From assembly GCF_030734285.1 (NCBI RefSeq), contig NZ_CP132294.1, positions 496,001-560,000 on the forward strand: DNA of 64,000 nucleotides, read 5' to 3'. The translations under genes and the position numbers were made by a program. A model generated the notes under the pieces. It was not told the DNA's origin. It ran no database searches and was given only the letters and a program-made list of their open reading frames with translations. Below are positions 1 to 64,000 of this stretch, in pieces. This DNA is from Natronococcus sp. AD-5. GTDB lineage: Archaea; Halobacteriota; Halobacteria; Halobacteriales; Natrialbaceae. Numbering within the stretch: position 1 is the first letter of the stretch; each line of letters starts with the position of its first letter.

Positions 1-3
1 GTC

Positions 4-981
4 TCAGGTCCAGCGGTCCAGGCCGGTCTGGGTGACGCACTCTTCGATCCGCTCGAAGCTCCGTTCGACTTCGCCGGCGGCGACGCCCCACTCGTCGGTG
101 ACGTACGCTCTCGCGGCCTCGAGATCCGGCTCGAGCGACGTCTCGAACGCGTAGTCGTCGCTCACGTCGGGATCGCGAAACAGCTGTCGGACCCGGTCGC
201 CGTACTCGACCGCGTCCCCGCGGGCCTCGAGCACGCTCCAGAGGTCGCCGCGCTCGGTGATCTCGGCGATCGCCGTCTTCGGGCCGATGCCGGAGACGCC
301 CTCGTTGAAGTCCGTCCCGATGAGGATCGCGGCGTCGATCAGCTGCTCGAGGGTGAGGTCGTGGCGGGCGAGCGTCGCCTCGAGGTCCATGAGTTCGGGA
401 TCGCCCTTGCTCGTCAGCTGTCGCAGCGTCAGCGGTGCGCCGAAGAGCAGCGCGTCGTAGTCCTCCGAGCCGACGTAGTCGGCGTCGCCGCGCCTGACCA
501 TGTGGGCGGCCTGGGCCTCGCCCTCGGCGGGGGCCTCGACGATCGGCACGTCGAGCAGCTCGAGCAGCTCCCGGCTCGTCTCCTGGATCGTCGGCGTCAG
601 CCGCTGCGTGCGGGACTCGAGCCGGGCGATGGCGACCTCGTCGCCCTCCTCGCGGGCGGTCTCGAGCTGGTCCTCGTAGCTCCGGCGCTGTTCGCGACGG
701 GACTCGATCTCGTCTTCTTTCAGCTGGGAGGGGCCGCCGTCGAAGACCATCACCGGCGTCACGTCGTGTTCGAAAAAGCGCGAAATTCCCTGGACGATCC
801 CGATGAGGTTCGCGACTTCGGTGCCGTCGGCGGTCGTGTACTTGTCGCTGGCCGTCCACTTGACGGTCGTCGTCAGGTACCGGTAGAGCCAGTTGTGAGC
901 GTCGACGGCGATGACGCCCTCGATCTCGTCGAACGGCACCTCCTCGATGACCGCGATGTCCCGCAGTGCAGCGTTACCCAT
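4..981 (-). CDS. fen: Flap endonuclease 1 (FEN1/XPG family)
   Basis: Structure-specific nuclease that removes 5' flaps during Okazaki fragment maturation and repair. The 325-aa length is normal for archaeal FEN1. The N domain shows [11 protein letters not shown] and MVFDGG. The I domain shows EGEAQAAHM and [11 protein letters not shown], and the helix-hairpin-helix region shows [16 protein letters not shown]. Several acidic metal-binding residues of the family are therefore visible. The C-terminus ends in QTGLDRW, which fits the PCNA-binding PIP box (QxxLxxW/F). The start was set at MGNAALRD, the usual family N-terminus; an in-frame upstream extension of 37 residues is arginine-rich and unlike the family. 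Single gene, not obviously in an operon. Confidence 0.95.
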
Positions 982-1376
982 TACCGGCCCTTCGTGGGTC
1001 TCGGATTTGAATCGTTGGCTTCTGCTTCCCGCTCGAGATTCTGACGCTAAACGAGGGGCCTCTTCGGTCGGGCCTCTTCGCGGCGGGACCACGCGCTCGG
1101 TCCGAGAGTATCACCGTGATCGCGGCTCTCGAGAACGGCGTCGTGATCACCGACTTCGAGAACGACGACTCGCACGAACGCACGGGATTCCACGCCCTCC
1201 CCAGCCGACTCGCTCGCGTTCGCGAACGCTCGCTCGTCCCTCGCGGTTCGAGTCGCGTCTCGCTGCCGCTCGCCGCGACACTGCGCGCCGGCGAGCCGAT
1301 CGAGCAGTCCGCCACGATCGAACGGTCCGCCGGTTCCTGCTCGCCGGTTCCGGTCCGCTGGATCCAGCCCGTCGTT
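982..1376. other. Intergenic region without a supported gene
   Basis: Separates fen from the acetyltransferase gene, both on the minus strand. Overlapping open frames on both strands are arginine- and serine-rich and look like GC-bias artefacts. It must hold the fen promoter. I see no RNA fold or repeat that I can defend. Confidence 0.5.
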
Positions 1377-1949
1377 TCACCCGTCACGTGGCCGGTCGCT
1401 CGTCGCGCGATCCCGTTCCGGGGGTCCGCGGCCGACTCTCGACTCGAGGAATGCCACTTCCTCGCTCGAGAGGTCGCGGTCGCGAAACTCCTCGAGGCCG
1501 GCCCGGTAGCGGTCGCGTCTCGAGGAGTCGTCGCTCGACTCGTCGGCGGGTGTGGGGTACTCGAGGATCAGTTCGGCGATTCCGGTCGTCTCGCCGGTGT
1601 AGCCGAAGCCGGCCCGGTAGAGCGCCTCGTAGGCGAACGGGTTGTTGACCGCGATGCGGAGCCGGTCGTACCCCCGCTCGGCGGCCCGATCGCGGACGTG
1701 GCGGACGAGCTCCGGGCCGATTCCGTCGCCGCGACGGTCTCGAGCGACGGTGACGTAGCGCAGCCAGAGGGTCTTCTCGTCCGTCCGGTCCTCGTTGAAC
1801 GCGACGGCCGCGACGACCGTTCCGCGTTCGTCTCGAGCGACCGCCTTCCCCGTGTTCGTCATAACGAACTTCCCGGCGTAGCTGAACCGCTCGTGGTCGA
1901 GACGCAGTTTCGGTCCGTCGGGCGGCCACCCCAGCAGTTCGTACTCCAC
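1377..1949 (-). CDS. GNAT family N-acetyltransferase
   Basis: Predicted acetyl-CoA-dependent acetyltransferase of unknown substrate, 190 aa. The GNAT core is visible: a beta strand WLRYVTVARDRRGDGIGPEL carries the Q/RxxGxG/A-type acetyl-CoA loop (RRGDGIG). It is followed by the helix before RIAVNNPFAYEALYRAGF, a typical motif B. The acidic C-terminal tail of about 50 residues after the core is probably flexible. Start at MEYELLGW. Its promoter lies in the short gap to the divergent membrane-protein gene. Cytoplasmic; substrate cannot be inferred. Confidence 0.85.
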   Translation of the reverse strand: MEYELLGWPPDGPKLRLDHERFSYAGKFVMTNTGKAVARDERGTVVAAVAFNEDRTDEKTLWLRYVTVARDRRGDGIGPELVRHVRDRAAERGYDRLRIAVNNPFAYEALYRAGFGYTGETTGIAELILEYPTPADESSDDSSRRDRYRAGLEEFRDRDLSSEEVAFLESRVGRGPPERDRATSDRPRDG

Positions 1950-2067
1950 ACTCGTCGTTCACGTTCCGGCTACTAAGAGCCACGTATCGGCACCGACCGT
2001 TCGCGACTCGGCGGATTAGACGTTCCGGGTGGGTTTTTTGCCGTTGTTCGTGGGAGCAACGCTCGCC

Positions 2068-2619
2068 ATGAGCACCGAACAAAGCGAGACGGCCGCGACC
2101 GGTATCGGAGGGGGCGCCGGGTGGGTACTCGGCGGCGCAGTCGGCGGTGCGATCGGCGCCGCCGCGTTCGGGGCGCTCATCTGGGCCCTGAATCCGGAAG
2201 TCGTCCAAGCTGCGATTCCGGCGATTTACGGACTGGCATCCGTCGGCGTCGTCGGATGGACGATCCACATCGTCCACGGGATCGTGCTCGGCCTGCTCTT
2301 CGGCTACCTCGTCACGCGCGAGTTCATCCTCGGAACCCTGCGGATGACCGTCGAAACCGACGCGCTCTCGCGAACCGGCGTCTGGATCCGCGTCGTCGCC
2401 GCGGGATTCGTCTTCGGGCTGGCGATCTGGGCGATCCTCCCCGTGCTCGTCCTCCCGGCCTGGGTCGAGGCCCTCGGCGCGGACCCGGCCGGCGAGTTCC
2501 CCGTCTTCGCCGTCGAGAGTCTCGTCGGCCACCTCCTGTACGGGACCGTTTTGGGACTCGTCTTCGCCACCATGGTCGACCTGACCGACCGGCTGGCGAC
2601 GTCGCCGCTCGAGGAGTGA
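2068..2619 (+). CDS. Haloarchaeal four-helix membrane protein, function unknown
   Basis: A 183-aa membrane protein with a Gly/Ala-rich first segment (about residues 10-40) and three further hydrophobic segments near 55-85, 110-140 and 155-175. I chose the start at MSTEQSE because the upstream in-frame part reads as leader sequence. It resembles small haloarchaeal conserved membrane proteins, but I recognise no named family or catalytic residues. It ends just before a small winged-helix gene and may be independently transcribed. Confidence 0.7.
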   Translation: MSTEQSETAATGIGGGAGWVLGGAVGGAIGAAAFGALIWALNPEVVQAAIPAIYGLASVGVVGWTIHIVHGIVLGLLFGYLVTREFILGTLRMTVETDALSRTGVWIRVVAAGFVFGLAIWAILPVLVLPAWVEALGADPAGEFPVFAVESLVGHLLYGTVLGLVFATMVDLTDRLATSPLEE

Positions 2620-2686
2620 GACGGCCGAAGGGTAGCGAATGCAAGGCAAGGCATAACCAATGGTTCGAGTGTGGATTACCGTGCGA

Positions 2687-3055
2687 ATGGATGACAAACG
2701 GTCCGCCCCGGATCGATCCCGCGCCGATCGGGACACGATCGACGACGCGTTCTCCGTGCTCCGAGACCAGGATCGTCGGTACGCGCTGTACTTTCTGCTG
2801 GAGCACGAGACCGCGTCGCTAGAGGAGATCGCCGACGTCGTCACCGGCTGGACGCGAGCGTCGGAGTACGGGATGGCCGGCCGGAATACCCGGGACCGGG
2901 TCCACGCGGATCTACTGCACCGACACGTTCCAGCGATGGTAGCGGCCGACGTCGTCGGGTACGACGAGGAGACGGATACCCTCTCGTTCGCCCCGTGTCC
3001 GCCGGCGACGCGATCGTTCGTTCGACTGGCCTGTCTCGCCGAAACGGATTCCTGA
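2687..3055 (+). CDS. Small winged-helix regulator, DUF7344-like
   Basis: A 122-aa protein whose first half (DAFSVLRDQDRRYALYFLLE) matches the helix-rich start of the haloarchaeal DUF7344 winged helix. It continues with a turn helix (LEEIADVVTGW) and the conserved ending DLLHRHVPAMVAADVVGYDE. Such proteins are thought to act as small transcriptional regulators. The start was placed at MDDKRSAP, since the preceding nine residues (with a GTG) are not typical. The DICT gene follows 40 bp downstream on the same strand, so the two are probably co-transcribed sensory genes. Confidence 0.8.
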   Translation: MDDKRSAPDRSRADRDTIDDAFSVLRDQDRRYALYFLLEHETASLEEIADVVTGWTRASEYGMAGRNTRDRVHADLLHRHVPAMVAADVVGYDEETDTLSFAPCPPATRSFVRLACLAETDS

Positions 3056-3095
3056 CCATGTCCGGTGGAGTCGCCACGAGAGCGAAAGGGATTCG

Positions 3096-3863
3096 ATGAC
3101 CCTTCGCGAGTTCCTCGATCGGTTCGAGCGAACCCGACGAACGATCACCGTGTACGCACCCGTCCCCCAACCCGATATCGTCGAACAGTTCGAGATTAGG
3201 ACCGTCTCCGTCACGCACACCCCCCTTCCGAAGGTAGCACGGGACGAGGGTTTTCTCGTCATTCGGGACGAAGACGGGTTCGCCGCCTCGATCGGTATCG
3301 AGGAGGTTCGCGAGTTCCTCGAGCCGCCGATCTACCGGCCGTGGGACGAGGCGTTCGCCGACGCGGAGTACCGGATCCTGCTCGAGATCCTCGACGACAC
3401 GGTGTGGTACTCCCTCGAGCGTCGCCAGCTCCTGGCGACGAGCCGGGAGATCGAGAACCGGGCGTGGCGCGTCGGCGAGGGGACGCTTCACGTCGGCTTC
3501 CAGCGACTGTCGCTACTGCGCCACCAGCTCCCGATCTACGAGCGGCTGGCCGAGGAGACGGACCTCGAGATCCACGTTTACGGAGGGGCCGACGACTCGT
3601 CCGCGAACCCCGACGGGATGACGATCCACGTCGTCGACGGCGCCGACGAGCGCGGTGACGACGACGGTTCGGACGACTCCGGACCCGACGGCGACGAGAT
3701 CGGCGATTTCTGGCTGCTCGCGTTCGACGGCGGCGGCGACGAGCGGCAGGCCTGCGCACTGCTCGCCGAAGAGCGGAATCCCGACGAGTTCGCCGGCTTC
3801 TGGACCTACGACCCCGCCGTCGTCGACGAAATCGTGACGTACCTCGAGCGGACGTACTGGTAA
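3096..3863 (+). CDS. DICT sensory domain protein
   Basis: A 255-aa protein that opens with MTLREFLDRFERTRRTITVY and keeps the DICT-like body: a VRDEDGF-type strand and an EVREFLEPPIYRPWDEA region. A helix-turn region follows around residues 110-150 (SREIENRAWRVGEGTLHVGF). The C-terminal half has an Asp/Gly-rich linker (about 195-215) and a final globular stretch FWLLAFDGG to YLERTYW. DICT domains are associated with light- or nucleotide-linked sensing; the ligand here is unknown. It probably forms a unit with the preceding winged-helix gene. Confidence 0.8.
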   Translation: MTLREFLDRFERTRRTITVYAPVPQPDIVEQFEIRTVSVTHTPLPKVARDEGFLVIRDEDGFAASIGIEEVREFLEPPIYRPWDEAFADAEYRILLEILDDTVWYSLERRQLLATSREIENRAWRVGEGTLHVGFQRLSLLRHQLPIYERLAEETDLEIHVYGGADDSSANPDGMTIHVVDGADERGDDDGSDDSGPDGDEIGDFWLLAFDGGGDERQACALLAEERNPDEFAGFWTYDPAVVDEIVTYLERTYW

Positions 3864-3981
3864 ACGCGACCGAACGTCCACCGCGACCAGGACGACCCAC
3901 CGACGCTCCGAGCCGGCGAGTTCCGCCCTCTGGACCGGGTTATCGCGCGGTTTTCCTTCGGATCTCCCGTACGCCGACGCG

Positions 3982-4164
3982 ATGACGTATGGCGAGCTAC
4001 TCGAGCGCGAACCCGGAGACGACCACGACGAGATCGAACTCGAGTGGCTCGTCCCGAGCGCGGAGTCCGACGAAGAGACCGAGGAGGGGGCCGCTCCGGC
4101 GTACCCGTTTTTCCGAGCGAGGGTCCTTCCGCCGCGGATCGGCGATCAGAACCGATTTCGCTAG
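3982..4164 (+). CDS. Short acidic hypothetical protein
   Basis: A 60-residue open frame starting MTYGELLERE with a very acidic middle (ESDEETEEG) and a basic tail. Composition fits a haloarchaeal protein, but there is no recognisable domain and the C-terminus looks abrupt, so it could be a truncated gene. It lies in a gene-poor gap between the DICT gene and the HalOD1 gene. Weak call. Confidence 0.35.
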   Translation: MTYGELLEREPGDDHDEIELEWLVPSAESDEETEEGAAPAYPFFRARVLPPRIGDQNRFR

Positions 4165-4370
4165 CACTGAGTCATCGCTGATTTTCGTATCTGAATTAAC
4201 TGCGTTACCCTGGACTGTATTCTTACTACCTTCCCAGAGGACAGCGTCTTTTCGCGTCACACTCTCGTTCCTGCGCGAAATCGTTACGCCTATACTATTA
4301 TCCGTTGTACCTTCGAACTTATACCGCAACCACCAGAAAACATTTATTAACGGATCGGTGACTCTCTCCC

Positions 4371-4664
4371 GTGTCCTCAGCGTTTCACGAGCAACCAACC
4401 AACAGCGCTCCCGACTTCCTCGAAGCCATCGTCGACCAGGTGGCCGAACTCGAGGACGCCTCCCCAATCGAACTCGAACCACCCCTCTACAGTGCTATCG
4501 ACACCGAGGCTCTGGATCGGCTCTTCCGCTCCGTCGACGGTCGGGGCTGCGTGGTGTTCGAGTGGCTCGGTTACGAGATCACAGCGTATCAGAGCGGCCA
4601 GGTGACCGTCTTCGATCCACCCCGTGATACGGACCGTTCCGCGTCCGAGGAGAGATCCGAGTAG
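4371..4664 (+). CDS. HalOD1 output-domain protein
   Basis: A 97-aa stand-alone HalOD1 domain, a haloarchaeal output module often linked to two-component signalling. The pattern PPLYSAIDTEALDRLF, then GCVVFEWLGYEITAY, then VTVFDPP is the family signature. GTG start: a TATA-like element (catttattaac, near 4338-4348) lies about 26 bp before the presumed transcription start, giving an almost leaderless message. A small membrane-peptide gene follows 18 bp downstream. Confidence 0.85.
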   Translation: MSSAFHEQPTNSAPDFLEAIVDQVAELEDASPIELEPPLYSAIDTEALDRLFRSVDGRGCVVFEWLGYEITAYQSGQVTVFDPPRDTDRSASEERSE

Positions 4665-4682
4665 CGCCGTCGCCCAGGAATT

Positions 4683-4853
4683 ATGCGTTTTGCTCGGTTC
4701 GCGGAACGGGTTCGACGACCGGAGACGATAGGCGACTACGGGTTCGACGGCGAATCCGAGACGGAGCCGCCGGACTCCGATCCGGCCAACCTCGTCGTGA
4801 TCGTGGCGACCGGCGTCGCCGTGGTCGCAGGCCCCGTCGCCTCGCTCGAGTGA
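4683..4853 (+). CDS. Small protein with one C-terminal membrane segment
   Basis: A 56-residue frame starting MRFARFAERVRRPETIG. An acidic stretch (GESETEPPDSDP) leads into a hydrophobic helix LVVIVATGVAVVAGPVASL at the very end, a typical tail-anchored layout. It sits 18 bp after the HalOD1 gene on the same strand, which suggests co-transcription. Function unknown. It is short, so the call rests on composition and context. Confidence 0.5.
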   Translation: MRFARFAERVRRPETIGDYGFDGESETEPPDSDPANLVVIVATGVAVVAGPVASLE

Positions 4854-4878
4854 ACCCTCATCACTCCCGGCGCGGGCG

Positions 4879-5682
4879 TCACGCGGTGGAGTCGACGAAC
4901 TCCTCGAGGACGCGAGTGAAGCGGTCGGCCTCCTCGAGGAACGGACAGTGGCCGCTGTCCTCGAACACCTCGAATTCGGCGTCCGGTAACAGCTCGGCGA
5001 CGTATTCGACGGCTGCGACGCTCCGCCACTTTTCGTCGGCACCGGCACAGACCAGCGTCGGAACGTCGATACCGGGCAACACCTCGCGGTAATCCCGCAT
5101 CGTGTAGTCGAAGACGATCGCGCTTTTGATCGGCGGCGGGACTCGCGTCGCTTCGTCGAACGCCATCGTCCGCGTCTCGCTCGAGACGGGGTCCTTGAAA
5201 ATCCGTTCGAGGATCGATTCGATGAGACTCGAGTGATCCGTCTGAGCGAGCTCGAGGACGCTCGTCAGTCGCGACAGATCGGTGCTCCCGTGTTCGTAGT
5301 CTTCCCACTGGAACGCTGCTGCCGTCATGTCGACGACTACGAGCCCTCGCAATCGATCCGTCCCGAACTGGTCGACGTACTCCCACGCGACGGATGCGCC
5401 CATCGACCACCCGACCAATACGACGTCGTCGAGGTCCAGCTGCCGGAGAACGGAGTGCACGTCTCGAGCGTACTGGGCCACCGTGTGCCCCGTTTCCGTC
5501 TTCGACGATCGGCCGTGACCCCGGAAATCGAGGGCGATCGGCCGGTACGGTTCCGAGAGGCCCGACAGTTGCGGTCTGAAGAACCGAAGGCCGGCCATCA
5601 CGCCGTGTAGGAACACGATCGGCGTTCCTTCGGTGCGGCCTTCGACGTAGAGGTCTGCTCCATCGGCGCTGACGTACGGCAT
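4879..5682 (-). CDS. Alpha/beta-fold hydrolase
   Basis: A 267-aa hydrolase of the alpha/beta fold, substrate unknown. The oxyanion region is VFLHGVMAG, the nucleophile elbow is GWSMGAS, and the acid/base pair fits CAGADEKW (Asp) and DSGHCPFLEE (His), so the catalytic triad is complete. Start at MPYVSADGADLY; the 15 upstream in-frame residues are basic and not part of the family. The gene is convergent with the small plus-strand genes to its left. Closest in style to haloperoxidase-like or meta-cleavage-type hydrolases. Confidence 0.9.
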   Translation of the reverse strand: MPYVSADGADLYVEGRTEGTPIVFLHGVMAGLRFFRPQLSGLSEPYRPIALDFRGHGRSSKTETGHTVAQYARDVHSVLRQLDLDDVVLVGWSMGASVAWEYVDQFGTDRLRGLVVVDMTAAAFQWEDYEHGSTDLSRLTSVLELAQTDHSSLIESILERIFKDPVSSETRTMAFDEATRVPPPIKSAIVFDYTMRDYREVLPGIDVPTLVCAGADEKWRSVAAVEYVAELLPDAEFEVFEDSGHCPFLEEADRFTRVLEEFVDSTA

Positions 5683-5823
5683 GGCGACGCGTTTTCGACT
5701 CCCATCGAGATAAAACGAGCAGGTCATAGCGGATCGTCTCCGCGGAACTCGCGGACGTCGAAGATACTACTTCACCCACCTGCTGCGATATTTCACGCTC
5801 GCGAGGTTACTTGCGCGAAACTA

Positions 5824-5894
5824 TGCGCGGACCGGGATTTGAACCCGGGCCATGAGCTTGGAAGGCTCAGGTCCTACCACTAGACCATCCGCGC
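5824..5894 (-). tRNA. tRNA-Gly (anticodon TCC)
   Basis: A 71-nt cloverleaf on the minus strand. The acceptor stem GCGCGGA pairs with TCCGCGC, with discriminator A. The D arm contains GGTCTAGTGGTAGGAC. The anticodon stem TGAGC/GCTCA encloses CTTCCAA, giving anticodon TCC (glycine, GGA codons). The T arm is GGGTTCAAATCCC. CCA is not encoded. No intron. Confidence 0.97.
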
Positions 5895-5960
5895 GCACTC
5901 TCCGATTTCCGCTCCTCGTTTAAGGCTCTTCCTTTTCGACTCGAGCGGTGTAACTCCTCC

Positions 5961-6629
5961 TCAGATCTCGGCGTCGGGCTCCGAACCGGCCACCGTCGCG
6001 TAACAGTTCCCGCTCGAGAGCTCACACTCGACCAGTTCGAGGTCGCTCGCCTCGAGGTCGGCGTCGAACTCGTCGGGCGCGTAGATGTGGTAGAAGCGAC
6101 CGACGGTGTCGCCGCCGGGAAGGGTCCACTCGACCGTCGTGTCGATCCCCTCCGTCTCGTCGAAGCGGTCGTGGGCGGTCGACCAGGCGCTGACGAGCGC
6201 CCGTCCGCCGGGGGCGAGCACGCGAGCGAGTTCGTCGAGGCTGTCACGGCGGGCTGCCCGCGTCGGCAGGTGGTGCAGCGTCGCGACGTAGACGGCGAGG
6301 TCGACGACGTCGTCGGCCAGCGGGAGGGTCGCGGCATCAGCCTGGACCAGCGACACGTCGAACTCGCGCTCGAGCGCTCGTTCTCGGCCCGCCTCGAGCA
6401 GTCCGCGACTCACGTCGAGGCCGACGACGCGCTCGAGGCCCGCATCGGCCAGCAGTTCGGCGTGGCGGCAGTTGCCACAGCCGAGATCGAGACCGACGGA
6501 GCCGCCGCGAGCGGGCGCCTCGTGCTCCCGGACGAAGCGCTCGACTTCGGGCCAGGCGTACTCGCGCGTCGAGGCGAAGTGACTCGCGATGCGGTCGTAC
6601 GTCTCCCGGACGGCGGTTCGGCGGTCCAT
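5961..6629 (-). CDS. Trm9/ALKBH8-like class I SAM methyltransferase
   Basis: A 222-aa methyltransferase. The N-terminal YDRIASHFASTREYAWPEVE and the SAM motif LDLGCGNCRH closely follow the Trm9/ALKBH8 group, which methylates wobble-uridine side chains in tRNA. Further family traits are VATLHHLPT after motif II and GRFYHIYAPDEF near the C-terminus. Start at MDRRTAVRE. In eukaryotes the partner is Trm112; a Trm112-like gene lies at 17425-17619 in this window. That pairing is inference. A generic small-molecule methyltransferase is the alternative. Confidence 0.8.
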   Translation of the reverse strand: MDRRTAVRETYDRIASHFASTREYAWPEVERFVREHEAPARGGSVGLDLGCGNCRHAELLADAGLERVVGLDVSRGLLEAGRERALEREFDVSLVQADAATLPLADDVVDLAVYVATLHHLPTRAARRDSLDELARVLAPGGRALVSAWSTAHDRFDETEGIDTTVEWTLPGGDTVGRFYHIYAPDEFDADLEASDLELVECELSSGNCYATVAGSEPDAEI

Positions 6630-6902
6630 CTCGGTCGACCCTCGAACGGGCGCGTGCAAAAACCGTTCGCTACGGATCGGTGTGCCGCCGACGAACCGCT
6701 GCGCGGCTTCGCGAACGCCTCGAGTCCACCGCGATACGGACGCGACGGTTCGGTCGAAAACTGATTGACTTGCTAGATATTAGCGGACGGGTAACGGATA
6801 CCACGATCGCTCGTGAGACTCGAACCGGGCGGCCGATATTTCGTATCGATGACTGGACGTGCGTTACGTTCATACGGCGGGAGTACCAAGCGACGGTACG
6901 GA

Positions 6903-7373
6903 ATGAGGCGCGAGCACTTCACGCTAGATGTCTGCAACGTCGACTGGGTTGAAACCGATGGCGAACCAGCGAAGCCGTCGGTATCGATCAACTGCACCGG
7001 CCCAGCGACGGACCTTCGCGAGCGCCTGACGGGCCCCGACGGCGAGGTTCTCGAGGGAAACGAGACCGACGCCGCGCTGCGACTGCAGGGGTCGCTCGAC
7101 GCGGATACCGACGGGGTCGTAAGCCTGGCCAACCGAACCACTGGCGAGTTCGTCCTCGAACTCAACGAGGAGGCCGACAACGTCCTGAAGTTCATCCGGG
7201 CCGCCCGCGGCTACGGGGAGGAGGAACCCGACGACGAGGGACGGTACGAGATCGAGATCCTGCTCGACGGCGACGAGTTCGTCAGTTACGATAAGCAGAC
7301 GTTCCTCGTCTACGACGAGGAGGGGAACCTCCTCCGGAAACACAGCCTGATTCCGAGCGGTATCGAACTGTAA
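6903..7373 (+). CDS. DUF5793-type haloarchaeal protein
   Basis: A 156-aa cytoplasmic protein starting MRREHFTLDVCNVDW, the usual start of a conserved haloarchaeal family I associate with DUF5793. It alternates beta-rich stretches: VSINCTGPATDLRERL, a residue-80s TGEFVLELN, and YEIEILLDGDEFVSYDKQ. There are no cofactor motifs. Upstream in-frame residues from 6813 are excluded because the family begins at MRR. Function unknown. Confidence 0.75.
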   Translation: MRREHFTLDVCNVDWVETDGEPAKPSVSINCTGPATDLRERLTGPDGEVLEGNETDAALRLQGSLDADTDGVVSLANRTTGEFVLELNEEADNVLKFIRAARGYGEEEPDDEGRYEIEILLDGDEFVSYDKQTFLVYDEEGNLLRKHSLIPSGIEL

Positions 7374-7398
7374 TCTCGTCGGGCGGAAACCGACCGGC

Positions 7399-7426
7399 AA
7401 TTATAAGTGATTTAGGCCCGCCTAAA
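7399..7426 (+). promoter_or_regulatory. TATA box with DtxR/IdeR-like operator
   Basis: A TATA element (aattataag, 7399-7407) is followed directly by a perfect dyad TTTAGGC-CC-GCCTAAA at 7411-7426. The half-site TTAGGC resembles boxes bound by DtxR/IdeR/SirR metal-dependent repressors. The dyad sits between TATA and the expected transcription start, the position for repression. It precedes the ABC ATPase gene at 7461. Confidence 0.7.
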
Positions 7427-7460
7427 CCGAATGTACGCCGGCAGACGCCGGTGAGTCGAT

Positions 7461-8633
7461 ATGGGGAACGGACAACTGCTCACGACGGCGGCCGACGAAA
7501 CGCGGCGGGAGTCTCCGTCCGCGCAATCGGCGGGCGACATCGTCCTCGAACTCGAGGACGTCGCGAAACGGTACGGCGACGAGACCGTGATCTCGGACCT
7601 CTCGCTCTCCGTCCGCGACGGCGAAATTCTCACGCTGCTCGGCCCGTCCGGCTGCGGGAAGACGACGACCCTGCGGCTCATCGCCGGACTCGAGAAACCG
7701 AACGGCGGCGGCATTCGCCTCCAGAACGATCCCGTCGCGGGGAACGGTCGGTTCGTCCCCGCGGAGGACCGCGGTATCGGAGTCGTCTTTCAAGAATTCG
7801 CCCTGTTTCCGCACCTCACGGCCCGGGAGAACGTCGCCTTCGGTCTCCAGGACTGGTCCGAGCCGAAGCGCGAGGCCCGCGTCGCCGAACTGCTCGAACT
7901 CGCCGGGCTCGAAGCGCACGGCGACGACTACCCGGACGAACTCTCGGGCGGGCAACAGCAGCGGATCGCGCTCGCCCGGTCGCTCGCCCCCGAACCGGAG
8001 ATGCTCCTGCTCGACGAACCCTTCTCGAACCTGGACGTCGATCTGCGCGTCGAGATGCGCGAGGAAGTTCGCCGGATCATCAAGCAAGCGGGCGTCACCG
8101 CCATCTCCGTCACGCACGACCAGGAGGAGGCGATGTCGATCTCCGACCGCGTCGCCGTGATGAACGACGGCAGCATCGAACAGATCGACACCCCCGAGCG
8201 GGTCTTCCAGCAGCCCGAGTCGCGGTTCGTCGCGGGCTTTCTGGGTCACGCCAGCTTCCTCTCGGGGGCCGTTCGCGGCGACCACGTCGACACCGCCCTC
8301 GGGCGGGTGCTCCGCGACGACGTCAACGGGCTCGCCGAACAGTACGACGGCACCACCGTCGACCTGCTCGTCAGGCCGGACGACGTGACCGCCTTCCCGG
8401 CCGAAGACGCCGACACGGACGCCGACGGCACGGTCGTCTATCGACGCTACCTCGGCCCGACCGTCCTCTACCGCGTCGAACTCGACACCGGCGAGACCAT
8501 CGAGTGCATGCACAACCACTCCGACCGGATCGGCCTGGACGAACGGGTCGCCGTTCGCGTCACCGCCGACCACGAACTCGCCTGGTTCCCGGCCGGCCAG
8601 CGGACCAGAAACCCGTCGGTCGCTTCGGACTGA
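7461..8633 (+). CDS. ABC transporter ATP-binding protein, probable iron import type
   Basis: A 390-aa ATPase of the MalK/FbpC/PotA group. Walker A is GPSGCGKTT (residues 61-69), the signature is LSGGQ (161-165), Walker B is MLLLDEP (181-187), and the H-loop is VTHDQ. Residues of about 260-380 form a C-terminal TOBE-like regulatory region. A metal-repressor-like operator lies just upstream, suggesting regulation by iron or manganese. No permease or binding-protein gene adjoins it, so it must energise a permease encoded elsewhere. The exact substrate is inference. Confidence 0.88.
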   Translation: MGNGQLLTTAADETRRESPSAQSAGDIVLELEDVAKRYGDETVISDLSLSVRDGEILTLLGPSGCGKTTTLRLIAGLEKPNGGGIRLQNDPVAGNGRFVPAEDRGIGVVFQEFALFPHLTARENVAFGLQDWSEPKREARVAELLELAGLEAHGDDYPDELSGGQQQRIALARSLAPEPEMLLLDEPFSNLDVDLRVEMREEVRRIIKQAGVTAISVTHDQEEAMSISDRVAVMNDGSIEQIDTPERVFQQPESRFVAGFLGHASFLSGAVRGDHVDTALGRVLRDDVNGLAEQYDGTTVDLLVRPDDVTAFPAEDADTDADGTVVYRRYLGPTVLYRVELDTGETIECMHNHSDRIGLDERVAVRVTADHELAWFPAGQRTRNPSVASD

Positions 8634-8695
8634 TCCGTCCCGTCCTACGCTCGTTGTCGCTTCACCGTCTCTCGAGCCAGCGCGGCGGATCCCTG

Positions 8696-8809
8696 ATGCG
8701 GTTCGCCGTCCTCGAACTCGTCGCCGCGCTGGCGTTCGGCGGCTGGATCCTCGCTCCCGCCGGCGATTTGCGTCTCACAGACGACGGACGGAACGAATCG
8801 TCCGACTGA
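8696..8809 (+). CDS. Possible 37-aa membrane peptide
   Basis: ATG-started frame MRFAVLELVAALAFGGWILA followed by a short acidic tail. It has one hydrophobic helix, and it lies 62 bp after the ABC ATPase gene on the same strand. No strong ribosome site is seen. It could be a genuine small membrane peptide or chance. Confidence 0.3.
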   Translation: MRFAVLELVAALAFGGWILAPAGDLRLTDDGRNESSD

Positions 8810-8878
8810 GCGCCCCTATCCGGCTTTGCGACCGTTCGGCACACAACGCTTAAATCGAAACCGTTCGTACACGCGCCT

Positions 8879-9157
8879 ATGCATAAAGACGAACTTCTCG
8901 AGCTCCACCAAGAACTCGTCGTTATCATGGAATACTTTTCGGAGCGCGAGGAGGTCGACGAGGATCTGTTCGAGCCGTACCGCCAGCTCGACGTCGACCC
9001 CTCGCACGTCCACAAATCGAAGAGCGAACACAAACACGCCGTCTTCGTCCTCGGCAACGCCCTCGCGAAAGCGATGAGCGAAGACGAGTTCTCGAGCGCC
9101 GGCCGAATCGGCAAGCGCATGAAGGAACTGGCCGAGGACGCCGAGTCGAAAATCTAG
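8879..9157 (+). CDS. UPF0058 family protein
   Basis: A 92-aa all-helical protein that follows the UPF0058 pattern from its first residue (MHKDELLELHQELVVIMEYF) through SEHKHAVFVLGNALAKAMSE. The family is widespread in haloarchaea and other euryarchaea and has no assigned function. A TATA-like tract (cgcttaaatc) sits about 30 bp upstream, so the message is nearly leaderless. Confidence 0.9.
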   Translation: MHKDELLELHQELVVIMEYFSEREEVDEDLFEPYRQLDVDPSHVHKSKSEHKHAVFVLGNALAKAMSEDEFSSAGRIGKRMKELAEDAESKI

Positions 9158-9194
9158 GCGAAACGTATTTGTCCCGGATCCCGCATGTTGGACT

Positions 9195-11474
9195 ATGGAC
9201 TCGCGCACGCAAGAGCGCGTCGAACAATGGGATTCTCGACCCTTCAGCGGCGGGTACGACGGGCTCCGAAATCTCGTTGATTCCGACTTTTCGGGCGCCG
9301 TTACCGCGTCTGGATCCTGGCTCTTTCTGCTCAATGGGCGCATCGTCGGCACCGTCGACGGTGCCGTCGAGGACTTCGAGAACGAATCGGGAACCATCTA
9401 CGAGGCACCGCACCCCTCGCTACCGCTGCTCTGTACGATGGAGGAACGGGGAGGCGAGACGAGGGCGAAGTACTACACGAACGAGACCTCGCTCCGCGAG
9501 GTCGACGAGACGCTCCGGGACGGTTCGTTTACCGGCTACATCGAGTTGAGCGAGAACGTTCTCAGCGGAGACTACTACGCCGTCTACTACGGCGGCCGGC
9601 GGATGGCCGCCGCCTACATCGGCAGCGCCGAGCGGTTGCTCACCGGCGACGAAGCGTTCGAGCGCGCAGCCGACGAGGTCGGAATATACGAGGTCATCGA
9701 CGTCGAAATCGACGTCACGGACGTTCCCGGCGCGGCCGATTCCACTTCCGACTCGGCGGCGACCGAGTCGACCGACGAGACCGACGAACCGGACGAGATC
9801 GACGCTCAATTCGACTCGGCGACGTCCGACGGCGAGGCACCGAACCACGCCGCTGGAATCACCGCGGCCGACGAGTCCGACGCGCGTCAGGAGACGACGA
9901 CGGGGATCACCGACGCCACCCCCGACAGCGCGACGCCGAACGCGCAGACGGAAGACCACGCGCCGGATCGAGAACGCGAGCGGGACGATCCCGTCGAGTC
10001 GCCGACCGATTCCGACACCGCCGACTCGCCGACCTCGAGTGCGGACTCGAACGGTGAATCGGCGCCGACGCGGGCCGCCTCCGGCGCTACCGATTCGACG
10101 ACTGACGGCGACGATTCGACGGCGTCGGATGCCGACGCGAGCGCTGCCGAGAGCGCGCAGACGGATTCGTCGCCGGACCCCGAAGCGGTCGAGGAAGCGG
10201 CCAGAAAACTCGATCAGCAGGACATCGACTGGGTCGACGACGAGTCCGACGGCGACGAGCAGCCGGACGACGACGAACTCGAGGAACGGTTCGAGCAGGA
10301 AGAGCAGTGGCGCGAGACGCGCAGCATTCCGTCGATCGATCCGGAGAACACGGAGACGAGAGACTCGACGTCCCAGGCGAGTGACTCGGGCTCAGCAAGT
10401 CGGGAGGACGCTGCCGGAAGCCGAACCGGGTCGGAATCGACGCAGTCGGCGCCGTCGAAACCCGAGAAGGAACGCTCGAGTCGGGCACAGGAGCCGGACG
10501 CCGCGTCGAATTCGGCGGACGGTGATCGGCGCGCGAAGGCGCGCCAGCAACTCGAGCAACTCGAGAAACAACGGAACGCGCTCCGGACGAAAGTCCGGGA
10601 GCTCGAGGCCGAACGCGACCAAATCCGCTCGAAGAACCGGGAGTTATCGTCGACCGTCGACCAACTCCGGTCGCGCATCGAGACGCTCGAGACGGAACTC
10701 GAGCGGGCCCGCGCGGCCGGCGCGACGGAACGCGAGCGCACCGGAGGCGCGCAACTGTCGCGCCAGGAGGCGCTGTCCAAGACGAACCTCTTCGTCCGGT
10801 ACGCCTCGAAGAGTCAGCCGACCCTCGAGACGGCCCACGAGGGCGGCGCCGACCGCAGCGAAGTCGAATCGAACCTGCGCCTCGAATACCACACCCAGTT
10901 CGACGAGACCGACGCCGTCGTCGACGGCGATCCCTACGAGGACGCGCTCACCTCGTCGATGGAGTACCAGTTCGTCGACTGGTTCACGTCGGTCGTCCTC
11001 TACGAGATTCGGGACACCGGCCACGCCGACGCGCTGGGCGACCTCTACGACGCGATCCCTCGAATCGATCGCGCCGAGCTCCACGCGTCGATCTCGCTCG
11101 AGGACGACGAGACGGAAGACGTGCCGGATCGCGTCGGCTTCGACGTCGTCGCCTACGACAAGATGGGGAACCCGCTGCTCGTCGCGAACTTGAACGACTC
11201 CAGGGAGCCGGCCTCACAGCGGATGCTCGAAGAGATGGAGGAAGCTGCGTCGGCGGTCAAGGCGAACTACCTCGACCTCGCGGCGGCGATCGTCGTCACC
11301 TCGAGTTACTTCGAACCGGGGGCGCTCGAGGTCGTCGAGCGGGCGACCAGCGGCGGATTCCTCAGCCGCGGCTCGCGGCTGAGCTACGTCAACCTCTCGC
11401 GAAAGCAGGGGTACCACCTCTGTCTGGCCGAGTCGCGTTCGGAGGGGTTCCACATGAACGTCCCCGAACTGTAG
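9195..11474 (+). CDS. Large mosaic haloarchaeal protein: globular ends, disordered linker, coiled coil
   Basis: A 759-aa protein. Residues 1-170 form a globular N domain (FSGAVTASGSWLFLLNGRIV, later YYAVYYGGRRMAAAYIGS) that recalls DUF4388-like output domains. Residues of about 175-435 are an acidic Ser/Thr/Asp-rich linker. Residues 440-510 form a coiled coil (RQQLEQLEKQRNALRTKVRE). Residues 515-759 form a second globular domain (EYHTQFDETDAVVDGDPYED, FDVVAYDKMGNPLLVANL). No transmembrane segment or catalytic motif is certain. The arrangement suggests a scaffold or regulator. Function unknown. Confidence 0.75.
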   Translation: MDSRTQERVEQWDSRPFSGGYDGLRNLVDSDFSGAVTASGSWLFLLNGRIVGTVDGAVEDFENESGTIYEAPHPSLPLLCTMEERGGETRAKYYTNETSLREVDETLRDGSFTGYIELSENVLSGDYYAVYYGGRRMAAAYIGSAERLLTGDEAFERAADEVGIYEVIDVEIDVTDVPGAADSTSDSAATESTDETDEPDEIDAQFDSATSDGEAPNHAAGITAADESDARQETTTGITDATPDSATPNAQTEDHAPDRERERDDPVESPTDSDTADSPTSSADSNGESAPTRAASGATDSTTDGDDSTASDADASAAESAQTDSSPDPEAVEEAARKLDQQDIDWVDDESDGDEQPDDDELEERFEQEEQWRETRSIPSIDPENTETRDSTSQASDSGSASREDAAGSRTGSESTQSAPSKPEKERSSRAQEPDAASNSADGDRRAKARQQLEQLEKQRNALRTKVRELEAERDQIRSKNRELSSTVDQLRSRIETLETELERARAAGATERERTGGAQLSRQEALSKTNLFVRYASKSQPTLETAHEGGADRSEVESNLRLEYHTQFDETDAVVDGDPYEDALTSSMEYQFVDWFTSVVLYEIRDTGHADALGDLYDAIPRIDRAELHASISLEDDETEDVPDRVGFDVVAYDKMGNPLLVANLNDSREPASQRMLEEMEEAASAVKANYLDLAAAIVVTSSYFEPGALEVVERATSGGFLSRGSRLSYVNLSRKQGYHLCLAESRSEGFHMNVPEL

Positions 11475-11590
11475 TCGGCCGCGGTTTCGTCGGTTTCACC
11501 GGCCGGCGAGGGCCGTCGCTCGTGACCGGGTCGGACGCGGAACGCCGTCTCGGGGACCGCGGCGGCGAGAGACGGCGAAGAAAGGAGAGA

Positions 11591-11896
11591 CTACCCTTCG
11601 ATTTCCGCGACGTCTTCGATCTTCATGCCCTCGAGCTTGTCGACGATGTCGTCGATCTTGCCGTCGAGGTCGTCGACGAACTCGGCGGTGCGCTCGGTCT
11701 TGATCGCACCCTGACTGGAGGGCTCGATGAGGTTCTCCTCCTCGAGGACGCGCAGCGAGTAGCGAACCTTGTGGTGCGGGTAGCCCGTCTCGTTCGACAT
11801 CTTTACGATTCCGATGGGTTCGTTTTCGATGACCATCTTCAGGACCTGCAGATGTCGTTCCAGCATATCGACTTCCTTCTCTAGTCGGTCTATCAT
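11591..11896 (-). CDS. Small winged-helix transcriptional regulator with coiled-coil ends
   Basis: A 101-aa protein. An N-terminal helix (MIDRLEKEVDMLERHLQVLK) leads into a winged helix, GIVKMSNETGYPHHKVRYSL with recognition helix KVRYSLRVLEEENLI. It closes with a C-terminal helix (VDDLDGKIDDIVDKLEGMKI). This is a conserved haloarchaeal regulator type, probably a dimer through the end helices. A TATA-like cctttaaaag tract lies just upstream. Convergent with the 759-aa gene; target genes unknown. Confidence 0.8.
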   Translation of the reverse strand: MIDRLEKEVDMLERHLQVLKMVIENEPIGIVKMSNETGYPHHKVRYSLRVLEEENLIEPSSQGAIKTERTAEFVDDLDGKIDDIVDKLEGMKIEDVAEIEG

Positions 11897-12225
11897 GGCA
11901 TTTGTTAACTTGTCTTTGGGCCCTTTAAAAGTTACTCTCTACGATTGAAACGACCACTCTCAACCAGATGGCAGTTCCTGTCAGTAGTTAACGCTTCCGG
12001 TCGAAGAGGGTCGTTCGTGTCACTCGCTACGGGACGGGTCGAACATGATCGCACGGCTCGTGGAAACGACGTTACGGAGGCCGGACCACTGCACGGAAGT
12101 GGTCGTTTCGTCGGTACTATCCCCCGAAGAGAGGGAATGCATACCCACGATTGTGGATACTTCTCGCCGGTCTCGCCGCACATACCGTAATCTGTTTATC
12201 GACCGGGCAAGAATCCGCCGCTGTT
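11897..12225. other. Divergent promoter region between winged-helix gene and purA
   Basis: Holds the minus-strand promoter of the regulator (near 11925) and, close to 12196-12204, a TATA-like tgtttatcg for purA. The middle has short open frames on both strands that I cannot support. No RNA structure or repeat recognised. Confidence 0.5.
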
Positions 12226-13590
12226 ATGACCGTCACAATCGTCGGGTCGCAACTCGGCGACGAAGGCAAAGGTGGCGTCGTCGATCTCTACGGCGATGCC
12301 GCCGACGTCGTCGCTCGGTACCAGGGCGGCGACAACGCAGGACATACCGTCGTTCACGACGGCGAGAAGTACAAGCTGTCGCTCGTTCCGTCCGGCGCCG
12401 TCCGAGGGAAGGTCGGCGTGCTCGGCAACGGCTGCGTCGTTAATCCCGAGACGCTGTTCGAGGAGATCGATGCGCTTCGCGACCGGGGGCTCGACCCCGA
12501 CGTGCGCGTGGCCGAGCGCGCACACGTGATCCTCCCGTATCACCGCGTCCTCGACGGTATCGAGGAGGACGAGAAGGCCGACCTCGCCGCCGGCACGACC
12601 AAGCGCGGGATCGGCCCGACGTACGAGGACAAGGCCGGCCGCCGCGGCATCCGCGTCGGCGACCTGCTCGACCCCGAGGTCCTCCGCGAGCGCCTCGAGT
12701 ACGTCGTGCCGCAGAAGCGCGCGCTCGCGGAAGACGTGTTCGAGGCGGACGTCGGCGAGGCGTTCGACGTCGAACACCTCTTCGAGACCTACCGCGAGTA
12801 CGGCGAGCGCCTGGCGGAAGAGGACATGACCGTCGACTGCGGCACTTACCTCCAGGAGCGGATCGACGCGGACGACAACGTGATGCTCGAGGGCGCGCAG
12901 GGAACCTCGATCGACATCGATCACGGCATCTACCCCTACGTCACCTCCTCGAACCCGACCGCCGGCGGCGCGACCGTCGGCACCGGACTCGGCCCGACCG
13001 TCGTCGGACGGGGCGAGGTCATCGGCATCGTCAAAGCCTACCTCTCGCGGGTCGGAACGGGGCCGCTCCCGACTGAACTCGGCGGCGTCGAGGGACAGAC
13101 GCCGGAGTACGATTCCGAGGCGGGTGCGGGCGCGGACGAGGAGGACCTCGCGACGTACATCCGCGACGAGGGCGGCGAGTACGGCACCGTCACCGGTCGT
13201 CCCCGGCGGGTCGGCTGGCTCGACATGCCGATGCTGCGCCACGCCGCCCGCGCGAACGGCTTCACCGGGCTCGCGATCAACCACGTCGACGTCCTCGCCG
13301 GTCTCGATGAGGTGAAGGTCGGTCACAGCTACGAGCTCGACGGCGAGGAGATCGAGACGATGCCGCCGACGACCGAGAAGTGGGGCGACTGTAAGGCCAC
13401 CTTCAGGAGCTTCGACGGCTGGCCCGAGGTCGACTGGGACGAGGTCGCCGCCGAGGGGTACGAGGCGATCCCCGAGAACGCCCGAACCTACCTCGAGTAC
13501 GTCGCCGACGAACTCGACGCGTCGATCTACGCGGTCGGCGTCGGACCCGGTCGCGAGGAAACCGTCGTCGTCGAAAACCCGTACGAGTAG
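12226..13590 (+). CDS. purA: Adenylosuccinate synthetase
   Basis: Catalyses GTP-dependent condensation of IMP with aspartate, the first committed step to AMP. The 454-aa length is normal for halophiles. The GTP/IMP site GSQLGDEGKGG includes Asp12 as catalytic base, and NAGHTVV supplies His40. The signature KRGIGPTYEDKAGRRG and the late GRPRRVGWLD loop are both present. Start at MTVTIVGSQ; the longer frame upstream is a leader. The transcript is probably nearly leaderless. Cytoplasmic, single gene. Confidence 0.97.
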   Translation: MTVTIVGSQLGDEGKGGVVDLYGDAADVVARYQGGDNAGHTVVHDGEKYKLSLVPSGAVRGKVGVLGNGCVVNPETLFEEIDALRDRGLDPDVRVAERAHVILPYHRVLDGIEEDEKADLAAGTTKRGIGPTYEDKAGRRGIRVGDLLDPEVLRERLEYVVPQKRALAEDVFEADVGEAFDVEHLFETYREYGERLAEEDMTVDCGTYLQERIDADDNVMLEGAQGTSIDIDHGIYPYVTSSNPTAGGATVGTGLGPTVVGRGEVIGIVKAYLSRVGTGPLPTELGGVEGQTPEYDSEAGAGADEEDLATYIRDEGGEYGTVTGRPRRVGWLDMPMLRHAARANGFTGLAINHVDVLAGLDEVKVGHSYELDGEEIETMPPTTEKWGDCKATFRSFDGWPEVDWDEVAAEGYEAIPENARTYLEYVADELDASIYAVGVGPGREETVVVENPYE

Positions 13591-13606
13591 TCGTCCCCCT
13601 CGACCG

Positions 13607-15673
13607 TCACGAGACGGGGTAGACCAGCTGTTTCTGTTCGTCCGTCCAGTAAAACCGGCCGTCGTAGTAGATCGGCCGGTTGTTAACCGAGAGATAGTCG
13701 TTGAGTTCGTTCGGCGGAACGTCGATCGTGATCGACCTCGGCGTGAGGTGTTTGGCGTCCGACCAGTCCTGGAGCCAGTAGGCGCCGACCGGGTCGACCG
13801 GGAACGGTACGATAATCACCCGCACGCTCCCGTCTGCGGTGGTCCTGAACGCGTGTATCGGCGAGGGATTCCAGTTCGCGACGAACCGATGGGTCCCGTC
13901 GCCGACGACGACGAGGTCCCGTTCGTCCTCACCGCAGGCGGCACACGTGTGCGCAGCGGCGAGAGATTGCCCGCTGAGCACCAGCTTCCCGATCGTCGTC
14001 GAGACGGACGCGGCCGGGTCCGGTTCGGTTCTCGCGACGCCGGCGATGCTTCCCGCTTCGATCAGTCCGATACCGGCCGCTCGCGAGTTCGGGGCGTCGA
14101 GTTGGAACAGTTGGACGCCGTTCTCGGGCAGGTCCGCGGTCTCGAGCGTCCCGTCCTGGCACACGAGTCCGCCGTCCTCGCAGCGACCGACGTAGTGGAG
14201 GAACTCGCCGCCGCGTTCGAACGCGGCGGCGAGTTCGTCGCGCGTCGGGGCGTCGAGTCGACGGACCGACGTCGAGACGGGCACGTTCCGGCGCGCGTAC
14301 TGTTCGACGACGGACCGTCGGTCGACGTCCGTCTCCCCGGTGAAGACGACGATGACGGTTCGTCCCACCCGATTTCGCTCGAGGTGCGTTATTCGATTCT
14401 CGTAGGCCTGTGGCAACGCCGAGAACCCCGGGGCGCCCTCGACGTCTCCGAGGACGCCCTGGACCGCCCGACACTGGGCCAGTTCGGCGACCAACGTCGA
14501 TCCCGGTTCGGGAGCCGGTTCTGTGACGCTCTCGCGGCCGGGCGCGCGTTTCGGCGGCAGCGCGATCGCAGCCAGGTCGTAGAGCAGGTGCGGGAGCGAG
14601 GCCGCGTTCGAGACCGAGGGTTCGACGGTCATGACGTACGGCCACTCCGGCAGGATCTCGTCGACGGGGTCCGCCGGGAACTCCAGATAGGCTGCCAAAC
14701 GCTCGGCGATCGTCCCGTCCGCGCAGTGATCGAGGTCGACGCCGGCGTCCTCGAGGCGGTCGAACTCGTGGGTCGTCGGGCTCCCGGGATCGTTCCACGA
14801 GGCCATCAGGTCGAGAAAGAACGTTCGGCGAAGGAGGTCCGGTGCGGCCGTCTCGAAGTGCGCTAGCCCGTCGAATTCGTAGCGAAGGTCGACCGACGGC
14901 GCGCGAAGGATCGGCGCCGCCACGTCCGCCGGGCGCAGGCGCGCCCCCAGGTAGTACGCGAGCGGCGCCGCCGGAAAGAGCGCTGCCAGCCGATCCGGCA
15001 CGAGCAGTTCGATTCCGGTGTCCGGCGTTTTCTCCGCAATCGGATCCGGGACGCGGGTTTCCTCGCCGAAAGTGAGCAACGGCGGGTAGCCGCGGTAATT
15101 CCGATGGACGCGGTCCGCCGTCGTCGTCTCGATCGTCGCCGAGAGGTGCGAGAGCCCCGTGGCGATGCCCTCGGTCGTCGGCTCGACGGTCACCTCGTGT
15201 CGCGGATAATCGACGGGGGACTTGAAACCGAACGTGACCGGCGTCGGTTGCGGAAACGAAATCTCTAACGCCCCTCCGTGACGGTTCGAGACCGTCGCCG
15301 CGCCGTCGAACCGGAGGCGAACGAAAAGCGTCGTATCGAACCGGCAGAAGTACTCTCCTTCCGCCAGCGTCACCCGCTTGTCGTCGAACGCCGTCAGAAC
15401 GCAATCGGTGCGGTTCGGCGGATTCGCGCCGTCCCCGTCGGCCGCCCGCTCGTCGAGTCGGCCGATGTCGACCACGTTCTGGAGGTCGTAGCTGACCTCC
15501 GAGACCCGACCGACGGCGGTCGCGTCGATCGGTTCGTCGAAGGTGTGCGGATCCGAGAGCCGATCCCATCCGGTCAGATCGAACGTGATCGAGTTTCCGC
15601 CGATGTCGGTGGCCCGGAGCGCCGCCCCGGTTACGTCGAGCGAAACGGGGTCAGCGCCGTTTGGCACCGTCAT
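13607..15673 (-). CDS. CHAT-like domain protein lacking the catalytic His/Cys
   Basis: A 688-aa protein. The first 400 residues are beta-rich with no family I can name. Residues of about 420-580 read like a CHAT (caspase-HetF-TPR) protease: strand TVIVVFTGE, FLHYVGRCEDGGLV, DGTLETADLP, VQLFQLDAPNS, GLIEAGSIAGVA, GKLVLSGQSLAAAH. Where active members have GH and NAC, this one has GR (R497) and DAP (P528), so it should be catalytically dead. Its start overlaps the stop of the upstream histidine kinase gene by 4 bp, so they are translationally coupled. Confidence 0.6.
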   Translation of the reverse strand: MTVPNGADPVSLDVTGAALRATDIGGNSITFDLTGWDRLSDPHTFDEPIDATAVGRVSEVSYDLQNVVDIGRLDERAADGDGANPPNRTDCVLTAFDDKRVTLAEGEYFCRFDTTLFVRLRFDGAATVSNRHGGALEISFPQPTPVTFGFKSPVDYPRHEVTVEPTTEGIATGLSHLSATIETTTADRVHRNYRGYPPLLTFGEETRVPDPIAEKTPDTGIELLVPDRLAALFPAAPLAYYLGARLRPADVAAPILRAPSVDLRYEFDGLAHFETAAPDLLRRTFFLDLMASWNDPGSPTTHEFDRLEDAGVDLDHCADGTIAERLAAYLEFPADPVDEILPEWPYVMTVEPSVSNAASLPHLLYDLAAIALPPKRAPGRESVTEPAPEPGSTLVAELAQCRAVQGVLGDVEGAPGFSALPQAYENRITHLERNRVGRTVIVVFTGETDVDRRSVVEQYARRNVPVSTSVRRLDAPTRDELAAAFERGGEFLHYVGRCEDGGLVCQDGTLETADLPENGVQLFQLDAPNSRAAGIGLIEAGSIAGVARTEPDPAASVSTTIGKLVLSGQSLAAAHTCAACGEDERDLVVVGDGTHRFVANWNPSPIHAFRTTADGSVRVIIVPFPVDPVGAYWLQDWSDAKHLTPRSITIDVPPNELNDYLSVNNRPIYYDGRFYWTDEQKQLVYPVS

Positions 15674-17238
15674 CGACGGACCTCCGACGCTCCGTCGTCG
15701 ATATCGAGTTCCGCCCCTCGATCGGGGGAGCGATCGGTGAACTCGAACCGAGCGCCGCCCGCTTCTCCCGCCGTCAGATCGACCGTCCATCCGTGGACCT
15801 CGCTGATCTGGCGGACGATGACGAGTCCGAGACCGGTGTTATCCCTGCCGGTCGTGTAGCCGGACTCGAAGACGGCATCGCGCTCGCCGGGCGGAATCCC
15901 CGGTCCGTCGTCGGCCACGGCGAACCCGTTCGGGAGCGACTCGACGCGGATGCGCACGTCCGAACCGCCGTGCTCGACGGCGTCCTGCTGAGTGTGCGAA
16001 GCGGGGCTCGTCGAACCGTGTTCGACGGAGTTCCGAAAGAGGTTCTCGAAGAGCTGGAGCAGCCGGCCCCGATCGGCCTCGATCAGTCGGTCTGGACCGA
16101 TCTCGAGGATCGCGCTTTCGGTCGAGACGTTCGCCCACGCCTGCCGTGCAGCCGCCTCGAGCGAAACCTGTTCGAACCCGTCGGTTTCCCCGTCGCGGGC
16201 CAGCGTGAGGACGTCGTCGATGAGCCGATCCATCCGGTCGTGTGCGCGCTCGATCTCCTCGAGTTCGTCCGACGGACGGCGACCCATCGCGAGCTTCAGG
16301 TAGCCGTTCGCGACGTTCAGTGGATTCCGCAGGTCGTGACTGACGATGCTCGCGAACCGGTCGAGCCGCTCGTTCTTGCGCTCGAGTTCCCGCTCGCGAT
16401 CTTTCAGCTCGGTCAGATCGGTGTAGATCAGGTATCCGCGAGTCGTCCCGTCGCCAGTGGCGACCGGAACGTTCCGCAGGAGGAACAGTCGCGACCCGGC
16501 CGACGTCTCGCGAACGACCTCGATGTCGGTTCGTCGTCCCGCGTCCATCGCGTACGTGAGCTCCGGTTCGGCGCGTTCGTCGTCGGGGACGAGCAGCTTC
16601 TCGATGGGTTCGTCCACGACCTCGGTCGCGTCGTACCCGAAGGTCCGGATAAACGACGAGTTGACGGCGTCGACGAGTTGCGTTCCGTCCTCGATCCGGT
16701 ACTGTAACGCCGCGTCGGGAATGTTCTCGAACAGCGCCGCGAACCGGTCCCGCTGGCGTCCCAGCTCCGCCTCGTAGGTGATCCGGGCGCGGACGTTCGT
16801 CACGATCGCTACGAGCAGCTCACCGAGCTGGCGGTCTACCGCCGAGAACGCGGCGCGCTCCCGCGAGTGAAACTGGATGATTCCGTCGCGGCCGAGCGGA
16901 ATCGAGAGCGCCGACCGAAAGGTTTCGCTCGCGGGCACCGCCGCAGACTCGGTCTCGAGGTCGTCGACGACGACCGTCCGCCCCTCCTCGAGCGTCTTGC
17001 CGGCGATACCGTCGCCCGTGGGTAGCGGGTCGGCGGGCACGAGCCGGTCGACGTTCACCGCTCTGGGCTCGAACCGCCCGCCTTCGACCGTACAGATGAT
17101 CGCAGCGTCGAATTCGATGAGGTTCTCGGCAGCCAGCACGGCGTGATCGTAGACATCGTCGATGGTGTCGCACGTGTCGAGGCCGGAGATGAGAGTTCCG
17201 AGCTGATCGACGGTGTTCTGGAATCGATTCGGTGGCAT
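15670..17238 (-). CDS. Cytoplasmic sensor histidine kinase (GAF-PAS-HisKA-HATPase)
   Basis: A 522-aa kinase without transmembrane segments. A GAF domain (about 20-150) contains GRDGIIQFHSRERAAFSAVD. A PAS domain (about 160-285) contains FENIPDAALQYRIEDGTQLV and an SRLFLLRNVPV strand. The HisKA box is FASIVSHDLRNPLN with phospho-acceptor His301. The HATPase shows LFENLFRNSVEHG (N box), DDGPGIP (G1) and GLGLVIVRQI (G2). No receiver gene adjoins. The gene overlaps the CHAT-like gene by 4 bp, which points to that protein as partner or output. Signal unknown. Confidence 0.9.
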   Translation of the reverse strand: MPPNRFQNTVDQLGTLISGLDTCDTIDDVYDHAVLAAENLIEFDAAIICTVEGGRFEPRAVNVDRLVPADPLPTGDGIAGKTLEEGRTVVVDDLETESAAVPASETFRSALSIPLGRDGIIQFHSRERAAFSAVDRQLGELLVAIVTNVRARITYEAELGRQRDRFAALFENIPDAALQYRIEDGTQLVDAVNSSFIRTFGYDATEVVDEPIEKLLVPDDERAEPELTYAMDAGRRTDIEVVRETSAGSRLFLLRNVPVATGDGTTRGYLIYTDLTELKDRERELERKNERLDRFASIVSHDLRNPLNVANGYLKLAMGRRPSDELEEIERAHDRMDRLIDDVLTLARDGETDGFEQVSLEAAARQAWANVSTESAILEIGPDRLIEADRGRLLQLFENLFRNSVEHGSTSPASHTQQDAVEHGGSDVRIRVESLPNGFAVADDGPGIPPGERDAVFESGYTTGRDNTGLGLVIVRQISEVHGWTVDLTAGEAGGARFEFTDRSPDRGAELDIDDGASEVRR

Positions 17239-17424
17239 CGTTCACCTTCTACTTCCGTGATAACACTCGAGTCTCTTCTGATAGACGTAACTGAACCATA
17301 AAGATTCACCGGCTGTTGACAGTCAGTTCGGGAACGAGGCGCCGTCAGCGCGTCGTCCGGCTCGCGCGTCCGATCGCCGCGTCGTTCCCGAAGCCTTTTG
17401 CTGGATGCGTCCACCCTTACTCCT

Positions 17425-17619
17425 ATGAAGGAGTCGTTGCTGGAGATCCTCTGCTGTCCACTCGACAAACACGATCTGGAACTCGAAGACGCCGAATACG
17501 ACGACGACGAGATCGTCGGCGGGGTGCTCGTCTGCACCGAGTGCGGCGAGCGATACCCGATCGAGGACGGCATCCCGAACCTGCTTCCGCCGGATATGCG
17601 CGAAGAATCACCCGCCTGA
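17425..17619 (+). CDS. Trm112-like methyltransferase activator
   Basis: A 64-aa zinc-ribbon-like protein: MKESLLEILCCPLDKHDLEL, then VCTECGERYPIEDGIPNLLP. Trm112 proteins bind and activate several SAM methyltransferases acting on tRNA, rRNA and release factors. The length and the IEDGIPNLLP ending are typical. A possible client, the Trm9-like methyltransferase, is at 5961-6629. A membrane-protein gene begins 20 bp downstream and is probably co-transcribed. Confidence 0.9.
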   Translation: MKESLLEILCCPLDKHDLELEDAEYDDDEIVGGVLVCTECGERYPIEDGIPNLLPPDMREESPA

Positions 17620-17639
17620 TCACCGCACGATACTGAACC

Positions 17640-18227
17640 GTGTCCACGCCAACGGTCACCGTCCACGTCAACCGCGGCTCTCCGGAGACGCTCGAGCCAG
17701 CCGTTGGCACGTTCGAAACCGCCGAACCGTTCACGCTGATTCTCGAGGGGCACGATTCGCCCGCGCACGTCCACTGTCGACTCGACGGCACCCTCGCTGG
17801 CGTCGCATCGCTCCCGGGATCGAACTACTACGTCGAGCCCGACGCGCAGACCCCCGTGCCGATCGAGGTGAACGCGGACGCGATCGAGGAGCCGGTCGAT
17901 GGAACGCTCGAGGTCCTGACCGGATACGGCGCGGAGTCGGTGTCGATCCGCGTGACCGTCGAGCCGGCGCCGTCGAGCGTGGAGGTCGACGAGTCGCTCG
18001 CGAAGCCGAACCGATCGCCGTCCGAGCCGTCCGCGCCGCCGCTCCTCGAGCGACTCGAGGCCGCGAGCGGCGCCCAACCGGCGACGATCGCGGTGCTCGC
18101 GCTCGGGTTCGTCGCCGTCGCCATCGCGGCGATAACGGCCGCGACGATCGGCGGGTCGATCGCGACGGCCGGGCTCGCGGTCGTCGTCCTCGGATTCGTC
18201 GTCGCGCTCGGCTTGCTGTTCCGGTAG
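17640..18227 (+). CDS. Haloarchaeal protein with extracellular-type beta domain and C-terminal membrane helices
   Basis: A 195-aa protein with GTG start. Residues 1-110 are beta-rich (TVTVHVNRGSPETLEPAVGT, GTLEVLTGYGAESVSIRVTV). A Pro/Ser-rich linker (about 115-135) leads to two hydrophobic helices, TIAVLALGFVAVAIAAITAA and LAVVVLGFVVALGLLF. No N-terminal signal is present, so the beta domain may be cytoplasmic with a C-terminal anchor. It follows the Trm112 gene closely. Function unknown. Confidence 0.7.
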   Translation: MSTPTVTVHVNRGSPETLEPAVGTFETAEPFTLILEGHDSPAHVHCRLDGTLAGVASLPGSNYYVEPDAQTPVPIEVNADAIEEPVDGTLEVLTGYGAESVSIRVTVEPAPSSVEVDESLAKPNRSPSEPSAPPLLERLEAASGAQPATIAVLALGFVAVAIAAITAATIGGSIATAGLAVVVLGFVVALGLLFR

Positions 18228-18228
18228 T

Positions 18229-19365
18229 TCAGGGTTCCCGTTCGGTCGCGTCGAGGGTTCCTTCTTCGTCGAAGCGTTTCGCCCGGAGGTACCGCGCTCG
18301 GTAGCGATTCGCGCCGTCGTTGACGTCCGCCTCGCGGATCTCGTCGGTGCGCCCCTCCGCGGCCGCGTCGATCAGTTCCGCGAGCTGGTTGAGTTCGCTC
18401 GTCGTGAGCTCGAGTTCGTACGTCCGCTCTTCTTCGGACTCGAGGATCGTCCACTTGCGGGCGGCGGCGATCACGACCGAACACGGCTCGCGACAGGGGA
18501 AGGGGCCGTCGCCGCCGTCGACGTCGAGGTCGTCGCCCTCCTCGTACTGCCACTCCCGCCGGCGGAGACACTGCGAGTCGACGCAGCAGGCCTCGGCCAT
18601 CCAGTCGACGGCCTCGCGGGGCAGTTCGTCGATCACGTCGTAGATGCCGGTCTGGCGCTCTGCGGTCTCGAGCCAGTGATCGACGTCGAGTTCGCCGCGC
18701 AGCTCGCGGTGCCAGTTGGCGACCGTCGCCGGGTAGAGGAACTCGACCGTATCGACGAGCTCCCGGCCGGAGAGCTCCGTGAACGCCCAGCCCGACCGCA
18801 GCGTCGGCGCCGTCTTCAACGGCCGGTAGCGGCCGTCCTCGTCCTCGGTCGCCAGTTCGCGCGCCTCGCGCGGATCGTCGTAGACGTCGAGGTCGCCGAG
18901 GTCGCTCCCGGCGTCGTCGGCGTGCCAGAGATCGTAGACGCGCTCGCCGTTCGGCTTCTCGACGTCGACGAACCTGGCGGTGATGCGAAGCTGTCCCCAC
19001 CCCCGGTCGATGCCGTCCGCGAGCGCCTCGTACCGTTCCGGGACGGCGAGCGTCGCATCGTCCAGCGTTCGACGATCGGCTCGCTCGGCGTCCGCGAGCG
19101 GCGCTCGTTCGCACCACCGGAGAAACGCCCGGCGCGCGGTTCCCTCGCCTTCGATCTCCCGCTGCCAGTACCGCCAGTTCGAGACGTACGCCTCGAGCGG
19201 CCCGAGGGCGTCGCGGAGCGCCGCGTCGTCGAGTCCGGCGTGCTTCGTCTCGGGCGTCTCGAGCGCGTACCCGTCGTCCTCGCGCTCGAGGCGGAGCCCG
19301 TCGAACGCGAGTCCCTCGTCCGCGGCGGCGAGCAGGGCCTCGAGATCGGTCGTCGATTCCGCCAC
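18229..19365 (-). CDS. DR2241 family protein
   Basis: A 378-aa protein of the DR2241 type, which in archaea travels with or is fused to CbiX cobaltochelatases. A Cys-rich cluster (EACCVDSQCLRRREW, then PCREPCSVVIAAARKW) could hold a metal or Fe-S centre; family members have been suggested to stabilise a 4Fe-4S cluster. It starts 2 bp after the stop of the CbiX gene, so the two form one operon. Role in cobalamin or sirohaem metal insertion is inference from context. Confidence 0.8.
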   Translation of the reverse strand: MAESTTDLEALLAAADEGLAFDGLRLEREDDGYALETPETKHAGLDDAALRDALGPLEAYVSNWRYWQREIEGEGTARRAFLRWCERAPLADAERADRRTLDDATLAVPERYEALADGIDRGWGQLRITARFVDVEKPNGERVYDLWHADDAGSDLGDLDVYDDPREARELATEDEDGRYRPLKTAPTLRSGWAFTELSGRELVDTVEFLYPATVANWHRELRGELDVDHWLETAERQTGIYDVIDELPREAVDWMAEACCVDSQCLRRREWQYEEGDDLDVDGGDGPFPCREPCSVVIAAARKWTILESEEERTYELELTTSELNQLAELIDAAAEGRTDEIREADVNDGANRYRARYLRAKRFDEEGTLDATEREP

Positions 19366-19367
19366 GG

Positions 19368-20279
19368 TCAGTCACCCGCCCCCGCGCCCGGTCCGGGCTC
19401 GCTCCGGGTCTCGCCGTCGGTCCCGACGGCCGTCGCCGCCCTGACCCGTTCGACCGCGTCGCCGAGGTCCGCGCCGGCGTCGGCCGCCCGCTCTAAGATC
19501 ACGTCCGCCATCAGGCCCTCGGTGCCGACGGCGCCGGCGTACCAGATTCGGTGGCCGTCGACCTCGGCCGGAACGTCCCACCCGAGTCGGTAGTCCTCGG
19601 TCAGGCCCACGTCCTCGGGGATGTCCTCCTGCGTGTGGTAGCCGTCGGCGATGAACAGCGGGACGACGACGATATCGTCCGTCTCGAAAAAGTCCGTGAC
19701 GTCGTCGACCTCGGGCTCCTCGTCCATGAACAGTGCCTTCACCTCGTCGAAGCGACCCCGTTCGCGGATGCGCTCGGTGTGGTACTCGATCGCCTTCGCG
19801 GAGTTCTCGTTGCGCTCGGTGCCGTGACCGACGACCGCGAGGCCGAATCCGTCGCCGACGTCGGGATCCTCGGTGACGCTCTCGGCGCGCTGGACGATGA
19901 CGTCCGTCATCGCGTCGTGCGTTCCGACCGGTCCGCAGTAGTGGACCGTCTTGCCGACGTCCGTCGCCTCGAGGGTCGCCTGCGAGGCGTCGGTGCCGTC
20001 CGACTCCCACCTTTCGGGATCCCAGTCCTCGAGTCGGAGTTCCCGGGGGATCACCTGCTCGGTGAAGTAGCCCTCGCTGATAAAGAGCGGGACGACGAAC
20101 ACCTCGTCGGCCTCGAGGGTGCGGATCACCTCGCGGAAGTGCGGCTCCTCCTTCCAGAACGCCTCGCGGACCTCGTCGAACGCGCCCGTCTCGCAGACGG
20201 TGTCCGCGTGGGCGTAGGTCGGGTCCGAGGCGTCCGGATTCAGGTGCGATCCGTGCGCCGCGATGACCAGCGCTTGCAT
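19368..20279 (-). CDS. cbiX: CbiX-type sirohydrochlorin cobaltochelatase, duplicated domain
   Basis: A 303-aa protein with two CbiX halves. The first has VIAAHGSHLNPDAS and EVFVVPLFISEGYFTEQ. The second has LAVVGHGTERNENSAK and DIVVVPLFIADGYHTQED. The His of each AAHGS/VGHGT loop is the expected metal-binding or catalytic residue. CbiX inserts Co(II) (or Ni/Fe in relatives) into sirohydrochlorin early in anaerobic cobalamin synthesis. The C-terminal tail is Gly/Pro-rich. It heads an operon with the DR2241 gene. Confidence 0.9.
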   Translation of the reverse strand: MQALVIAAHGSHLNPDASDPTYAHADTVCETGAFDEVREAFWKEEPHFREVIRTLEADEVFVVPLFISEGYFTEQVIPRELRLEDWDPERWESDGTDASQATLEATDVGKTVHYCGPVGTHDAMTDVIVQRAESVTEDPDVGDGFGLAVVGHGTERNENSAKAIEYHTERIRERGRFDEVKALFMDEEPEVDDVTDFFETDDIVVVPLFIADGYHTQEDIPEDVGLTEDYRLGWDVPAEVDGHRIWYAGAVGTEGLMADVILERAADAGADLGDAVERVRAATAVGTDGETRSEPGPGAGAGD

Positions 20280-20388
20280 GGCTGGTCGTTGGAAGGGGGA
20301 CGGTTTATCGACTTCGCTGTCGGCGCCGGTCGCCGAGTCCGGAGGACGCCGGCCGCCGGGCTTCGCTCGGGCGAAACGCGGCCCGCGA

Positions 20389-20742
20389 TCACGAGGGGAC
20401 GGAGACGTCGGTCCGGGCCTCGCAGACCCCCTCCTGCGCTCGCAACTCGGCCGCGGCGGTGTACTCGCCCGGCTGCGGGTTCTCCCACTCGGCCTCGTAC
20501 GTCGCCTCCTCGCCGGGGGCGATCCGTTCGGAGCTGATCATCTGGGCGAACATCCGCCCGTCGGTAAAGCGCCAGACCTCCCGCCCCTCGTCTTCGACGA
20601 CGAACTCCGCCTTGCAAGCGTCCGAGAACCGCAGTTCGACCGGTTCGGATCCGGTGTTGGCGACGACGAACGCGAACGCCACCGTATCGGGTCCCGGCGC
20701 GCCCGACGAGACAGTCGCCTCGAGTCGTCCTTCGAGCGTCAT
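20389..20742 (-). CDS. BsuPI-related proteinase-inhibitor domain protein
   Basis: A 117-aa protein of the BsuPI fold: FAFVVANTGSEPVELRFSDA, FVVEDEGREVWRFTDG, ISSERIAPGEEATYEAEWEN and YTAAAELRAQEGV. This immunoglobulin-like domain is common in haloarchaea, and inhibitor activity has been shown only for the Bacillus protein. There is no signal peptide, so it should be cytoplasmic. Start at MTLEGRLEA, since the upstream frame is arginine-rich. It lies 71 bp beyond the phoD stop on the same strand. Confidence 0.8.
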   Translation of the reverse strand: MTLEGRLEATVSSGAPGPDTVAFAFVVANTGSEPVELRFSDACKAEFVVEDEGREVWRFTDGRMFAQMISSERIAPGEEATYEAEWENPQPGEYTAAAELRAQEGVCEARTDVSVPS

Positions 20743-20813
20743 ACGTCCGGCTTCGGTGCCGTCGCCGATAGGTCTTCCCGTGGCCGTGAAAAACCGAGGG
20801 CGATCGGTCCGGT

Positions 20814-22952
20814 TTACTTCGAGAGGACGACGTTGTCGAGGTAGCTCGTGCCGCGTTCCGACCGGTACTCGCCGCGAATGCGGAGCGTATCCAGGTCGGC
20901 GAGGACGGTGCGGAGCGTCGCCTCGGTCGCCAGGGGCTCCCGGCTCGTCAAGTCGATCCAGCCGGCGTCGGCCGTGAGCGGCACCTCGAACGTGGACCAC
21001 TCCGCGCCCGGAGTGTCGTCTGAGCCGCGGAACTCGTAGACGAGCGTTTCCTCGCCGCTCGCGAGGAGGACGTCCCCGCCCTCTATCGGATCGGCGTCGA
21101 ACTGTCGATCTGTCCCCTCCTGGCGGAGATCGAACGAGAGCGTTCCGCCGTAGAACGCCTCGCGGGCGCCGAGGAACTTGAACGGAGCCTGATAGTACCA
21201 GGCGACGCCGTCGCGGTTCTCGGCGTCGCATATGTGACCGCCGGGGTTCCCGCCGCGACGGTGGTACTCGGGCCGGTCGCTCCCGCCGTTCCGCGAGACG
21301 AGCCAGCCGTCGGCGTCCGCGTCGAACGTGCTCTCGACCCGGTCGGGCGCCGACGTTTCCGGGTCGGCGTCCCTCGCGCGGATCGTCTTCGCGAACTGCT
21401 CCGCTCCGTGCTCGTCGTAGATGCCGATCGTCAGCTCCTCGCCCGACTCGTCGACCTCGACGGTCCCGAAGTTGGCGTACTCGCCCTTGGCGAAGAACGT
21501 CGTGGGGTTGAGCGGCGAGTACAGTTCGTCCGGTTTTCCGGCCGGCGCGCCGAGGGGGCCGGCGACCGCCTCGAAGAATTCGAACTCACCGTCGTCGTCC
21601 GGATCGAACGCCCCGACGATCGACTTGTGAACGTCTCCGGCGACGACGACCAGGTTCGAAATCCCCTCCGTCCGGACGTGCTCGACGAGGTCGAGGAGTT
21701 CCGACTCGTACCCGGTTCGATCCGCGGGCGTCGCCCACGAGTCGGACGGGTGGCCGAGCGGGGCCGGCGAGGCGAGCATCTTCCACGTCGCGTCGGACGC
21801 CGCGAGCGCCTCCTTCAGCCACTCGCGTTGCTCCCGGCCGAGGAGGGTCTTCGAGTCGCGTTCGACGTTCGGATCCCGATACTGCCGGGTATCGATGAGA
21901 AACAGTTCGACGTGTTTCCCCCATCGGAACGAGTCGTAGAACGTGTTGGATTCGCCCGGCGGACTGTCCTCGTCCCGATCGAGCGGCCAGTACTCTCGGA
22001 AGGCGCGCCGCCCCTCTGGCATCAGCGGCTCGATCGGGCCCGCGAAGTTGTTGATGACCTCGTGGTCGTCCCAGACGGTGTAGACCGACGTCGACTCGAG
22101 AAGCTCCCTGAGGTTCGTCCGCTCCGCGACCGCCGCCGGCGGATCGCGCATCTCCTTGTACTTGGCCCGGTAGATCTCGAGGGCCTCGTCGATCGGCGTG
22201 TTCTCGGTGACCTTCCCGGCCGGCGTCCGCGCGTCGGCGTAGATCGTGTCCCCGTGATAGAGGAAGAAGTCCGGCTCCCGCTCCGCGATCGTCCGCAGGC
22301 CGGGGAAGGGCGGCTCGACGGGATCGTCGCCGTATCCCCACGTGTCGCCGCTCCAGGCGAAGGTGACGCGCTTCTCGTCGGTCGGCGACGGCGCCGTGAC
22401 GAACGTGCCGCTCTCGATCTCGTCGGCGATCGCGTCCGCCGTCAGTTCGGCGCGCTCTCCCTCGTCGCTCTCCGGCAGATCGAGGTCGATCCGATCCGCC
22501 GCATCCGGTGACGCGGGTGGAACGTCTCGATCTCCTTGCCGACCGCGCTCGTCTCCCTCCCGATCGCGCCGCGGCGTCGCCCAGACGTAGTAGCGATACC
22601 GCGTGCCGGACGCGAGTTCCTGCAGTCGCACCTGTCCGGCGTAGTCGGTCTCTCCGTCGACCGTCGTCCGTTCGTATCCGGACTCGTCGTCCGACCCCTC
22701 GGCGCCGTACGCGACGTGGAGCGTCGCGTCGCGTTCGGCGCGCGTCCAGACGATCGCCGTCGTCGCGGTGACGTCGCCCGCGGCGACGCCGTGCGTGAGC
22801 GGTACGAAACCGTCGTCGTTATCGTCCGAGCCCGCCGCTCCGGCCGCCGATCCCGCGAGGCCGGCGGTCGTCGCGGCCGCGCCGATCGCTCGGAGAAACG
22901 TCCGTCGACCGCCCGTCGATTCGTCCCGTTCGGTGGCGTTGGTGTCTTCCAT
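20814..22952 (-). CDS. phoD: PhoD-type alkaline phosphatase with C-terminal accessory domain
   Basis: A 712-aa exported phosphodiesterase/phosphatase. A Tat signal (GGRRTFLRAIGAAATTAG) is followed by the PhoD N domain (THGVAAGDVTATTAIVWTRA). The metallophosphatase core has FLYHGDTIYADA, VWDDHEVINNF, FLIDTRQYRD and VVVAGDVHKSIVG, supplying Fe/Ca ligands. Residues of about 550-712 form an extra beta-rich domain (STFDADADGWLVSRNGGSD, WIDLTSREPL), probably carbohydrate-binding or laminin-like. It should release phosphate outside the cell. Confidence 0.92.
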   Translation of the reverse strand: MEDTNATERDESTGGRRTFLRAIGAAATTAGLAGSAAGAAGSDDNDDGFVPLTHGVAAGDVTATTAIVWTRAERDATLHVAYGAEGSDDESGYERTTVDGETDYAGQVRLQELASGTRYRYYVWATPRRDREGDERGRQGDRDVPPASPDAADRIDLDLPESDEGERAELTADAIADEIESGTFVTAPSPTDEKRVTFAWSGDTWGYGDDPVEPPFPGLRTIAEREPDFFLYHGDTIYADARTPAGKVTENTPIDEALEIYRAKYKEMRDPPAAVAERTNLRELLESTSVYTVWDDHEVINNFAGPIEPLMPEGRRAFREYWPLDRDEDSPPGESNTFYDSFRWGKHVELFLIDTRQYRDPNVERDSKTLLGREQREWLKEALAASDATWKMLASPAPLGHPSDSWATPADRTGYESELLDLVEHVRTEGISNLVVVAGDVHKSIVGAFDPDDDGEFEFFEAVAGPLGAPAGKPDELYSPLNPTTFFAKGEYANFGTVEVDESGEELTIGIYDEHGAEQFAKTIRARDADPETSAPDRVESTFDADADGWLVSRNGGSDRPEYHRRGGNPGGHICDAENRDGVAWYYQAPFKFLGAREAFYGGTLSFDLRQEGTDRQFDADPIEGGDVLLASGEETLVYEFRGSDDTPGAEWSTFEVPLTADAGWIDLTSREPLATEATLRTVLADLDTLRIRGEYRSERGTSYLDNVVLSK

Positions 22953-23027
22953 GTTACCGCGGCAGATCCGTGGTTTAGAATATACAATAAATTATATAAT
23001 TTTTATATTTTTAACTATGGAAGACAC
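22942..23027. promoter_or_regulatory. AT-rich divergent promoter flanked by an 11-bp inverted repeat
   Basis: Between phoD and the DUF2797 gene. An AT-only-like tract (22977-23016) provides TATA elements for both directions. GTGTCTTCCAT (22942-22952, phoD start codon on the minus strand) recurs inverted as ATGGAAGACAC (23017-23027). The right copy opens a 10-codon frame ending in TGA. Nothing else is evident up to 23189. Confidence 0.55.
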
Positions 23028-23189
23028 GTTCGGATACGTTCGCCGCTGAACCGCTACGTACCGTCGATACCGAAACGAACCGCGTCGCGACGGCGGCGGA
23101 CCGCGCGGCGACGCGTCGGGAGCGATCGATCCGATCGTCGAGGCGACGAGAACGCTACGTCTATCCGTTCCCGCGCCGAACGCGAACGC

Positions 23190-23942
23190 GTGCAACTGGT
23201 CGGCTACGAACCGAGCGGACGGGGGTCGGCGCTGCTCCTGAGCGACGGCGGCGTAGCGGAGCGACGCCACCTCGAGCCCGGCGAGACGCTCTCGTACGCG
23301 CTCGGTTCACGCCACTGCGCCGGCGTCATCGACGACGGCGAGCACGTTTCCTGCGACCGTCCGTCCGCCCCCTACTGCGAGTACCACACGAGCACGTGGG
23401 TCTGCGCCCGCTGTACTGGCACCTGCCTGAAAGACGAGATGGACTGCTACGAGGAACACGCCGTTTACATCGCGGCGTTCGCGCCGGACACGTTCAAAGT
23501 GGGCGTCACCAAGAGCCGGCGCCTCGAGACCCGACTCCGCGAACAGGGCGCCGATCGGGCGGCCCACGTCCACACGGTTTCGAACGGGCGGATCGCTCGA
23601 GAACTCGAGGCCGAAATCGCGGAGCGGCTGGTCGACCGCGTCCGGACCGGGCCGAAGGTCGCGGCGCTCGCGAGCACGGTCGACGAGGCGGCGTGGGAAG
23701 ACGTTCTGGCGGAGTTCGACGTCATCGAGCGGTTCGCGTTCGACTACGGCCTCGCGCTCGACGACCGTCCGGTTCGCGAGACGCTCGCGTCCGGAACGGT
23801 CGTCGGCGTCAAGGGACGGCTGCTCGTCCTCGAGACCGGCGGAACGACCTACGCCGTCGACATGCGCGATCTCGTCGGCTACGAACTCGAGGAGGGCGAG
23901 ACCAAGCGGAGTCTCCAGTCGTCGCTGGGTTCGTTCGGGTGA
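23190..23942 (+). CDS. DUF2797 family protein
   Basis: A 250-aa protein. It begins VQLVGYEPSG (GTG start) and carries a zinc-like cluster: SRHCAGVIDDGEHVSC, then PYCEYH, then VCARCTGTCLKDEMDC. A central FAPDTFKVGVTKSRRLETRL region resembles the GIY-YIG-like core described for DUF2797. The rest is alpha-rich, with a late strand GRLLVLETGGTTYAVDM. Function unknown; a nucleic-acid role is plausible from the Cys cluster and GIY-like core. The start was chosen because family members begin at the QLVGY segment. Confidence 0.8.
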   Translation: MQLVGYEPSGRGSALLLSDGGVAERRHLEPGETLSYALGSRHCAGVIDDGEHVSCDRPSAPYCEYHTSTWVCARCTGTCLKDEMDCYEEHAVYIAAFAPDTFKVGVTKSRRLETRLREQGADRAAHVHTVSNGRIARELEAEIAERLVDRVRTGPKVAALASTVDEAAWEDVLAEFDVIERFAFDYGLALDDRPVRETLASGTVVGVKGRLLVLETGGTTYAVDMRDLVGYELEEGETKRSLQSSLGSFG

Positions 23943-24015
23943 ACGGACGCGGCCCGCCGCGGCGCGAACTCGTGACATGGCAATCCTTTTCCCCGGTGGT
24001 CGTGAATCCAGACCT

Positions 24016-24387
24016 ATGACAGACGAAAACGAAGCCAACGGCGACAACGGCGACAACGGCGACGGCGGCGAGGAGAAGTCCTTCCGCGAGCGAGTCGAGG
24101 AGATCCGCGAAAAGCGAGCCGAGGAGGGCGAAGGCGAAGGCGAGCCCCCGGAGAGCCCGTTCGGTGGCGGCGGCGGTGGCCCCGGCGGCATGGGCGGCGG
24201 CAACCCGTTCGCCCAGATGATGGGCGGCATGATGGGCGGCGGCCCCGGCGGCCCCGGCGGTCCGGGCGGCCGCGGCCAGGAGGAAAGTAACGAGGAACTC
24301 GTCCGCGAAGTGCGACAGCTCCGCGACGAGATGCGCGACCAGACCCGCGCGTTAAAGCGCATCGCCGACGCGCTCGAGGACCAGTAA
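24016..24387 (+). CDS. Gly/Met-rich linker protein with C-terminal coiled coil
   Basis: A 123-aa protein in three parts. An acidic charged N-terminus (residues 1-50, with NGDNGDNGDG and KSFRERVEEIREKRA) is followed by a flexible middle (50-88) rich in Gly, Pro and Met, with GGMGGGN and MMGGMMGGG. A short C-terminal coiled coil (LVREVRQLRDEMRDQTRALK) ends it. It could be an oligomerising adaptor. I recognise no family with known function. Convergent with the glycosyltransferase gene. Confidence 0.65.
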   Translation: MTDENEANGDNGDNGDGGEEKSFRERVEEIREKRAEEGEGEGEPPESPFGGGGGGPGGMGGGNPFAQMMGGMMGGGPGGPGGPGGRGQEESNEELVREVRQLRDEMRDQTRALKRIADALEDQ

Positions 24388-24410
24388 ACCGCCCTCCCTT
24401 TTGTCGCTCG

Positions 24411-25532
24411 CTATCGCACCGTCAGCGACGCGTACGCCCGCTGGAGCCGATCGATCGCTCGATCGACGCCGATCGACGACCGGTGCTCGAGACAGCGCTC
24501 CTCGAACGCCGCGCGATCGGCGAGGACGCGCTCGATCGCGCGCGCGAACGACTCGTCGTCGCACGGCGGGTAGTGCAGCCCGGTCTCGCCGTCGCTCACG
24601 GTCTCCGCGAGCGCGCCCGCATCGACGGCGACGACCGGCGTGCCGCAGGCCATCGCCTCGAGCGCGACCATCCCGCGCGTCTCGACGGGGCTCGGGAACG
24701 CGAAGACGTCGAGCGCCGCGTACAACGCCGGCAGGTCGTCCCTGTCGAGAAACCCGAGGAAGCGCGCGTCGACGCCGAGCGCCGCAGCCCGCCGTTCGAG
24801 CGCGGGTCTGGCGGGGCCGTCGCCGCCGAAGACGACCGTGACGCGATCGGTCTCGAGTCGCGCCGCCGCCTCGAGCAGTTCCTGGAGGCGTTTCTCGTGA
24901 CCGTGGCGACCGGTGTAGCCGATCAGCGGGCGATCGGGCTCGAGGCCGTACCGATCGCGAAACCGCGTCGCGTCGACGGGCCGGAACCGCTCGGTGTCGA
25001 CGCCGTTGGGAACGACGCGGACGGGCGTCGAGACGCCGACGCGCTCGCGGACGTCGTCGCGGGTCGTCGTCGACGGGACGAGTACGAGGTCGGCGCGGTC
25101 GTAGAACCGGCGTTCGTACGCGGTCACGCCCCGTCCCACGAGATCGGCGAGTCGCTCCCCCGGTGCGACGTACGGCGCGTACGCGGCGGTCGGCGTGTGG
25201 TAGGACGCGACCAGCGGGAGCGCCGCCGTGCGCGCGTACCGCAGGGCGGCGAGGCCGATCGGAAACGGCGTGTGAGCGTGGACGACGTCGATTCGGGGAA
25301 GCGTCCGCGGAACGCGCGGCTGGCCGAGTCGGAACCCCTCGTAGAACGGAAAACCGACGCTCGGAAGGGGGTGTTCCCCGTCGCCGGGTTCGTAGCCCGC
25401 GGCGTCCGGGAAGACGACCTCCATTCGGCCCCCGCGCCGAGTCCACCGATCGCGCCAGGTGCGGACGGCGTAGGTAGTGCCGTTGACCGTCGGGAGGTAG
25501 GTGTCGGTGAAGGCGGCGACCCGTTCGAGCAT
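24411..25532 (-). CDS. GT4-family glycosyltransferase
   Basis: A 373-aa GT-B glycosyltransferase. N domain: FTDTYLPTVNGTTYAVRTW, VHAHTPFPIGLAALRYA. C domain: VVPNGVDTERF, IGYTGRHGHEKRLQELL, and the nucleotide-sugar motif PSPVETRGMVALEAMACG with its ExxxxxxxE glutamates. It resembles enzymes that glycosylate membrane lipids (diacylglycerol or phosphatidylinositol mannosyltransferase types). It is the last gene of a same-strand run and begins 57 bp after the PAP2 gene stop, so a lipid-linked acceptor is a reasonable guess. Confidence 0.88.
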   Translation of the reverse strand: MLERVAAFTDTYLPTVNGTTYAVRTWRDRWTRRGGRMEVVFPDAAGYEPGDGEHPLPSVGFPFYEGFRLGQPRVPRTLPRIDVVHAHTPFPIGLAALRYARTAALPLVASYHTPTAAYAPYVAPGERLADLVGRGVTAYERRFYDRADLVLVPSTTTRDDVRERVGVSTPVRVVPNGVDTERFRPVDATRFRDRYGLEPDRPLIGYTGRHGHEKRLQELLEAAARLETDRVTVVFGGDGPARPALERRAAALGVDARFLGFLDRDDLPALYAALDVFAFPSPVETRGMVALEAMACGTPVVAVDAGALAETVSDGETGLHYPPCDDESFARAIERVLADRAAFEERCLEHRSSIGVDRAIDRLQRAYASLTVR

Positions 25533-25589
25533 TCGTTCGGATCGTCTCTGCCGTCGCGTAAATGCGTTGGTTCGTGCGGCGTTCCCGAG

Positions 25590-26429
25590 CTACCGGTGGC
25601 GGATCGAGGCCGCCCACCGCTCGAGGGAGATCCGTTCGGAGAGCGACCAGCGATCGACGAGCATGCCCGCGAGTTCGACGCAGACGTACGCGAGGACGGC
25701 CCCGGCGACGACGTCGATCCCCCAGTGGATCCCCAGGTACATCGTCGAGAACGCGACGCTGATCCCCAGCACGCCCGCGACGGGATACCAGCGCGGGTAG
25801 ACGCCCCGCGTTCGATGGGCGAGGATGGCGACGGTGGCCGCGAGCGAGGTGTGCAACGACGGGAAGACGTTCGTGTTGCGGTTGACTTCCCGTGTGAGGT
25901 GCTGGTACTGCGGGTACGTATCGTACAGTAGGGCCTGGACTTCGGGCATCACGTTCCGCGGCCCGTAGGCGATGACGAAGACGTACAACAGGAGTCCGAG
26001 CGCGTAGTTGAGCGTGTACGCCGTCAGCAGCTCCCGCAGCGGCCGAGTGTTCGACAGCGCGAAGTAGGCGACGACGGGGAAGACGAGCAGGAAGACGTAG
26101 CCGTAGATGTAGATGAACGAGAAGTACGACGTCAGCGCCGCCGTCTCGTAGGACTGGAGCCAGAAGATGAATCGGCCTTCGATCTCGTAAATCTGCCACG
26201 TGGGGTTCCAGTCGATTATCCACGAGAGGTCGGGGACGACCTCTCTGGCGACGCTGTTGCCGAGCAATACGGCGGCGAGGACGACCGTGACCGGCGTGGC
26301 CGCACGCACCCGGTCTTTCCACTCGACGCGGGTCTCTCGGAGCCGGTAGCGGCCGACGAAGAGGCCGAGTCCGGCGAGTATCATGAGCGTCACGACGATA
26401 ACCAGCTGGACGAGTACCTGGACCAGCAT
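25590..26429 (-). CDS. PAP2/Aur1-like membrane phosphotransferase (copy A)
   Basis: A 279-aa protein with about six transmembrane helices. The PAP2 superfamily active site is present: GPRN (156-159), FPSLHTS with His193, and STMYLGIHWGIDV with His235 and Asp239. The PSLH variant and overall layout fit the inositolphosphorylceramide-synthase (Aur1) branch, which transfers or hydrolyses lipid phosphate. Its ATG overlaps the stop of the solute-binding lipoprotein gene by one base (TGATG), so translation is coupled. A close paralogue is at 28260-29132. Confidence 0.87.
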   Translation of the reverse strand: MLVQVLVQLVIVVTLMILAGLGLFVGRYRLRETRVEWKDRVRAATPVTVVLAAVLLGNSVAREVVPDLSWIIDWNPTWQIYEIEGRFIFWLQSYETAALTSYFSFIYIYGYVFLLVFPVVAYFALSNTRPLRELLTAYTLNYALGLLLYVFVIAYGPRNVMPEVQALLYDTYPQYQHLTREVNRNTNVFPSLHTSLAATVAILAHRTRGVYPRWYPVAGVLGISVAFSTMYLGIHWGIDVVAGAVLAYVCVELAGMLVDRWSLSERISLERWAASIRHR

Positions 26430-28195
26430 CAGCGTCTCACCCGGAGCGTTCCGTCGTCGTACTGGAAACCGGCGTCTTCGAACGCTTTCCTGGCGGCCTC
26501 GACGTCGAGTTCGCCGTCGGTACCGGAGAAGGGCACCTCCGGATCCTCGCCGGCCCAGGCGAGGTCGTCGGGCGTCCACTCGTCGGTTACGGGGGTCGCG
26601 GTCGGGCGAGCGTAGCCGTGGAACACGTCCTGGACCAGCCACTCCTTGTCGAGCAAGCTGGCAACGGCCCGTCGGAACCGCGGGTTGCCGAACGGCGCCC
26701 GGCGCGTGTTAAATCCGACGTGGTAGAACGTCCAGGACGGCGACTCGACGAGGTCCGTCCCCTCGACTGACTCGACGTCGTCGAGGACGTAGGTCTCGAG
26801 GGTCGAACTCGTGACGTCCGCGCTGTCCGTGGAGACGAGTTCGATCGCCGACGTGCTACGGGGATCGATCTGAATCCGCACCTCGTCGACGGTCGGTTCG
26901 GGCAGATCCACCCCGTTTCGGAGCGTGAAGTGATCCTCGAAGCGCTCGAGCGTGAGGTGTTCGCGCTCGGTCCGGCTCCCGAACCGGAAGGGACCGCTGC
27001 CGATCGGCGGGACGTTGTCCGTGGTGATCGCCTCGGTCGTCCCCCCCGCGACGCGAACGCCGGGGACGGTCGCCGGCGTCGCGCGCTCGCTCCAGACGTG
27101 CTCGGGGAGGATCGGCACCGTCAGCGCGCGCTCGGCGACGGCCCCGCCCGCGTCGACGCTGAACTCGAGCTCGTAGTCCCGGCCGTCCCGTTTCTCGGCG
27201 CCCTCGACGATCGCCGCCGGCCCTCGATACTGGGGCGGGGGCGACGGACTTTCACCCCCGCCGAGTTCGGTGTCCCGGAGCAAGTCGTAGGTGAAGACGA
27301 CGTCGTCGGCGGTGAGCGCTTCGCCGTCGTGGAAGCGACAGCCCTCGCGGAGTTCGACGCGGAGGGTTCCGTCCTCGAACTTCCAGTCCTCGGCGAGCCA
27401 GGGCTCGAGTTCCCCGTCGCGTTCGGTCGCCAGCGAGTCGTACAGCAGGCCGATAACGGGGTCGTGATCGCGGTACTCGACCGTGAGCGGATTGACGTTC
27501 TCCGAGGGACGCGCGTCCGTGTGGACGGCCCGCAGGCGATCGGTGCCCCCCCGTGGCGTGAGACCGAGATAGCCGAGCCGAGTCGCCAGGTGGCCCTCCT
27601 CCCAGCCGTCGAAGCGGTCGGTTCTGACCATCCGGTGCTCCTCGGGGATGCAGATCGGCACGAACGGCTGTTCGCGAGCGACCTCCTCGAGCAGTTCCTC
27701 GACGGCCGCCTCACGCTCGTCGCCGTCCGTTCGGCGCTGCTCCTCGAGTAATTCGTCGATCCGCAGGTTCGCGTACCCGAAGGGGTTCTGCCAGCCGGAC
27801 TCCTCGGCGTACAGCGAGTGCAACGCCTCGTAGAGGAAGTCCGGATCGGTCCCGCCCGGATGCCGGCCGACGTAGAGGTCGAAGTCGTGGTTGATCAAGA
27901 TCGCCCGCAGAAACTCCTCGTTCGAACGCATCTCGATCGAGGCATCGACGCCGGCGGCCTCGAGGACGGCGGCGATCTCTCGCGCGATTCGGATGCTCTC
28001 CCGGTCGCCGTCGGCGGGGACGGTCGTGATCGTAAGCGAGAGCTGGTCGACGTCGTTCCGGTTGACGACGGTTCGGACCTGTCGAACGCAACCGCCCGTC
28101 GCGGCGGTCAGTCCGGCGGTTCCGGCGAGGACGGCACGACGACTGTAGCCGCGTTCGACGGACGTATCACCCGAAACGGCCTCTCGCGCAGTCAT
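26429..28195 (-). CDS. Circularly permuted SBP family 5 lipoprotein (copy A)
   Basis: A 588-aa Tat lipoprotein: RR at 19-20, lipobox ending in Cys36. Segment order is unusual. Residues 51-200 (LSLTITTVPADGDRESI, INHDFDLYVGRHPGGTDPDF, REQPFVPICIPEEHRMV) match the C-terminal third of DppA/OppA-type binding proteins. Residues 220-588 match their N-terminal two thirds: NVNPLTVEYRDHDPVIGLLY, LREGCRFHDGEALTADDVVF, PIGSGPFRF, FGNPRFRRAVASLLDKEWLV, and finally DVEAARKAFEDAGF. The two termini would join exactly as in a normal family 5 protein. No permease or ATPase is nearby. Coupled to the PAP2 gene. Confidence 0.85.
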   Translation of the reverse strand: MTAREAVSGDTSVERGYSRRAVLAGTAGLTAATGGCVRQVRTVVNRNDVDQLSLTITTVPADGDRESIRIAREIAAVLEAAGVDASIEMRSNEEFLRAILINHDFDLYVGRHPGGTDPDFLYEALHSLYAEESGWQNPFGYANLRIDELLEEQRRTDGDEREAAVEELLEEVAREQPFVPICIPEEHRMVRTDRFDGWEEGHLATRLGYLGLTPRGGTDRLRAVHTDARPSENVNPLTVEYRDHDPVIGLLYDSLATERDGELEPWLAEDWKFEDGTLRVELREGCRFHDGEALTADDVVFTYDLLRDTELGGGESPSPPPQYRGPAAIVEGAEKRDGRDYELEFSVDAGGAVAERALTVPILPEHVWSERATPATVPGVRVAGGTTEAITTDNVPPIGSGPFRFGSRTEREHLTLERFEDHFTLRNGVDLPEPTVDEVRIQIDPRSTSAIELVSTDSADVTSSTLETYVLDDVESVEGTDLVESPSWTFYHVGFNTRRAPFGNPRFRRAVASLLDKEWLVQDVFHGYARPTATPVTDEWTPDDLAWAGEDPEVPFSGTDGELDVEAARKAFEDAGFQYDDGTLRVRR

Positions 28196-28259
28196 TCGAT
28201 CGATACCTTCAGTTCAGCTATGACGATACAACAGTATTGCGCTGTCGCGTACCGCCCGG

Positions 28260-29132
28260 TCACTCGGTGTCACGACCCCGTTCGTCCAGTCGCCGCTCCG
28301 CGTGCTCGAGTAGTTCCGCGAGCGACCAGCGATCGACGAGGTGCGTCGAGAGCGCGACGCAGGTCACCGCCAGCACGAGGCCGGCGGCGACGTCGATCCC
28401 CCAGTGGATCCCCAGGTACATCGTCGAGATCGCGACGCTGACCGCGAGCACGATCGCGACGGGGAACCACTTCGGATAGCTCGAGCGGGTCTGGTAGGCG
28501 AACATCGCGACGGTGGCCGCGAGCGAGGTGTGCAACGACGGGAAGACGTTGTCGTAGCTGTTGACCTCCCGGGTGAGGTGCCTGTACTCGGGGCTGTTGT
28601 CGTACAGCATCGTCACCGTCACCTCCTCCGGCATCATGTTTCGCGGACCGTAGGCGATGACCAGCAGGTAGAGGACGAGTCCGATGACGTAGTTGAGCGA
28701 GTACGCCGTCAGTAACCGCCGGAAGATCCGGGTATCGGAAAGCGCGAAGTACGCGATGACGGGAAAGACGAGCATGAACGTGTAACCGTAGACGTAGATC
28801 GCCGAGAAGTACGCCGTTAGCTCGTCGGTCGCGATCGACTGGAAGATCAGGACGAACTCCCCCTCGAGGCGGTAGAACGTCTCGGTCATGTGGAGCCCGA
28901 TCTTGCCGGAGATGTCCTCGCCCTGCTGGCGCATGATCCTGTTGAGCACCAGGACGGCGAGCAGGGTGACGATCGTCGGCGCCGACACTCGAAGTCGGGA
29001 ACGCCACGCCGCCTTCGTCTCGAGGAGGCGCTCGCGGCCGACGAAGACGGCGATCGAGACCAGGAGCGCGATTGTGACGACGACGAAGACCTGCGTCAAC
29101 AGCTCGGTGAGTATCGTTCGTTCGGGGATCAT
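28260..29132 (-). CDS. PAP2/Aur1-like membrane phosphotransferase (copy B)
   Basis: A 290-aa paralogue of copy A, with the same six-helix layout and motifs: GPRN (162-165), FPSLHTS with His201, and STMYLGIHWGIDV with His243 and Asp247. It starts 5 bp after the stop of the second permuted binding-protein gene. Conserved loops around EVN-NVFPSLHTSLAATVA are nearly identical in both copies, while the first 90 residues differ more. The substrate is probably a lipid phosphate or lipid-linked phosphoalcohol (inference). Confidence 0.87.
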   Translation of the reverse strand: MIPERTILTELLTQVFVVVTIALLVSIAVFVGRERLLETKAAWRSRLRVSAPTIVTLLAVLVLNRIMRQQGEDISGKIGLHMTETFYRLEGEFVLIFQSIATDELTAYFSAIYVYGYTFMLVFPVIAYFALSDTRIFRRLLTAYSLNYVIGLVLYLLVIAYGPRNMMPEEVTVTMLYDNSPEYRHLTREVNSYDNVFPSLHTSLAATVAMFAYQTRSSYPKWFPVAIVLAVSVAISTMYLGIHWGIDVAAGLVLAVTCVALSTHLVDRWSLAELLEHAERRLDERGRDTE

Positions 29133-29137
29133 TGTGC

Positions 29138-31030
29138 TTACAGGCGGAGTCGCCCCTGATCGTCGTACCGGAACTCGTTCGCGAACGCTTCCCTGGCGGC
29201 GTCGACGTCGAGTTCGCCGTCGGAGCCGAAAAACGGCGTCGCCGGATCCTCGTCGTCTTCGTCGCCCCAGACGAGTTCGTCGGGTACCCACTCGTCCGAC
29301 AGCGGGACCGAAATGGGATCCGCGTGGTTGCCGAACACGTCGTCGACGATCCACGCCTTGTCGAGCAGCCGGGAGACGAGGCGTCGAGCGCGCGGGGTAC
29401 TGAACGCCCCGGTGCGGGTGTTGAACCCGACGTGGTAGAACGTTTCCGACTGCTGCGGCCCGAGCCACGTGATGTCGCCTCCCTCGTCGTCATCGAGCCT
29501 GTTCTTGAGCGCGTGCGCGTTGAGCATCGAGGCCGTGACGTCCGCGCTGTTGTTTACGACGCGGTCGACCGCGGTGCCGCCGGGGTCAATCCCGAACGTG
29601 ACCGACTCGAGATCGCCGACGTCGGGAAGCCCGTCCTCATCTCGCGTGAAGTGCTCGTCGTTGCGCTCGAGCGTGAGCGACTCGCGCTCGCTGTTGCTCA
29701 CGAATCGGAACAGGCCGCTACCGATGGGCGGGATGTTACTCATGGTGACGAGGCCCCACTCTCCCTGCGAGGCGGTGTCGGTCTCGGATCGGGACTTGAC
29801 CTGACTGCGCCACCGGTGTGCGGGAAGGATGGGCACGGTCAGCGCACGCTTGGCGACGGACTCGACGTTAGTCGTCACGTCGATCCGGAGCTTGCGGGAG
29901 TGTTCGCGGAGGAAGTCCTTGATGACGATGTCTTCGTCGGGATCGTCGATCACCGAAACGCGGCCCCGGTACCGCGGTGCGGGAGAGGGAACGTCCGCGT
30001 TGCCGAGCGAGGTGTCCTGGAGGAACTGATAGGTGAACCTGACGTCCTCGGCGGTCACGTATCTGTCCTCCTCGCTCTCCTCGTTGTCGTGGAACGGACA
30101 CTCCTCGCGGAGCTCGATGTGGAGACTCCCGTCGTCCCACTCGACGTCCTTGGCGAGCCAGGACTCGAGTTCTCCGTCGCGTTCGGTCAGCAGCGAGTCG
30201 TACACCAGGTCGAGGATCATCCCTCGGTCCCGGATCGTCGCGGAGAGCGGATTCAGGTTGCGTGTCGGCCACGTATCCGTAATGAGCGCGCGCAACTGGT
30301 CGACGCCGGGTTCCGGATCGAGGTCGAGAAACCCGTACCGCGTCGGGAAGTGTCCTGCGCCCCCATCGTCGTCCCCGTCGCCCTCGTCGCCGTTCCAGGC
30401 GCCGAAAGTGTCGGTCCGGGCGACCCGGTACTCCTCGGGGATACAGATGGAATCGAACGGCTTCATCTCGACCAGTTTCTCGAGCAGATCGGCGATGACG
30501 TCTTTACGGGTATCGCCATCGCCGGCCCGTCGCTGCTCTTCGAGTAACTCGTCGACGGTCGGGATCTCGGACGCTCCCTCGGACGGGACCTCGGGCGGAC
30601 TCATAGACGGGCTTTCATCGAACCCGAAGAGGTTCTGCCAGCCCCGCTCGTCGGCGTACTTGGAGTGGAGAGCGCCGTAGAGAAAGTCCGGATCGATACC
30701 ACCCGGATGCTGACCGACGTAGAGGTCGAAGTCGTGGTTGATCAGGATCGTCTCGTGGAACTCCGAGGGCGAACGCATGTCGATGGAGACGTTGGCACCG
30801 ACGGCTTTGAGGTTGGCCTCGAGATGGCGGGCGATCCGGACGGCTTCTCTGTCGTTGTCCGCGGGGACCGTCGTTATGGAGAGGGCGAGGCGGTCTGTAA
30901 CATCCTGACCGACGACGCTTTCGACGCTGTCGATACAGCCGCTGGTCGAGAGGGTAAGGCCAGCGGCTGCGCCGGCGAGAACGGACCGCCGACTAACGCC
31001 GTCGGTTGGATTAGTTGAATTGCGATTCAT
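29138..31030 (-). CDS. Circularly permuted SBP family 5 lipoprotein (copy B)
   Basis: A 630-aa paralogue of copy A with the same permuted order. Tat signal SRRSVLAGAAAGLTLSTSGC (lipid-attached Cys32). Then come the SBP C-terminal segment (LALSITTVPADNDREAVRIA, INHDFDLYVGQHPGGIDPDF) and the N-terminal segments (RNLNPLSATIRDRGMILDLV, IPPIGSGLFRFV, DVDAAREAFANEF). It carries acidic insertions, for example DEGDGDDDGG. Start at MNRNSTNPTD; a ttatata element about 40 bp upstream on the minus strand is a likely promoter for the whole run. Ligand unknown. Confidence 0.85.
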   Translation of the reverse strand: MNRNSTNPTDGVSRRSVLAGAAAGLTLSTSGCIDSVESVVGQDVTDRLALSITTVPADNDREAVRIARHLEANLKAVGANVSIDMRSPSEFHETILINHDFDLYVGQHPGGIDPDFLYGALHSKYADERGWQNLFGFDESPSMSPPEVPSEGASEIPTVDELLEEQRRAGDGDTRKDVIADLLEKLVEMKPFDSICIPEEYRVARTDTFGAWNGDEGDGDDDGGAGHFPTRYGFLDLDPEPGVDQLRALITDTWPTRNLNPLSATIRDRGMILDLVYDSLLTERDGELESWLAKDVEWDDGSLHIELREECPFHDNEESEEDRYVTAEDVRFTYQFLQDTSLGNADVPSPAPRYRGRVSVIDDPDEDIVIKDFLREHSRKLRIDVTTNVESVAKRALTVPILPAHRWRSQVKSRSETDTASQGEWGLVTMSNIPPIGSGLFRFVSNSERESLTLERNDEHFTRDEDGLPDVGDLESVTFGIDPGGTAVDRVVNNSADVTASMLNAHALKNRLDDDEGGDITWLGPQQSETFYHVGFNTRTGAFSTPRARRLVSRLLDKAWIVDDVFGNHADPISVPLSDEWVPDELVWGDEDDEDPATPFFGSDGELDVDAAREAFANEFRYDDQGRLRL

Positions 31031-31133
31031 TCCGTTCTGGTAGATCGATTCGTCGGTAGTATATAACAAGTTTGTGTTCTATGTCCGGGACTATACCGAT
31101 AAAAAATATGTAACAATCGTTGACCCGATTGTC

Positions 31134-31313
31134 TTAGGCTGCGCTATCCCGGGTTCGTTCGAAGAGGCGGCGATACCGCGCGTGCAGTTGCGCGCCGACC
31201 CGCTCGAGCGCCGTGACACTGCCGGTCACTGCGGTCGCTGCCGGTCGGTGGCGGTTTCCGATCCCGCGGCGGGCGAACAGCGAGGGGCACTCGAGGCGGT
31301 TGAGCACGCTCAC
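31134..31313 (-). CDS. Possible small protein
   Basis: A 59-residue frame with GTG start, MSVLNRLECPSLFARRGIGN, ending in a helical segment (SVTALERVGAQLHARYRRLF). It sits in the 390-bp gap between the second SBP gene and the Rnp4 gene. The arginine content is high for a haloarchaeal protein, so this may be a gene remnant or chance. The rest of the gap holds the divergent promoters. Confidence 0.3.
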   Translation of the reverse strand: MSVLNRLECPSLFARRGIGNRHRPAATAVTGSVTALERVGAQLHARYRRLFERTRDSAA

Positions 31314-31421
31314 GGCCGCTGTTCGAGACGCTGCCGGACGGCACCAAAACGGTACCGCTCTCGCGTTTCGTCGAACCGCCGGAACGTAACACCAATAGGG
31401 CGACCGGTGAAACACGCTCCT

Positions 31422-31700
31422 GTGAGCATCGCCGCCGAGCGGATCGAACGGCTCCACGAACTGGCTCGAGCGGCGGCTGCGGAGGGTGACGACGACCGCG
31501 CCCGTTACTACGTGCGACTCGCCAGGCGCGTCGCGGAGCGAAACCGACTCGCGCTCCCGCGCCAGTTTCGGCGGTTCACCTGTGACTCCTGCGACGCGTA
31601 CCTCCGTCCCGGAACGAACGCCCGCGTTCGACTGCAGGACGGCCACGTCGTCGTGACCTGCGACTGCGGCGCCCAGGCGCGGTACCCTTACGAGGAGTAG
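31422..31700 (+). CDS. rnp4: Ribonuclease P protein component 4 (Rpr2/Rpp21)
   Basis: A 92-aa RNase P subunit that assists tRNA 5'-end maturation. An N-terminal helix pair (AERIERLHELARAAAAEGDD, RARYYVRLARRVAERNRL) is followed by the zinc ribbon FTCDSCDAYLRPG and CDCGAQARYPYEE with four Cys. GTG start at the SIAAERIERL segment, matching relatives; an alternative GTG lies five codons upstream. First gene of the conserved rnp4-yhbY-mscS order. Confidence 0.93.
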   Translation: MSIAAERIERLHELARAAAAEGDDDRARYYVRLARRVAERNRLALPRQFRRFTCDSCDAYLRPGTNARVRLQDGHVVVTCDCGAQARYPYEE

Positions 31701-31775
31701 GGCCCGTCGCGTCTCGCAACCGGGCGAGAGTTCGTATTACGAAGATTCAAACCGCTCGCATCGTTACGCAAGGGT

Positions 31776-32024
31776 ATGGATCGAGAGGAGCTCAATCGCC
31801 GGGCCCACGACCTCGACGTCACGGTCTGGGTCGGCAAGAGCGGCATCGAATCGGTCGTCGACGAACTCGACGATCAGCTTACGAACAGCGACCTCGTGAA
31901 GGTGAAGTTCCTGCGGGCGGCCCGGGCCGGCAGCCCGACCGAGGAGAAGGCGGCCGATCTGGCCGATCGCGTTAACGCCGACCTCGTCGACACGCGCGGA
32001 CACACCGCAGTGCTGCACCGATGA
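31776..32024 (+). CDS. YhbY-type CRM-domain RNA-binding protein
   Basis: An 82-aa CRM-domain protein: LDVTVWVGKSGIESVVDELD, then LVKVKFLRAA and RTVVLxR-like ending TRGHTAVLHR. The GxxG-type loop (GKSG) is the RNA-contact signature. Relatives bind pre-50S ribosomal particles. It overlaps the MscS gene start by 4 bp (ATGA), so the pair is translationally coupled. Confidence 0.93.
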   Translation: MDREELNRRAHDLDVTVWVGKSGIESVVDELDDQLTNSDLVKVKFLRAARAGSPTEEKAADLADRVNADLVDTRGHTAVLHR

Positions 32025-32905
32025 GCGTCGAGCCGACGCTCGTTCAGGCCGACGGCGTCGACTCGGAACTGCTCGTCGCGAGCGCGATCACTGCACTCCG
32101 GTTCGTCGTCGCCTTCGTCGTCGTCTGGACGGTCGGCCGGCTGATCGTCGTACCGCTGGCCAACCGCGCGTTCGACCGGCGCGAGCTGGACGCACACGCC
32201 CGCAATCCGCTGTTGATGCTCACGAAGTTCGCCGTCGGATTCGTCGCCGTCGCGGCCGCGTTCGGCTTCGCCGGGTTCGAGAACTTCCTGGTGTCGCTGG
32301 CCGGAATCGCCGCGGCCGGAGCGCTCGCGGTCGGGCTGGCGATGCAGAACGTCATTTCGAACTTCGTCGCGGGTATCTTCATCTACGCCGACAGACCGTT
32401 CCGGATCGGCGACTGGATCGAGTGGGACGGCGGCGACTACGCCGGTATCGTCGAGGACATCAGCCTCCGCGTCACTCGCGTCCGAACATTCGACAACGAA
32501 CTGCTGACGGTGCCGAACTCGGAACTCACCGGCGGGGTCGTCAAGAACCCCGTCGACGGCGACAAACTCCGGCTGAAGTTCGTCTTCGGCATCGGCTACG
32601 ACGACGACATCCAACAGGCGACCGACATCATCGTCGAGGAGGTCGAACGCCACCCGGATATCATGGAGGAGCCCGGCCCTTCCGTCCGCCTGACGGAACT
32701 CAACGACTCCGACGTCGGTCTCCAGTCGCGCATCTGGATCGCCGATCCCTCGAGAGCCGACTTCGTCCGCATCAGAGGCGAGTACGTCACGTCGGTCAAA
32801 CGGCGGTTCGACGAGGCGGGCATCGACATTCCCTATCCGGTTCGCACGCTCGAGGGCGGGCTCGAGCTCGGCGGCCGACAGAACCTCGCCGAACCGGCCG
32901 AGTAG
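32021..32905 (+). CDS. mscS: MscS-family mechanosensitive channel
   Basis: A 294-aa channel with N-terminal helices near residues 22-45 and 65-85, and a Gly/Ala-rich pore helix TM3 (GIAAAGALAVGLAMQNVISN, about 100-120). The cytoplasmic beta domain has PFRIGDWIEW, VEDISLRVTRVRTFDNELLT and VPNSELTGG, followed by the alpha/beta cage (LKFVFGIGYDDDIQQATDII). It protects cells against hypo-osmotic shock. Length is close to E. coli MscS (286 aa). Confidence 0.95.
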   Translation: MSVEPTLVQADGVDSELLVASAITALRFVVAFVVVWTVGRLIVVPLANRAFDRRELDAHARNPLLMLTKFAVGFVAVAAAFGFAGFENFLVSLAGIAAAGALAVGLAMQNVISNFVAGIFIYADRPFRIGDWIEWDGGDYAGIVEDISLRVTRVRTFDNELLTVPNSELTGGVVKNPVDGDKLRLKFVFGIGYDDDIQQATDIIVEEVERHPDIMEEPGPSVRLTELNDSDVGLQSRIWIADPSRADFVRIRGEYVTSVKRRFDEAGIDIPYPVRTLEGGLELGGRQNLAEPAE

Positions 32906-33199
32906 TGCAGGATCGTCCCCATCGCTTTTTCGCCGGTGCGAGTCAATCGGTCCGCTTTCACTCGCGGTCGTTCGCGAATCGTAAAAACGAACGCTCGAAA
33001 ACGATCGGTTCGACGGCCGGGAGCGCGGCTCGACGACGGCGAGAGCCGCGCGACTCGGGGAAGGGCAGGGCGATTCACCGATACTCACCGCGAGCGAAGC
33101 CGCTGGCTGAGCGAGCGGGCCGACGACCGACGTGAAGGACGCGTTGCGTCCGGAACGGAAGGAAGAGGCTTTTGGTCAACCTTTTTACCGAACGACGCC
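32906..33199. other. Intergenic region between mscS and the SRP RNA
   Basis: No supportable gene. There is a small perfect hairpin GGACGC-gtt-GCGTCC near 33136-33151 and a T-rich stretch (ctttttac) at 33181-33188 beside the larger hairpin at 33200. Confidence 0.45.
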
Positions 33200-33232
33200 G
33201 CGCCAAGCGGCAGCGCTGCTGCCGCTTGGCGC
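33200..33232. terminator. Perfect 15-bp stem hairpin beyond the SRP RNA 3' end
   Basis: Arms GCGCCAAGCGGCAGC and its exact complement are separated by GCT. It lies 17 nt past the predicted 3' end of the SRP RNA. On the minus strand it is followed after about 12 nt by TAAAAAGG. It may stop or separate the convergent mscS and SRP RNA transcripts. Archaeal terminators do not need hairpins, so the role is uncertain. Confidence 0.4.
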
Positions 33233-33249
33233 GTTATGAGTGCAGCGTA

Positions 33250-33570
33250 AAAGGTCGTATGAATGGTGGAGAACCGCGGTTGCCCGGCGTTCCGACCGGG
33301 GGAATCCCGGTTGCCTTCTCCACCCCGCGACCCGTCGAGCGACAGGTGTCCGGCGGTCCACTGCTCGCTTCCGCGCCTGATGGGCTGTCGCCGGCTAACC
33401 ACGGTGGGTCGTCCCTGCGGACGGCCACCGTGGACCGCTGTCCCCGACGGACGAGGCTTCTCTGTTGGCTCCCGGGGCCCCGGTCGGTCTGACCGGACGC
33501 CCGCGGCGTTCGGTCCCCGCTAATGACCATAGCGCGGGTTGTGAGCAGGGCCAAACTGCCCGACCTATCC
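33250..33570 (-). ncRNA. ffs: 7S signal recognition particle RNA
   Basis: About 320 nt on the minus strand. Helix 8 is diagnostic: TCAGGCGCGGAAGCGAGCAG (33361-33380) has the GGAA tetraloop with the conserved asymmetric loops CAGG and AGCAG. Helix 6 (33399-33433) pairs CCACGGTGG with CCACCGTGG and is capped by a GCAG (GNAR) tetraloop, the SRP19 site. Helix 5 has long complementary runs such as CCGACCGGGG/CCCCGGTCGG. Terminal AGGTCG/CGACCT forms helix 1, as in archaea. A TATA-like cccttaagtt lies 20-30 bp upstream, and the 3' end runs into TTTT. Exact ends are approximate. Confidence 0.9.
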
Positions 33571-33573
33571 GAT

Positions 33574-34208
33574 TCACCGTAGGCGGTTGGAACTTAAGGG
33601 CCTTTCGCCTCCAGAATCGCTAGCGGGGAGTTCACTCACACCCCTGACCCGTGGTCTCTCCGGTCGTTCGTGTCGTGCCGTCGGGCCCGAGGAGAACCGA
33701 ATCGGTGGGGCGTTACAGTCGATCAGCCGGTAGGGAACGGTGGTCGTCCACTCGTGGCCGGTCCACTCGAGGACGGCCGTGTCGCCGCCGGAATCGCACA
33801 CGTCGATCGCCGCGTGCGACGGCCGAGAGAGGTCGACGGTTCGCTCGTACAGCGGACCGGCATCCGCTTCGGGGTGGGGACGACGGTCGTCTCGAGCGGC
33901 TCGTCGGCGTCCGCCATCGCCACGACCCAGCGGGAGTCGTCAGTCTCACCGACCCGAACGATCGCAGCCGGCGTCGCGTCTTCGGCGTCCTCGATCTCGA
34001 ACTCGTGTTCGAAAACGAATAACGGCGGGTTGGCGTCGTCTTCGTCGAGGGTGGTTACGGTCGGGTTCTCCGCGTTAGAATCGTCGGCCGATCGCTCGTC
34101 GTCGCGATCGTCGCTCTCGTTCTCGGGTCGGTGTGCAGGACCGTCCTCGAGACACCCCGGAAGACCAACGAGAGGCGCGATAGTAGCGAGTGCGGAACGG
34201 CGGTTCGT
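33574..34208 (-). pseudogene. Broken lipoprotein gene
   Basis: The frame reads NRRSALATIAPLVGLPGCLED, a clear lipobox signal, followed by an acidic linker and FVFEHEFEIEDAEDATPAAI, then WVVAMADADEPLETTVVPTP. Two defects are seen. The codon where ATG is expected is ACG (34206-34208). At the C-run near 33871 the frame shifts, and the other frame continues as PLYERTVDLSRPSHAAIDVC and LEWTGHEWTTTVPYRLIDC. Restoring one C would rejoin them. The final reading frame then runs through the SRP RNA promoter. Either a recent pseudogene or, for the indel, a base-calling error. Confidence 0.55.
33591..33600 (-). promoter_or_regulatory. TATA element of the SRP RNA gene
   Basis: The minus strand reads CCCTTAAGTT here, about 25 nt before the predicted RNA 5' end near 33570. 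It lies inside the 3' part of the broken lipoprotein gene. Confidence 0.55.
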
Positions 34209-34272
34209 ACCTCCGCGTTCGTGGCAAGCGATAAGTTCTTTCTCCAGCCAGGACCGAAAGAAGCGCCGCTCG

Positions 34273-34965
34273 CTACTCGAGCTTGCCGTGGTCCGCCGCG
34301 CCGGATTCGCCGCGTTCCTTCGACGACAACGGAACGGCGAGACCGAGCAACGCAGCGTGGTAGACGGCGACCGCGACGACGACGTAGACGCCGTCGATTC
34401 CCGGAAGCGACGCGCTCTCGAGGAACGGCTCGTTCGGGTTGAACGCCCAGAGGTGGAAAATCCACCCGAACAACATCGCGGTCATCAACGGGAGGTAGAC
34501 CCGACGCAACCGGTGGCTGAACGCGCCGCGATAGCTGATGTTCGGCGTCGGATCGCGGTAATCCCGGCTCAGCTCCGCTCGCCACGCGTCGCGTTCGACG
34601 CCTTCGGAGGGGTTGAGCGCGTTCGCGAAGAGGTTCTCCTGGAGCACGCGGACGCGCGAGCGCCAGATGTCGTAATCCCGGAACCGCCGTGCTTCGATGA
34701 ACAGGAAGACGGTTCCCATAACGAGCCCCGCGAGGATCACCGCGTGGGACTCGCCGGAGAACGCGTACGCGACGATGGCCGTCATTACCGTCACCGCCCA
34801 GTTGGTGGTGGTGTCGAGTCGGTCACGCCATCCGACGGTGCGTTCCATCTCGCCTCTGTAGAGGTGAGCCGCGACGGAGCCGAGACCGGTGCTTCGGTCG
34901 ACCATCTCGCGACCGATCTCCGCCTGCTCCGGATCCTCCGGGTCGAAATCTGAATTCCCCGCCAT
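34273..34965 (-). CDS. DUF2270 membrane protein
   Basis: A 230-aa protein. The hallmark stretch HLYRGEMERTVGWRDRLDTT is followed by TNWAVTVMTAIVAYAFS, two close transmembrane helices (about 60-100), FIEARRFRDYDIWRSRVRVL, and two more helices near 160-180 and 195-215. DUF2270 proteins are common in haloarchaea and of unknown function. Start at MAGNSDFD. A truncated relative is at 53872-54195. Confidence 0.88.
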   Translation of the reverse strand: MAGNSDFDPEDPEQAEIGREMVDRSTGLGSVAAHLYRGEMERTVGWRDRLDTTTNWAVTVMTAIVAYAFSGESHAVILAGLVMGTVFLFIEARRFRDYDIWRSRVRVLQENLFANALNPSEGVERDAWRAELSRDYRDPTPNISYRGAFSHRLRRVYLPLMTAMLFGWIFHLWAFNPNEPFLESASLPGIDGVYVVVAVAVYHAALLGLAVPLSSKERGESGAADHGKLE

Positions 34966-35034
34966 ATTTGAGCGTACGATCCGAGCACGAATCTTCCTTG
35001 GCACCGTCGACGCGTCCGGCCCTTCCCGACGCCG

Positions 35035-36678
35035 TTAGTTCTCCGCGTACGCGTCTCGAAACCGGGCGATCTGTCGATCCGTGCCGGCGATAACGAGGTG
35101 ATCGTCGGCGGCGAACCGCGTTCCGTCGACCGCGGAGTGGACGTCTCCGTCGCGTTCGAGCGCGACGACGGTGCACCCCGTTTCTCGGCGTATCTTCGCC
35201 GCCGAGAGTTCGTCGCCCACGAGCGCGGACGCGGCCACCCGACGCAGCTGGAGCCGGTCGCCGAGGGTCATGACCTCGTGTTCGAACACGCGGAGGAGGA
35301 TCATGCGACCGGCGACGTTCGGTAATGCGAGAACGTAGCTGGCGCCCGCGGCTCGCAGCGCGGTCACGCTCTCCGCGGTGTTGGCGCCGACGATGATCTC
35401 GAGATCTGGATTGAGCGCGCGGGCGGTGAGCACCGTGAGGATCGCGTCGTCGTCCGTCTCGAGCGCGACGATGAGCGTCTCGGCGTCTTCGATCCTCGCC
35501 TCGAGGAGGGTCTTCTCGTTCGTCGCGTCGCCGACGACGTCCACGTGGCCGCCGGCCTCGCGGTCGACGACTACGGTCTCCAGTCCGGCGCGCTCGAGGG
35601 TCCCGTACGCCGATCGGCCGACGAATCCGGCGCCGACCACGACGACGGGATCCGCCGCCGTCCGATAGCGGTGTCCGCTCGAGCCGGTCAGTTCCGCGGC
35701 CGCTTCGAGCTCCGACTCGGTTCCGGCCACGAGCAGTGCGGTGTTCTGGTCGATGCGGACGCGCTCGGATAGCGTGGTGACGAAATCGCCGCGAACCCAC
35801 GCGCCGAGGACGGTCGCACCGGTTTGCTCGAGCCGGCGGGACGAGGCGACGGTCTCGCCGAAGAGGTCGGCGTCCGGATCGACGAGGAATTCGACGACGT
35901 CGAATGCCTCCCTGAGCTCGAACCCGTCGCCAAGGTCGGGTTCGACCACGTCCCGGACTCTGTCGCCCAGGCCCTTTCCGAGCCGGTGTTTCGGCGACAG
36001 CACCTCGTCGACGCCGGCGTAGCGGAAGTACCGCGCCCGCGAGGGATCGGCGATCAGGACGAACACCGTGGCTTCGGGATCGCGGTCCTGGACCGCGAGG
36101 ACGGCCCTGACGAACTCGTGTTCGGTGCCGTCGACGACGACCGCGGTCGCGTCCCCGAGCTGTGCCGCGTCGAGCGTGTCGTCGGTCGCCGGATCCCCGT
36201 GGAGGACCGTGAGGCCGCCCTCGTGAAGGCGCTGAGCGCGATCCCCGTCGGCCTCGAGGATTACGTACGGCGTCCCGCTGGCTTCGAGTTCGTCGACGAG
36301 CGTATCACAGAGGTCGGTGTAGCCGACGATGACGACGTGGTCCTCGAGTTCGTTGACGTGTTCGGGCGGCGTCGGCTGGACGATCGTCTGCAACCACGGG
36401 ATGACGAACAGCGGGACGGCGACGAAGATGTAACTGATGCCCGTCACCTGTATCAGCATCATCAATAGCGTCATCTCGGGGGTTCCCCAGGGTGCGTCCT
36501 GGCCGTACCCCGTCGTCGTCATCGAGTGGAAGACGACGTCGAGCGCCTGGAACCACGTTCGCGGTTCGCCCTCGAGGGCCGCCATTCCCCACTGGTAGAC
36601 GTACGCGTACGTGCTTATCAGAATCGCCAGCGAACCGAAGTAGCCCGCGATCCGATAGGTGAGTCGAACCACGATCAC
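35035..36678 (-). CDS. K+ channel with two TrkA (RCK) modules
   Basis: A 547-aa channel-type protein. The two-helix pore has the filter TTTGYGQ (residues 54-60), which differs from canonical TVGYG but keeps the GYG. An RCK/TrkA-N domain starts at HVVIVGYTDLCDTLVDEL (about 114) with a TrkA-C part around 250-315. A second TrkA-N starts at DPVVVVGAGFVGRSAYGTL (about 342) and ends with a TrkA-C (ALVGDELSAAKIRRETGCTV). It should gate K+ (or another cation) flux in response to nucleotide or ion binding. Confidence 0.92.
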   Translation of the reverse strand: MIVVRLTYRIAGYFGSLAILISTYAYVYQWGMAALEGEPRTWFQALDVVFHSMTTTGYGQDAPWGTPEMTLLMMLIQVTGISYIFVAVPLFVIPWLQTIVQPTPPEHVNELEDHVVIVGYTDLCDTLVDELEASGTPYVILEADGDRAQRLHEGGLTVLHGDPATDDTLDAAQLGDATAVVVDGTEHEFVRAVLAVQDRDPEATVFVLIADPSRARYFRYAGVDEVLSPKHRLGKGLGDRVRDVVEPDLGDGFELREAFDVVEFLVDPDADLFGETVASSRRLEQTGATVLGAWVRGDFVTTLSERVRIDQNTALLVAGTESELEAAAELTGSSGHRYRTAADPVVVVGAGFVGRSAYGTLERAGLETVVVDREAGGHVDVVGDATNEKTLLEARIEDAETLIVALETDDDAILTVLTARALNPDLEIIVGANTAESVTALRAAGASYVLALPNVAGRMILLRVFEHEVMTLGDRLQLRRVAASALVGDELSAAKIRRETGCTVVALERDGDVHSAVDGTRFAADDHLVIAGTDRQIARFRDAYAEN

Positions 36679-36963
36679 CCGCTCCGGACGTTCGGTCCGC
36701 CGTCGCCGTCGTCATCGATCATTCGTCGCGTTACATTTTGTAGCGGACGGGTATCCGTCTTGATGGGGCCAGTGCAAGGACGCGTAGTTGGCGGCGTACA
36801 GGGTGGTCCGAGACGCGGAGAGCGGGGCACGGACGGATCGGAGAGACCGCCACCGGACCGCGCTCGCGGGCGGACACGGCGGCAGTTGCTCCGAGCGAAC
36901 GCCGACGCTCTGCGATCGCGAAAGAGGAAAAGGCCCAACTAGGATGGCCCCCAAGGGCCGATC

Positions 36964-37290
36964 ATGGGACTTGGCAGCACTGCAAAGAAAATCCAGGGTC
37001 TGTCCGAGCGCGCCGAAGCGATGTACAAGCAGGTCCAGGAGCTCCAGCGGCGTATCATTCACCTCGAGGACGAGGTCGACGACACTCACGACACCGTCCG
37101 ACGGATCGACCACCAGCTGAGCGACCAGCGCGAACTGCTGCTCGCGATCGCCGACGAGCAGGGGATCGACGGCGAGGAGATCCTCGCCGACGCGGCGATC
37201 GACCAGCCCGAAGGCGAGGACGGCGAGGCTGACGACGCTACCGAAGAGGTCGAGGAGCAGTCCGGTCCGGGCGAGACGACCGCCGAGTAA
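36964..37290 (+). CDS. DUF5798-type coiled-coil protein
   Basis: A 108-aa protein. MGLGSTAKKIQGLSERAEAM is followed by a coiled coil to about residue 65 (VQELQRRIIHLEDEVDDTHD, VRRIDHQLSDQRELLLAIAD), and then by an acidic disordered tail. This matches a conserved haloarchaeal family I associate with DUF5798. Function unknown. About 285 bp upstream are non-coding and carry its promoter together with that of the minus-strand channel gene. Confidence 0.75.
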   Translation: MGLGSTAKKIQGLSERAEAMYKQVQELQRRIIHLEDEVDDTHDTVRRIDHQLSDQRELLLAIADEQGIDGEEILADAAIDQPEGEDGEADDATEEVEEQSGPGETTAE

Positions 37291-37401
37291 TCGCCGACGG
37301 TCTCCTTTCGGTGCCACCGCCCGCTCGAATAGCGGCGCGGCCGTTCGTCGAGATGCCCCGGATAGCAAGACCTAACAATGGGGGCAACATTTGCCAGCAC
37401 G

Positions 37402-38382
37402 ATGACGACCCACGAGCGACCGGTGGACTCGGTGCTCGAGACGATCGGTCGGACGCCGCTCGTCCGGCTCCACGAGACGCCGGATGACGTTCGAATCTAC
37501 GCCAAACTCGAGTCGTTCAACCCGGGTGCGAGCGTAAAGGACCGTATCGGCCGCTACATGCTCGAACGGATGCTCGAGCGCGGCGACGTGCCGACCGGCG
37601 GCACGGTGATCGAACCGACCGCCGGCAACACGGGGATCGGCCTCGCGATCGCGGCCGAACAGCTCGGCCTCGACGCGATTTTCGTGGTTCCGGAGCGATT
37701 CAGCGTCGAGAAACAGCAACTGATGCGCGCCCTCGGCGCGGAGATTATCAACACGCCCACGGAGGACGGGATGGGCGGCGCGATCGATCGCGCCCACCAG
37801 CTCGCCGAGGAGCTGGACGACGCCGTCGTCCCCCAGCAGTTCTCGAACCCCCTGAACACGGAAGCTCACTACGAGACGACCGCACCCGAGATCTACGAGG
37901 CGCTCGACGGCGAGGTCGGCGCCGTCGTCGCGGGCTGTGGAACGGCCGGGACGCTCATGGGACTCGCTCGCTACGCCCTCGAGCAGAATTCCGCGACCCA
38001 CGTCGCCGCCGTCGAACCCGAGGGCTCGGTGTACGGCGAACTCTTCGACGAGGACCGCGAGGAAGACGAGTACAAGATCGAGGGGATCGGCACCCACGAC
38101 ACGGCGACCAACGAGCTGTTCGATCCCGAACTCGTAGACGAGATCCAGGCCGTCGCCGACCGGGACGCCCACGACGAACTCAAGCGTCTCGCCCGCGAGG
38201 AGGGCCACCTCGTCGCCTCGAGCGCCGGCGCGGCCAGCGTGGCCGCCAAGCGCGTCGCCCGACGGATCGACGAGGGCGAACTCGAGACGCCTCACGATAC
38301 CGTCGTGACGGTGTTTCCCGACTCGAGCGAGCGGTACCTCTCGAAGGGGATCTACCGCTCGTTCGAGGAGTGGACGTCGTAG
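37402..38382 (+). CDS. Cysteine synthase family PLP enzyme
   Basis: A 326-aa fold-type II PLP enzyme making cysteine from O-acetylserine (or O-phosphoserine) and sulfide. The PLP lysine is Lys46 in FNPGASVKDRIGRYM. The phosphate-binding loop is VAGCGTAGTLMG, and the substrate loop is EPTAGNTGIGLA. The EGIGTH-type loop (KIEGIGTHDTATNELF) is present. Start at MTTHERPVDSV; an alternative ATG lies 24 bp upstream. Whether it is CysK, CysM or a cystathionine beta-synthase-like enzyme cannot be fixed from sequence alone. Confidence 0.92.
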   Translation: MTTHERPVDSVLETIGRTPLVRLHETPDDVRIYAKLESFNPGASVKDRIGRYMLERMLERGDVPTGGTVIEPTAGNTGIGLAIAAEQLGLDAIFVVPERFSVEKQQLMRALGAEIINTPTEDGMGGAIDRAHQLAEELDDAVVPQQFSNPLNTEAHYETTAPEIYEALDGEVGAVVAGCGTAGTLMGLARYALEQNSATHVAAVEPEGSVYGELFDEDREEDEYKIEGIGTHDTATNELFDPELVDEIQAVADRDAHDELKRLAREEGHLVASSAGAASVAAKRVARRIDEGELETPHDTVVTVFPDSSERYLSKGIYRSFEEWTS

Positions 38383-38419
38383 CGAAAATCGGAGGCGATC
38401 CCGGGGGGTGCGTAACGGT

Positions 38420-38599
38420 CTACTGGTACAGTTTTCTGGCGTCGACGACGTCTATCGCGTCTTCCTGTTCGACTTCCCAGACCCGGAGGACGAGATGCGC
38501 CTTGCAGTGGTACTCGACCATCTCCATCCCCGTCCGCTCGTTTCTGAGTACGAGCTGGCAGGTCTCTTCGTTCGAACAGTCCCCAGACCGTTCACACAT
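38420..38599 (-). CDS. Small Cys/His-rich protein
   Basis: A 59-aa protein: MCERSGDCSNEETCQLVLRN, then VEYHCKAHLVLRVWEVEQED. CX5C, a third Cys, and HCKAH could form a zinc site. Its composition and acidic C-terminus fit a real haloarchaeal gene. Function unknown. Convergent with the cysteine synthase gene. Confidence 0.6.
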   Translation of the reverse strand: MCERSGDCSNEETCQLVLRNERTGMEMVEYHCKAHLVLRVWEVEQEDAIDVVDARKLYQ

Positions 38600-38743
38600 T
38601 CTATGTTCCCGTAGTCTTCTGGCCGATAAGTCTCTGTCGGTGGGAAGATACACCCGCGAGTATCGTCGCGTGATTCGCGCGAGTACTCGAGCGACTCGAG
38701 GGCGCGACGGCGCGTCGGCCGCGTCCCGCCGGAATAACCGCCA

Positions 38744-39154
38744 TCATGTGACGAGCCGCCGATGATCGACTTTCATACACCGATCTTGGACGACGGTTCG
38801 TCCCGCATCCTCGGCGCGAGCGGCGGCCTCGTCGTCGCGGATCCCCTGCTGGGCCCAAATCACGTCGACGTCCTCGCGTCCGAGCGCCTCGTCGACGACG
38901 CCGCTGACCTCCTCGCTCGGCCGGAAGATACAGACGATGTCGATCTCCGCGTCGACGTCCGAGAGCGCGTCGTAGACGCGTCGGCCGAAGATCTCCTCGG
39001 CGTAGGGGTTGACCGGAATCACGTCGTAGCCCCGTTCCAGAAGGTAGTTCGGAACGTCGTGGGCCGCTTTTCCCGGCGACCTCGAGCAGCCGACGACGGC
39101 GATCGTCTCGGCGGCGAGAATCTCCCGGAGCCGATCGGGCGCGTTCACTGGCAT
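38744..39154 (-). CDS. CoA-binding domain protein (YccU-like)
   Basis: A 136-aa single-domain Rossmann protein: ILAAETIAVVGCSRSPGKAA, YLLERGYDVIPVNPYAEEIF, IDIVCIFRPSEEV, and VIWAQQGIRDDEAAARAEDA ending VVQDRCMKVDH. Stand-alone CoA-binding proteins of this type occur across bacteria and archaea; the fold matches the CoA-binding part of succinyl-CoA synthetase. Metabolic role unknown. Confidence 0.92.
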   Translation of the reverse strand: MPVNAPDRLREILAAETIAVVGCSRSPGKAAHDVPNYLLERGYDVIPVNPYAEEIFGRRVYDALSDVDAEIDIVCIFRPSEEVSGVVDEALGREDVDVIWAQQGIRDDEAAARAEDAGRTVVQDRCMKVDHRRLVT

Positions 39155-39203
39155 AGCGAACCTACCGTCGCCAGCGGTAAACGTTGTGCGGCTCCCGCGG
39201 GAC

Positions 39204-39824
39204 TCACCTCGAGAGACCCGCCGTCCGAATCTCGGGGTTGGTCTCCTCGCTTTCGGTCACCTCGATGACCGCGTCGAACAGCTGCTTGAGCGTGTTCATC
39301 GTCTGATCGTCGTGGGACGTCGAGTCGATAACGTAGACGCCGAGCGCGTCCGCGCTCTGAATCCGGCCGGTGAAGACGTGCAGGAATCGGAACACCGTCT
39401 GGAGGTCGGAATACATCAGCAGCGTCGAAATCGAGTGGAGGAGCACGCGATTTCGCGCCAGCCCTCGCTGGTCGTAGAACTCCTGGAGGAACTCCGAGAG
39501 TTTGATCCCGATCCCGGTCATGTCGACCGGCGAGGACGCGTACTTGACCCGCGAGGTATCCTCGACGGAGCCGATTCCGCGTTGTTTCGTGACACAATCG
39601 ACGACGCCGACGACGGCGTCGTCCGGAAGTTCGGCGAGAACGACGTCGGCGCTGTCTTTCGTGGTGACGGTGATCGATCCATCGCCGCGGCTCGCACCGC
39701 TTGCGAGGATGCTGAGGGCGATCGATCGTTTCCCCGTTAGTGGCGGGCCTGCGACGAGTACGTTCGTTCCGGCTTCGACTTCGGTGTCCGGAAGGACATT
39801 TGCAAGGTCATACATACCAGACAT
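39204..39824 (-). CDS. RAD55/RecA-like ATPase-fold protein, haloarchaeal signalling type
   Basis: A 206-aa protein with Walker A-like GPPLTGKRS (about 26-34) and later strands VVGVVDCVTKQRG, RNRVLLHSISTLLMYSDLQT and LGVYVIDSTSHDDQTM. This matches haloarchaeal RAD55-type proteins lacking a clear Walker B glutamate, often found near HTR or HalOD genes. Probably a regulatory NTPase and not a recombinase. An AT-rich promoter lies at 39825-39960. Confidence 0.8.
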   Translation of the reverse strand: MSGMYDLANVLPDTEVEAGTNVLVAGPPLTGKRSIALSILASGASRGDGSITVTTKDSADVVLAELPDDAVVGVVDCVTKQRGIGSVEDTSRVKYASSPVDMTGIGIKLSEFLQEFYDQRGLARNRVLLHSISTLLMYSDLQTVFRFLHVFTGRIQSADALGVYVIDSTSHDDQTMNTLKQLFDAVIEVTESEETNPEIRTAGLSR

Positions 39825-39964
39825 TAACTTTCCCCGCAGTTATCCAACGGATAACTGCTATAACTGCTGTGGACTCGAGTGTCTGGTATGAAGATACACC
39901 AACTTAGTTATAATACTTTTGATTATACATAATCTTATACGATCGTCGGCCCAGACTCGTGTAC

Positions 39965-40819
39965 TCAGGCCGCCGCGGAGGCCTCGAGGACGGCGCGACC
40001 GGCGACGAACGCGACGGCCGCGAGAAACATTCCGTACTTGAGGTGGGACTGTCCCGCCGTCGGGTCCTCGAAACTCTCGTACGCGGCGTAGAGCATGATC
40101 GCGTTCGCCGGAAGCACCAGCAGGAGGTACGCCGTCCCGAAGAACTCGAGGAGGTACGGGAGCGGGCTCGCGAGGACGGCGACGACGAGCAGCACCGTCG
40201 CGACGAGCAGGGCGCGTCGCTCGCCGATCGCGATCGGGAGCGTATTGAGCCCCTCCTCGCGGTCGCCCTCGAGGTCCTCGACGTCCTTGATGATCTCCCG
40301 GGTCAGCGTCGCGACGGCCGCCAGCAGGAAGAGGACCGCCGCGGGGCCGATCTCGCCCACGGCCGCGGCGCCGAAGAGGAAGGTGCTCCCGACGAGGTAG
40401 GCGACCAGGGCGTTACCGAGCCCCGGTAGCCCCTTGAACACTTCCGTGTAGGCGACCAGGGCGACGAGGTTGATGCCCGCGATCGCGACGGCCGGCAGCG
40501 GGAGCAGCAGCGCCAGCACGACGGCCCCCAGAAAGAGCACGATGCTAAACACGAGTGCGCCCCGCGGACTGACCGCGCCTCGGGGAATCGCCCTGTCCGG
40601 CTGGTTGATCCGGTCGATCTCCCGGTCGAAGTAGTCGTTGATGGCGTTTCCGGCGCCGACCGCCAGCCCCGTCGCCGCCACCGCCGTCGTCACCTCGAAC
40701 GGGTGGGTCGTCGCGCCTCCGGCGACGAACGCGCCGATAAACGTCAGCACGCTCGCGGCGATCACGTTCACCGGCCGCGTCAGCTCGAGCAACCCACGGA
40801 GCGTCTCCCCCGCTGTCAT
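39965..40819 (-). CDS. ubiA: Geranylgeranylglycerol-phosphate geranylgeranyltransferase (UbiA family)
   Basis: A 284-aa membrane prenyltransferase that adds the second geranylgeranyl chain in archaeal membrane lipid synthesis (DGGGP synthase). The first Asp-rich motif is NAINDYFDREIDRINQPDRA and the second is EIIKDVEDLEGDREEGLNTL. Eight to nine hydrophobic helices fill the rest, and the N-terminus LLELTRPVNVIAA fits the DGGGPS group. Confidence 0.94.
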   Translation of the reverse strand: MTAGETLRGLLELTRPVNVIAASVLTFIGAFVAGGATTHPFEVTTAVAATGLAVGAGNAINDYFDREIDRINQPDRAIPRGAVSPRGALVFSIVLFLGAVVLALLLPLPAVAIAGINLVALVAYTEVFKGLPGLGNALVAYLVGSTFLFGAAAVGEIGPAAVLFLLAAVATLTREIIKDVEDLEGDREEGLNTLPIAIGERRALLVATVLLVVAVLASPLPYLLEFFGTAYLLLVLPANAIMLYAAYESFEDPTAGQSHLKYGMFLAAVAFVAGRAVLEASAAA

Positions 40820-40949
40820 GGCCGCATCTGCTCAGGCGGAGCGGTTAAACGGTACGATCTGCCGGCAGACCGACCGACTGACCCGCAGCGGTCCGTCGTC
40901 TGCGAGGCTGGGGACGTTCGCAGACTTCGCTCCGGTTCACGCTCGGCCG

Positions 40950-41131
40950 TTACCGCCACTCCTCGAGATCACGGAGGTCTTCGTCGGCGATCGAGAGCCG
41001 CGCGCTCACCCGTTCCTCTCCGGTCGCGTCGGCGGGAATGGCGGCTGGACCGCCATCCAGACCCGTTCGTCGTCGGTACGCAACTCGAGCGTTTCGTCAC
41101 CGGACTGTTCTCGTCGGATGCCGGGTCTCGT
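40950..41131 (-). pseudogene. Possible gene remnant
   Basis: Two overlapping frames on the minus strand look like one decayed gene. One reads SGDETLELRTDDERVWMAVQ, and the other continues VSARLSIADEDLRDLEEWR and stops at 40950. Joining them needs one indel near 41050, and no start codon is present. Acidic composition supports former coding. The flanks (40820-40949, 41132-41312) show nothing I can support. Confidence 0.3.
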
Positions 41132-41312
41132 TCACCGCTATGGGTGCGCGTTTGCTCCCAGCGATAACGATCTCCGAAGCTGATTTTCATCGACCGGGAA
41201 CGTGTGCTCGAGACGAGTGGGGTTCGTTTGTGCGCTCTCGAATGTGTTGTCCGCTGTCGGAACGGATAAAAATCGAGTGACTTATACGGAACCACCGGAA
41301 ACGAACTGGTGA

Positions 41313-41387
41313 GGGCGCTTAGCTCAGTCTGGACAGAGTACTTGGCTTCGGACCAAGCTGTCGCGGGTTCAAATCCTGCAGCGCCCA
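41313..41387 (+). tRNA. tRNA-Arg (anticodon TCG)
   Basis: A 75-nt cloverleaf. The acceptor stem GGGCGCT pairs with AGCGCCC, discriminator A. The D arm is AGCTCAGTCTGGACAGAGT. Anticodon stem CTTGG/CCAAG encloses CTTCGGA, giving TCG. The T arm is GCGGGTTCAAATCCTGC. No CCA is encoded. Its 3' end serves as integration site: the last bases are repeated at 47947-47961. Confidence 0.97.
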
Positions 41388-41560
41388 TACATTTGACGCA
41401 CAATAATCGCCCGACAGCGTGGCGATTATCGGTCGAACGACCCTGATCCTTACTTTCGTTCGATGATCGAACGGTGAGTGATCGGCTCGGGAATCCGCGT
41501 ACATCCAAACTGGTCCAGACGGAGAAAATCAATCGGCGATTGACGTAGCAGTCGCTGCTC
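41375..41560 (+). repeat. Left attachment site and extended repeat
   Basis: The 15-bp core lies at 41375-41389. The next about 170 bp match 47962-48140 imperfectly: shared blocks include CAATAATCGCC, GTGGCGATT, TTTCGTTCGATG, GCGTAC-CCAAACT and GAGAAAATCAATCG. A dyad GTTCGATGATCGAAC is at 41458-41472. The remaining stretch to 41698 holds the promoter of the first TIR-like gene (gaatataat near 41668). Confidence 0.7.
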
Positions 41561-41698
41561 CAGTATGAATCCCGCGATGGAAGCCATACACGGCCTTGCA
41601 TATCTCTTGTGCTGAATGTGGCACTTGAAGTGTTCATACTTTAGGTGCCAATCAAAACTGACCAAAGAATATAATGGGCATTGATTGAATGTGGGTAT

Positions 41699-42184
41699 AT
41701 GGCACGAACGACGTTCTTTAGCTTCCACTACGATAACGATATCTGGAGAGCTAGTCAGGTCCGGAATTCAGATGTCGTTGATAATAGTATTGATGAATCT
41801 GGATTTATCGATGGCGCAAGTTGGGAATCAATAAAACGTGATGGGGATGATGCAGTTCGAGACTGGATTAATAGAAATATGAAGGGCTGTTCTGTGACGG
41901 TCGTTTTAATTGGCAGCGAAACATACAATAGAAAATGGATAAATCATGAAATTGAAAAAAGTTATCAAGAAGACATGGGATTAGTCGGCGTTAGGATTCA
42001 CAAAATACGAGATGAAGGCGGAAACAGGGATGGGCGTGGTAATAATCCGCTGTCAAGATATCAAGATTCGAACACAGGTGAAAGTCTGTCTTCTATTTTT
42101 AATACCTATGATTGGGTAAGTGATAATGGACGCGAGAATTTAGGGGATTGGGTGGAGGAGGCGGCTCAAATTGCTAACCGGTAA
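41699..42184 (+). CDS. TIR-like (ThsB/DUF1863-type) protein 1
   Basis: A 161-aa MTH538-type TIR-like domain protein. It opens MARTTFFSFHYDNDIW, has a VTVVLIGSETYNRKW strand-turn, and INHEIEKSYQ with Glu84 where TIR NADases place the catalytic acid. It then has GLVGVRIHKIRDE and FNTYDWVSDN. Thoeris ThsB proteins use this fold to make cyclic-ADP-ribose-like signals; whether this protein does so is inference. Codon use is AT-rich. Its stop overlaps the next start by one base (TAATG), so it is coupled to the two-TM gene. Confidence 0.8.
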   Translation: MARTTFFSFHYDNDIWRASQVRNSDVVDNSIDESGFIDGASWESIKRDGDDAVRDWINRNMKGCSVTVVLIGSETYNRKWINHEIEKSYQEDMGLVGVRIHKIRDEGGNRDGRGNNPLSRYQDSNTGESLSSIFNTYDWVSDNGRENLGDWVEEAAQIANR

Positions 42185-42612
42185 TGGGCGATAACGACCT
42201 TCGTACAAAAGATCTTGAATTCATTCAAGATATCATCACTCGTTTGTCTGAAAACTCATTTAAAATTAAAGGGTGGTCAGTCACACTTATTGTGGTGGTC
42301 CTTCTTTTCCGGACTAGAGATCTGCACCTCTTAGTTGCATTTATACCTCTCTTCGGATTCTGGACATTGGATGCATACTACCTCAAACTTGAGCGAAGAT
42401 ATCGATCTATGTACAAGGACGCAAGGACAGGAAATAAAGATAGGGACCAGTTCGAGATGGATTCATCTGCGTATAGTGTAGACTCAGTCCCGGAATTAAT
42501 GCTCTCAAAGTCGTTAGCACTTTTCCACGGAACAATTTTCATTCTACTATTAATATATTCGGTGTTTGTCTTCCTATTGTGGTTGTATCCTAAATTGTAT
42601 CATATATTATAA
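42184..42612 (+). CDS. Two-TM membrane protein partner of TIR-like protein 1
   Basis: A 142-aa protein. The conserved N-terminus DLEFIQDIITRLSENSFKIK leads into a first hairpin of two membrane helices (about 30-65), then a basic amphipathic region LKLERRYRSMYKDARTGNKD, and a last helix FHGTIFILLLIYSVFVFLLW. Similar small membrane proteins accompany TIR-like genes in other prokaryotes, from memory of the family pattern, and they could be a membrane effector. Co-translated with the TIR gene. Confidence 0.7.
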   Translation: MGDNDLRTKDLEFIQDIITRLSENSFKIKGWSVTLIVVVLLFRTRDLHLLVAFIPLFGFWTLDAYYLKLERRYRSMYKDARTGNKDRDQFEMDSSAYSVDSVPELMLSKSLALFHGTIFILLLIYSVFVFLLWLYPKLYHIL

Positions 42613-42709
42613 TATATTTCACTATCCTTTGTAAGGTTTGATGGGTCTTGACAGTGCTGATTAATGAACGGGAGAACGTATAATGACCTCTAACTGTAAC
42701 ACTAATACT

Positions 42710-43144
42710 ATGGCAGATTGTGAGTTTTGTAAGATCGTATCCGAAGACGCGCCAAGCAGCGTTGTTTATCAGAATGACCGTACTTTGGCTATGATGACTC
42801 TTCGGCCAATGGCCAGAGGTCATATTCTTGTGATACCAAAAAAACATGCGGCCTCACTATCAGAAATGGAATACAAAACCGGGGGAGAACTGTTTGAGGT
42901 GGGGATGAAAATAGCTGAGGCGCTCAGAGTTTCAGAAATAGAGAGTGAAGGGATCAACTTTTGGCTAGCAGACGGGGAAGCCGCCGGTCAGGAAGTATTT
43001 CACGTTCATCTTCACGTGTTGCCAAGGTCAGAAACAGACGGAATTCGTTTGGAAGGACCGCGATTAGACTTGAATCGCTCAGAGATGGACTCCGACGCGG
43101 AAATCATCAAAGAACAGTTAAATGGAGATGAACATGAATTTTAA
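42710..43144 (+). CDS. HIT-family nucleotide hydrolase/transferase
   Basis: A 144-aa HIT protein. CEFCKI at the N-terminus, RGHILVIPKKHAASLSEMEY, and the HIT triad HVHLHVLPR. HIT enzymes act on nucleotide phosphoramidates, dinucleoside polyphosphates or ADP-ribose-like compounds. Located between two TIR-like genes in an AT-rich island, it may process a nucleotide signal, though housekeeping HIT function is equally possible. Start at MADCEFC; an earlier ATG adds nine unlikely residues. Confidence 0.88.
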   Translation: MADCEFCKIVSEDAPSSVVYQNDRTLAMMTLRPMARGHILVIPKKHAASLSEMEYKTGGELFEVGMKIAEALRVSEIESEGINFWLADGEAAGQEVFHVHLHVLPRSETDGIRLEGPRLDLNRSEMDSDAEIIKEQLNGDEHEF

Positions 43145-43213
43145 TTTCATTCCTGGTCAGTACGCACAGTCATTCCAACAACTGAATCGGAGAACAGCAT
43201 TCGTTCAGCGGTC

Positions 43214-43999
43214 TCAGATCAACCCGTCGTTGTCATCGTCGTCCTGATTTATGAGGTCAATCCCAGAGTTAATTAAATCCTCTCCGAAAGATTGTACGTC
43301 AATATTATCAATGTTTTGCTGAGACTTGTTCGGTAGTTCAAGCCCATTCTGGTTCTGAACAGGAGTAGAGTCGTTATTGGCGGTCTGCAGCCATTTGTAC
43401 AGTAGATAGCTTCCACCGACGATTCCCCCTATTTTACCTGCAGATTGGAGGGCCTTCACAAACTTCTCTCCGCTAGTTTTCTCTCTAATCGACCTCTTCT
43501 CTTTCTGAGTGAGGTGGTCGGCCTGCTGTTTGGCATCTTCAACCCAGTCCCCTATGTTATCCCAGCCATCATCTCTCTTCCATTCGTACGTCTCAAATAC
43601 GTTGGAGAGTTTCTTCACCCCGTCTTTGGTTTCGATGGCGAAATCTTTCAACGGGTTGGAGCCTTGGAGATCCTGACCGTCGTCCTTGTCTTTCAACCGG
43701 TGTATCCTGATGCCGATTATTCCGTTACCCTGCCTGACGCTCTCCTTAATCTCGTAGTTGACGTATTTCCGGTTCGCGGTTTCGTTACCGATCAGAACTG
43801 CTGTTACTGAGGTACCGTGTAGCTGGTCGTCTATCCAGTTCTTGATCTCTTCCTCGCTTTGCTTTTTGACTTCCTCCCAGTCCGCAGCGTCCTCAAAACC
43901 AGCGGCTTCTCTCCCTTGCGTCACCCACGCATTTCTAACCGGGTTGACTCGCCACTTGTCTCTCTCGTAGTGGAAGCTAAAGAATACTCTCCGAACCAT
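43214..43999 (-). CDS. TIR-like (ThsB/DUF1863-type) protein 2 with membrane anchor
   Basis: A 261-aa protein. Residues 1-150 match TIR-like protein 1: MVRRVFFSFHYERDKWRVNP, VTAVLIGNETANRKYVNYEI with Glu83, GIIGIRIHRLKDKD, and FETYEWKRDDGWDNIGDW. A basic linker (LTQKEKRSIREKT) precedes one hydrophobic segment (AGKIGGIVGGSYLLYKWLQ), followed by a polar Asn/Gln/Asp-rich tail. So the TIR domain is membrane-tethered here. It is transcribed opposite to the TIR1-HIT genes and stops near the HIT gene stop. Confidence 0.82.
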   Translation of the reverse strand: MVRRVFFSFHYERDKWRVNPVRNAWVTQGREAAGFEDAADWEEVKKQSEEEIKNWIDDQLHGTSVTAVLIGNETANRKYVNYEIKESVRQGNGIIGIRIHRLKDKDDGQDLQGSNPLKDFAIETKDGVKKLSNVFETYEWKRDDGWDNIGDWVEDAKQQADHLTQKEKRSIREKTSGEKFVKALQSAGKIGGIVGGSYLLYKWLQTANNDSTPVQNQNGLELPNKSQQNIDNIDVQSFGEDLINSGIDLINQDDDDNDGLI

Positions 44000-44109
44000 G
44001 CTTTGAACTTGTAGCCTAGTTGAATACCCACCAGTATCAAAATTCCGCTATTATAGTAAAAGTAAAATCAGGGAGAAGGTTCGAGGGTCCTTTGTATAAT
44101 CCACTCTTT

Positions 44110-45000
44110 GGCTCTGGTGAATCGCCATACTGCATCGGCTTCGACCGGTAGAACTAGGAAGATGAAGCGGGAAACCGCCGATGCCTATGTCGAAGATTTC
44201 CCGCTTCACGAGCAAAGTCGTTCAGTTAGCTCAAAATGCTGTTGGTGGCCGAGGCGAAGTCGCCGCCCCCGAAGGGGGTGGCGGCTTCGCCGATTACGCT
44301 GTTGTGTCGCTGCATTGTCTTCGGGTTTACCTAGAGAAATCGTATCGAGAAGCACTAGATTTGCTGAGTGAGATGCCACATATTCTCGGGGAGATCGGCC
44401 GGTTCAAGGCCGATCTCCCCGACCACTCCACGATAGTCAAGTGTTTGATAAGATTAAGACAGCACTCTGGCGAGTGCTGCTGCGCCTCTCGGCGCAGTTG
44501 CACGAACCGAGCGGACACGCCGCCATCGACGCGACGTTCTTCGACCGCGAAAACGCGAGCAAACACTACTGCCGGCGGACGAATTACCGGTTTCAGACGC
44601 TCAAAGCAACAGCTCTCGTCGATACAAAACCCAAACCGTTCTGGACGTTCACTGTACGACCGAGAAACGCCACGACACACAGCTCGACTGACGACAAAGG
44701 CTACGACTGGATAGAATTACGCGAAAAACTTCGGGAAGATAGCGTGAGACCGTTGATCAAGCATCGTGAGTTCCGGCCCATCGATCACGCGCACAACGCG
44801 CGGATCGATGGACCGCGCTACTGGCAACGAGCGATGTGTAAGACCGTCTTCTCGGCGATCAAGCGCACGCTCGGCGACGCCGTGCGTGCGCGATCCTGGT
44901 ATGGTGAATTTCGTGAACTCGTCCTGATGTGTACGGTTCATAACACCAAGCAGGCGGTGAAACAGTGAAATTACGCCACGTCTGGTGATTCACCATGGCC
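44110..45000 (+). mobile_element. Decayed IS5-like insertion sequence
   Basis: About 890 bp bounded by imperfect 18-bp inverted repeats, GGCTCTGGTGAATCGCCA and the right end read inward GGCCATGGTGAATCACCA (15 of 18 identical). The single transposase gene inside is frameshifted and internally deleted, so the element should be immobile. Target-site duplication is not clear. Confidence 0.75.
44181..44968 (+). pseudogene. IS5-family transposase, frameshifted
   Basis: The N-terminal frame runs from SKISRFTSKVVQLAQNAVG to GRFKADLPDHSTIVKC. After 44445 the other frame continues FDKIKTALWRVLLRLSAQLH and IDATFFDRENASKHYCRRTN, the first catalytic Asp region. Around 44615-44690 a third frame reads TQTVLDVHCTTEKRHDTQLD, followed by an internal deletion before DKGYDWIELREKLRED. 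The end KTVFSAIKRTLGDAVRARSW carries the final Glu-region helix type. A haloarchaeal IS5-type DDE transposase with at least two disabling changes. Confidence 0.85.
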
Positions 45001-45065
45001 GTTTATTTCATTGTTACTGTACAGAAGCCCACTCCGTAACTATGCGGACGTTGCCTCGGATATAG

Positions 45066-45281
45066 TCACTCAAGCGTCAGATAAGCCGTAACTTCACGGA
45101 AGTCCTTCAAGTCTTCCCGGTGAGTGGACTCCACATACTGGATAGTCTCTCGGGCTAAATCCTCAGCGGCTGCGTAGTGGAGGTTGCCTCGCCGCTCAAC
45201 GTTGATGAGATCGCCCTCCACTTTCTCGTAGGAGATGTCCGGGTCTCCATAGTTGAACTTGGTCACGTCGTCCAACGGCAC
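45066..45281 (-). CDS. Small hypothetical protein beside the IS
   Basis: A 71-aa frame with GTG start, MPLDDVTKFNYGDPDISYEK, ending YVESTHREDLKDFREVTAYLTLE. The reading frame stays open upstream (DENTDQRTATIT) without a start codon, so the gene may be 5'-truncated. Composition is normal for the island. Function unknown. Confidence 0.4.
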   Translation of the reverse strand: MPLDDVTKFNYGDPDISYEKVEGDLINVERRGNLHYAAAEDLARETIQYVESTHREDLKDFREVTAYLTLE

Positions 45282-45616
45282 GGTTATCGTGGCCGTCCTC
45301 TGGTCCGTGTTCTCATCTTCGAACTCGTGCTGGTTGCGCTGGTCTCATTTCGCTTGGGGCAGCGAGCCAACCACCTGCGGTAACGAACAACTGGACTCAA
45401 TCAACGACATAAGCGGAGAGTTCACTAGTAAACACATGGGGAGACTCACGTTTGCTTCTTGCAGCTACGGATTCACCGCAAGCTCCGTTCGATGCTGTAC
45501 AAAAGTGGGTCCTGCCAAGAATCGATTCAGGCGGATTTACCCCCGTAGGAACTCTTCTGTTCACCCTAATTAACATCTATTTTATACGAGCATCATCAAC
45601 GGTTAGCACAATCAAG
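45282..45616. other. Upstream region of the large island membrane protein
   Basis: No gene I can support. It contains a TATA element ttttata at 45580-45586, placed about 27 bp before the presumed transcription start of the gene at 45617, which would have a leader of roughly 10 nt. Confidence 0.5.
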
Positions 45617-47134
45617 ATGTCGGAAGCAGATGAATCGCCCGAAGTAGAAGACATTACCCGGTTCAGCTTTCTCAGAGAGCGAGCTAACCAATTTCAGTCA
45701 ATAGCTGGCGATGCAAAGAGCTGGTTGAGGACAAACTTCCTTATCATCGGGTTCTTCCTCCCAATCATCGGATCCCTGTTCTCTGGTCAACTATCTCCAG
45801 AGAAGGTATTTAATAACGCTTACACCCAGGTTGGCCTGATTGTGTGGGTGCTATCGACGTTGCTCTTTTCCTTCATTTATCATCGAGCTCGGGTCGTCGC
45901 TAAGACACACTTTGATCCTGTTGAGGCAGAGATGTTGGGCGAGATTCCCGAAAACGAACGGCGCTACCGCATCCAAGACACGATAGATGAATACAGTAGT
46001 TCGGTTGGTAGTCTCAATCTCTTTATCTCCGGATGCACATTACTCACACTGATTGCCACGACTCTCTTTGCACTCGGAGTGTTACTTCCCTACGTCTCTG
46101 TCATTCCACAGTTTAATACACTAGTCATCGTTGGGGCTGTCCTCGGTACCGCCGTTTTAACGGCTTGTGGATACAAAATCCGGGGATACCTCCCGAATGT
46201 CAGCCAGTTACTTTTTCGGAATACTACCGGCTGGAACGACCTTACAAAACCACGCCAAGACCTGATGAAAAAGATCTATGTTGCCGTTGGAACTGACCCT
46301 TTCCAACTGTCTGATTTGCCATTAAAACACGAGACCCCGATGTATTCGGGGACATTATCTTCCTCTTCAATTGATGAATCACATATCCTGCTACGGGACG
46401 TTTCCGACAACAATGTCAGTGAGTATCTGCTTGAGCAAATGGTTGATGAGGGCTATTTCGAAAAGGCAGGTAACACCGATGCAACGACTATCAAACCACC
46501 ACATACCTATGAGGAGTTCACAATTGACGAGATTGAGGACGAAGTTGAGACGGCTATTGATAGGTTAGGTCGGGAGCTTGATAGCAACGCTGACGGCCGT
46601 GAGGTCGCTGCAGAAGAACTTAGTCTACGACCAGATGAAGTGCTGGAGGAACTTCGTGTCGGCGACGAGCTAGATCGGATTAAACGATATAACCGCGTCG
46701 TTGAACGTTTACGAGAGGAAGACTTCGATCTCGCTTCCCGACCTTTTGAGTTCACATCTGACGAGGTGACGTATGTCCCCACGGAGCTGGCCGAACAAGC
46801 ATACGAAAAGATTGAGATGGAAGAACGAACACGGGAATACGACCGTGAGGTAGCCGAGCGACAAGAGCAGGCTCGAAGAGCGGAAAACACGATTCGGTAT
46901 CGTGTTGTTGAACCAGCAGATGAATTTGGTGAGATACAGATAGTAACCCACGACATCTCTGTCCCGGAATCATACCATGAGTGGTTGAGTCTCCCTGAAG
47001 CCGACATCACTCCTGAAGAGCGCGAGCAGCTTCAAGAGTTAGAAGCGGGCGACGAAATCCAACTGCGAACCGAAACACACCCACGTTCGGGCGAAGATCA
47101 CATAGTTTCTGTCGGGCCTCCTTCATCATCTTGA
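45617..47134 (+). CDS. Large island membrane protein of unknown function
   Basis: A 505-aa protein. Residues of about 40-80 hold two helices (LRTNFLIIGFFLPIIGSLF, YTQVGLIVWVLSTLLFSFIY). Residues 140-190 hold two more (LFISGCTLLTLIATTLFALG, TLVIVGAVLGTAVLTACGY). The C-terminal 300 residues are soluble, with a winged-helix-like stretch (VSEYLLEQMVDEGYFEKAG) and a long charged helix (YEKIEMEERTREYDREVAER). The start was placed at MSEADESPEV because of the TATA position. Membrane-anchored effector or sensor is plausible in this island, but nothing is proven. Confidence 0.65.
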   Translation: MSEADESPEVEDITRFSFLRERANQFQSIAGDAKSWLRTNFLIIGFFLPIIGSLFSGQLSPEKVFNNAYTQVGLIVWVLSTLLFSFIYHRARVVAKTHFDPVEAEMLGEIPENERRYRIQDTIDEYSSSVGSLNLFISGCTLLTLIATTLFALGVLLPYVSVIPQFNTLVIVGAVLGTAVLTACGYKIRGYLPNVSQLLFRNTTGWNDLTKPRQDLMKKIYVAVGTDPFQLSDLPLKHETPMYSGTLSSSSIDESHILLRDVSDNNVSEYLLEQMVDEGYFEKAGNTDATTIKPPHTYEEFTIDEIEDEVETAIDRLGRELDSNADGREVAAEELSLRPDEVLEELRVGDELDRIKRYNRVVERLREEDFDLASRPFEFTSDEVTYVPTELAEQAYEKIEMEERTREYDREVAERQEQARRAENTIRYRVVEPADEFGEIQIVTHDISVPESYHEWLSLPEADITPEEREQLQELEAGDEIQLRTETHPRSGEDHIVSVGPPSSS

Positions 47135-47180
47135 TGATTGGCTGACTACAACGGGTAATCAAAATCAGCTGCACAGCAAG

Positions 47181-47597
47181 TCAGAGCGTGTCGAACGAGT
47201 CGATTACGTCACCCGTTGTGTACGTCTCTGTTAAATCCTGCTCGTCGAAGTCGGAATCATCGCTCCAGATGGCCGCATCGCAGGCGAACGCACACGCCAG
47301 ATAGAGCACATCGTCGGGGTCGGTGTCACCGATTGCTTCGTCTGCTCGATCGATAGCCGGATAGAAATCGTCGGCGGGGACGACCTCGATGTACTGAAAC
47401 AGGAGGTCGATGAACTGTGTCACCCGGTCTGGTTCCATCCCGGATTTCTCCACGATCAGGTCCTCATAGTTCTCGATTTCGTCGTAAACGAACGCAGGCG
47501 TCAAGAGGTCCGGTTCAAGTGTCACGATGAGCTCGCGCGTTTTCGAATCGGCGATGAGTGCGGAAATGACGACGTTGCCGTCGATGACCAGCCTCAT
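47181..47597 (-). CDS. PIN-domain toxin (VapC-like)
   Basis: A 138-aa PIN ribonuclease domain: MRLVIDGNVVISALIADSKT (first Asp), TPAFVYDEIENYE (Glu), DPDDVLYLACAFACDAAIWS (second Asp) and DDSDFDEQ (last acids). All four acidic positions are kept, so it should be active. It lies 8 bp after its antitoxin gene at the right end of the island, where it could select against island loss. Confidence 0.88.
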   Translation of the reverse strand: MRLVIDGNVVISALIADSKTRELIVTLEPDLLTPAFVYDEIENYEDLIVEKSGMEPDRVTQFIDLLFQYIEVVPADDFYPAIDRADEAIGDTDPDDVLYLACAFACDAAIWSDDSDFDEQDLTETYTTGDVIDSFDTL

Positions 47598-47605
47598 TCG
47601 TCGGT

Positions 47606-47836
47606 TCAGGCCGATTCCTCGTCAACTCGATTTCGCGCGCTCTCGTTGATTTTGTCGGCGATCTCTTGCACGTCACGCTCAGTGAGCTCGCTCTCGCCGG
47701 TTAGTTCATCCATCACTTCCAGCGCCTCGATTTTCTCTTGGATGGCCTGCCGCGTAACTTCACTCCAGTTGATCTCCGGGTGCTTTTCCATTCGCTTTTT
47801 GAGGTCGTCGTCCACGTTTACGGTGATACTGGGCAT
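47606..47836 (-). CDS. Ribbon-helix-helix-type antitoxin (VapB-like)
   Basis: A 76-aa protein: MPSITVNVDDDLKKRMEKHP, then INWSEVTRQAIQEKIEALEV, the classic ribbon-helix-helix N-terminus that binds operator DNA, followed by an acidic helical tail (ELTERDVQEIADKINESARN) expected to wrap the PIN toxin. It is first in the operon with the PIN gene. Confidence 0.87.
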   Translation of the reverse strand: MPSITVNVDDDLKKRMEKHPEINWSEVTRQAIQEKIEALEVMDELTGESELTERDVQEIADKINESARNRVDEESA

Positions 47837-47946
47837 ACAGGAAAATATGGATACACAGATTACTGTGTCTTTCGGTGTGCTTCACACCTCTCGAATTCGG
47901 CTGCCTCACGCCTGAAAGGTCGATTCGTTCGATGGTCGAACCGGAG

Positions 47947-48140
47947 CCTGCAGCGCCCATAGATTTGAGACGCAATAATCGCCGGTCTGCGTGGCGATTT
48001 TTAATCGAACGGCCATCTTCGGTGCTTTCGTTCGATGGTCGGACGCGGGGGTGGTTTCCACCGGGATTCGCGTACGGCCAAACTCGTGGGAAATGAGAAA
48101 ATCAATCGCTGGTTGATGTGAAGACGGATTCCAGTTTGGC
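47947..48140 (+). repeat. Right attachment site and extended repeat
   Basis: Core CCTGCAGCGCCCATA at 47947-47961, identical to the tRNA-Arg 3' end, followed by sequence homologous to 41390-41560. The dyad GTTCGATGGTCGAAC lies just outside the core (47927-47941), and a variant is at 48030-48044. From 48141 to 48394 I see only a short AATTGCA-type AT-rich stretch and no gene. Confidence 0.7.
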
Positions 48141-48394
48141 TCATCGACGCACGAGGATTCTCCGGCACAATAGCTGAAGATATTCTATCGATTTCAATCG
48201 GCTCAGCAGCTTCGATCGATCGAAGCTGCTGCATTGCTTCGGACCTGACAGTATAAAGGGTTCGGCATTCGAAGGATAATTGCATCACGAGTCAGAACGA
48301 CTCGGACCTTCTATTCAGCAACGGCTAAGCGTTCTGCTCGGAATCTCTCAATTGCAGTGTAGTGAATGCAGAGGGCGTATGAACCACTACCCTC

Positions 48395-49789
48395 CTAGTC
48401 TGCTGGCTTCACGTTTTGATTCAACCGGAAGAGGTTCTCCGGGTCGTACTCGTTTTTCGACTCGACGAGTCGGTCGTAGTTCTCGCCGTATGCGTTCCGC
48501 TCACGGCCTTCGCGGTCGCCCTCGAAGTTGACGTACGTTCCTCCCGTCGCGCCTTCAGCGAGCGCATCGTGACACTCTCGCACCCACGCGATGCACTCGT
48601 CGTCTTTCGTCGGATCCTCCCAGCGCGCGGCGACGGTTACGATGAACTCCGTGTCCCGGTGCGGGTACGCGGTCGCATCCGACGCGACATCGTTGACGGC
48701 CCCGCCGACCTGGTGGATGAGTATCTCGGATTGCGGGGTCGGTAACCGCTCGGCGTACTCGAGGATGGTGTCGATCGTCTCCTCGCCGAGCGCCGTGAAA
48801 TTGGGTGCCTTCCAGTAGTTTCGGGCACCCTCGGCGTACAGATCGTCCAGAAGGCTCTGGGCCTCCGTATAGCGGGTCGGTTCGACGGCGTCGGCGATGG
48901 GGTCACCGTACTCGCGGAGCGGCTCGAGCACCGCCTCGCCCTCGTCGAGATCGCCGGCGTAGAATCCCACCAGTATGAGAACCGTGGTTCCGTGGACCTC
49001 TTCGGGAAGGAACGGGAGCGGCGGCGCCGCGACGCTGTTCGCCCAGACGGTGCACTCCCGCGGCGCGCCTCGGGTAAACTCCTCGTAGCGGGCGAGCACG
49101 TCGGGTGCGTCCTCGTACGGGTAGACGATCGGTCCGAAGAGCACGTCGGGGCCGACCTCGTGGAGGTCGAACTCGAACGACGTGACGATCCCGAAGTTGC
49201 CGCTTCCGCCGCGAATCGCCCAGAAGAGGTCCGGGTTCTCGTCTTCATTTGCGGTTACGACCTCCCCGTCCGCGGTGACGACATCGACCGACCGAAGATT
49301 GTCGATCGAGAGGCCGTATTTGCGGCTGAGCCAGCCGATCCCGCCGCCGAGCGTGACACCGGCGACGCCGGTCGTCGAGATGACGCCGCCGGGCGTAGCG
49401 AGACCGAACGCCTGCGTCTCGTGGTCGAGGTCGGCCATCGTCGCACCGGGCCCGACGCGGGCGGATTGGGCTGTGCGATCGACCCGCACCGACGACATCG
49501 AGGACAGGTCGATCGTGAGACAGTCGTCACAAACGGCGTTACCAGCGACGTTATGGCCGCCGCCTTTGACGGAGAGCGGGAGGTCGCGCTCGCGGGCAAA
49601 CTCCACCGCGGTCATCACGTCGGCTGCCCCGGCAGGGCGGACGATGACGGCCGGTTCCCGGTCGATCATCGCGTTCCAGATCGATCGGGCCTCGTCGTAG
49701 CTGTCGTCTCCGGACTGGAGCACCTTGCCGTGGTTTTGTTGATCGAGCGTTTCGTATTCGCGCTCGTCGATCGGAGCGTTGATAGTCAT
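48395..49789 (-). CDS. FAD-linked oxidase of the berberine-bridge (BBE) family
   Basis: A 464-aa flavoprotein oxidase. The PCMH-type FAD domain has IVRPAGAADVMTAVEFARER, SVKGGGHNVAGNAVCDDCLT (the His is the usual 8-alpha flavin link) and GLATPGGVISTTGVAGVTLG. The substrate domain ends with YGENYDRLVESKNEYDPENL and FRLNQNV, the BBE motif. In bicovalent relatives a Cys follows in the GWLSRKYGLTCDN region; here it is GLSIDN, so only one covalent link is expected. Substrate unknown. First gene right of the island. Confidence 0.9.
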   Translation of the reverse strand: MTINAPIDEREYETLDQQNHGKVLQSGDDSYDEARSIWNAMIDREPAVIVRPAGAADVMTAVEFARERDLPLSVKGGGHNVAGNAVCDDCLTIDLSSMSSVRVDRTAQSARVGPGATMADLDHETQAFGLATPGGVISTTGVAGVTLGGGIGWLSRKYGLSIDNLRSVDVVTADGEVVTANEDENPDLFWAIRGGSGNFGIVTSFEFDLHEVGPDVLFGPIVYPYEDAPDVLARYEEFTRGAPRECTVWANSVAAPPLPFLPEEVHGTTVLILVGFYAGDLDEGEAVLEPLREYGDPIADAVEPTRYTEAQSLLDDLYAEGARNYWKAPNFTALGEETIDTILEYAERLPTPQSEILIHQVGGAVNDVASDATAYPHRDTEFIVTVAARWEDPTKDDECIAWVRECHDALAEGATGGTYVNFEGDREGRERNAYGENYDRLVESKNEYDPENLFRLNQNVKPAD

Positions 49790-49942
49790 TAGTCACGCCT
49801 CAAGCGGGGTACGATCACAAGGAATAGATAGGCATCTAGTGGGAATTCGGCAGCCACTGCTGGTCTTGCAACCGCTGCAAGGGCACACCGCGGTGCACGA
49901 CGAGGATGCACAGGCCGATCTCCCGCTTATCCCGCGCGGATT

Positions 49943-50100
49943 CCTCGCCCCCTGGATCACGCGGAAGATACGGCACGGGCGCACATTCAGGCGGTGCACG
50001 CCGGAGAACCCGGAGCGGAATACATAATCGCGTCCGATCCCGTGTCGATGGACGACGTCTTTGGGCACGCGGAGGACATCACTGGCATCTCAATCGTCTG
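49943..50100 (+). pseudogene. Fragment of an NAD-dependent epimerase/reductase
   Basis: The frame reads PLDHAEDTARAHIQAVHAGE, then GAEYIIASDPVSMDDVFGHA and EDITGIS, the typical C-terminal part of an SDR-extended epimerase. No Rossmann N-terminus is present, and the frame runs on into unrelated residues. A gene remnant. Confidence 0.6.
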
Positions 50101-50578
50101 TTGTAGACAATTGAACTCGGTTGGCGGTCAGACGGTGCGTTCAATTTATTCGGGATACCCTGTCGGTTTCATCGTTAACCGCAAGGATGGGGTTACTTCA
50201 ATGAAAGATAGCTTCGATCGGCACCTCTAGTTCCGTCGTTGATATAGCGCCAGTTACGTCCTGATTTGCCTCTCTTGATATTTTGAAGACACGCTACCCA
50301 CGATCCTGACTATCTTGAGCCGACGGGCCGACGCGTCGAAATGACGTCCGTATAGACGCTCACAACTGCTGACGAGTTCTGTTGTGACTGTTTCGTCCGG
50401 GTACAGCTTGATGCGTCTACAGATAACGATTAGATTACCGAAATCCTCTGTGGTTCCTCACCGAAAGAACTGGAGGGTTATTCACGACAGTACACGTTCA
50501 ATTTGAACCGTCTGAAATAGCTGTACTGCGCTCGTATATGAGAAGTGCGATTACTTTCTATAAATACACTAACGTAAA
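50101..50578. other. Gene-free region
   Basis: AT-richer sequence between the epimerase fragment and the MFS transporter stop. I found no open frame with coding character, no tRNA and no clear repeat. Possibly degraded accessory DNA. Confidence 0.5.
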
Positions 50579-51865
50579 TTAACCTTCAGGGGTTGCCTGT
50601 CTCGTTACCGTCGCGGGAGCTGGTGGTTCGTGGGTACCGAAGTCAGGATGTGTCTCTTCCATCCACAGGTAGACGATGGCTCCAGAGAGGAACATCAAGA
50701 ACGCAGTCATGTAGAAGGCGGCTTCGGCATTCACGAACTCCATCGAGAGACCGATCAGGATCGCGCCGACGCCGTAGCCGGCGTCACGCCACATCCGGTA
50801 GACACCCATGCCGGCCGACCGCCACGTCGGGTGGGCTGCATCGCTGGGAACGGTCATCAGATTCGGATAGAGTAGTGCCATCCCCAGCCCTGAGAGCCCC
50901 GACAGTACGACCCAGGGGAGGTAGCCCTCGACAAATACCATCCCGAGGACACCTGCCCCGGCGAGGAACATCCCCGCCACGACCGGTGGTCGACGTCCAA
51001 TGCGATCGGCGAGACCGCCGGTCCCGATCTGGAGGAAGTACATCGCGCTGTGAACGCCGACGACCACACCGACTGTCTCGATCGCCAGCCCTTGACTCGT
51101 GAGATACAGCGGCACCGCGATCCAGAACAACGTGTCGACGAAATTCTCGACGTGGCCGGCCTGTGCCGCCGCGAACAGCGTCTTGTCGCCGTAGGTCGCT
51201 CGCTTCAGAACGTCGTTGAACGGGAGGTTCGCATCGTGGTGGTCGTCGTCGCCCTCCTGCTGTGCGAGCTGAACCGTCTCTTTGATGAGGAAGACCGAGA
51301 TGAGGAACGCCAGCACCACCACGGCGACGAGGAAGTAGAACGGCTCCGGACGGAGACTCGTCTGTCCGGCGATGACGCCCGTGATCCACGCGCCCGCGGC
51401 GACGCCGGTGTAGCCGAACGCCTCGTCGATGCCGACGGCGAGCCCGCGCTGCTCGGGACCTGCAAGGTCGATCTTAGCGTTAATCGCCATGCTCCAGGTC
51501 AGCGCCTGATTGATTCCGAGCAGAATGTTCCCGACGGTGATCCAGCTCCAGCTCGGCGCGTAGATGAGGATCACGGGGATCGGCAGCGCGGTGAGCCAGC
51601 CGAGCACGAGCACGGGCTTGCGGCCGTACTCCTCGCCCCACCTCCCGGCGTAGAGGTTGAGCAGCGCCTTGACGAAGCCGAAGGAGACGACGAACGAGCC
51701 GATGACAGAGAACGACTCGACGCCGAGCACGTCCTCGCCCAGGACGGGGACGACCGCGCGCTCCGAACCGATGGTCAGCCCTGTCGCGAACACCAACAGG
51801 ACGTGTAACGAGAACTGTCCGAGGTGTTCGCGAATCCCCCGTGTGAGGTCAGTTTGCTCGTTCAT
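50579..51865 (-). CDS. MFS transporter
   Basis: A 428-aa transporter with 12 helices. The MFS loop 2-3 motif appears as NLYAGRWGEEYGRKPVLVLG and again in the second half as GTGGLADRIGRRPPVVAGM. A central charged loop (QQEGDDDHHDANLPF) joins the halves. It begins 3 bp after the stop of the rhodanese-MBL gene and is probably its operon partner. In that context an export role for a sulfur compound is possible, but the substrate is not readable from sequence. Confidence 0.88.
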   Translation of the reverse strand: MNEQTDLTRGIREHLGQFSLHVLLVFATGLTIGSERAVVPVLGEDVLGVESFSVIGSFVVSFGFVKALLNLYAGRWGEEYGRKPVLVLGWLTALPIPVILIYAPSWSWITVGNILLGINQALTWSMAINAKIDLAGPEQRGLAVGIDEAFGYTGVAAGAWITGVIAGQTSLRPEPFYFLVAVVVLAFLISVFLIKETVQLAQQEGDDDHHDANLPFNDVLKRATYGDKTLFAAAQAGHVENFVDTLFWIAVPLYLTSQGLAIETVGVVVGVHSAMYFLQIGTGGLADRIGRRPPVVAGMFLAGAGVLGMVFVEGYLPWVVLSGLSGLGMALLYPNLMTVPSDAAHPTWRSAGMGVYRMWRDAGYGVGAILIGLSMEFVNAEAAFYMTAFLMFLSGAIVYLWMEETHPDFGTHEPPAPATVTRQATPEG

Positions 51866-51868
51866 CGA

Positions 51869-52968
51869 TTATTCGGCGCCACAACGATTAGGACCCAGTT
51901 CGAGTTCGGACGGTTCCTCGTCGGAGACGTCCTCCTGCCCGACGTTCGTGCGCTTGACGCGTTCGAAGTTCGGCGGGTGGTCCGGAATGTCCGAAGCGAG
52001 CGTCTCGATGAACTCCTCTCGGTCGCGATTGAAGTCTTCGTTCCGCTCTCGAACCTCGCTCAGCGTCGCACTCACGGGTGGTTCGGGCGATTCGGGGTCG
52101 TAAGACGGGAGGATGAGAGCGTCGTCCGGACGCTCTAGCAGGCGCTGAAGGCTCTCGTAGAGCGTGGCGGCGTTCCCTTCGACACCGGAGTCCTCGATCC
52201 CAGCTTCGACGCGGCCGACGCTCTCGTGGAACAGCGTGTCGCCCGTGATGAGCGCCTCGCCATCGACGTCGAACGATACGCTTCCATCGCTGTGTCCCGG
52301 CGTATGAATCACGTCGACGTCGACCGTCCCGATCCGGATCGTCTCACCGTCTTCGATCGGAGTCGCTTTGAGCGCGAGCGCGTCCTTCGGGTGGAGGTAG
52401 TACGGAACGTCGTGGCGTTCGGCGAGTTCCGCAGCGCCAGAGACGTGGTCGGCGTGGGCGTGCGTGTCGAAGACGCCGAGGAGGTCGGCACCGTACCCGT
52501 CGAGGATATCCTCGTACTCCTCGAGGTAGTGAGACGGATCAAAGACGGTAGCCTCGCCGTCCGAGATCAGGACGTGAGAGAGACAGCCCTTGCCAGGCCG
52601 GGCGACCTGGACGAGCGTCCCGTCGAGGCCAGTCTGAACCGGCGCACTCCGGTGAACGCGGCTCCACCCGTTCATGCCGTCAGCGAGCGTCGCGGCCTCG
52701 TAGTCCATCTCGCGTAGGACGTCCGTCGCCGTCTGTGAGACGACCCCCGCGGCACAGACGGTGACGATCGTGCGGTTTCGGAAAGATCGTCGAGCTGTTC
52801 CTTTGCGGTTTCTGGAGCGTCGATCAATTCGTCGTAGACGTCGACGGTAACGCTGTCCGGAATGGGCCACTCTCCGTAGTCATCCTGGTGGCGAACGTCG
52901 AGGACCAGAACGTCGTCCTCGTCGCCCTGTAACTGTGCGCTGAGCTCGTCGGGATTCCCTTTTGTCAT
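51869..52968 (-). pseudogene. Rhodanese-MBL fusion (persulfide dioxygenase-like), one frameshift
   Basis: The N-terminal frame gives MTKGNPDELSAQLQGDEDDV and VLDVRHQDDYGEWPIPDS, half a rhodanese domain. The other frame continues RTIVTVCAAGVVSQTATDVL with the rhodanese Cys, then an MBL domain: FDTHAHADHVSGAAELAER, VIHTPGHSDGSVSF, ALITGDTLFHESVGR. The metal ligands are all kept. Adding one A in the AAA run (52775-52777, TTT on the plus strand) restores a single protein of about 366 aa. Likely sulfur-transfer and persulfide oxidation. Either a fresh mutation or a base-calling error. Confidence 0.8.
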
Positions 52969-53056
52969 CGGTGTTCGCTCGTAAGGGGCATATATGAATA
53001 TAGGTAGCGCCGGTCATGACCGGCAACGTTACCTGCGTGAACCCAAACAGTGGTGT

Positions 53057-53792
53057 ATGAGCCCGTACGAGGCCTCGTTCCGGGTCAAACACGAATGCCC
53101 CTCCCGGGAGATTTCGGAACGCCAACCGGACCTCACGATCCGCGAGTGGTGCCTCCGCGACTGCCAGGTACTGGAAGATCACGTCTCCGGAAACCCCGAC
53201 GGATGACCTGCTTGCGGAGATCGATGCTCTGGGAGCAATTCTTCACAAATCAGTCGACAACTCCGGGCTGCACGTCGTCACACGGGCGTGTCTCTGCTCG
53301 CTCGAGGGATCGATCATCGACCGGTTCGAGGAGTATAACTGTCTGTACCAACCGCCGACGATCCACCGTCAGGGGTGGGAGCACTATACGGTGATCGCGT
53401 TCGACGAGACCGACGCTCGAGCAGTAATTCGGGACTTAGAGTCCGATCGAGATATTGACGTACTCTCGAAGACCGCCGTCACGGAACAACAGATTCCGCA
53501 CAGCGTGTTAGCCCCCGTGGATCAACTCTTTGAAGACCTTACCGATCGACAGTTGGCAGCGCTTCGGCTGGCCTTCGAGAGCGGGTACTACGAGCAACCT
53601 CGAAAGACGTCGCTGCGCGAGTTGGCCGAGCGGACGTCCGTCGCCCGGTCGACGTACGAAGAGCACCTCCGGAAGGCGGAAAACAAACTCATCACGAACG
53701 CGGGCGAGTTCTTGCGATTGGTAACCGCAACGTCTTCGAGCGACCCGCTGCACGTCGAGCAATCGGGGACGGCCGAACAGCGTGCCGACTGA
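53057..53792 (+). pseudogene. Bat-like HTH-10 regulator, one frameshift
   Basis: The first frame reads MSPYEASFRVKHECPSREIS and EWCLRDCQVLEDHVSG. The second continues TPTDDLLAEIDALGA, HVVTRACLCSLEGSIIDRFE, and the C-terminal HTH LTDRQLAALRLAFESGYYEQ, LRELAERTSVARSTYEEHLR. Dropping one A of the AAA run at 53191-53193 joins them into a normal bacterio-opsin-activator-type regulator of about 244 aa. It is divergent from the rhodanese-MBL/MFS genes and is the obvious candidate to regulate them. Confidence 0.78.
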
Positions 53793-53871
53793 CTGTTTCC
53801 TATTTCGCCCCGTCACAAGATCAGCCGAGATTACGCTTTGTCCACCTCTTCAACCGTGCGAAGGCAGTCAC

Positions 53872-54195
53872 TCATCGTCGCGCGGGGCTTGAGGTCGTTT
53901 GGCACTCAGTCACCCCAGCAGACGGATCAAGACCGTATGCGAAGACATTTTCCTGAATCTTTCTGACTCGACTTCGCCAGATGTCATATCCGCGATACCG
54001 ACGGTCTTCAATCATTAGGAAGACCGAAAGTGGAGATACACCGATTAGAGGGATATAATGAGGGGTTCCCGGTCGTGAGAACGCTCGCGCGAGAATCGCG
54101 GAACTCACGAGGATCGCCCAATTCGTCGTTCGATCGAGGTGCTCCCGCCAGAACTTCACGCGATGGATCTCACCGCGATAGGGACGAGCCGTCGC
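53872..54195 (-). pseudogene. Truncated DUF2270 gene
   Basis: The frame reads PYRGEIHRVKFWREHLDRTT, TNWAILVSSAILARAFS, and FLMIEDRRYRGYDIWRSRVR, aligned with the N-terminal half of the intact DUF2270 protein at 34273-34965. It ends in SAGVTECQTTSSPARR, where the intact protein continues with its second membrane pair. No convincing start remains. Confidence 0.75.
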
Positions 54196-54643
54196 AGAGC
54201 TCGCCCCCGAGTCAGGTAATAGACACTTCCGATGGCGTCCCTGGCGATCCGATCGGCCGCCCGAAACGCTCGCGTCTCCAGACGCTAGTGGTGAGGACCA
54301 GCAAAAAGTGTAAGATAAATCGATCATCTCCTACACGAGAGGGCAGCGCTTCGCTTTTTCCCGATGGGACTTCTCTCACAACCAACGAACAGCGCTGATC
54401 GGAATAATTGATATTAGAATGACACATGTGCTAAAATTCCCCTGACAATTATTCGACAGCAAACGCCGCCCTGAACGGGTGCGCGTTCGTCGTCGAACAT
54501 CTTCGGTCGTGAACGCGGACGAACGAGGGGTCGTACAACGCGTCTATCGAGGGAAGGTGATTTTCTCGAGTCGCCGTATCGGGGGCCGACCGAGCAAACG
54601 CGGGCCTCGAACATTTATTTGGTAATCCGATACGCAACAGTAA
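54196..54643. other. Intergenic region upstream of the OFA transporter
   Basis: No supported gene. A TATA-like acatttatttgg near 54610-54622 precedes the transporter ATG by about 25 bp, so that message is nearly leaderless. The left part may be the decayed 5' end of the DUF2270 fragment. Confidence 0.45.
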
Positions 54644-55939
54644 ATGACACAGACTGATGCCGACAAGAACCGATGGCTGATCGCGGTCTCGGCCGTGGCG
54701 ATTCATCTCTCGATCGGATCGATTTACGCGTACAGCGTCTACCAGAACCCGCTGCGCGCAGAACTGGGATGGCCGATTTCCGACGTCTCGTTGGCGTTCA
54801 CCGTCGCAATCGTCTTTCTCGCGCTGTCGGCGGCGTTCCTCGGCGGCTTCGTCGAGGATCACGGTCCGCGGGTTTCGGGGCTGGTCGCCGCCGGAACCTT
54901 CGGTCTCGGGACCGTCGGCGCGGGATTCAGCGTACAGATCGGAAGCTACGTCGGATTCCTCCTGACGTTCGGCGTAATCAGCGGTATCGGTATCGGACTG
55001 GGTTACATCGCCCCGATCTCGACGCTCGTCCAGTGGTTCCCCGACCGGCGGGGGATGGCGACCGGAATGGCCGTGATGGGCTTCGGCGCCGGCGCGCTCG
55101 TGACAGGGCCGATCGCGAACTACATCATGGAGACCGTGAGCATCCCGGCGACGTTTTACGCGCTCGGCGTCGGCTACTTCCTCCTGATGGCCGCCGGCGC
55201 GAGTTACCTGAAGAAGCCGCCGGCCGGCTGGGTTCCCGAAGGGATCGACGAGAGCGAGATCGAGACCGACAACGAGAAGGGCGTCTCTGTCAACACCGAC
55301 CTCGAGGAACTCACCGCCCGCGAGGCGCTGCGAACGCCGCGGTACTACCTCGTCTGGCTGATCATGTTCGTCAACATCTCGGCCGGGATCATGCTGCTGT
55401 CCGTCGCGTCGCCGATGACCCAGGCCATCACGGGCGCCGAAGCGGCGACGGCGGCGTCGATCGTCGGCATCATCGGCATCTTCAACGGCGGCGGCCGCCT
55501 CGTCTGGGCGACCGTCTCCGACTACATCGGCCGGACGACCACGTACGGGACGTTCTTCGGGCTCCAGATCGCCGCGTTCCTGCTGCTGCCACAGATCACT
55601 CACGTCTGGCTGTTCGCGGCCCTGCTGTTCCTCGTCATCTCGGCCTACGGCGGCGGGTTCGCCTGCCTGCCGGCGTACCTCGGCGACCTGTTCGGGACGA
55701 AGGAACTCAGCGCCATCCACGGCTACACGCTGACCGCGTGGGGGGCCGCCGGCGTCGCGGGACCGCTGCTCATCTCCGAGATCGTCGAGCGGACGGACAG
55801 CTACGTCATGTCCTTTTACATCGTCACCGCCGCGCTCGTCGTCGGGTTGATCGCCGTGGGTACCCTGTTCTATCAGATCGAGGACGTCCGGGAATCCGGT
55901 CACGCGACCGGCCAGGACGCCGTCGGAGCGGATCACTAG
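54644..55939 (+). CDS. OFA-family MFS transporter (oxalate/formate antiporter type)
   Basis: A 431-aa, 12-helix transporter. Family signatures: HLSIGSIYAYSVYQNPLRAE near the N-terminus, GLGYIAPISTLVQWFPDRRG in the middle, and FNGGGRLVWATVSDYIGRTT, FACLPAYLGDLFGTKELSAI in the second half. OFA members exchange oxalate and formate or carry other small monocarboxylates. The formate dehydrogenase genes directly downstream make formate uptake the natural guess. Confidence 0.92.
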   Translation: MTQTDADKNRWLIAVSAVAIHLSIGSIYAYSVYQNPLRAELGWPISDVSLAFTVAIVFLALSAAFLGGFVEDHGPRVSGLVAAGTFGLGTVGAGFSVQIGSYVGFLLTFGVISGIGIGLGYIAPISTLVQWFPDRRGMATGMAVMGFGAGALVTGPIANYIMETVSIPATFYALGVGYFLLMAAGASYLKKPPAGWVPEGIDESEIETDNEKGVSVNTDLEELTAREALRTPRYYLVWLIMFVNISAGIMLLSVASPMTQAITGAEAATAASIVGIIGIFNGGGRLVWATVSDYIGRTTTYGTFFGLQIAAFLLLPQITHVWLFAALLFLVISAYGGGFACLPAYLGDLFGTKELSAIHGYTLTAWGAAGVAGPLLISEIVERTDSYVMSFYIVTAALVVGLIAVGTLFYQIEDVRESGHATGQDAVGADH

Positions 55940-56072
55940 GTTCGGTTTCCCGACTCGACCGACGCTTCCGCTCGCGGCGACCCGCTGCGCGTCCCGCCGC
56001 GGCGGTGACGCGCCTCTCGTCGCGATCGCCGGAGTGAGAAGGGCTATCCGTGACGCCCGAGAACGGTGACGC

Positions 56073-56237
56073 ATGTTCGGCGACCGGACACCGTCGGAAG
56101 ACGCTCGAGCGAAGCCCGCGACCGATCGACTCGGACGGCTTCTCTCCCTGACGCTCGTTGGGCTGGCAGCCGTCCTCACCCTGCTGGTTCTCGGGACCCG
56201 CCGCGGGAACGAGTCGACGCTGGATCCTCCTTTCTGA
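56073..56237 (+). CDS. Small single-pass membrane peptide
   Basis: A 54-aa frame: MFGDRTPSEDARAKPATDRL, then one helix LLSLTLVGLAAVLTLLVLG, then RRGNESTLDPPF. The polar N-terminus, single helix and short basic-acidic tail fit a real small membrane protein. It lies between the OFA transporter and the diaphorase-like gene on the same strand. Function unknown. Confidence 0.55.
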   Translation: MFGDRTPSEDARAKPATDRLGRLLSLTLVGLAAVLTLLVLGTRRGNESTLDPPF

Positions 56238-56401
56238 GGAAGAGGTTATCAAAACGTTCTCGTTCCCCTGGAAGCGGGAGTATCGTCGAAGGAGTGGATT
56301 CGTACGAACCGCCCGGCGACGTTTTGACACGCCGATACCATAACGCGAACCGCTTGCTTCATGCCGTAGTTTTTCGTGTCGGGACCACCGACTGGTCGCT
56401 A

Positions 56402-57982
56402 ATGGGTGACCGAAGTGAGTCTACCGTCGAAAAACTCGCTATCCGCGTTTCTGCTGGATCGCGGAGCAGGCGACGGGAACAGCGTGCACTCGACGATATT
56501 CGATCGGCGGCGGACGAGGCCCGCGTCATCGAGACGGGTCCGACCGGGATCCGGAGCCTCGAGCCGCTCGTTCTGCTGACTCGTGACGATCGAACGGCGT
56601 TCTATCCGGCGCCGGTCACGGGGCGGCTCGAGTCGCTGGTGGAGACGCTCGAGCGAGGCGACCTCCCGACCGACGACGCCGCTGCGGTCGTCGAGCACGA
56701 TTCGGAGCCGTCGTCGCTGCCGACGCCCGACGACGGGCCGCTTTCCGTGGGTCGGCGGCGCGTCCTCGGCCGATGCGGCTGGATCGAGCCCGCGTCGGTC
56801 CCGGACGAGACGGCGGCCGAACTGGCGAGCGACCGCCCGGATGACGCCCGGTCGCGCGTTCGCGACGTCGGGTTGTTGGGTCGCGGCCGCGGGGACTGGA
56901 GCACCGACGAACCCGTTACCGACGAGTGGGAACTCGCCAGCGAAGCGGCCGACGCAGACGACGCTCGCGACCCGGTCGTCGTCGTGAACGCCAACGACAG
57001 CGACGACCGCAACGAGACCGATCGGATCCTCCTCGAGGCCGCGCCGGGCGAGGTTCTAGACGGGGCGTTGGCCGTCGCCGAACTGGTCGGCGCCGAAGAC
57101 GTCGTCGTCTACTGTAACGAGGCGGACGACCGGGCACGCGAGCGCGTCCACGAGGCCGCGCGGGCCGCCGAGGAGACGCTCCACGAGCGACTCGACAGGG
57201 AAACGCGGCCGGAGGTCGTCGTCGGACCGAACCGGTACATCGCCGGCGAGCCGACGATGGCGCTCGAGGCGATGGAAGGGAACGACCGCCTCGAGGCGCG
57301 CCTTCGTCCGCCGACGCCCGCCGAGCACGGACTGTACGGGCGGCCGACGGTCATTCACACGCCGCGAACGATGGCGCAGATTCGCCGCGCGATGCTCCGG
57401 CCGGAGGAGTTCGACGCCGACGACGCCGACCCCGGAACGCGCCTCGTCACCGTGACGGGAGACGTCGACGCGACGGCGACCGTGGAGTTGCCGACCGGCG
57501 GAACTCTCGCCGACGTGCGCGAGGCCGTCGAGATCGACGGACAGTTCAAGATGGCCTGCGTCGGCGGCCAGTTCGGCGGCTTCACCCGGTCGCTCTCGCA
57601 CTCGCCGTCGGCAGCCGGCCTCGCGAGCGCCGGGCTCGGGACGGAGGGCGTGGTCGAACTGCTGAACGACGACCGCTGCGTCCTGGCGACGGCCGGACGC
57701 AGAGCGAACTTCGCGATGGAGGAGAACTGCGGCCGCTGCGTCACCTGCCGCGAAGGAACGCAGGAACTCACGAACATGCTTCGAGACGTCTACGACGGCG
57801 AGTACCAGGACGTGAAGATACGCGAACTGACCCGCGTGATGCGCGAGACGAGTATCTGCGACTTCGGCCGCTCGGCGATCCGTCCGGCGGTCACGGGGAT
57901 GCGCGAGTTCGAGACGGAGGTGGCCGCCCACACCGACGGTCGCTGTCCCAGCGGCGAGTGCGAGGTCGGAGGGAGATCATGA
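56402..57982 (+). CDS. NuoF/diaphorase-like subunit of formate dehydrogenase
   Basis: A 526-aa protein with the NuoF layout. The Fe-S end is intact: ENCGRCVTCREG plus CDFG give Cys443, 446, 449 and 486, the 4Fe-4S N3-type site. The SLBB-like part is LPTGGTLADVREAV. In the FMN/NADH domain, however, GRGGAGFPTGxKW has become GRGRGDWSTDEPVTDEW, and NADEGEPG has become NANDSDDR, so flavin binding is doubtful. The gene overlaps the formate dehydrogenase start by 4 bp. Confidence 0.82.
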   Translation: MGDRSESTVEKLAIRVSAGSRSRRREQRALDDIRSAADEARVIETGPTGIRSLEPLVLLTRDDRTAFYPAPVTGRLESLVETLERGDLPTDDAAAVVEHDSEPSSLPTPDDGPLSVGRRRVLGRCGWIEPASVPDETAAELASDRPDDARSRVRDVGLLGRGRGDWSTDEPVTDEWELASEAADADDARDPVVVVNANDSDDRNETDRILLEAAPGEVLDGALAVAELVGAEDVVVYCNEADDRARERVHEAARAAEETLHERLDRETRPEVVVGPNRYIAGEPTMALEAMEGNDRLEARLRPPTPAEHGLYGRPTVIHTPRTMAQIRRAMLRPEEFDADDADPGTRLVTVTGDVDATATVELPTGGTLADVREAVEIDGQFKMACVGGQFGGFTRSLSHSPSAAGLASAGLGTEGVVELLNDDRCVLATAGRRANFAMEENCGRCVTCREGTQELTNMLRDVYDGEYQDVKIRELTRVMRETSICDFGRSAIRPAVTGMREFETEVAAHTDGRCPSGECEVGGRS

Positions 57983-60900
57983 GCAGCGAAGACCCCGCGA
58001 GTCACGTAGACGATACGGAGACCGAACGGCGGCCGACCGCCGTCGAGCGGCTCCCGTCGGTGCCGGACGTGACCGATCCGCGGCCGAGCACGCCCCTCAC
58101 CGAGCAGTTCGAAACCGGCACCGCCAACGATCCCGACGTCACGAGCGACGGCGACCGAATGACCCACCTCACGGTCGACGGCACCGCCGTCGCGGTGCCG
58201 CCGGGGTCGACGATCATCGACGCGCTCGAGTCGACGGAGACGAACGACGAGGTGGCGGCGCTTTGCTACTACGACCGGGACACGGAACAGGCCGACCAGA
58301 TCGGGCCGCGGGGCGAGTGTCGGACGTGCACCGTCCAGACGAACGAGCACGGACTCGTTCCGGCCTGCTCGTTCCCGGCCGAGGACGGCCTCACGGTCCG
58401 GACCGACGCCGACGACGCGGCGGAGGCGCGGGAGGTGAACCTCGACCTCCAGCTGTCGGACCACAACCTCCGCTGTACGACGTGCGGGCAGAACGGCCGC
58501 TGCGAACTCCAGGACACGTCCATCGAGCAGGGCGTTGAGGAGCCCCGATGGGGCGTCTTCGAGGATCGCGACGAGTACGAACCGCTCGACGACACGTCGT
58601 CGGCCATCCAGATCGACCGCAACAAGTGCATCCTCTGTAACCGCTGCGTCGAGGCCTGCAACGACGTGCAGGTCGAGGGCGTCCTCCGCATGGAGGGGAA
58701 CGGCCAGGACACCCGCATCGCCTTCCAGAACGGCGAGGAGACGTTCGACGACTCCACCTGCGTCTCCTGCGGGCACTGCGCCACCGTCTGTCCGACCGGC
58801 GCGCTGGTCGAGCAGGGCCTGGTCGACGCCGCCACGATGCCCCTGCCCGGCTTCACCCAGGAGAACTCCATCGGGAAGATCCTCGAGAGCCCGAAAGCGG
58901 AGACGGCCGACCGGACGGAGGCGCCGAACCGCGACGTCCCGTACGACCTCGAGGACGCCGCCGAGGACCGGTCGGGAGTCGCCCGCTTCATGTCGATCGC
59001 GAAGGCCCGAGCCGGGAGCGCGAAGCGCCACGCCGGCGACGCCGCGAAGAAGGCCGGCGACCGCGCGCTCGAGGAGGTCGAACACGTCGCGGAGGAGATC
59101 GCCAGCCAGACGATGGACGCCGGCCAGCTGTTCAACGTCGCGACGACCGTCGGCGACGCGCGCCTCTCGCGGATCACGAAGGCCGAGACCACCTGTAACT
59201 ACTGCGCCGTGGGCTGTCGCTTCGACCTCTACGGCAAGGACGGCGAGGTGCTCGGCGTCAGGCCCGCCGACCCCGACTCGACGCCGGCGAACGACTTCTC
59301 CACCTGCGTGAAGGGGAAGTTCGGCTACGACTACGTGGACGCCGACGACCGGCTCGAGACGCCGCTGGTCCGGAAGGAGGACGCCCCCGACGGCCCCGTC
59401 GGCCGCGACGGCTTCCGCGAGGCCTCGTGGGAGGAAGCGATCGAGCGCGTCTACGAGGGGCTCTCCGAGGTCCGGGACGAGTACGGCAGCGAGGCCCTCT
59501 CGGTCATCTCCTCGTCGAAGACGACCAACGAGGAGAACTTCCTCAACCAGAAGTTCGCCCGGCAGGTGCTCGGCACGCCGCACGTCGACAACTGCGCGCG
59601 CCTCTGTCACTCCTCGACGGTGGCGGGACTCCAGCAGACGGTCGGCTACGGCGCCATGACCAACCGGATCAACGAGGACATCGGCGAGACGGACTGTTAC
59701 CTCGTCACCGGCTCGAACACGACCGAGTCCCACCCCGTCCTCGCCACGCGCATCAAGCAGAACGTCGGCGACGGCGCGGACCTCATCGTCTTCGACCCGC
59801 GCGAGATCGGCATGGCCGAACACGCCGACCAGTACGTCCGGACGACCCCCGGCGAGGACGTGGCGTGGATCAACGGGATGATTCGCTACATCGTCGAGAA
59901 CGACCTGCACGACGAGGAGTTCGTCGAGGAGCGGACGAAGAACTTCGACGACCTGAAGGAGAAGGTCGAACCGTTCACGCCCGAGAAGGTCGAGGAGCTG
60001 ACGGCCGTCCCCGCCGAGGAACTGAAGAAGGCGGCCGAGACGATCGCCACCGCGGACACCTGTATCTTCGGCTGGGCGATGGGCCTGACCCAGCACACCA
60101 CCGGGACGCGGAACGTGCTGGCCATCGCCGACCTCGCGCTGGTGACGGGTCACCTCGGCAAGCCCCGCGCCGGCCTCTCGCCGTTCCGCGGGCAGAACAA
60201 CGTCCAGGGCGGCGGGGGCGACATGGGACCGGCCCCGCACACTCTCCCCGGCTACCAGGACCTCGGCGACGACGAGGTGCTGGACAAGTTCGAGGACGAG
60301 TGGGGCGTCCGTCCGCCGAACGACGTCGGGCTTCGACTCCCCGAGCAGTTCCACGCCATCTCCGACGGGGACCTTCGCGGGATGTTCATCATGGGCGAGA
60401 ACCCCGTCCTCTCGGAGCCGGACGTCGACAACGTCGAGGAAGCGCTGCGGAAGATCGACTTCCTCGCCGTCCAGGACATCTTCCTCACCGAGACGGGCGA
60501 GTACGCGGACGTGATCCTCCCGGCCGCGTCCGCCGCCGAGAAGAACGGCACGTTCACGAACACGGAGCGCCGGATCCAGCGCGTCCGCCCCGCCGTCGAC
60601 TCGCCGGGAAAGGCGAAGGCGGACCACAAGATTCTCACCAAGCTCGCCAAGCGGTTCGGCTACGACTGGGACTACGACTCGCCGGCCGACGTGATGGACG
60701 AGATCAATCAGTTAGTCCCCATTTACGGCGGCGTCACGTACGAACGACTCGAGGAGGAGACGAAGGGCATCCAGTGGCCCTGCTTCGACGAGGACGATCC
60801 GGGGACGCCGTACCTCTACGAGGACGAGTTCAACTTCGAGGACGGGAGGGCGCGCTTCGTTCCCGCCGACTACGCCAATCCGCCGGACATGCCCGACGAG

Positions 60901-61350
60901 GAGTACCCGCTCACGCTCTCCTCCGGACGGGTGCTCTACCACTGGCACACCGGCACGATGACCCGTCGGGTCGGGACGCTGATGGATCACGTCCCCGAGA
61001 GCTTCGTCACCATCCACCCGGAGATGGCCGACCAGCTGGGCGTCAGCGACCAGGAGTACGTCCGGGTCCAGTCGCGACAGGGCGAGATCGTCGTGAAGGC
61101 GAACGTCGAGGACACCTCCGACCCCGGCGTCGTCTTCATCCCGATGCACTTCCCGCAGGGGGCGATCAACAAGCTCACGCAGCACGAACTCGACCCGACG
61201 TCGTACATCCCGCAGTACAAGGTGACGAGCGTCCGCGTCGCGCCGCTCGAGGTCCCGCCCGAGGAGACGGCCAACGTCGTCTCCCCGACGCCGGGCCAGC
61301 TCGAGGGCCAGAACGGCGACCCCGAGGAAGTCGACGGCCGCCGCGACTGA
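57979..61350 (+). CDS. fdhF: Formate dehydrogenase catalytic subunit with NuoG-type N-terminus
   Basis: A 1123-aa molybdenum enzyme oxidising formate to CO2. 2Fe-2S: Cys96, 114, 117, 130. His-Cys3 4Fe-4S: His162, Cys166, 169, 175. Two ferredoxin clusters: Cys217/220/223/227 and 261/264/267/271. After an Ala/Lys-rich linker (about 300-400) comes the catalytic domain with 4Fe-4S Cys406/409/413/443 and the Mo ligand Cys543 followed by His544 in NCARLCHSSTVAGL (Cys, not selenocysteine). A ribosome site GGAGGGAG sits within the overlap with the upstream gene. Cytoplasmic, no Tat signal. Confidence 0.95.
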   Translation: MSSEDPASHVDDTETERRPTAVERLPSVPDVTDPRPSTPLTEQFETGTANDPDVTSDGDRMTHLTVDGTAVAVPPGSTIIDALESTETNDEVAALCYYDRDTEQADQIGPRGECRTCTVQTNEHGLVPACSFPAEDGLTVRTDADDAAEAREVNLDLQLSDHNLRCTTCGQNGRCELQDTSIEQGVEEPRWGVFEDRDEYEPLDDTSSAIQIDRNKCILCNRCVEACNDVQVEGVLRMEGNGQDTRIAFQNGEETFDDSTCVSCGHCATVCPTGALVEQGLVDAATMPLPGFTQENSIGKILESPKAETADRTEAPNRDVPYDLEDAAEDRSGVARFMSIAKARAGSAKRHAGDAAKKAGDRALEEVEHVAEEIASQTMDAGQLFNVATTVGDARLSRITKAETTCNYCAVGCRFDLYGKDGEVLGVRPADPDSTPANDFSTCVKGKFGYDYVDADDRLETPLVRKEDAPDGPVGRDGFREASWEEAIERVYEGLSEVRDEYGSEALSVISSSKTTNEENFLNQKFARQVLGTPHVDNCARLCHSSTVAGLQQTVGYGAMTNRINEDIGETDCYLVTGSNTTESHPVLATRIKQNVGDGADLIVFDPREIGMAEHADQYVRTTPGEDVAWINGMIRYIVENDLHDEEFVEERTKNFDDLKEKVEPFTPEKVEELTAVPAEELKKAAETIATADTCIFGWAMGLTQHTTGTRNVLAIADLALVTGHLGKPRAGLSPFRGQNNVQGGGGDMGPAPHTLPGYQDLGDDEVLDKFEDEWGVRPPNDVGLRLPEQFHAISDGDLRGMFIMGENPVLSEPDVDNVEEALRKIDFLAVQDIFLTETGEYADVILPAASAAEKNGTFTNTERRIQRVRPAVDSPGKAKADHKILTKLAKRFGYDWDYDSPADVMDEINQLVPIYGGVTYERLEEETKGIQWPCFDEDDPGTPYLYEDEFNFEDGRARFVPADYANPPDMPDEEYPLTLSSGRVLYHWHTGTMTRRVGTLMDHVPESFVTIHPEMADQLGVSDQEYVRVQSRQGEIVVKANVEDTSDPGVVFIPMHFPQGAINKLTQHELDPTSYIPQYKVTSVRVAPLEVPPEETANVVSPTPGQLEGQNGDPEEVDGRRD

Positions 61351-61450
61351 GCGCGGGCGATCCGGCCGGCACCCGGCCGATCGCGGCCCGATCCGGAATC
61401 CCCCGTCCGGGGCCGGAACTGCAAAGTCGATTCCCTCACGTCGTACGGAC

Positions 61451-62179
61451 ATGCCAGCCACAGTCGTGACGGGCTCCTCGAGGGGAATCGGCAGCGCGAT
61501 CGCGCGTCGCTTCGCCGCCGACGGGTACGACGTCGCCGTGAACTATCGCTCGAGCGAGGACGCCGCCGAACGGGTCGCCGACGAGATCCGCGACCGCGGA
61601 CGAGAGGCGATCGTCGTCGGCGCGGACGTCTCGGACGCCGACGCCGCCGCCCGACTGGTCGACGCCGCCGCCGACGCGTTCGGGGGCGTCGACCACGTCG
61701 TCAACAACGCCGGGATCGACCAGCACGTCTACACGGAAGCCCTCGAGCCGACCGACTTCGACCGGGTTATGGACGTCAACGTCAACTCCGCGTTCAACGT
61801 CACGAAGGCGGCGCTCCTCCGCCTTCGAGAGTCGACCGACGACCCCTCGGTGACGAACATCTCCTCGATTCTCGCCCACACCGGCGCGGCGATCGAGTGT
61901 CACTACGCCTCCTCGAAGGGAGCGCTGCTTTCGCTCACCCGGAGCCACGCGCGGGATTTCGCACCCGACGTCCGGGTGAACGCGGTCGCGCCGGGTCACG
62001 TCGAGACGGACATGACGAGCGATCGGACGCCCGAGGAGAAGGACGAAGAACTGGCCCGAATCCCGGTCGATCGGTACGGACAGCCGGCGGACATCGCCGA
62101 CGCGGTTGCGTACCTCCGCGACGCGACGTTCGTCACGGGAGAGACGCTGAACGTGAACGGCGGCGAACTGATGCAGTAG
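61451..62179 (+). CDS. SDR-family oxidoreductase (3-oxoacyl-ACP reductase-like)
   Basis: A 242-aa short-chain dehydrogenase. NAD(P) loop TGSSRGIGSAIA, NNAG as VVNNAGID, catalytic Ser in NISSILAHTGA, and YASSK as the YxxxK pair. VNGGELMQ at the end is typical of FabG-like reductases; the acceptor could be an acyl-CoA/ACP or another ketone. Single gene about 100 bp downstream of fdhF. Confidence 0.92.
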   Translation: MPATVVTGSSRGIGSAIARRFAADGYDVAVNYRSSEDAAERVADEIRDRGREAIVVGADVSDADAAARLVDAAADAFGGVDHVVNNAGIDQHVYTEALEPTDFDRVMDVNVNSAFNVTKAALLRLRESTDDPSVTNISSILAHTGAAIECHYASSKGALLSLTRSHARDFAPDVRVNAVAPGHVETDMTSDRTPEEKDEELARIPVDRYGQPADIADAVAYLRDATFVTGETLNVNGGELMQ

Positions 62180-62361
62180 CGTTCGGCGTTCAGTACTAGT
62201 AGTTGGTAATACAGTTTCGTTATTCTGATCGAAGTCCGAACTGAATTGCCAGATTCGGTAATTACGTGTCCGAACGTACCGGTTACGGTACTGTCCACTC
62301 TTCGCCGTCAACAGTCTGGACTGGGTTCCCGGCTCCTCGGGATAAAAAAGTGGGTCGGTAG

Positions 62362-62799
62362 TTACGCCCGAGCGGGGGCGGGCCCGGGAGCATCGGCCCT
62401 GCTGTTCGCGTAAGCGCTGTACGCCGAGAGTGCAGTTATGATCAGGCCGCCGCCGGCGGTGGTCATTGCGAGTTCGCTGCTCCCCATCTCGATTACTGCC
62501 GGGGAGACGAGCGCCCACAGCCCGAGCAGCGTGGCCAACGACGCGACGGCGACGCTCGCCAGTCGATCCTTCGTTAACCGGTAGAAGTTGTATCCGGCGA
62601 GCAGGAAGACCGCCGTCCCGATCATGGTGTCGTTCCAGATCGCCGCCTCCGTGGCCTCGAACATGAACGGGTAGGCTACGAGTCCCAGTCCGGCCAGGGC
62701 GACGATCGCGCTTACCCACTGCATCGTGTCCGTGTTGAGGGTATCACGGTCAGCTTCGGTACCGCCGGACGGTTCGGTGTCAGTTGGTGTATTGCTCAT
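62362..62799 (-). CDS. SPW-repeat membrane protein
   Basis: A 145-aa protein with four hydrophobic helices in two repeats: DTMQWVSAIVALAGLGLVAY with PFMFEATEAAIWNDTMIGTA, then VASLATLLGLWALVSPAVIE with LIITALSAYSAYA. The SP(W) turn motif and W-containing helix starts define the family, of unknown function. Start at MSNTPTDTEP, after a leader of about 20 nt. Confidence 0.85.
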   Translation of the reverse strand: MSNTPTDTEPSGGTEADRDTLNTDTMQWVSAIVALAGLGLVAYPFMFEATEAAIWNDTMIGTAVFLLAGYNFYRLTKDRLASVAVASLATLLGLWALVSPAVIEMGSSELAMTTAGGGLIITALSAYSAYANSRADAPGPAPARA

Positions 62800-63020
62800 G
62801 AAGAACGTTCTTTTTAGTCGTTGAGAGGACAAAGCAGCGAGGCTTGCACTTGTCGAGAGGTTGTGTAATGGTTGTTCGTTCAATCATCGGTTCTGATCGT
62901 ACTGAGCGACGTAACCACGTTTCCTATTCAGGGATACTCGTCCTAAACACGATGGCACGTGTTCCGCCTGTACGCACCTCGAGTTTCACGCGCGGTTTTT
63001 ATTCAAAACCGCGCTACTAT

Positions 63021-64000
63021 CTACTGGTACGTTTCCAGCCCGGCCTCGAGCCGGTCGAACCCCTCGCGGAGGCGTTCGACGGAGTTCGCGAACGACAGTC
63101 GGAGTCGTCCCGGGGCCGTATCGCCGAACCCGTCTCCGGGGGCGAGCACGACGCCGTGTTCCCGCAGCAGGTGTTTCGCCAACGGGAGGCTGTCGTCGTC
63201 GATCCCGGGGTCGAGAAACGCGTAAAACGCGCCCTCCGGTCGCGGGCAGGATACCCCCTCGATCTCCGCGACGCGGTCGACGACGAGGTCTCGACGGCGT
63301 CGAAACTCCCGGTACATCTCCTCGAACGGCTCCTGCGGTCCCGTGAGGGCGGCGATCGCGGCGTGCTGGGCCACGCTCGAGGCGCAGGCGGTCGTCGACT
63401 CGTGGACCTTCACCACCTCGTCGACGAGGTGGTCATCGCCGGCGAGCCAGCCCAGGCGCCAGCCGGTCATCGCGTACGCCTTCGAGCAGGAGCCGACGGT
63501 CAACACGTGGTCGGGATTGCCGGTGTACGACGCGATTCCCTCGGGTTCGCCGTCGTAGGTGAGTCCGAGGTACACCTCGTCGGCGATCACGTAGGCGTCG
63601 TGATCGGCGGCGGCCTCGACGACCGCGCGGCACTCGTCGGGATCGAACACGCGACCGGTCGGGTTCGACGGCGTCGCGAGCACGACCGCCGCGGTGTCGT
63701 CGCCCATCGCCTCGATCACGCGATCGGCCTCGAGGGCGAACCCCGACTCGGCCGGCATCGGCACCTCGCGAAACGAGCCGTTCGCGAGCAGCGCCTGCGT
63801 CTCGTAGTTCGGCCACGTCGGCCCCGGGACGAGCAGTTCCTCGCCCGGGGCGACCGTCGCCAGGACCGCCAGGTGGAGCGCCTCCATTCCGCCGGTGGTG
63901 ACGACGATCTCATCGGGGTCGTGGCTGACGCCGAAGCTGTCGGCCAAGGTGTCGCTGATCGCGCGCCGACACGCCGGGAGTCCGGCGTTCGAGGTGTAGT
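63021..64000 (-). CDS. Class I/II aminotransferase, 5' end outside the window
   Basis: Partial; the visible 326 residues lack the N-terminus. PLP fold type I signs: TTGGMEALHLAVLATVAPGE, ATPSNPTGRVFDPDE, AYVIADEVYLGLTYDG, and the PLP lysine in GSCSKAYAMTGWRLGW. The C-terminal Arg is in PGRLRLSFANS. Probably an aspartate or aromatic aminotransferase; specificity is not resolved by sequence. The frame stays open to the window edge. Confidence 0.92.
   Translation of the reverse strand, partial: YTSNAGLPACRRAISDTLADSFGVSHDPDEIVVTTGGMEALHLAVLATVAPGEELLVPGPTWPNYETQALLANGSFREVPMPAESGFALEADRVIEAMGDDTAAVVLATPSNPTGRVFDPDECRAVVEAAADHDAYVIADEVYLGLTYDGEPEGIASYTGNPDHVLTVGSCSKAYAMTGWRLGWLAGDDHLVDEVVKVHESTTACASSVAQHAAIAALTGPQEPFEEMYREFRRRRDLVVDRVAEIEGVSCPRPEGAFYAFLDPGIDDDSLPLAKHLLREHGVVLAPGDGFGDTAPGRLRLSFANSVERLREGFDRLEAGLETYQ

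Follow-up and report, generated by a model that had tools for sequence, protein, structure and literature searches.

In mycobacteria, LpqZ and FecB are transporter-less lipoproteins with the fold of substrate-binding proteins (SBPs) which bind and help the envelope-building membrane enzymes AftA and AftB, respectively, and FecB has a beta-propeller protein and a GT-C transferase as working partners, according to the available sections of the report (PMC12802301). These sections relate LpqZ and FecB to other SBPs (ProX and FecB/SirA) and make no mention of a permutation (PMC12802301). As far as they go, the mycobacterial partners are arabinosyltransferases, whereas the partner in the haloarchaeal locus described here is a PAP2 enzyme; and physical interaction was demonstrated for LpqZ-AftA and FecB-AftB, while the haloarchaeal pair is known by genetic linkage and shared history. 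Another mycobacterial lipoprotein, LpqW, presumably has the fold of SBP family 5. It channels an outer-leaflet glycolipid intermediate and steers the flux of mannolipids against PimE, and, unlike for the haloarchaeal SBP, no PAP2 partner is mentioned in the part of the source at hand (PMC3229680).

The best structural match of the haloarchaeal enzyme PAP2-A is yeast inositol phosphorylceramide synthase (PDB 9ivc, 9vj4), in which, by the title of the PDB entry, Aur1 acts with a second subunit, Kei1, a likeness to the SBP-PAP2 pair. Aur1 and PAP2-A share the motifs PSLH and STMYLxxHxxxD. Kei1 is not known to be an SBP. Moreover, haloarchaea are not known to make ceramides, and the substrate of the PAP2 enzyme must therefore differ from that of Aur1. 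The haloarchaeal SBPs belong to the same family as the importer SBPs of the DppA/AppA type (PF00496), distant permuted members of which lie in importer operons, but the haloarchaeal clade differs from this type in having no importer, in its clade-specific inserts and in its pairing with PAP2.

The window analysed was a stretch of 64,000 nucleotides from Natronococcus sp. AD-5. Five genes were read from the sequence head to tail on its minus strand (24411-31030):

29138..31030, minus strand: SBP-B, circularly permuted SBP_bac_5 Tat lipoprotein with a lipobox Cys, 630 aa (Pfam, sequence comparison)
28260..29132, minus strand: PAP2-B, Aur1-type PAP2_3 membrane enzyme, 290 aa (Pfam, sequence comparison)
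26429..28195, minus strand: SBP-A, circularly permuted SBP_bac_5 lipoprotein, 588 aa (Pfam, AppA alignment, model)
25590..26429, minus strand: PAP2-A, Aur1-type PAP2_3 membrane enzyme, 279 aa (Pfam, model, structural matches)
24411..25532, minus strand: GT4 glycosyltransferase gene, an optional accessory (Pfam GT4 domains)

The coordinates bore out the same-strand arrangement and the spacings of the original prediction. The stop of SBP-B is followed after 5 nt by the start of PAP2-B, the stop of SBP-A and the start of PAP2-A overlap by 1 nt, and gaps of 64 and 57 nt separate PAP2-B from SBP-A and PAP2-A from GT4, respectively. SBP-A and SBP-B are 53% identical, and PAP2-A and PAP2-B 56%. The predicted absence of an ABC permease also held among the ORFs of at least 80 codons in the window, in which the sole ABC-ATPase-like ORF (7455-8630) lies far from the cassette.

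Both SBPs matched SBP_bac_5 (PF00496) in Pfam with E-values of 1.3e-23 and 7.2e-53 and scores of 84.2 and 180.4 bits, against a curated cut-off of 32.4. Their segments do not follow the canonical order of this family. The features of SBP-A were as follows:

28088..28147, minus strand: residues 17-36, twin-Arg signal with the lipobox Cys36 at its end (clade conservation)
27602..28045, minus strand: residues 51-198, C-terminal segment in ordinary SBPs, N-terminal here (aligns with AppA, 1xoc, residues 359-502)
26432..27451, minus strand: residues 249-588, N-terminal and central segment in ordinary SBPs (AppA alignment, Pfam)

Residues 249-535 aligned with residues 50-311 of AppA (1xoc), and positions 1-285 of the Pfam SBP_bac_5 profile were matched within the segment 249-588. 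When the N-terminal piece of 165 residues (51-215) was searched alone, four PDB sequences matched; all were SBPs, and the matched part was always C-terminal (chain residues 371-514). R19, R20 and C36 were each conserved at 1.00 (to two decimals) in the 129 clade members. The segment swap, the lone-piece search and these conserved residues agree with the proposal of permuted binding lipoproteins, and the circular permutation is read from sequence. The predicted model of SBP-A (pLDDT 78.8, pTM 0.78) was only partially covered by Foldseek matches, with a best TM of about 0.45, because Foldseek aligns in sequence order. A disulfide between conserved cysteines was considered for the SBP and ruled out, as C182 is kept in only 56%.

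Both PAP2 proteins of the window matched PAP2_3 (PF14378) in Pfam, with E-values of 6.9e-18 and 5e-17 and scores of 65.6 and 62.8 bits (cut-off 27). Two motifs were located in PAP2-A:

25851..25862, minus strand: residues 190-193, motif PSLH (C2), conserved and also present in Aur1
25713..25745, minus strand: residues 229-239, TMYLGIHWGID (C3), with T229, H235 and D239 conserved

The P, S, L and H of C2 and the residues T229, H235 and D239 were each conserved at 1.00 across 101 pairs. The C3 region of Aur1 reads STMYLTHHYFVD, and these PAP2 proteins carry the Aur1 variants of both motifs; in PgpB and YodM, two lipid phosphatases, SR stands where Aur1 has ST. The best structural matches of the PAP2-A model (pLDDT 79.6) were Aur1 with Z-scores of 15.8 (211 residues, rmsd 3.3) and 15.4, LpxE with 13.9 and SMSr with 13.4. 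LpxE and PgpB, which also matched, are both phosphatases. The Foldseek E-values for this model were weak, the best being 2.5e-3. The loop charge pattern, counted in 27 PAP2 sequences, puts the active site outside. Both enzymes of the window are of the Aur1 type, with intact catalytic motifs, and are predicted to be outward-facing. Together with the lipobox, the loop charges back the earlier suggestion of an outward SBP beside an outward enzyme.

The neighbourhood survey started from 157 SBP rows, which were reduced to 139 by dropping L049, which was out of order, and exact repeats. The 129 SBPs scoring at least 250 bits were taken as the clade, incomplete matches not being counted; PAP2 spacings in this survey are estimates from profile starts. 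The next gene downstream was PAP2 in 115 of the 129 distinct clade SBPs. In eight the SBP came after the PAP2 gene instead, and the remaining six had no local PAP2, although PAP2 was encoded elsewhere in the genome in all six cases. Strict pairing is therefore not required. The pairs span 13 families, and no same-strand importer permease was found at any of the 129 loci within the stretch read (1.5 kb on each side only for L016-L045). Members of this clade are SBP-fold lipoproteins without an importer. Among 392 Halobacteriales genomes, which are not phylogenetically independent, 247 contained both families, 6 the SBP only, 1 the PAP2 only and 138 neither. Given the neighbourhood and co-occurrence counts, the pairing is not due to chance. 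In the phylum search, 31 of 294 genomes matched, all from the same family or order, the number of the 294 lying outside it not being listed. Long open frames hinted at an SBP-PAP2 fusion, but no ORF contained both domains. The adjacency called for by the original prediction was thus recovered, and adjacency, co-occurrence and the lack of a same-strand permease support the functional partnership that it had claimed.

The distances of SBP and PAP2 were correlated (r = 0.856, 101 pairs), and when duplicate copies were swapped in 500 trials r was at most 0.831. Moreover, 103 of 105 couples of duplicated loci agreed between SBP and PAP2. The paralogous SBP-PAP2 pairs were duplicated as units. In a tree of 119 of the 139 SBPs, the PAP2-paired SBPs formed a single clade with a support of 100, and importer-paired relatives fell outside it. 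Homologues accompanied by DppBCDF-type permeases had been named as the pattern that would speak against the proposal. The close family showed none (0/129), and here the claim holds; among distant permuted SBPs, however, 8 of 10 had such permeases. A permuted relative in an importer operon was found in a bacterium as well as in archaea. The permutation is accordingly no novelty in itself, nor is there support for taking it, as had been done, as the mark of the system, and it does not exclude transport, since importer-paired relatives are also permuted.

These relatives speak for a reading in which the SBP continues to work with an ABC importer whose genes lie elsewhere, PAP2 being an incidental neighbour. 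Dpp-type genes lying nearby on the opposite strand in some genomes (L138, L139) would fit it as well. But the adjacency extends over 13 families, co-occurrence is near-perfect even counting the six genomes with the SBP apart from PAP2, and both genes were duplicated together, which leaves this reading very improbable. Scavenging, in which the SBP captures external phosphorylated or lipid-linked compounds and PAP2 strips the phosphate for uptake, had been proposed for the cassette, and we found no evidence for it. An outward active site and structural matches that include PAP2 phosphatases would suit this role, but no locus of the 129 has a same-strand importer permease, C3 has Thr where PgpB and YodM have Arg, and the genes that recur nearby, at loci that have any, encode glycosyltransferases and an arylsulfotransferase-like (ASST-like) protein. 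We regard it as improbable.

It is somewhat less improbable, though still unlikely, that the SBP is a ligand sensor, whose cleft binds an extracellular small solute and switches PAP2 on or off, so that the lipid is remodelled in response to the environment without the SBP itself acting on the lipid substrate. Core positions such as G399-S400-G401, R508 and N235-P236 are kept in both clades, and the binding cleft may therefore survive; duplicated pairs within one genome would also suit the sensing of different ligands. On the other hand, inserts at about 313-325 and 553-562 are conserved in the clade and missing from importer-type relatives, and these suggest contact with a protein as much as with a ligand.

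Directly observed are the gene order, the permutation, the conserved pairing with its co-occurrence and co-duplication, the intact catalytic motifs and the loss of the importer. We consider it somewhat probable that the SBP and its PAP2 form one unit, possibly a physical complex, at the external surface of the cell membrane, with the SBP as a former importer protein recruited once as an accessory to a lipid-phosphate enzyme. An importer binding protein would have lost its ABC transporter in a haloarchaeal ancestor and come to serve an Aur1-type PAP2 as accessory subunit. The enzyme would transfer or remove the phosphate-linked head group of an outer-leaflet lipid, perhaps a phospholipid or a lipid-linked glycan. 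The lipid-anchored SBP would sit over PAP2 and present or select the substrate's non-lipid moiety, or activate the enzyme in some other way. The products may enter a cell-surface glycolipid or glycan route with glycosyltransferases that vary by lineage, served by GT4 here and by an outward GT-C and an ASST-like protein elsewhere. A more specific version is possible but rather doubtful: a two-subunit head-group transferase in which the permuted, lipid-anchored SBP picks the substrate for the Aur1-type PAP2 and which, in many lineages with an outward GT-C and an ASST-like protein, makes surface glycolipids or glycans of an undescribed, phosphate-linked class.

No description of the SBP-PAP2 pair was found in the literature searched, and within that literature the claim of an undescribed system stands. 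The pair resembles LpqZ-AftA and FecB-AftB, with a partner enzyme that appears to be new. If the proposed unit is real, it would extend importer-less SBPs that aid envelope assembly to Archaea, with a new enzyme class, and many genes annotated as 'ABC transporter substrate-binding protein' would get a different likely job. It would also indicate that haloarchaea carry out, at their surface, a step with a phosphate-linked lipid or glycan. Haloferax gibbonsii is one species with genes of this kind, on pHG2 (WP_231608391 and WP_004977931).

The accessory genes varied between loci. A standard role for GT4, which had been proposed to modify the product, found no support: the gene was present at only 6 of 95 loci, a few of which overlap each other, and a congener retains no more than a remnant of it; it was therefore rejected as a core part. 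A recurrent membrane protein at the SBP-PAP2 loci, c7, was left unnamed. Apart from single weak chance matches, no Pfam family was found among 24 members, and nothing in the PDB matched below E 0.4, so that an assignment as an LssY-like domain protein was dropped; its alignment comprised 24 of 26 members. At 58 of the 95 loci none of GT-C, ASST-like protein and c7 was present. Since the glycosyltransferase partners vary by lineage and these 58 loci hold none, the glycan context is only partial. Other families carry, instead of GT4, an outward GT-C transferase and an ASST-like protein, which we take to be a beta-propeller. At many loci, the set of SBP, ASST-like protein and GT-C resembles the mycobacterial trio of FecB, beta-propeller protein and GT-C, as far as the available account of the latter goes. 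The GT-C alignment comprised 18 of 20 cluster members, and in all 18 genomes with this arrangement the best copy of the GT-C of family A5 lay at the SBP locus.

The cassette at 24411-31030 reads, on the minus strand, SBP-B, PAP2-B, SBP-A, PAP2-A and the GT4 gene, and the gene spacings of the original prediction match those in the window sequence. The Pfam scan assigned the lipoproteins to SBP_bac_5, their partner membrane enzymes to PAP2_3 and the glycosyltransferase to GT4. The two SBP-PAP2 cassettes were ~53-56% identical in pairwise comparison, and are therefore the product of an old tandem duplication. The closest named relatives of SBP-A were in Natronococcus (77% identity). The same genome carries a third SBP-PAP2 pair (G000:C1:995405; SBP 36% identical). 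No adjoining SBP match was listed for a further PAP2 of the type, the fourth in this genome (G000:C1:3333357). A small Gly-rich protein (23977-24384, plus strand), without a Pfam family above the cut-off, lies 3' of the cassettes, a position that is conserved across many loci of Natrialbaceae.

The proposed functional partnership between SBP and PAP2 was examined in a neighbourhood survey. Loci were taken from a related-locus search, genome searches and chosen stretches, picked for spread and good matches rather than at random, and those collected up to then were scanned in six frames. After removal of repeats and one out-of-order row, 139 SBPs were left, of which 129 scored ≥250 bits with the window profile and 10 scored below. 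PAP2 followed within ~130 nt on the same strand in 115 of the 129, with pairs spread over 13 families, and the six-frame scan found a same-strand permease for none of these 129 SBPs (the flank being 1.5 kb at the thirty loci L016-L045). The survey thus bore the partnership out. The low-scoring SBPs had PAP2 in 0/10 cases and permeases in 8/10. Eight of the 14 exceptions were the second SBP of an SBP-PAP2-SBP triple (L034, L038, L039, L040, L043, L045, L082, L083), and six were loci without PAP2 (L055, L061, L096, L098, L099, L115), whose genomes all carry a family PAP2 elsewhere. Among 135 distinct SBP ORFs, the stop codon shared a base with the next ATG in 53, formed an ATGA overlap in 14, and lay within 17 nt of the ATG in 37.

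Both families were then sought in the same 392 Halobacteriales genomes (E 1e-20). SBP matched in 253 and PAP2 in 248; both occurred in 247, SBP only in 6, PAP2 only in 1 and neither in 138, and the Fisher value of this co-occurrence is not readable as a probability, because the genomes share ancestry. The best SBP matches of the SBP-only genomes (G015, G105, G187, G245, G287, G317) were all weak. Loci were inspected from G015, G187, G245 and G287: L118, L119, L127, L129 and L130, from four of the six, adjoin importer permeases, and at L128 and L145 (G245) the six-frame scan recognised no permease.

In a tree of 119 SBPs, with SH-aLRT as the only support measure and some long branches, a branch with full support set apart 109 rows, 101 of which had PAP2 downstream and 8 of which lacked it there. 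The importer-paired rows lay outside this clade, with a support of 92 for them as one side. SBP and PAP2 distances correlated with r 0.856 over 101 pairs, compared with 0.831 for the best of 500 copy swaps. At 15 duplicated loci, 103 of 105 couples matched copy to copy; since these loci come from related species, this reflects duplication as units and not 105 independent events. The SBP-PAP2 system is real, widespread and functionally linked, and no description of the pairing was found in the searchable literature.

Judged by alignment, the SBP is circularly permuted. Residues 249-535 of SBP-A match chain residues 50-311 of AppA, an ordinary ABC-importer binding protein (PDB 1xoc), and residues 51-198 match 359-502. 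When residues 51-215 were the sole query, four PDB sequences matched, all of them SBPs and all near the C-terminus. The same order was found for the importer-paired haloarchaeal SBP of L118 (255-567 to 37-345, 76-217 to 365-503) and for a Nitratireductor plasmid SBP beside two permeases and two ATPases (202-529 to 22-345, 44-168 to 375-495). Both are permuted yet importer-paired, so ordinary importer SBPs also occur in the permuted form; at the sequence level, the permutation predates the pairing, and the permuted form seems to contain the PAP2-paired clade as one of its branches. A twin-Arg signal and lipobox Cys are preserved throughout that clade. At L118, L119, L120, L121, L122, L124, L126, L127 and L154, which represent haloarchaea and one alphaproteobacterium, ordinary importer operons encode SBP_bac_5 proteins whose sequences are colinear with this form, the permutation having been checked against AppA for L118 and L154. 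Our literature search found no paper noting a permuted SBP_bac_5 form in importer operons.

The PAP2 alignment showed GPR, PSLH and T-x5-H-x3-D to be invariant across 101 pairs. Yeast Aur1 has the same C2 and C3 motifs as the haloarchaeal enzymes, whereas PgpB and YodM have PSGH and SR instead. For the predicted model of PAP2-A (pLDDT 79.6), VIA-align ranked Aur1 top (Z 15.8, 15.4), followed by LpxE (13.9) and SMSr (13.4); with Foldseek alone the E-values were weak. In 27 PAP2 sequences, Lys and Arg made up 21-31% of the predicted inside loops versus 0-8% of the loops with catalytic motifs. This charge pattern puts the active site outside, on the same side as the lipoprotein.

A standard role for GT4 in the cassette was not supported, since a strong match was present at only 6 of 95 loci and the congener locus L140 has a remnant after its second pair (about 5997-6170), indicating that GT4 is decaying in this close relative. 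At least one of three other recurrent genes was present at 37 of the 95 loci, and none of the three at 11 low-scoring loci. ASST proteins are beta-propellers; an ASST-like protein, with a Pfam assignment from one scanned member, occurred at 15 loci. A GT-C glycosyltransferase of PMT_2 type occurred at 20 loci (Pfam PMT_2 in 12/18 members). Its copy at the SBP locus was the genome's best match in 18/18 genomes with that arrangement; eight of nine other genomes searched had none, and one had a copy elsewhere. The c7 membrane protein, for which the Pfam scan gave no family, was found at 26 loci (one copy being L073:7880-9139), mostly with 360-500 residues and, outside Natrialbaceae, mostly directly upstream of SBP; it carries WPYTSR and QxHxEYWDWFRLRHTV motifs. 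Haloferax gibbonsii pHG2, Halobaculum halophilum, Salinigranum rubrum and Haloarcula sp. JP-L23 serve as named examples of SBP-PAP2 loci; the annotation there calls PAP2 a phosphatase or an inositol phosphorylceramide synthase and assigns SBP to ABC transporters.

Most likely, the SBP would have shed its importer and become a subunit of an outward-facing lipid-phosphate enzyme; we infer the substrate, the reaction and the SBP-PAP2 contact. Among the SBP positions whose conservation is confined to the PAP2-paired clade are two inserts (about 313-325 and 553-562) absent from importer-type relatives, and these are the first places to seek the putative contact. The closest precedent is mycobacterial: LpqZ is a binding partner of AftA, and FecB binds AftB, a GT-C enzyme, in a complex that also contains a beta-propeller protein (PMC12802301). 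The haloarchaeal trio of SBP, ASST-like protein and GT-C therefore looks similar to the FecB complex as described there, a likeness that may be coincidence. The SBP-PAP2 pair is a variation on the orphan-SBP theme and not a separate kind of system.

Elsewhere in the window, a low-GC stretch (41375-48045; 0.45-0.52) is flanked by a 99-nt direct repeat, 80% identical, which overlaps the 3' end of tRNA-Arg (41313-41387), a boundary as for an integrated island. It contains candidate phage defence genes:
41675-42178, ThsB-like TIR protein
42178-42609, PDC-M50A-like small protein
43217-44047, second ThsB-like TIR protein

Follow-up and report, generated by a model that had tools for sequence, protein, structure and literature searches.

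Substrate-binding proteins of family 5 (SBP5; SBP_bac_5, PF00496), to which DppA, OppA and NikA belong, are among the commonest and best-studied components of importers and are handled as a single topology. Family members such as AppA (1xoc) and CtaP (5isu) share homologous segments, the fold, export and anchoring with the proteins described here, which we call B-type. The B-type proteins differ from the described family in a permuted segment order and in the lack of Dpp/Opp transporter genes nearby; such co-encoding is found in a second, more distant set of permuted proteins, designated A-type. The gene coupled to the B-type genes belongs to the PAP2_3 family (PF14378), shows distant similarity to PgpB and undecaprenyl-diphosphatase models and keeps the catalytic signature; it differs from known PAP2_3 genes in its coupling to a binding-lipoprotein gene and does not reach the NCBIfam equivalog cut-offs. 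The circularly permuted proteins engineered for binding-protein biosensors are likewise re-cut at a loop, but they are artificial, whereas the permuted SBP5 family is natural and conserved.

The permuted SBP5 proteins are a topological variant homologous to SBP5, one branch of which occurs in a new genomic setting. The first-pass annotation of this DNA knew of no description of the architecture, and none was found in the open-access literature (subscription papers and preprints lay outside the scope of the search), so that a large permuted family in haloarchaea and some bacteria has apparently gone unreported. It has stayed hidden because automatic annotation names its members just "ABC transporter substrate-binding protein". 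We regard as probable an account in which the proteins are permuted SBP5s, belong to a broader set linked to ABC transporters and, in the B-type branch, have moved away from ABC import into a partnership with a PAP2 enzyme.

Segment order and predicted fold of the two lipoproteins

The window, i.e. the whole stretch of DNA analysed, comprises 64,000 nucleotides of Natronococcus sp. AD-5 (contig NZ_CP132294.1, positions 496,001 to 560,000), whose closest named relative is Natronococcus pandeyae (82% identity). Two paralogous lipoproteins with 49% identity to each other, P0001 and P0002, are encoded on its minus strand:

26429..28195 (-): P0001, B-type circularly permuted SBP5 Tat lipoprotein, 588 aa (profile and structure searches, AlphaFold model)
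27617..28057 (-): P0001 residues 47-193, C-terminal segment of a normal SBP5 (profile positions 391-536; profile match)
26450..27508 (-): P0001 residues 230-582, N-terminal segment of a normal SBP5 (profile positions 71-385; profile match), with the EAARKAFEDAG helix at its end
29138..31030 (-): P0002, paralogous B-type circularly permuted SBP5 Tat lipoprotein, 630 aa from the ATG (profile and sequence searches)
30404..30895 (-): P0002 residues 46-209, SBP5 C-terminal segment in first place (profile positions 394-538; profile match)
29180..30304 (-): P0002 residues 243-617, SBP5 N-terminal segment in second place (profile positions 59-376; profile match)

Both proteins carry a Tat motif and a lipobox (RR19-20...GC36 in P0001), as had been noticed at the outset, and both match PF00496 (180.4 bits for P0001 and 84.2 bits for P0002, curated cut-off 32.4), as do 58 of 58 aligned relatives. 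By eye, P0001 has a glycine at what we take, from presumed reference numbering, to be the position equivalent to the peptide-binding aspartate of DppA/OppA.

The profile positions listed above refer to a normal-SBP5 profile derived from 13 colinear family members, along which the two segments of P0001 and P0002 follow each other in swapped order; the third permuted copy of the host genome shows the same order. In the three copies, the N-terminal block matches the SBP5 C-terminal segment at 32-56 bits, and when the chains are rotated near residue 210 the two matches merge into one, of 290 bits for P0001, 162 bits for P0002 and 223 bits for the third copy. P0001 thus contains each segment once, swapped, without loss or duplication, and its match becomes continuous upon rotation. 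The same swap was obtained by phmmer against the solved structure 1xoc (P0001 residues 249-535 to 50-311 and 51-198 to 359-502) and in solved-structure searches with independent permuted members, and a search with only the N-terminal 210 residues of P0001 gave weak matches to SBP5 C-terminal segments (best E 0.0004). Solved chains matching in permuted order were not present among the matches listed. A linker at about residues 194-229 of P0001 joins the old N- and C-terminal regions, and the cut lies in the loop that follows the last helix of the middle segment, just past the EAARKAFEDAG block with which the first-pass annotation had let the chain end.

Rotation also excludes chance as the source of the swapped order: the best single-domain score rose by a median of 52 bits across 91 permuted proteins, while in a control set of 34 held-out colinear SBP5 proteins the gain never exceeded 4.5 bits. 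Nineteen of the 91 permuted proteins gained no more than 10 bits because HMMER splits the match even after rotation; their profile matches still appear in swapped order. The best Pfam stretch of P0001 alone covers profile positions 1-285 of 368, which would suit a colinear SBP5 that has lost its C-terminal part and carries an unrelated N-terminal domain. This reading is very improbable, since the N-terminal block (residues 47-193 in P0001) is homologous to the SBP5 C-terminal segment in all three copies of the host genome, contradicting an unrelated domain, and since the structure searches with independent members agree with swapped segments.

The AlphaFold (AF2) model of P0001 (pLDDT 88.2, pTM 0.85) was compared with known structures by sequential Foldseek, and the matches listed were SBP5 proteins. 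The alignments mostly spanned about 400 columns, with target TM values of no more than 0.53 among the matches listed, whereas a colinear haloarchaeal control, modelled with lower confidence (pLDDT 78.6), gave about 500 columns and TM values up to 0.86. The model of P0001 thus shows an SBP5 fold, aligned only in part by this sequential comparison, and not a colinear one. When predicted secondary-structure strings were rotated, the best cut fell at residue 212 with a score of 281.5, as against 188.8 for the native order and a mean of 210.5 (s.d. 30.3) over the rotations. Because the segment order is swapped and the TM values are low compared with the control, the B-type proteins are to be regarded as a permuted variant and not as ordinary SBP_bac_5 members. 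Profile order, rotation with controls and the rotated secondary structure, together with the conservation described below, bear out the swapped blocks and the circular permutation proposed from the first reading, and establish P0001 and P0002 as circularly permuted SBP5 proteins, for which Tat export, a lipid anchor and a two-lobed binding-protein fold are predicted.

Distribution, transporter linkage and origin of the permuted proteins

The SBP5 ORFs collected comprise 188 permuted and 86 colinear ones; among the 13 SBP5 genes of the host genome, 4 are permuted and 9 colinear. An assembly artefact or a chance re-joining in one genome, for which no supporting point was found, is contradicted by the recurrence of the same order across many genomes and two domains of life (188 ORFs) and has a negligible probability; the first-pass annotation had dismissed a local assembly error on the strength of the two paralogues. 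The search for the same order in other haloarchaea, which it had proposed, revealed a widespread family: close (B-type) relatives occur in 264 of 391 Halobacteria genomes and in 69 of 86 genera, Haloferax (L081-L097) among them. A-type proteins are also common in haloarchaea and were found on Alphaproteobacterial plasmids (Bacteria were sampled via plasmids only), where profile order shows the permutation in proteins of Nitratireductor, Ketogulonicigenium, Roseomonas and Maritalea; the Nitratireductor protein shares 38% identity over 98% of its length with a protein of Halalkalicoccus jeotgali. A Neorhizobium locus (L269) shows the swapped order, but its frame is broken. A natural and widespread permuted branch in two domains of life offers a test of lobe connectivity and anchor position in transporter docking.

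In a phylum sample beyond the class Halobacteria only colinear-type matches were obtained, and the haloarchaea-only family that this suggested was dropped in view of the permuted Alphaproteobacterial members. Candidates from DHVE2/Thermoplasmata (L107), Bacillus-type genomes (L108, L272) and the class of genome G413 were rejected as colinear by profile order; in the last class the matches span the N-segment only, except for one tandem fusion (L214, see below). The DHVE2 archaeon encodes a 1401-aa ORF (L107:4674-8876) in which a colinear SBP5 start is combined with about 800 further residues.

All 10 A-type loci first examined encode two Dpp/Opp-like permeases and two ATPases, and at further A-type loci a permease lies downstream on the same strand in 13 of 18 cases. 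The bacterial A-type genes head annotated ABC operons, and the host genome's own A-type gene (L154) also lies within a Dpp/Opp-type ABC operon. Since permuted SBP5s head complete operons of this type, permutation does not preclude linkage to a transporter, and judging from these operons the A-type proteins have most likely kept both ligand binding and the supply of an importer. The ABC-linked permuted SBPs (L159-L168, L154, L267, L268, L270, L271) share the permutation with B-type, their cut falling in the same loop or no more than about 30 residues away, but differ from B-type in heading complete ABC operons and in having no adjoining PAP2 gene. On the Alphaproteobacterial plasmids, the permuted-SBP ABC operons at L268, L269, L270 and L271 have hydantoinase/oxoprolinase, M28 peptidase or gamma-glutamylcyclotransferase-like genes in their vicinity, a hint of ligands derived from amino acids or peptides.

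In trees of the un-rotated sequences, B-type was monophyletic (100%) and placed near the main A-type group. The bacterial permuted proteins nest inside this main group in at least two places, suggesting a gene transfer of A-type SBPs between Archaea and Bacteria, which may have taken either direction. A second permuted group of 8 rows, L154 being one of them, is placed amid colinear haloarchaeal SBP5s, and in the tree with bacterial rows added the A and B branches no longer form one clade; a single permuted clade was not rejected by the AU test (p = 0.12). Two members of the second group (L205:5140-6885 and L206:5002-6774) carry an EAARxxLEEAG-type helix at the N-terminus, while the same helix is located at the C-terminus in L154:5960-7942 and in the main group, from which it follows that the cut differs by about 30 residues (by eye). 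At L214:6810-9887 (genome G471, class of G413), a 1026-aa ORF consists of two complete colinear SBP5s fused in tandem; it is the kind of intermediate needed for permutation by duplication, as an illustration and not an ancestor. This fusion, together with a cut at one loop that may have recurred, makes the duplication route to permutation testable. It is conceivable, though rather doubtful, that SBP5 was permuted more than once at nearly the same loop in different haloarchaeal lineages, with one form exchanged with Alphaproteobacteria, and that in addition one permuted branch, no longer tied to a transporter, became the partner of a PAP2 lipid phosphatase that faces outwards, an envelope system not described before.

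The PAP2 partner and the possible role of the B-type proteins

Each of the two lipoprotein genes of the window is followed by a PAP2 gene:

25590..26429 (-): PAP2_3-family membrane protein; its ATG and the stop codon of the P0001 gene upstream overlap (TGATG; profile match, junction sequence)
28260..29132 (-): another membrane protein of the PAP2_3 family, with its start 5 nt past the P0002 stop codon (profile match, junction sequence)

A PAP2 gene adjoins the B-type gene in 65 of 67 named loci (the two others being L098, at a contig end, and L092) and in none of 22 colinear-SBP5 loci. Conversely, a Dpp/Opp permease was found near the B-type gene in 0 of 67 loci, compared with 12 of the 22 colinear-SBP5 control loci. 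Among permuted genes with room downstream, PAP2 follows on the same strand in 95 of 115, commonly with a TGATG or TAATG overlap. Close PAP2 homologues were absent from the scanned haloarchaeal genomes that lack a B-type SBP, and three scanned genomes with a B-type SBP encode a PAP2 homologue at 50-54% identity. The signature YGPRN, PSLH, GIHWxxD is 98-100% conserved in 66 partner proteins, which, as predicted from sequence, keep the catalytic Arg, two His and Asp; across 58 B-type proteins, 30 residues are invariant and form a conserved core.

We tentatively propose, as a plausible reading that falls short of probable, that the B-type protein is an SBP that has departed from ABC import and works with the PAP2 enzyme, as its ligand-capturing subunit, in the metabolism of cell-surface glycans or lipids. 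The lipoprotein would capture its ligand at the cell surface and present, or take away, a head group or glycan that is soluble in water, and the PAP2 enzyme would hydrolyse a lipid-linked phosphate, or transfer it, at the outer membrane face. In the SBP5 fold, the permutation shifts the lipid anchor from the lobe with the normal N-terminus to the other lobe, and this shift may alter how the B-type SBP faces its partner. Against a joint function it may be held that adjacency can stem from shared regulation alone; furthermore, PAP2_3 is a broad family, so that membership fixes no lipid substrate. Under the proposed reading, the PAP2-linked branch is well suited to studying how a binding protein is drawn out of transport into another role.

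The B-type protein could instead feed a distant Dpp permease as an orphan importer SBP, the PAP2 protein being a neighbour with an unrelated envelope task. Permuted relatives do occur in ABC operons, the host genome has Dpp/Opp operons elsewhere, and orphan SBPs that share permeases exist; we nevertheless consider this unlikely in view of the nearly universal and often overlapping PAP2 link and of the permease link missing in 67 of 67 loci.

A sensor, or an envelope-structural protein that senses a surface ligand or holds envelope enzymes together without delivery to PAP2, would account for a lipoprotein that keeps its conserved core yet lacks a transporter, and for the genes of apparent surface-glycan type close by in many loci. 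This too we judge unlikely, as neither a signalling domain nor a kinase gene was recognised among the share of neighbours that was scanned. Association with the PAP2 enzyme remains our preferred reading.

In other haloarchaea, the neighbours of the B-type genes include ASST-like proteins (22 of 46 loci), PMT_2-like GT-C proteins (28 of 46) and an exported multi-TM protein (22 of 46) which carries a WPYTS motif and belongs to no Pfam or NCBIfam family. All three lie beside the B-type pair at L061:115-2884, L058:352-4848 and similar loci outside the Natrialbales, the window's own group, and such envelope-type neighbours, which favour the proposed reading, are missing from most Natrialbales loci, which speaks against it. 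In the window, a GT4-type glycosyltransferase gene (24411-25532, minus strand) comes after the first SBP-PAP2 pair, with a similar gene in 5 of 21 Natrialbales loci, and the gene at 20817-22952 (minus strand) encodes a haloarchaeal PhoD-like phosphatase that carries a Laminin_B domain at its C-terminus (E 9.6e-15). Upstream of the host genome's third permuted SBP-PAP2 pair lies an FtsZ/CetZ-like gene (L151:4882-6036), assigned by its N-terminal motif, and a gene of this kind also occurs near the SBP-PAP2 pair in L065 and L096.
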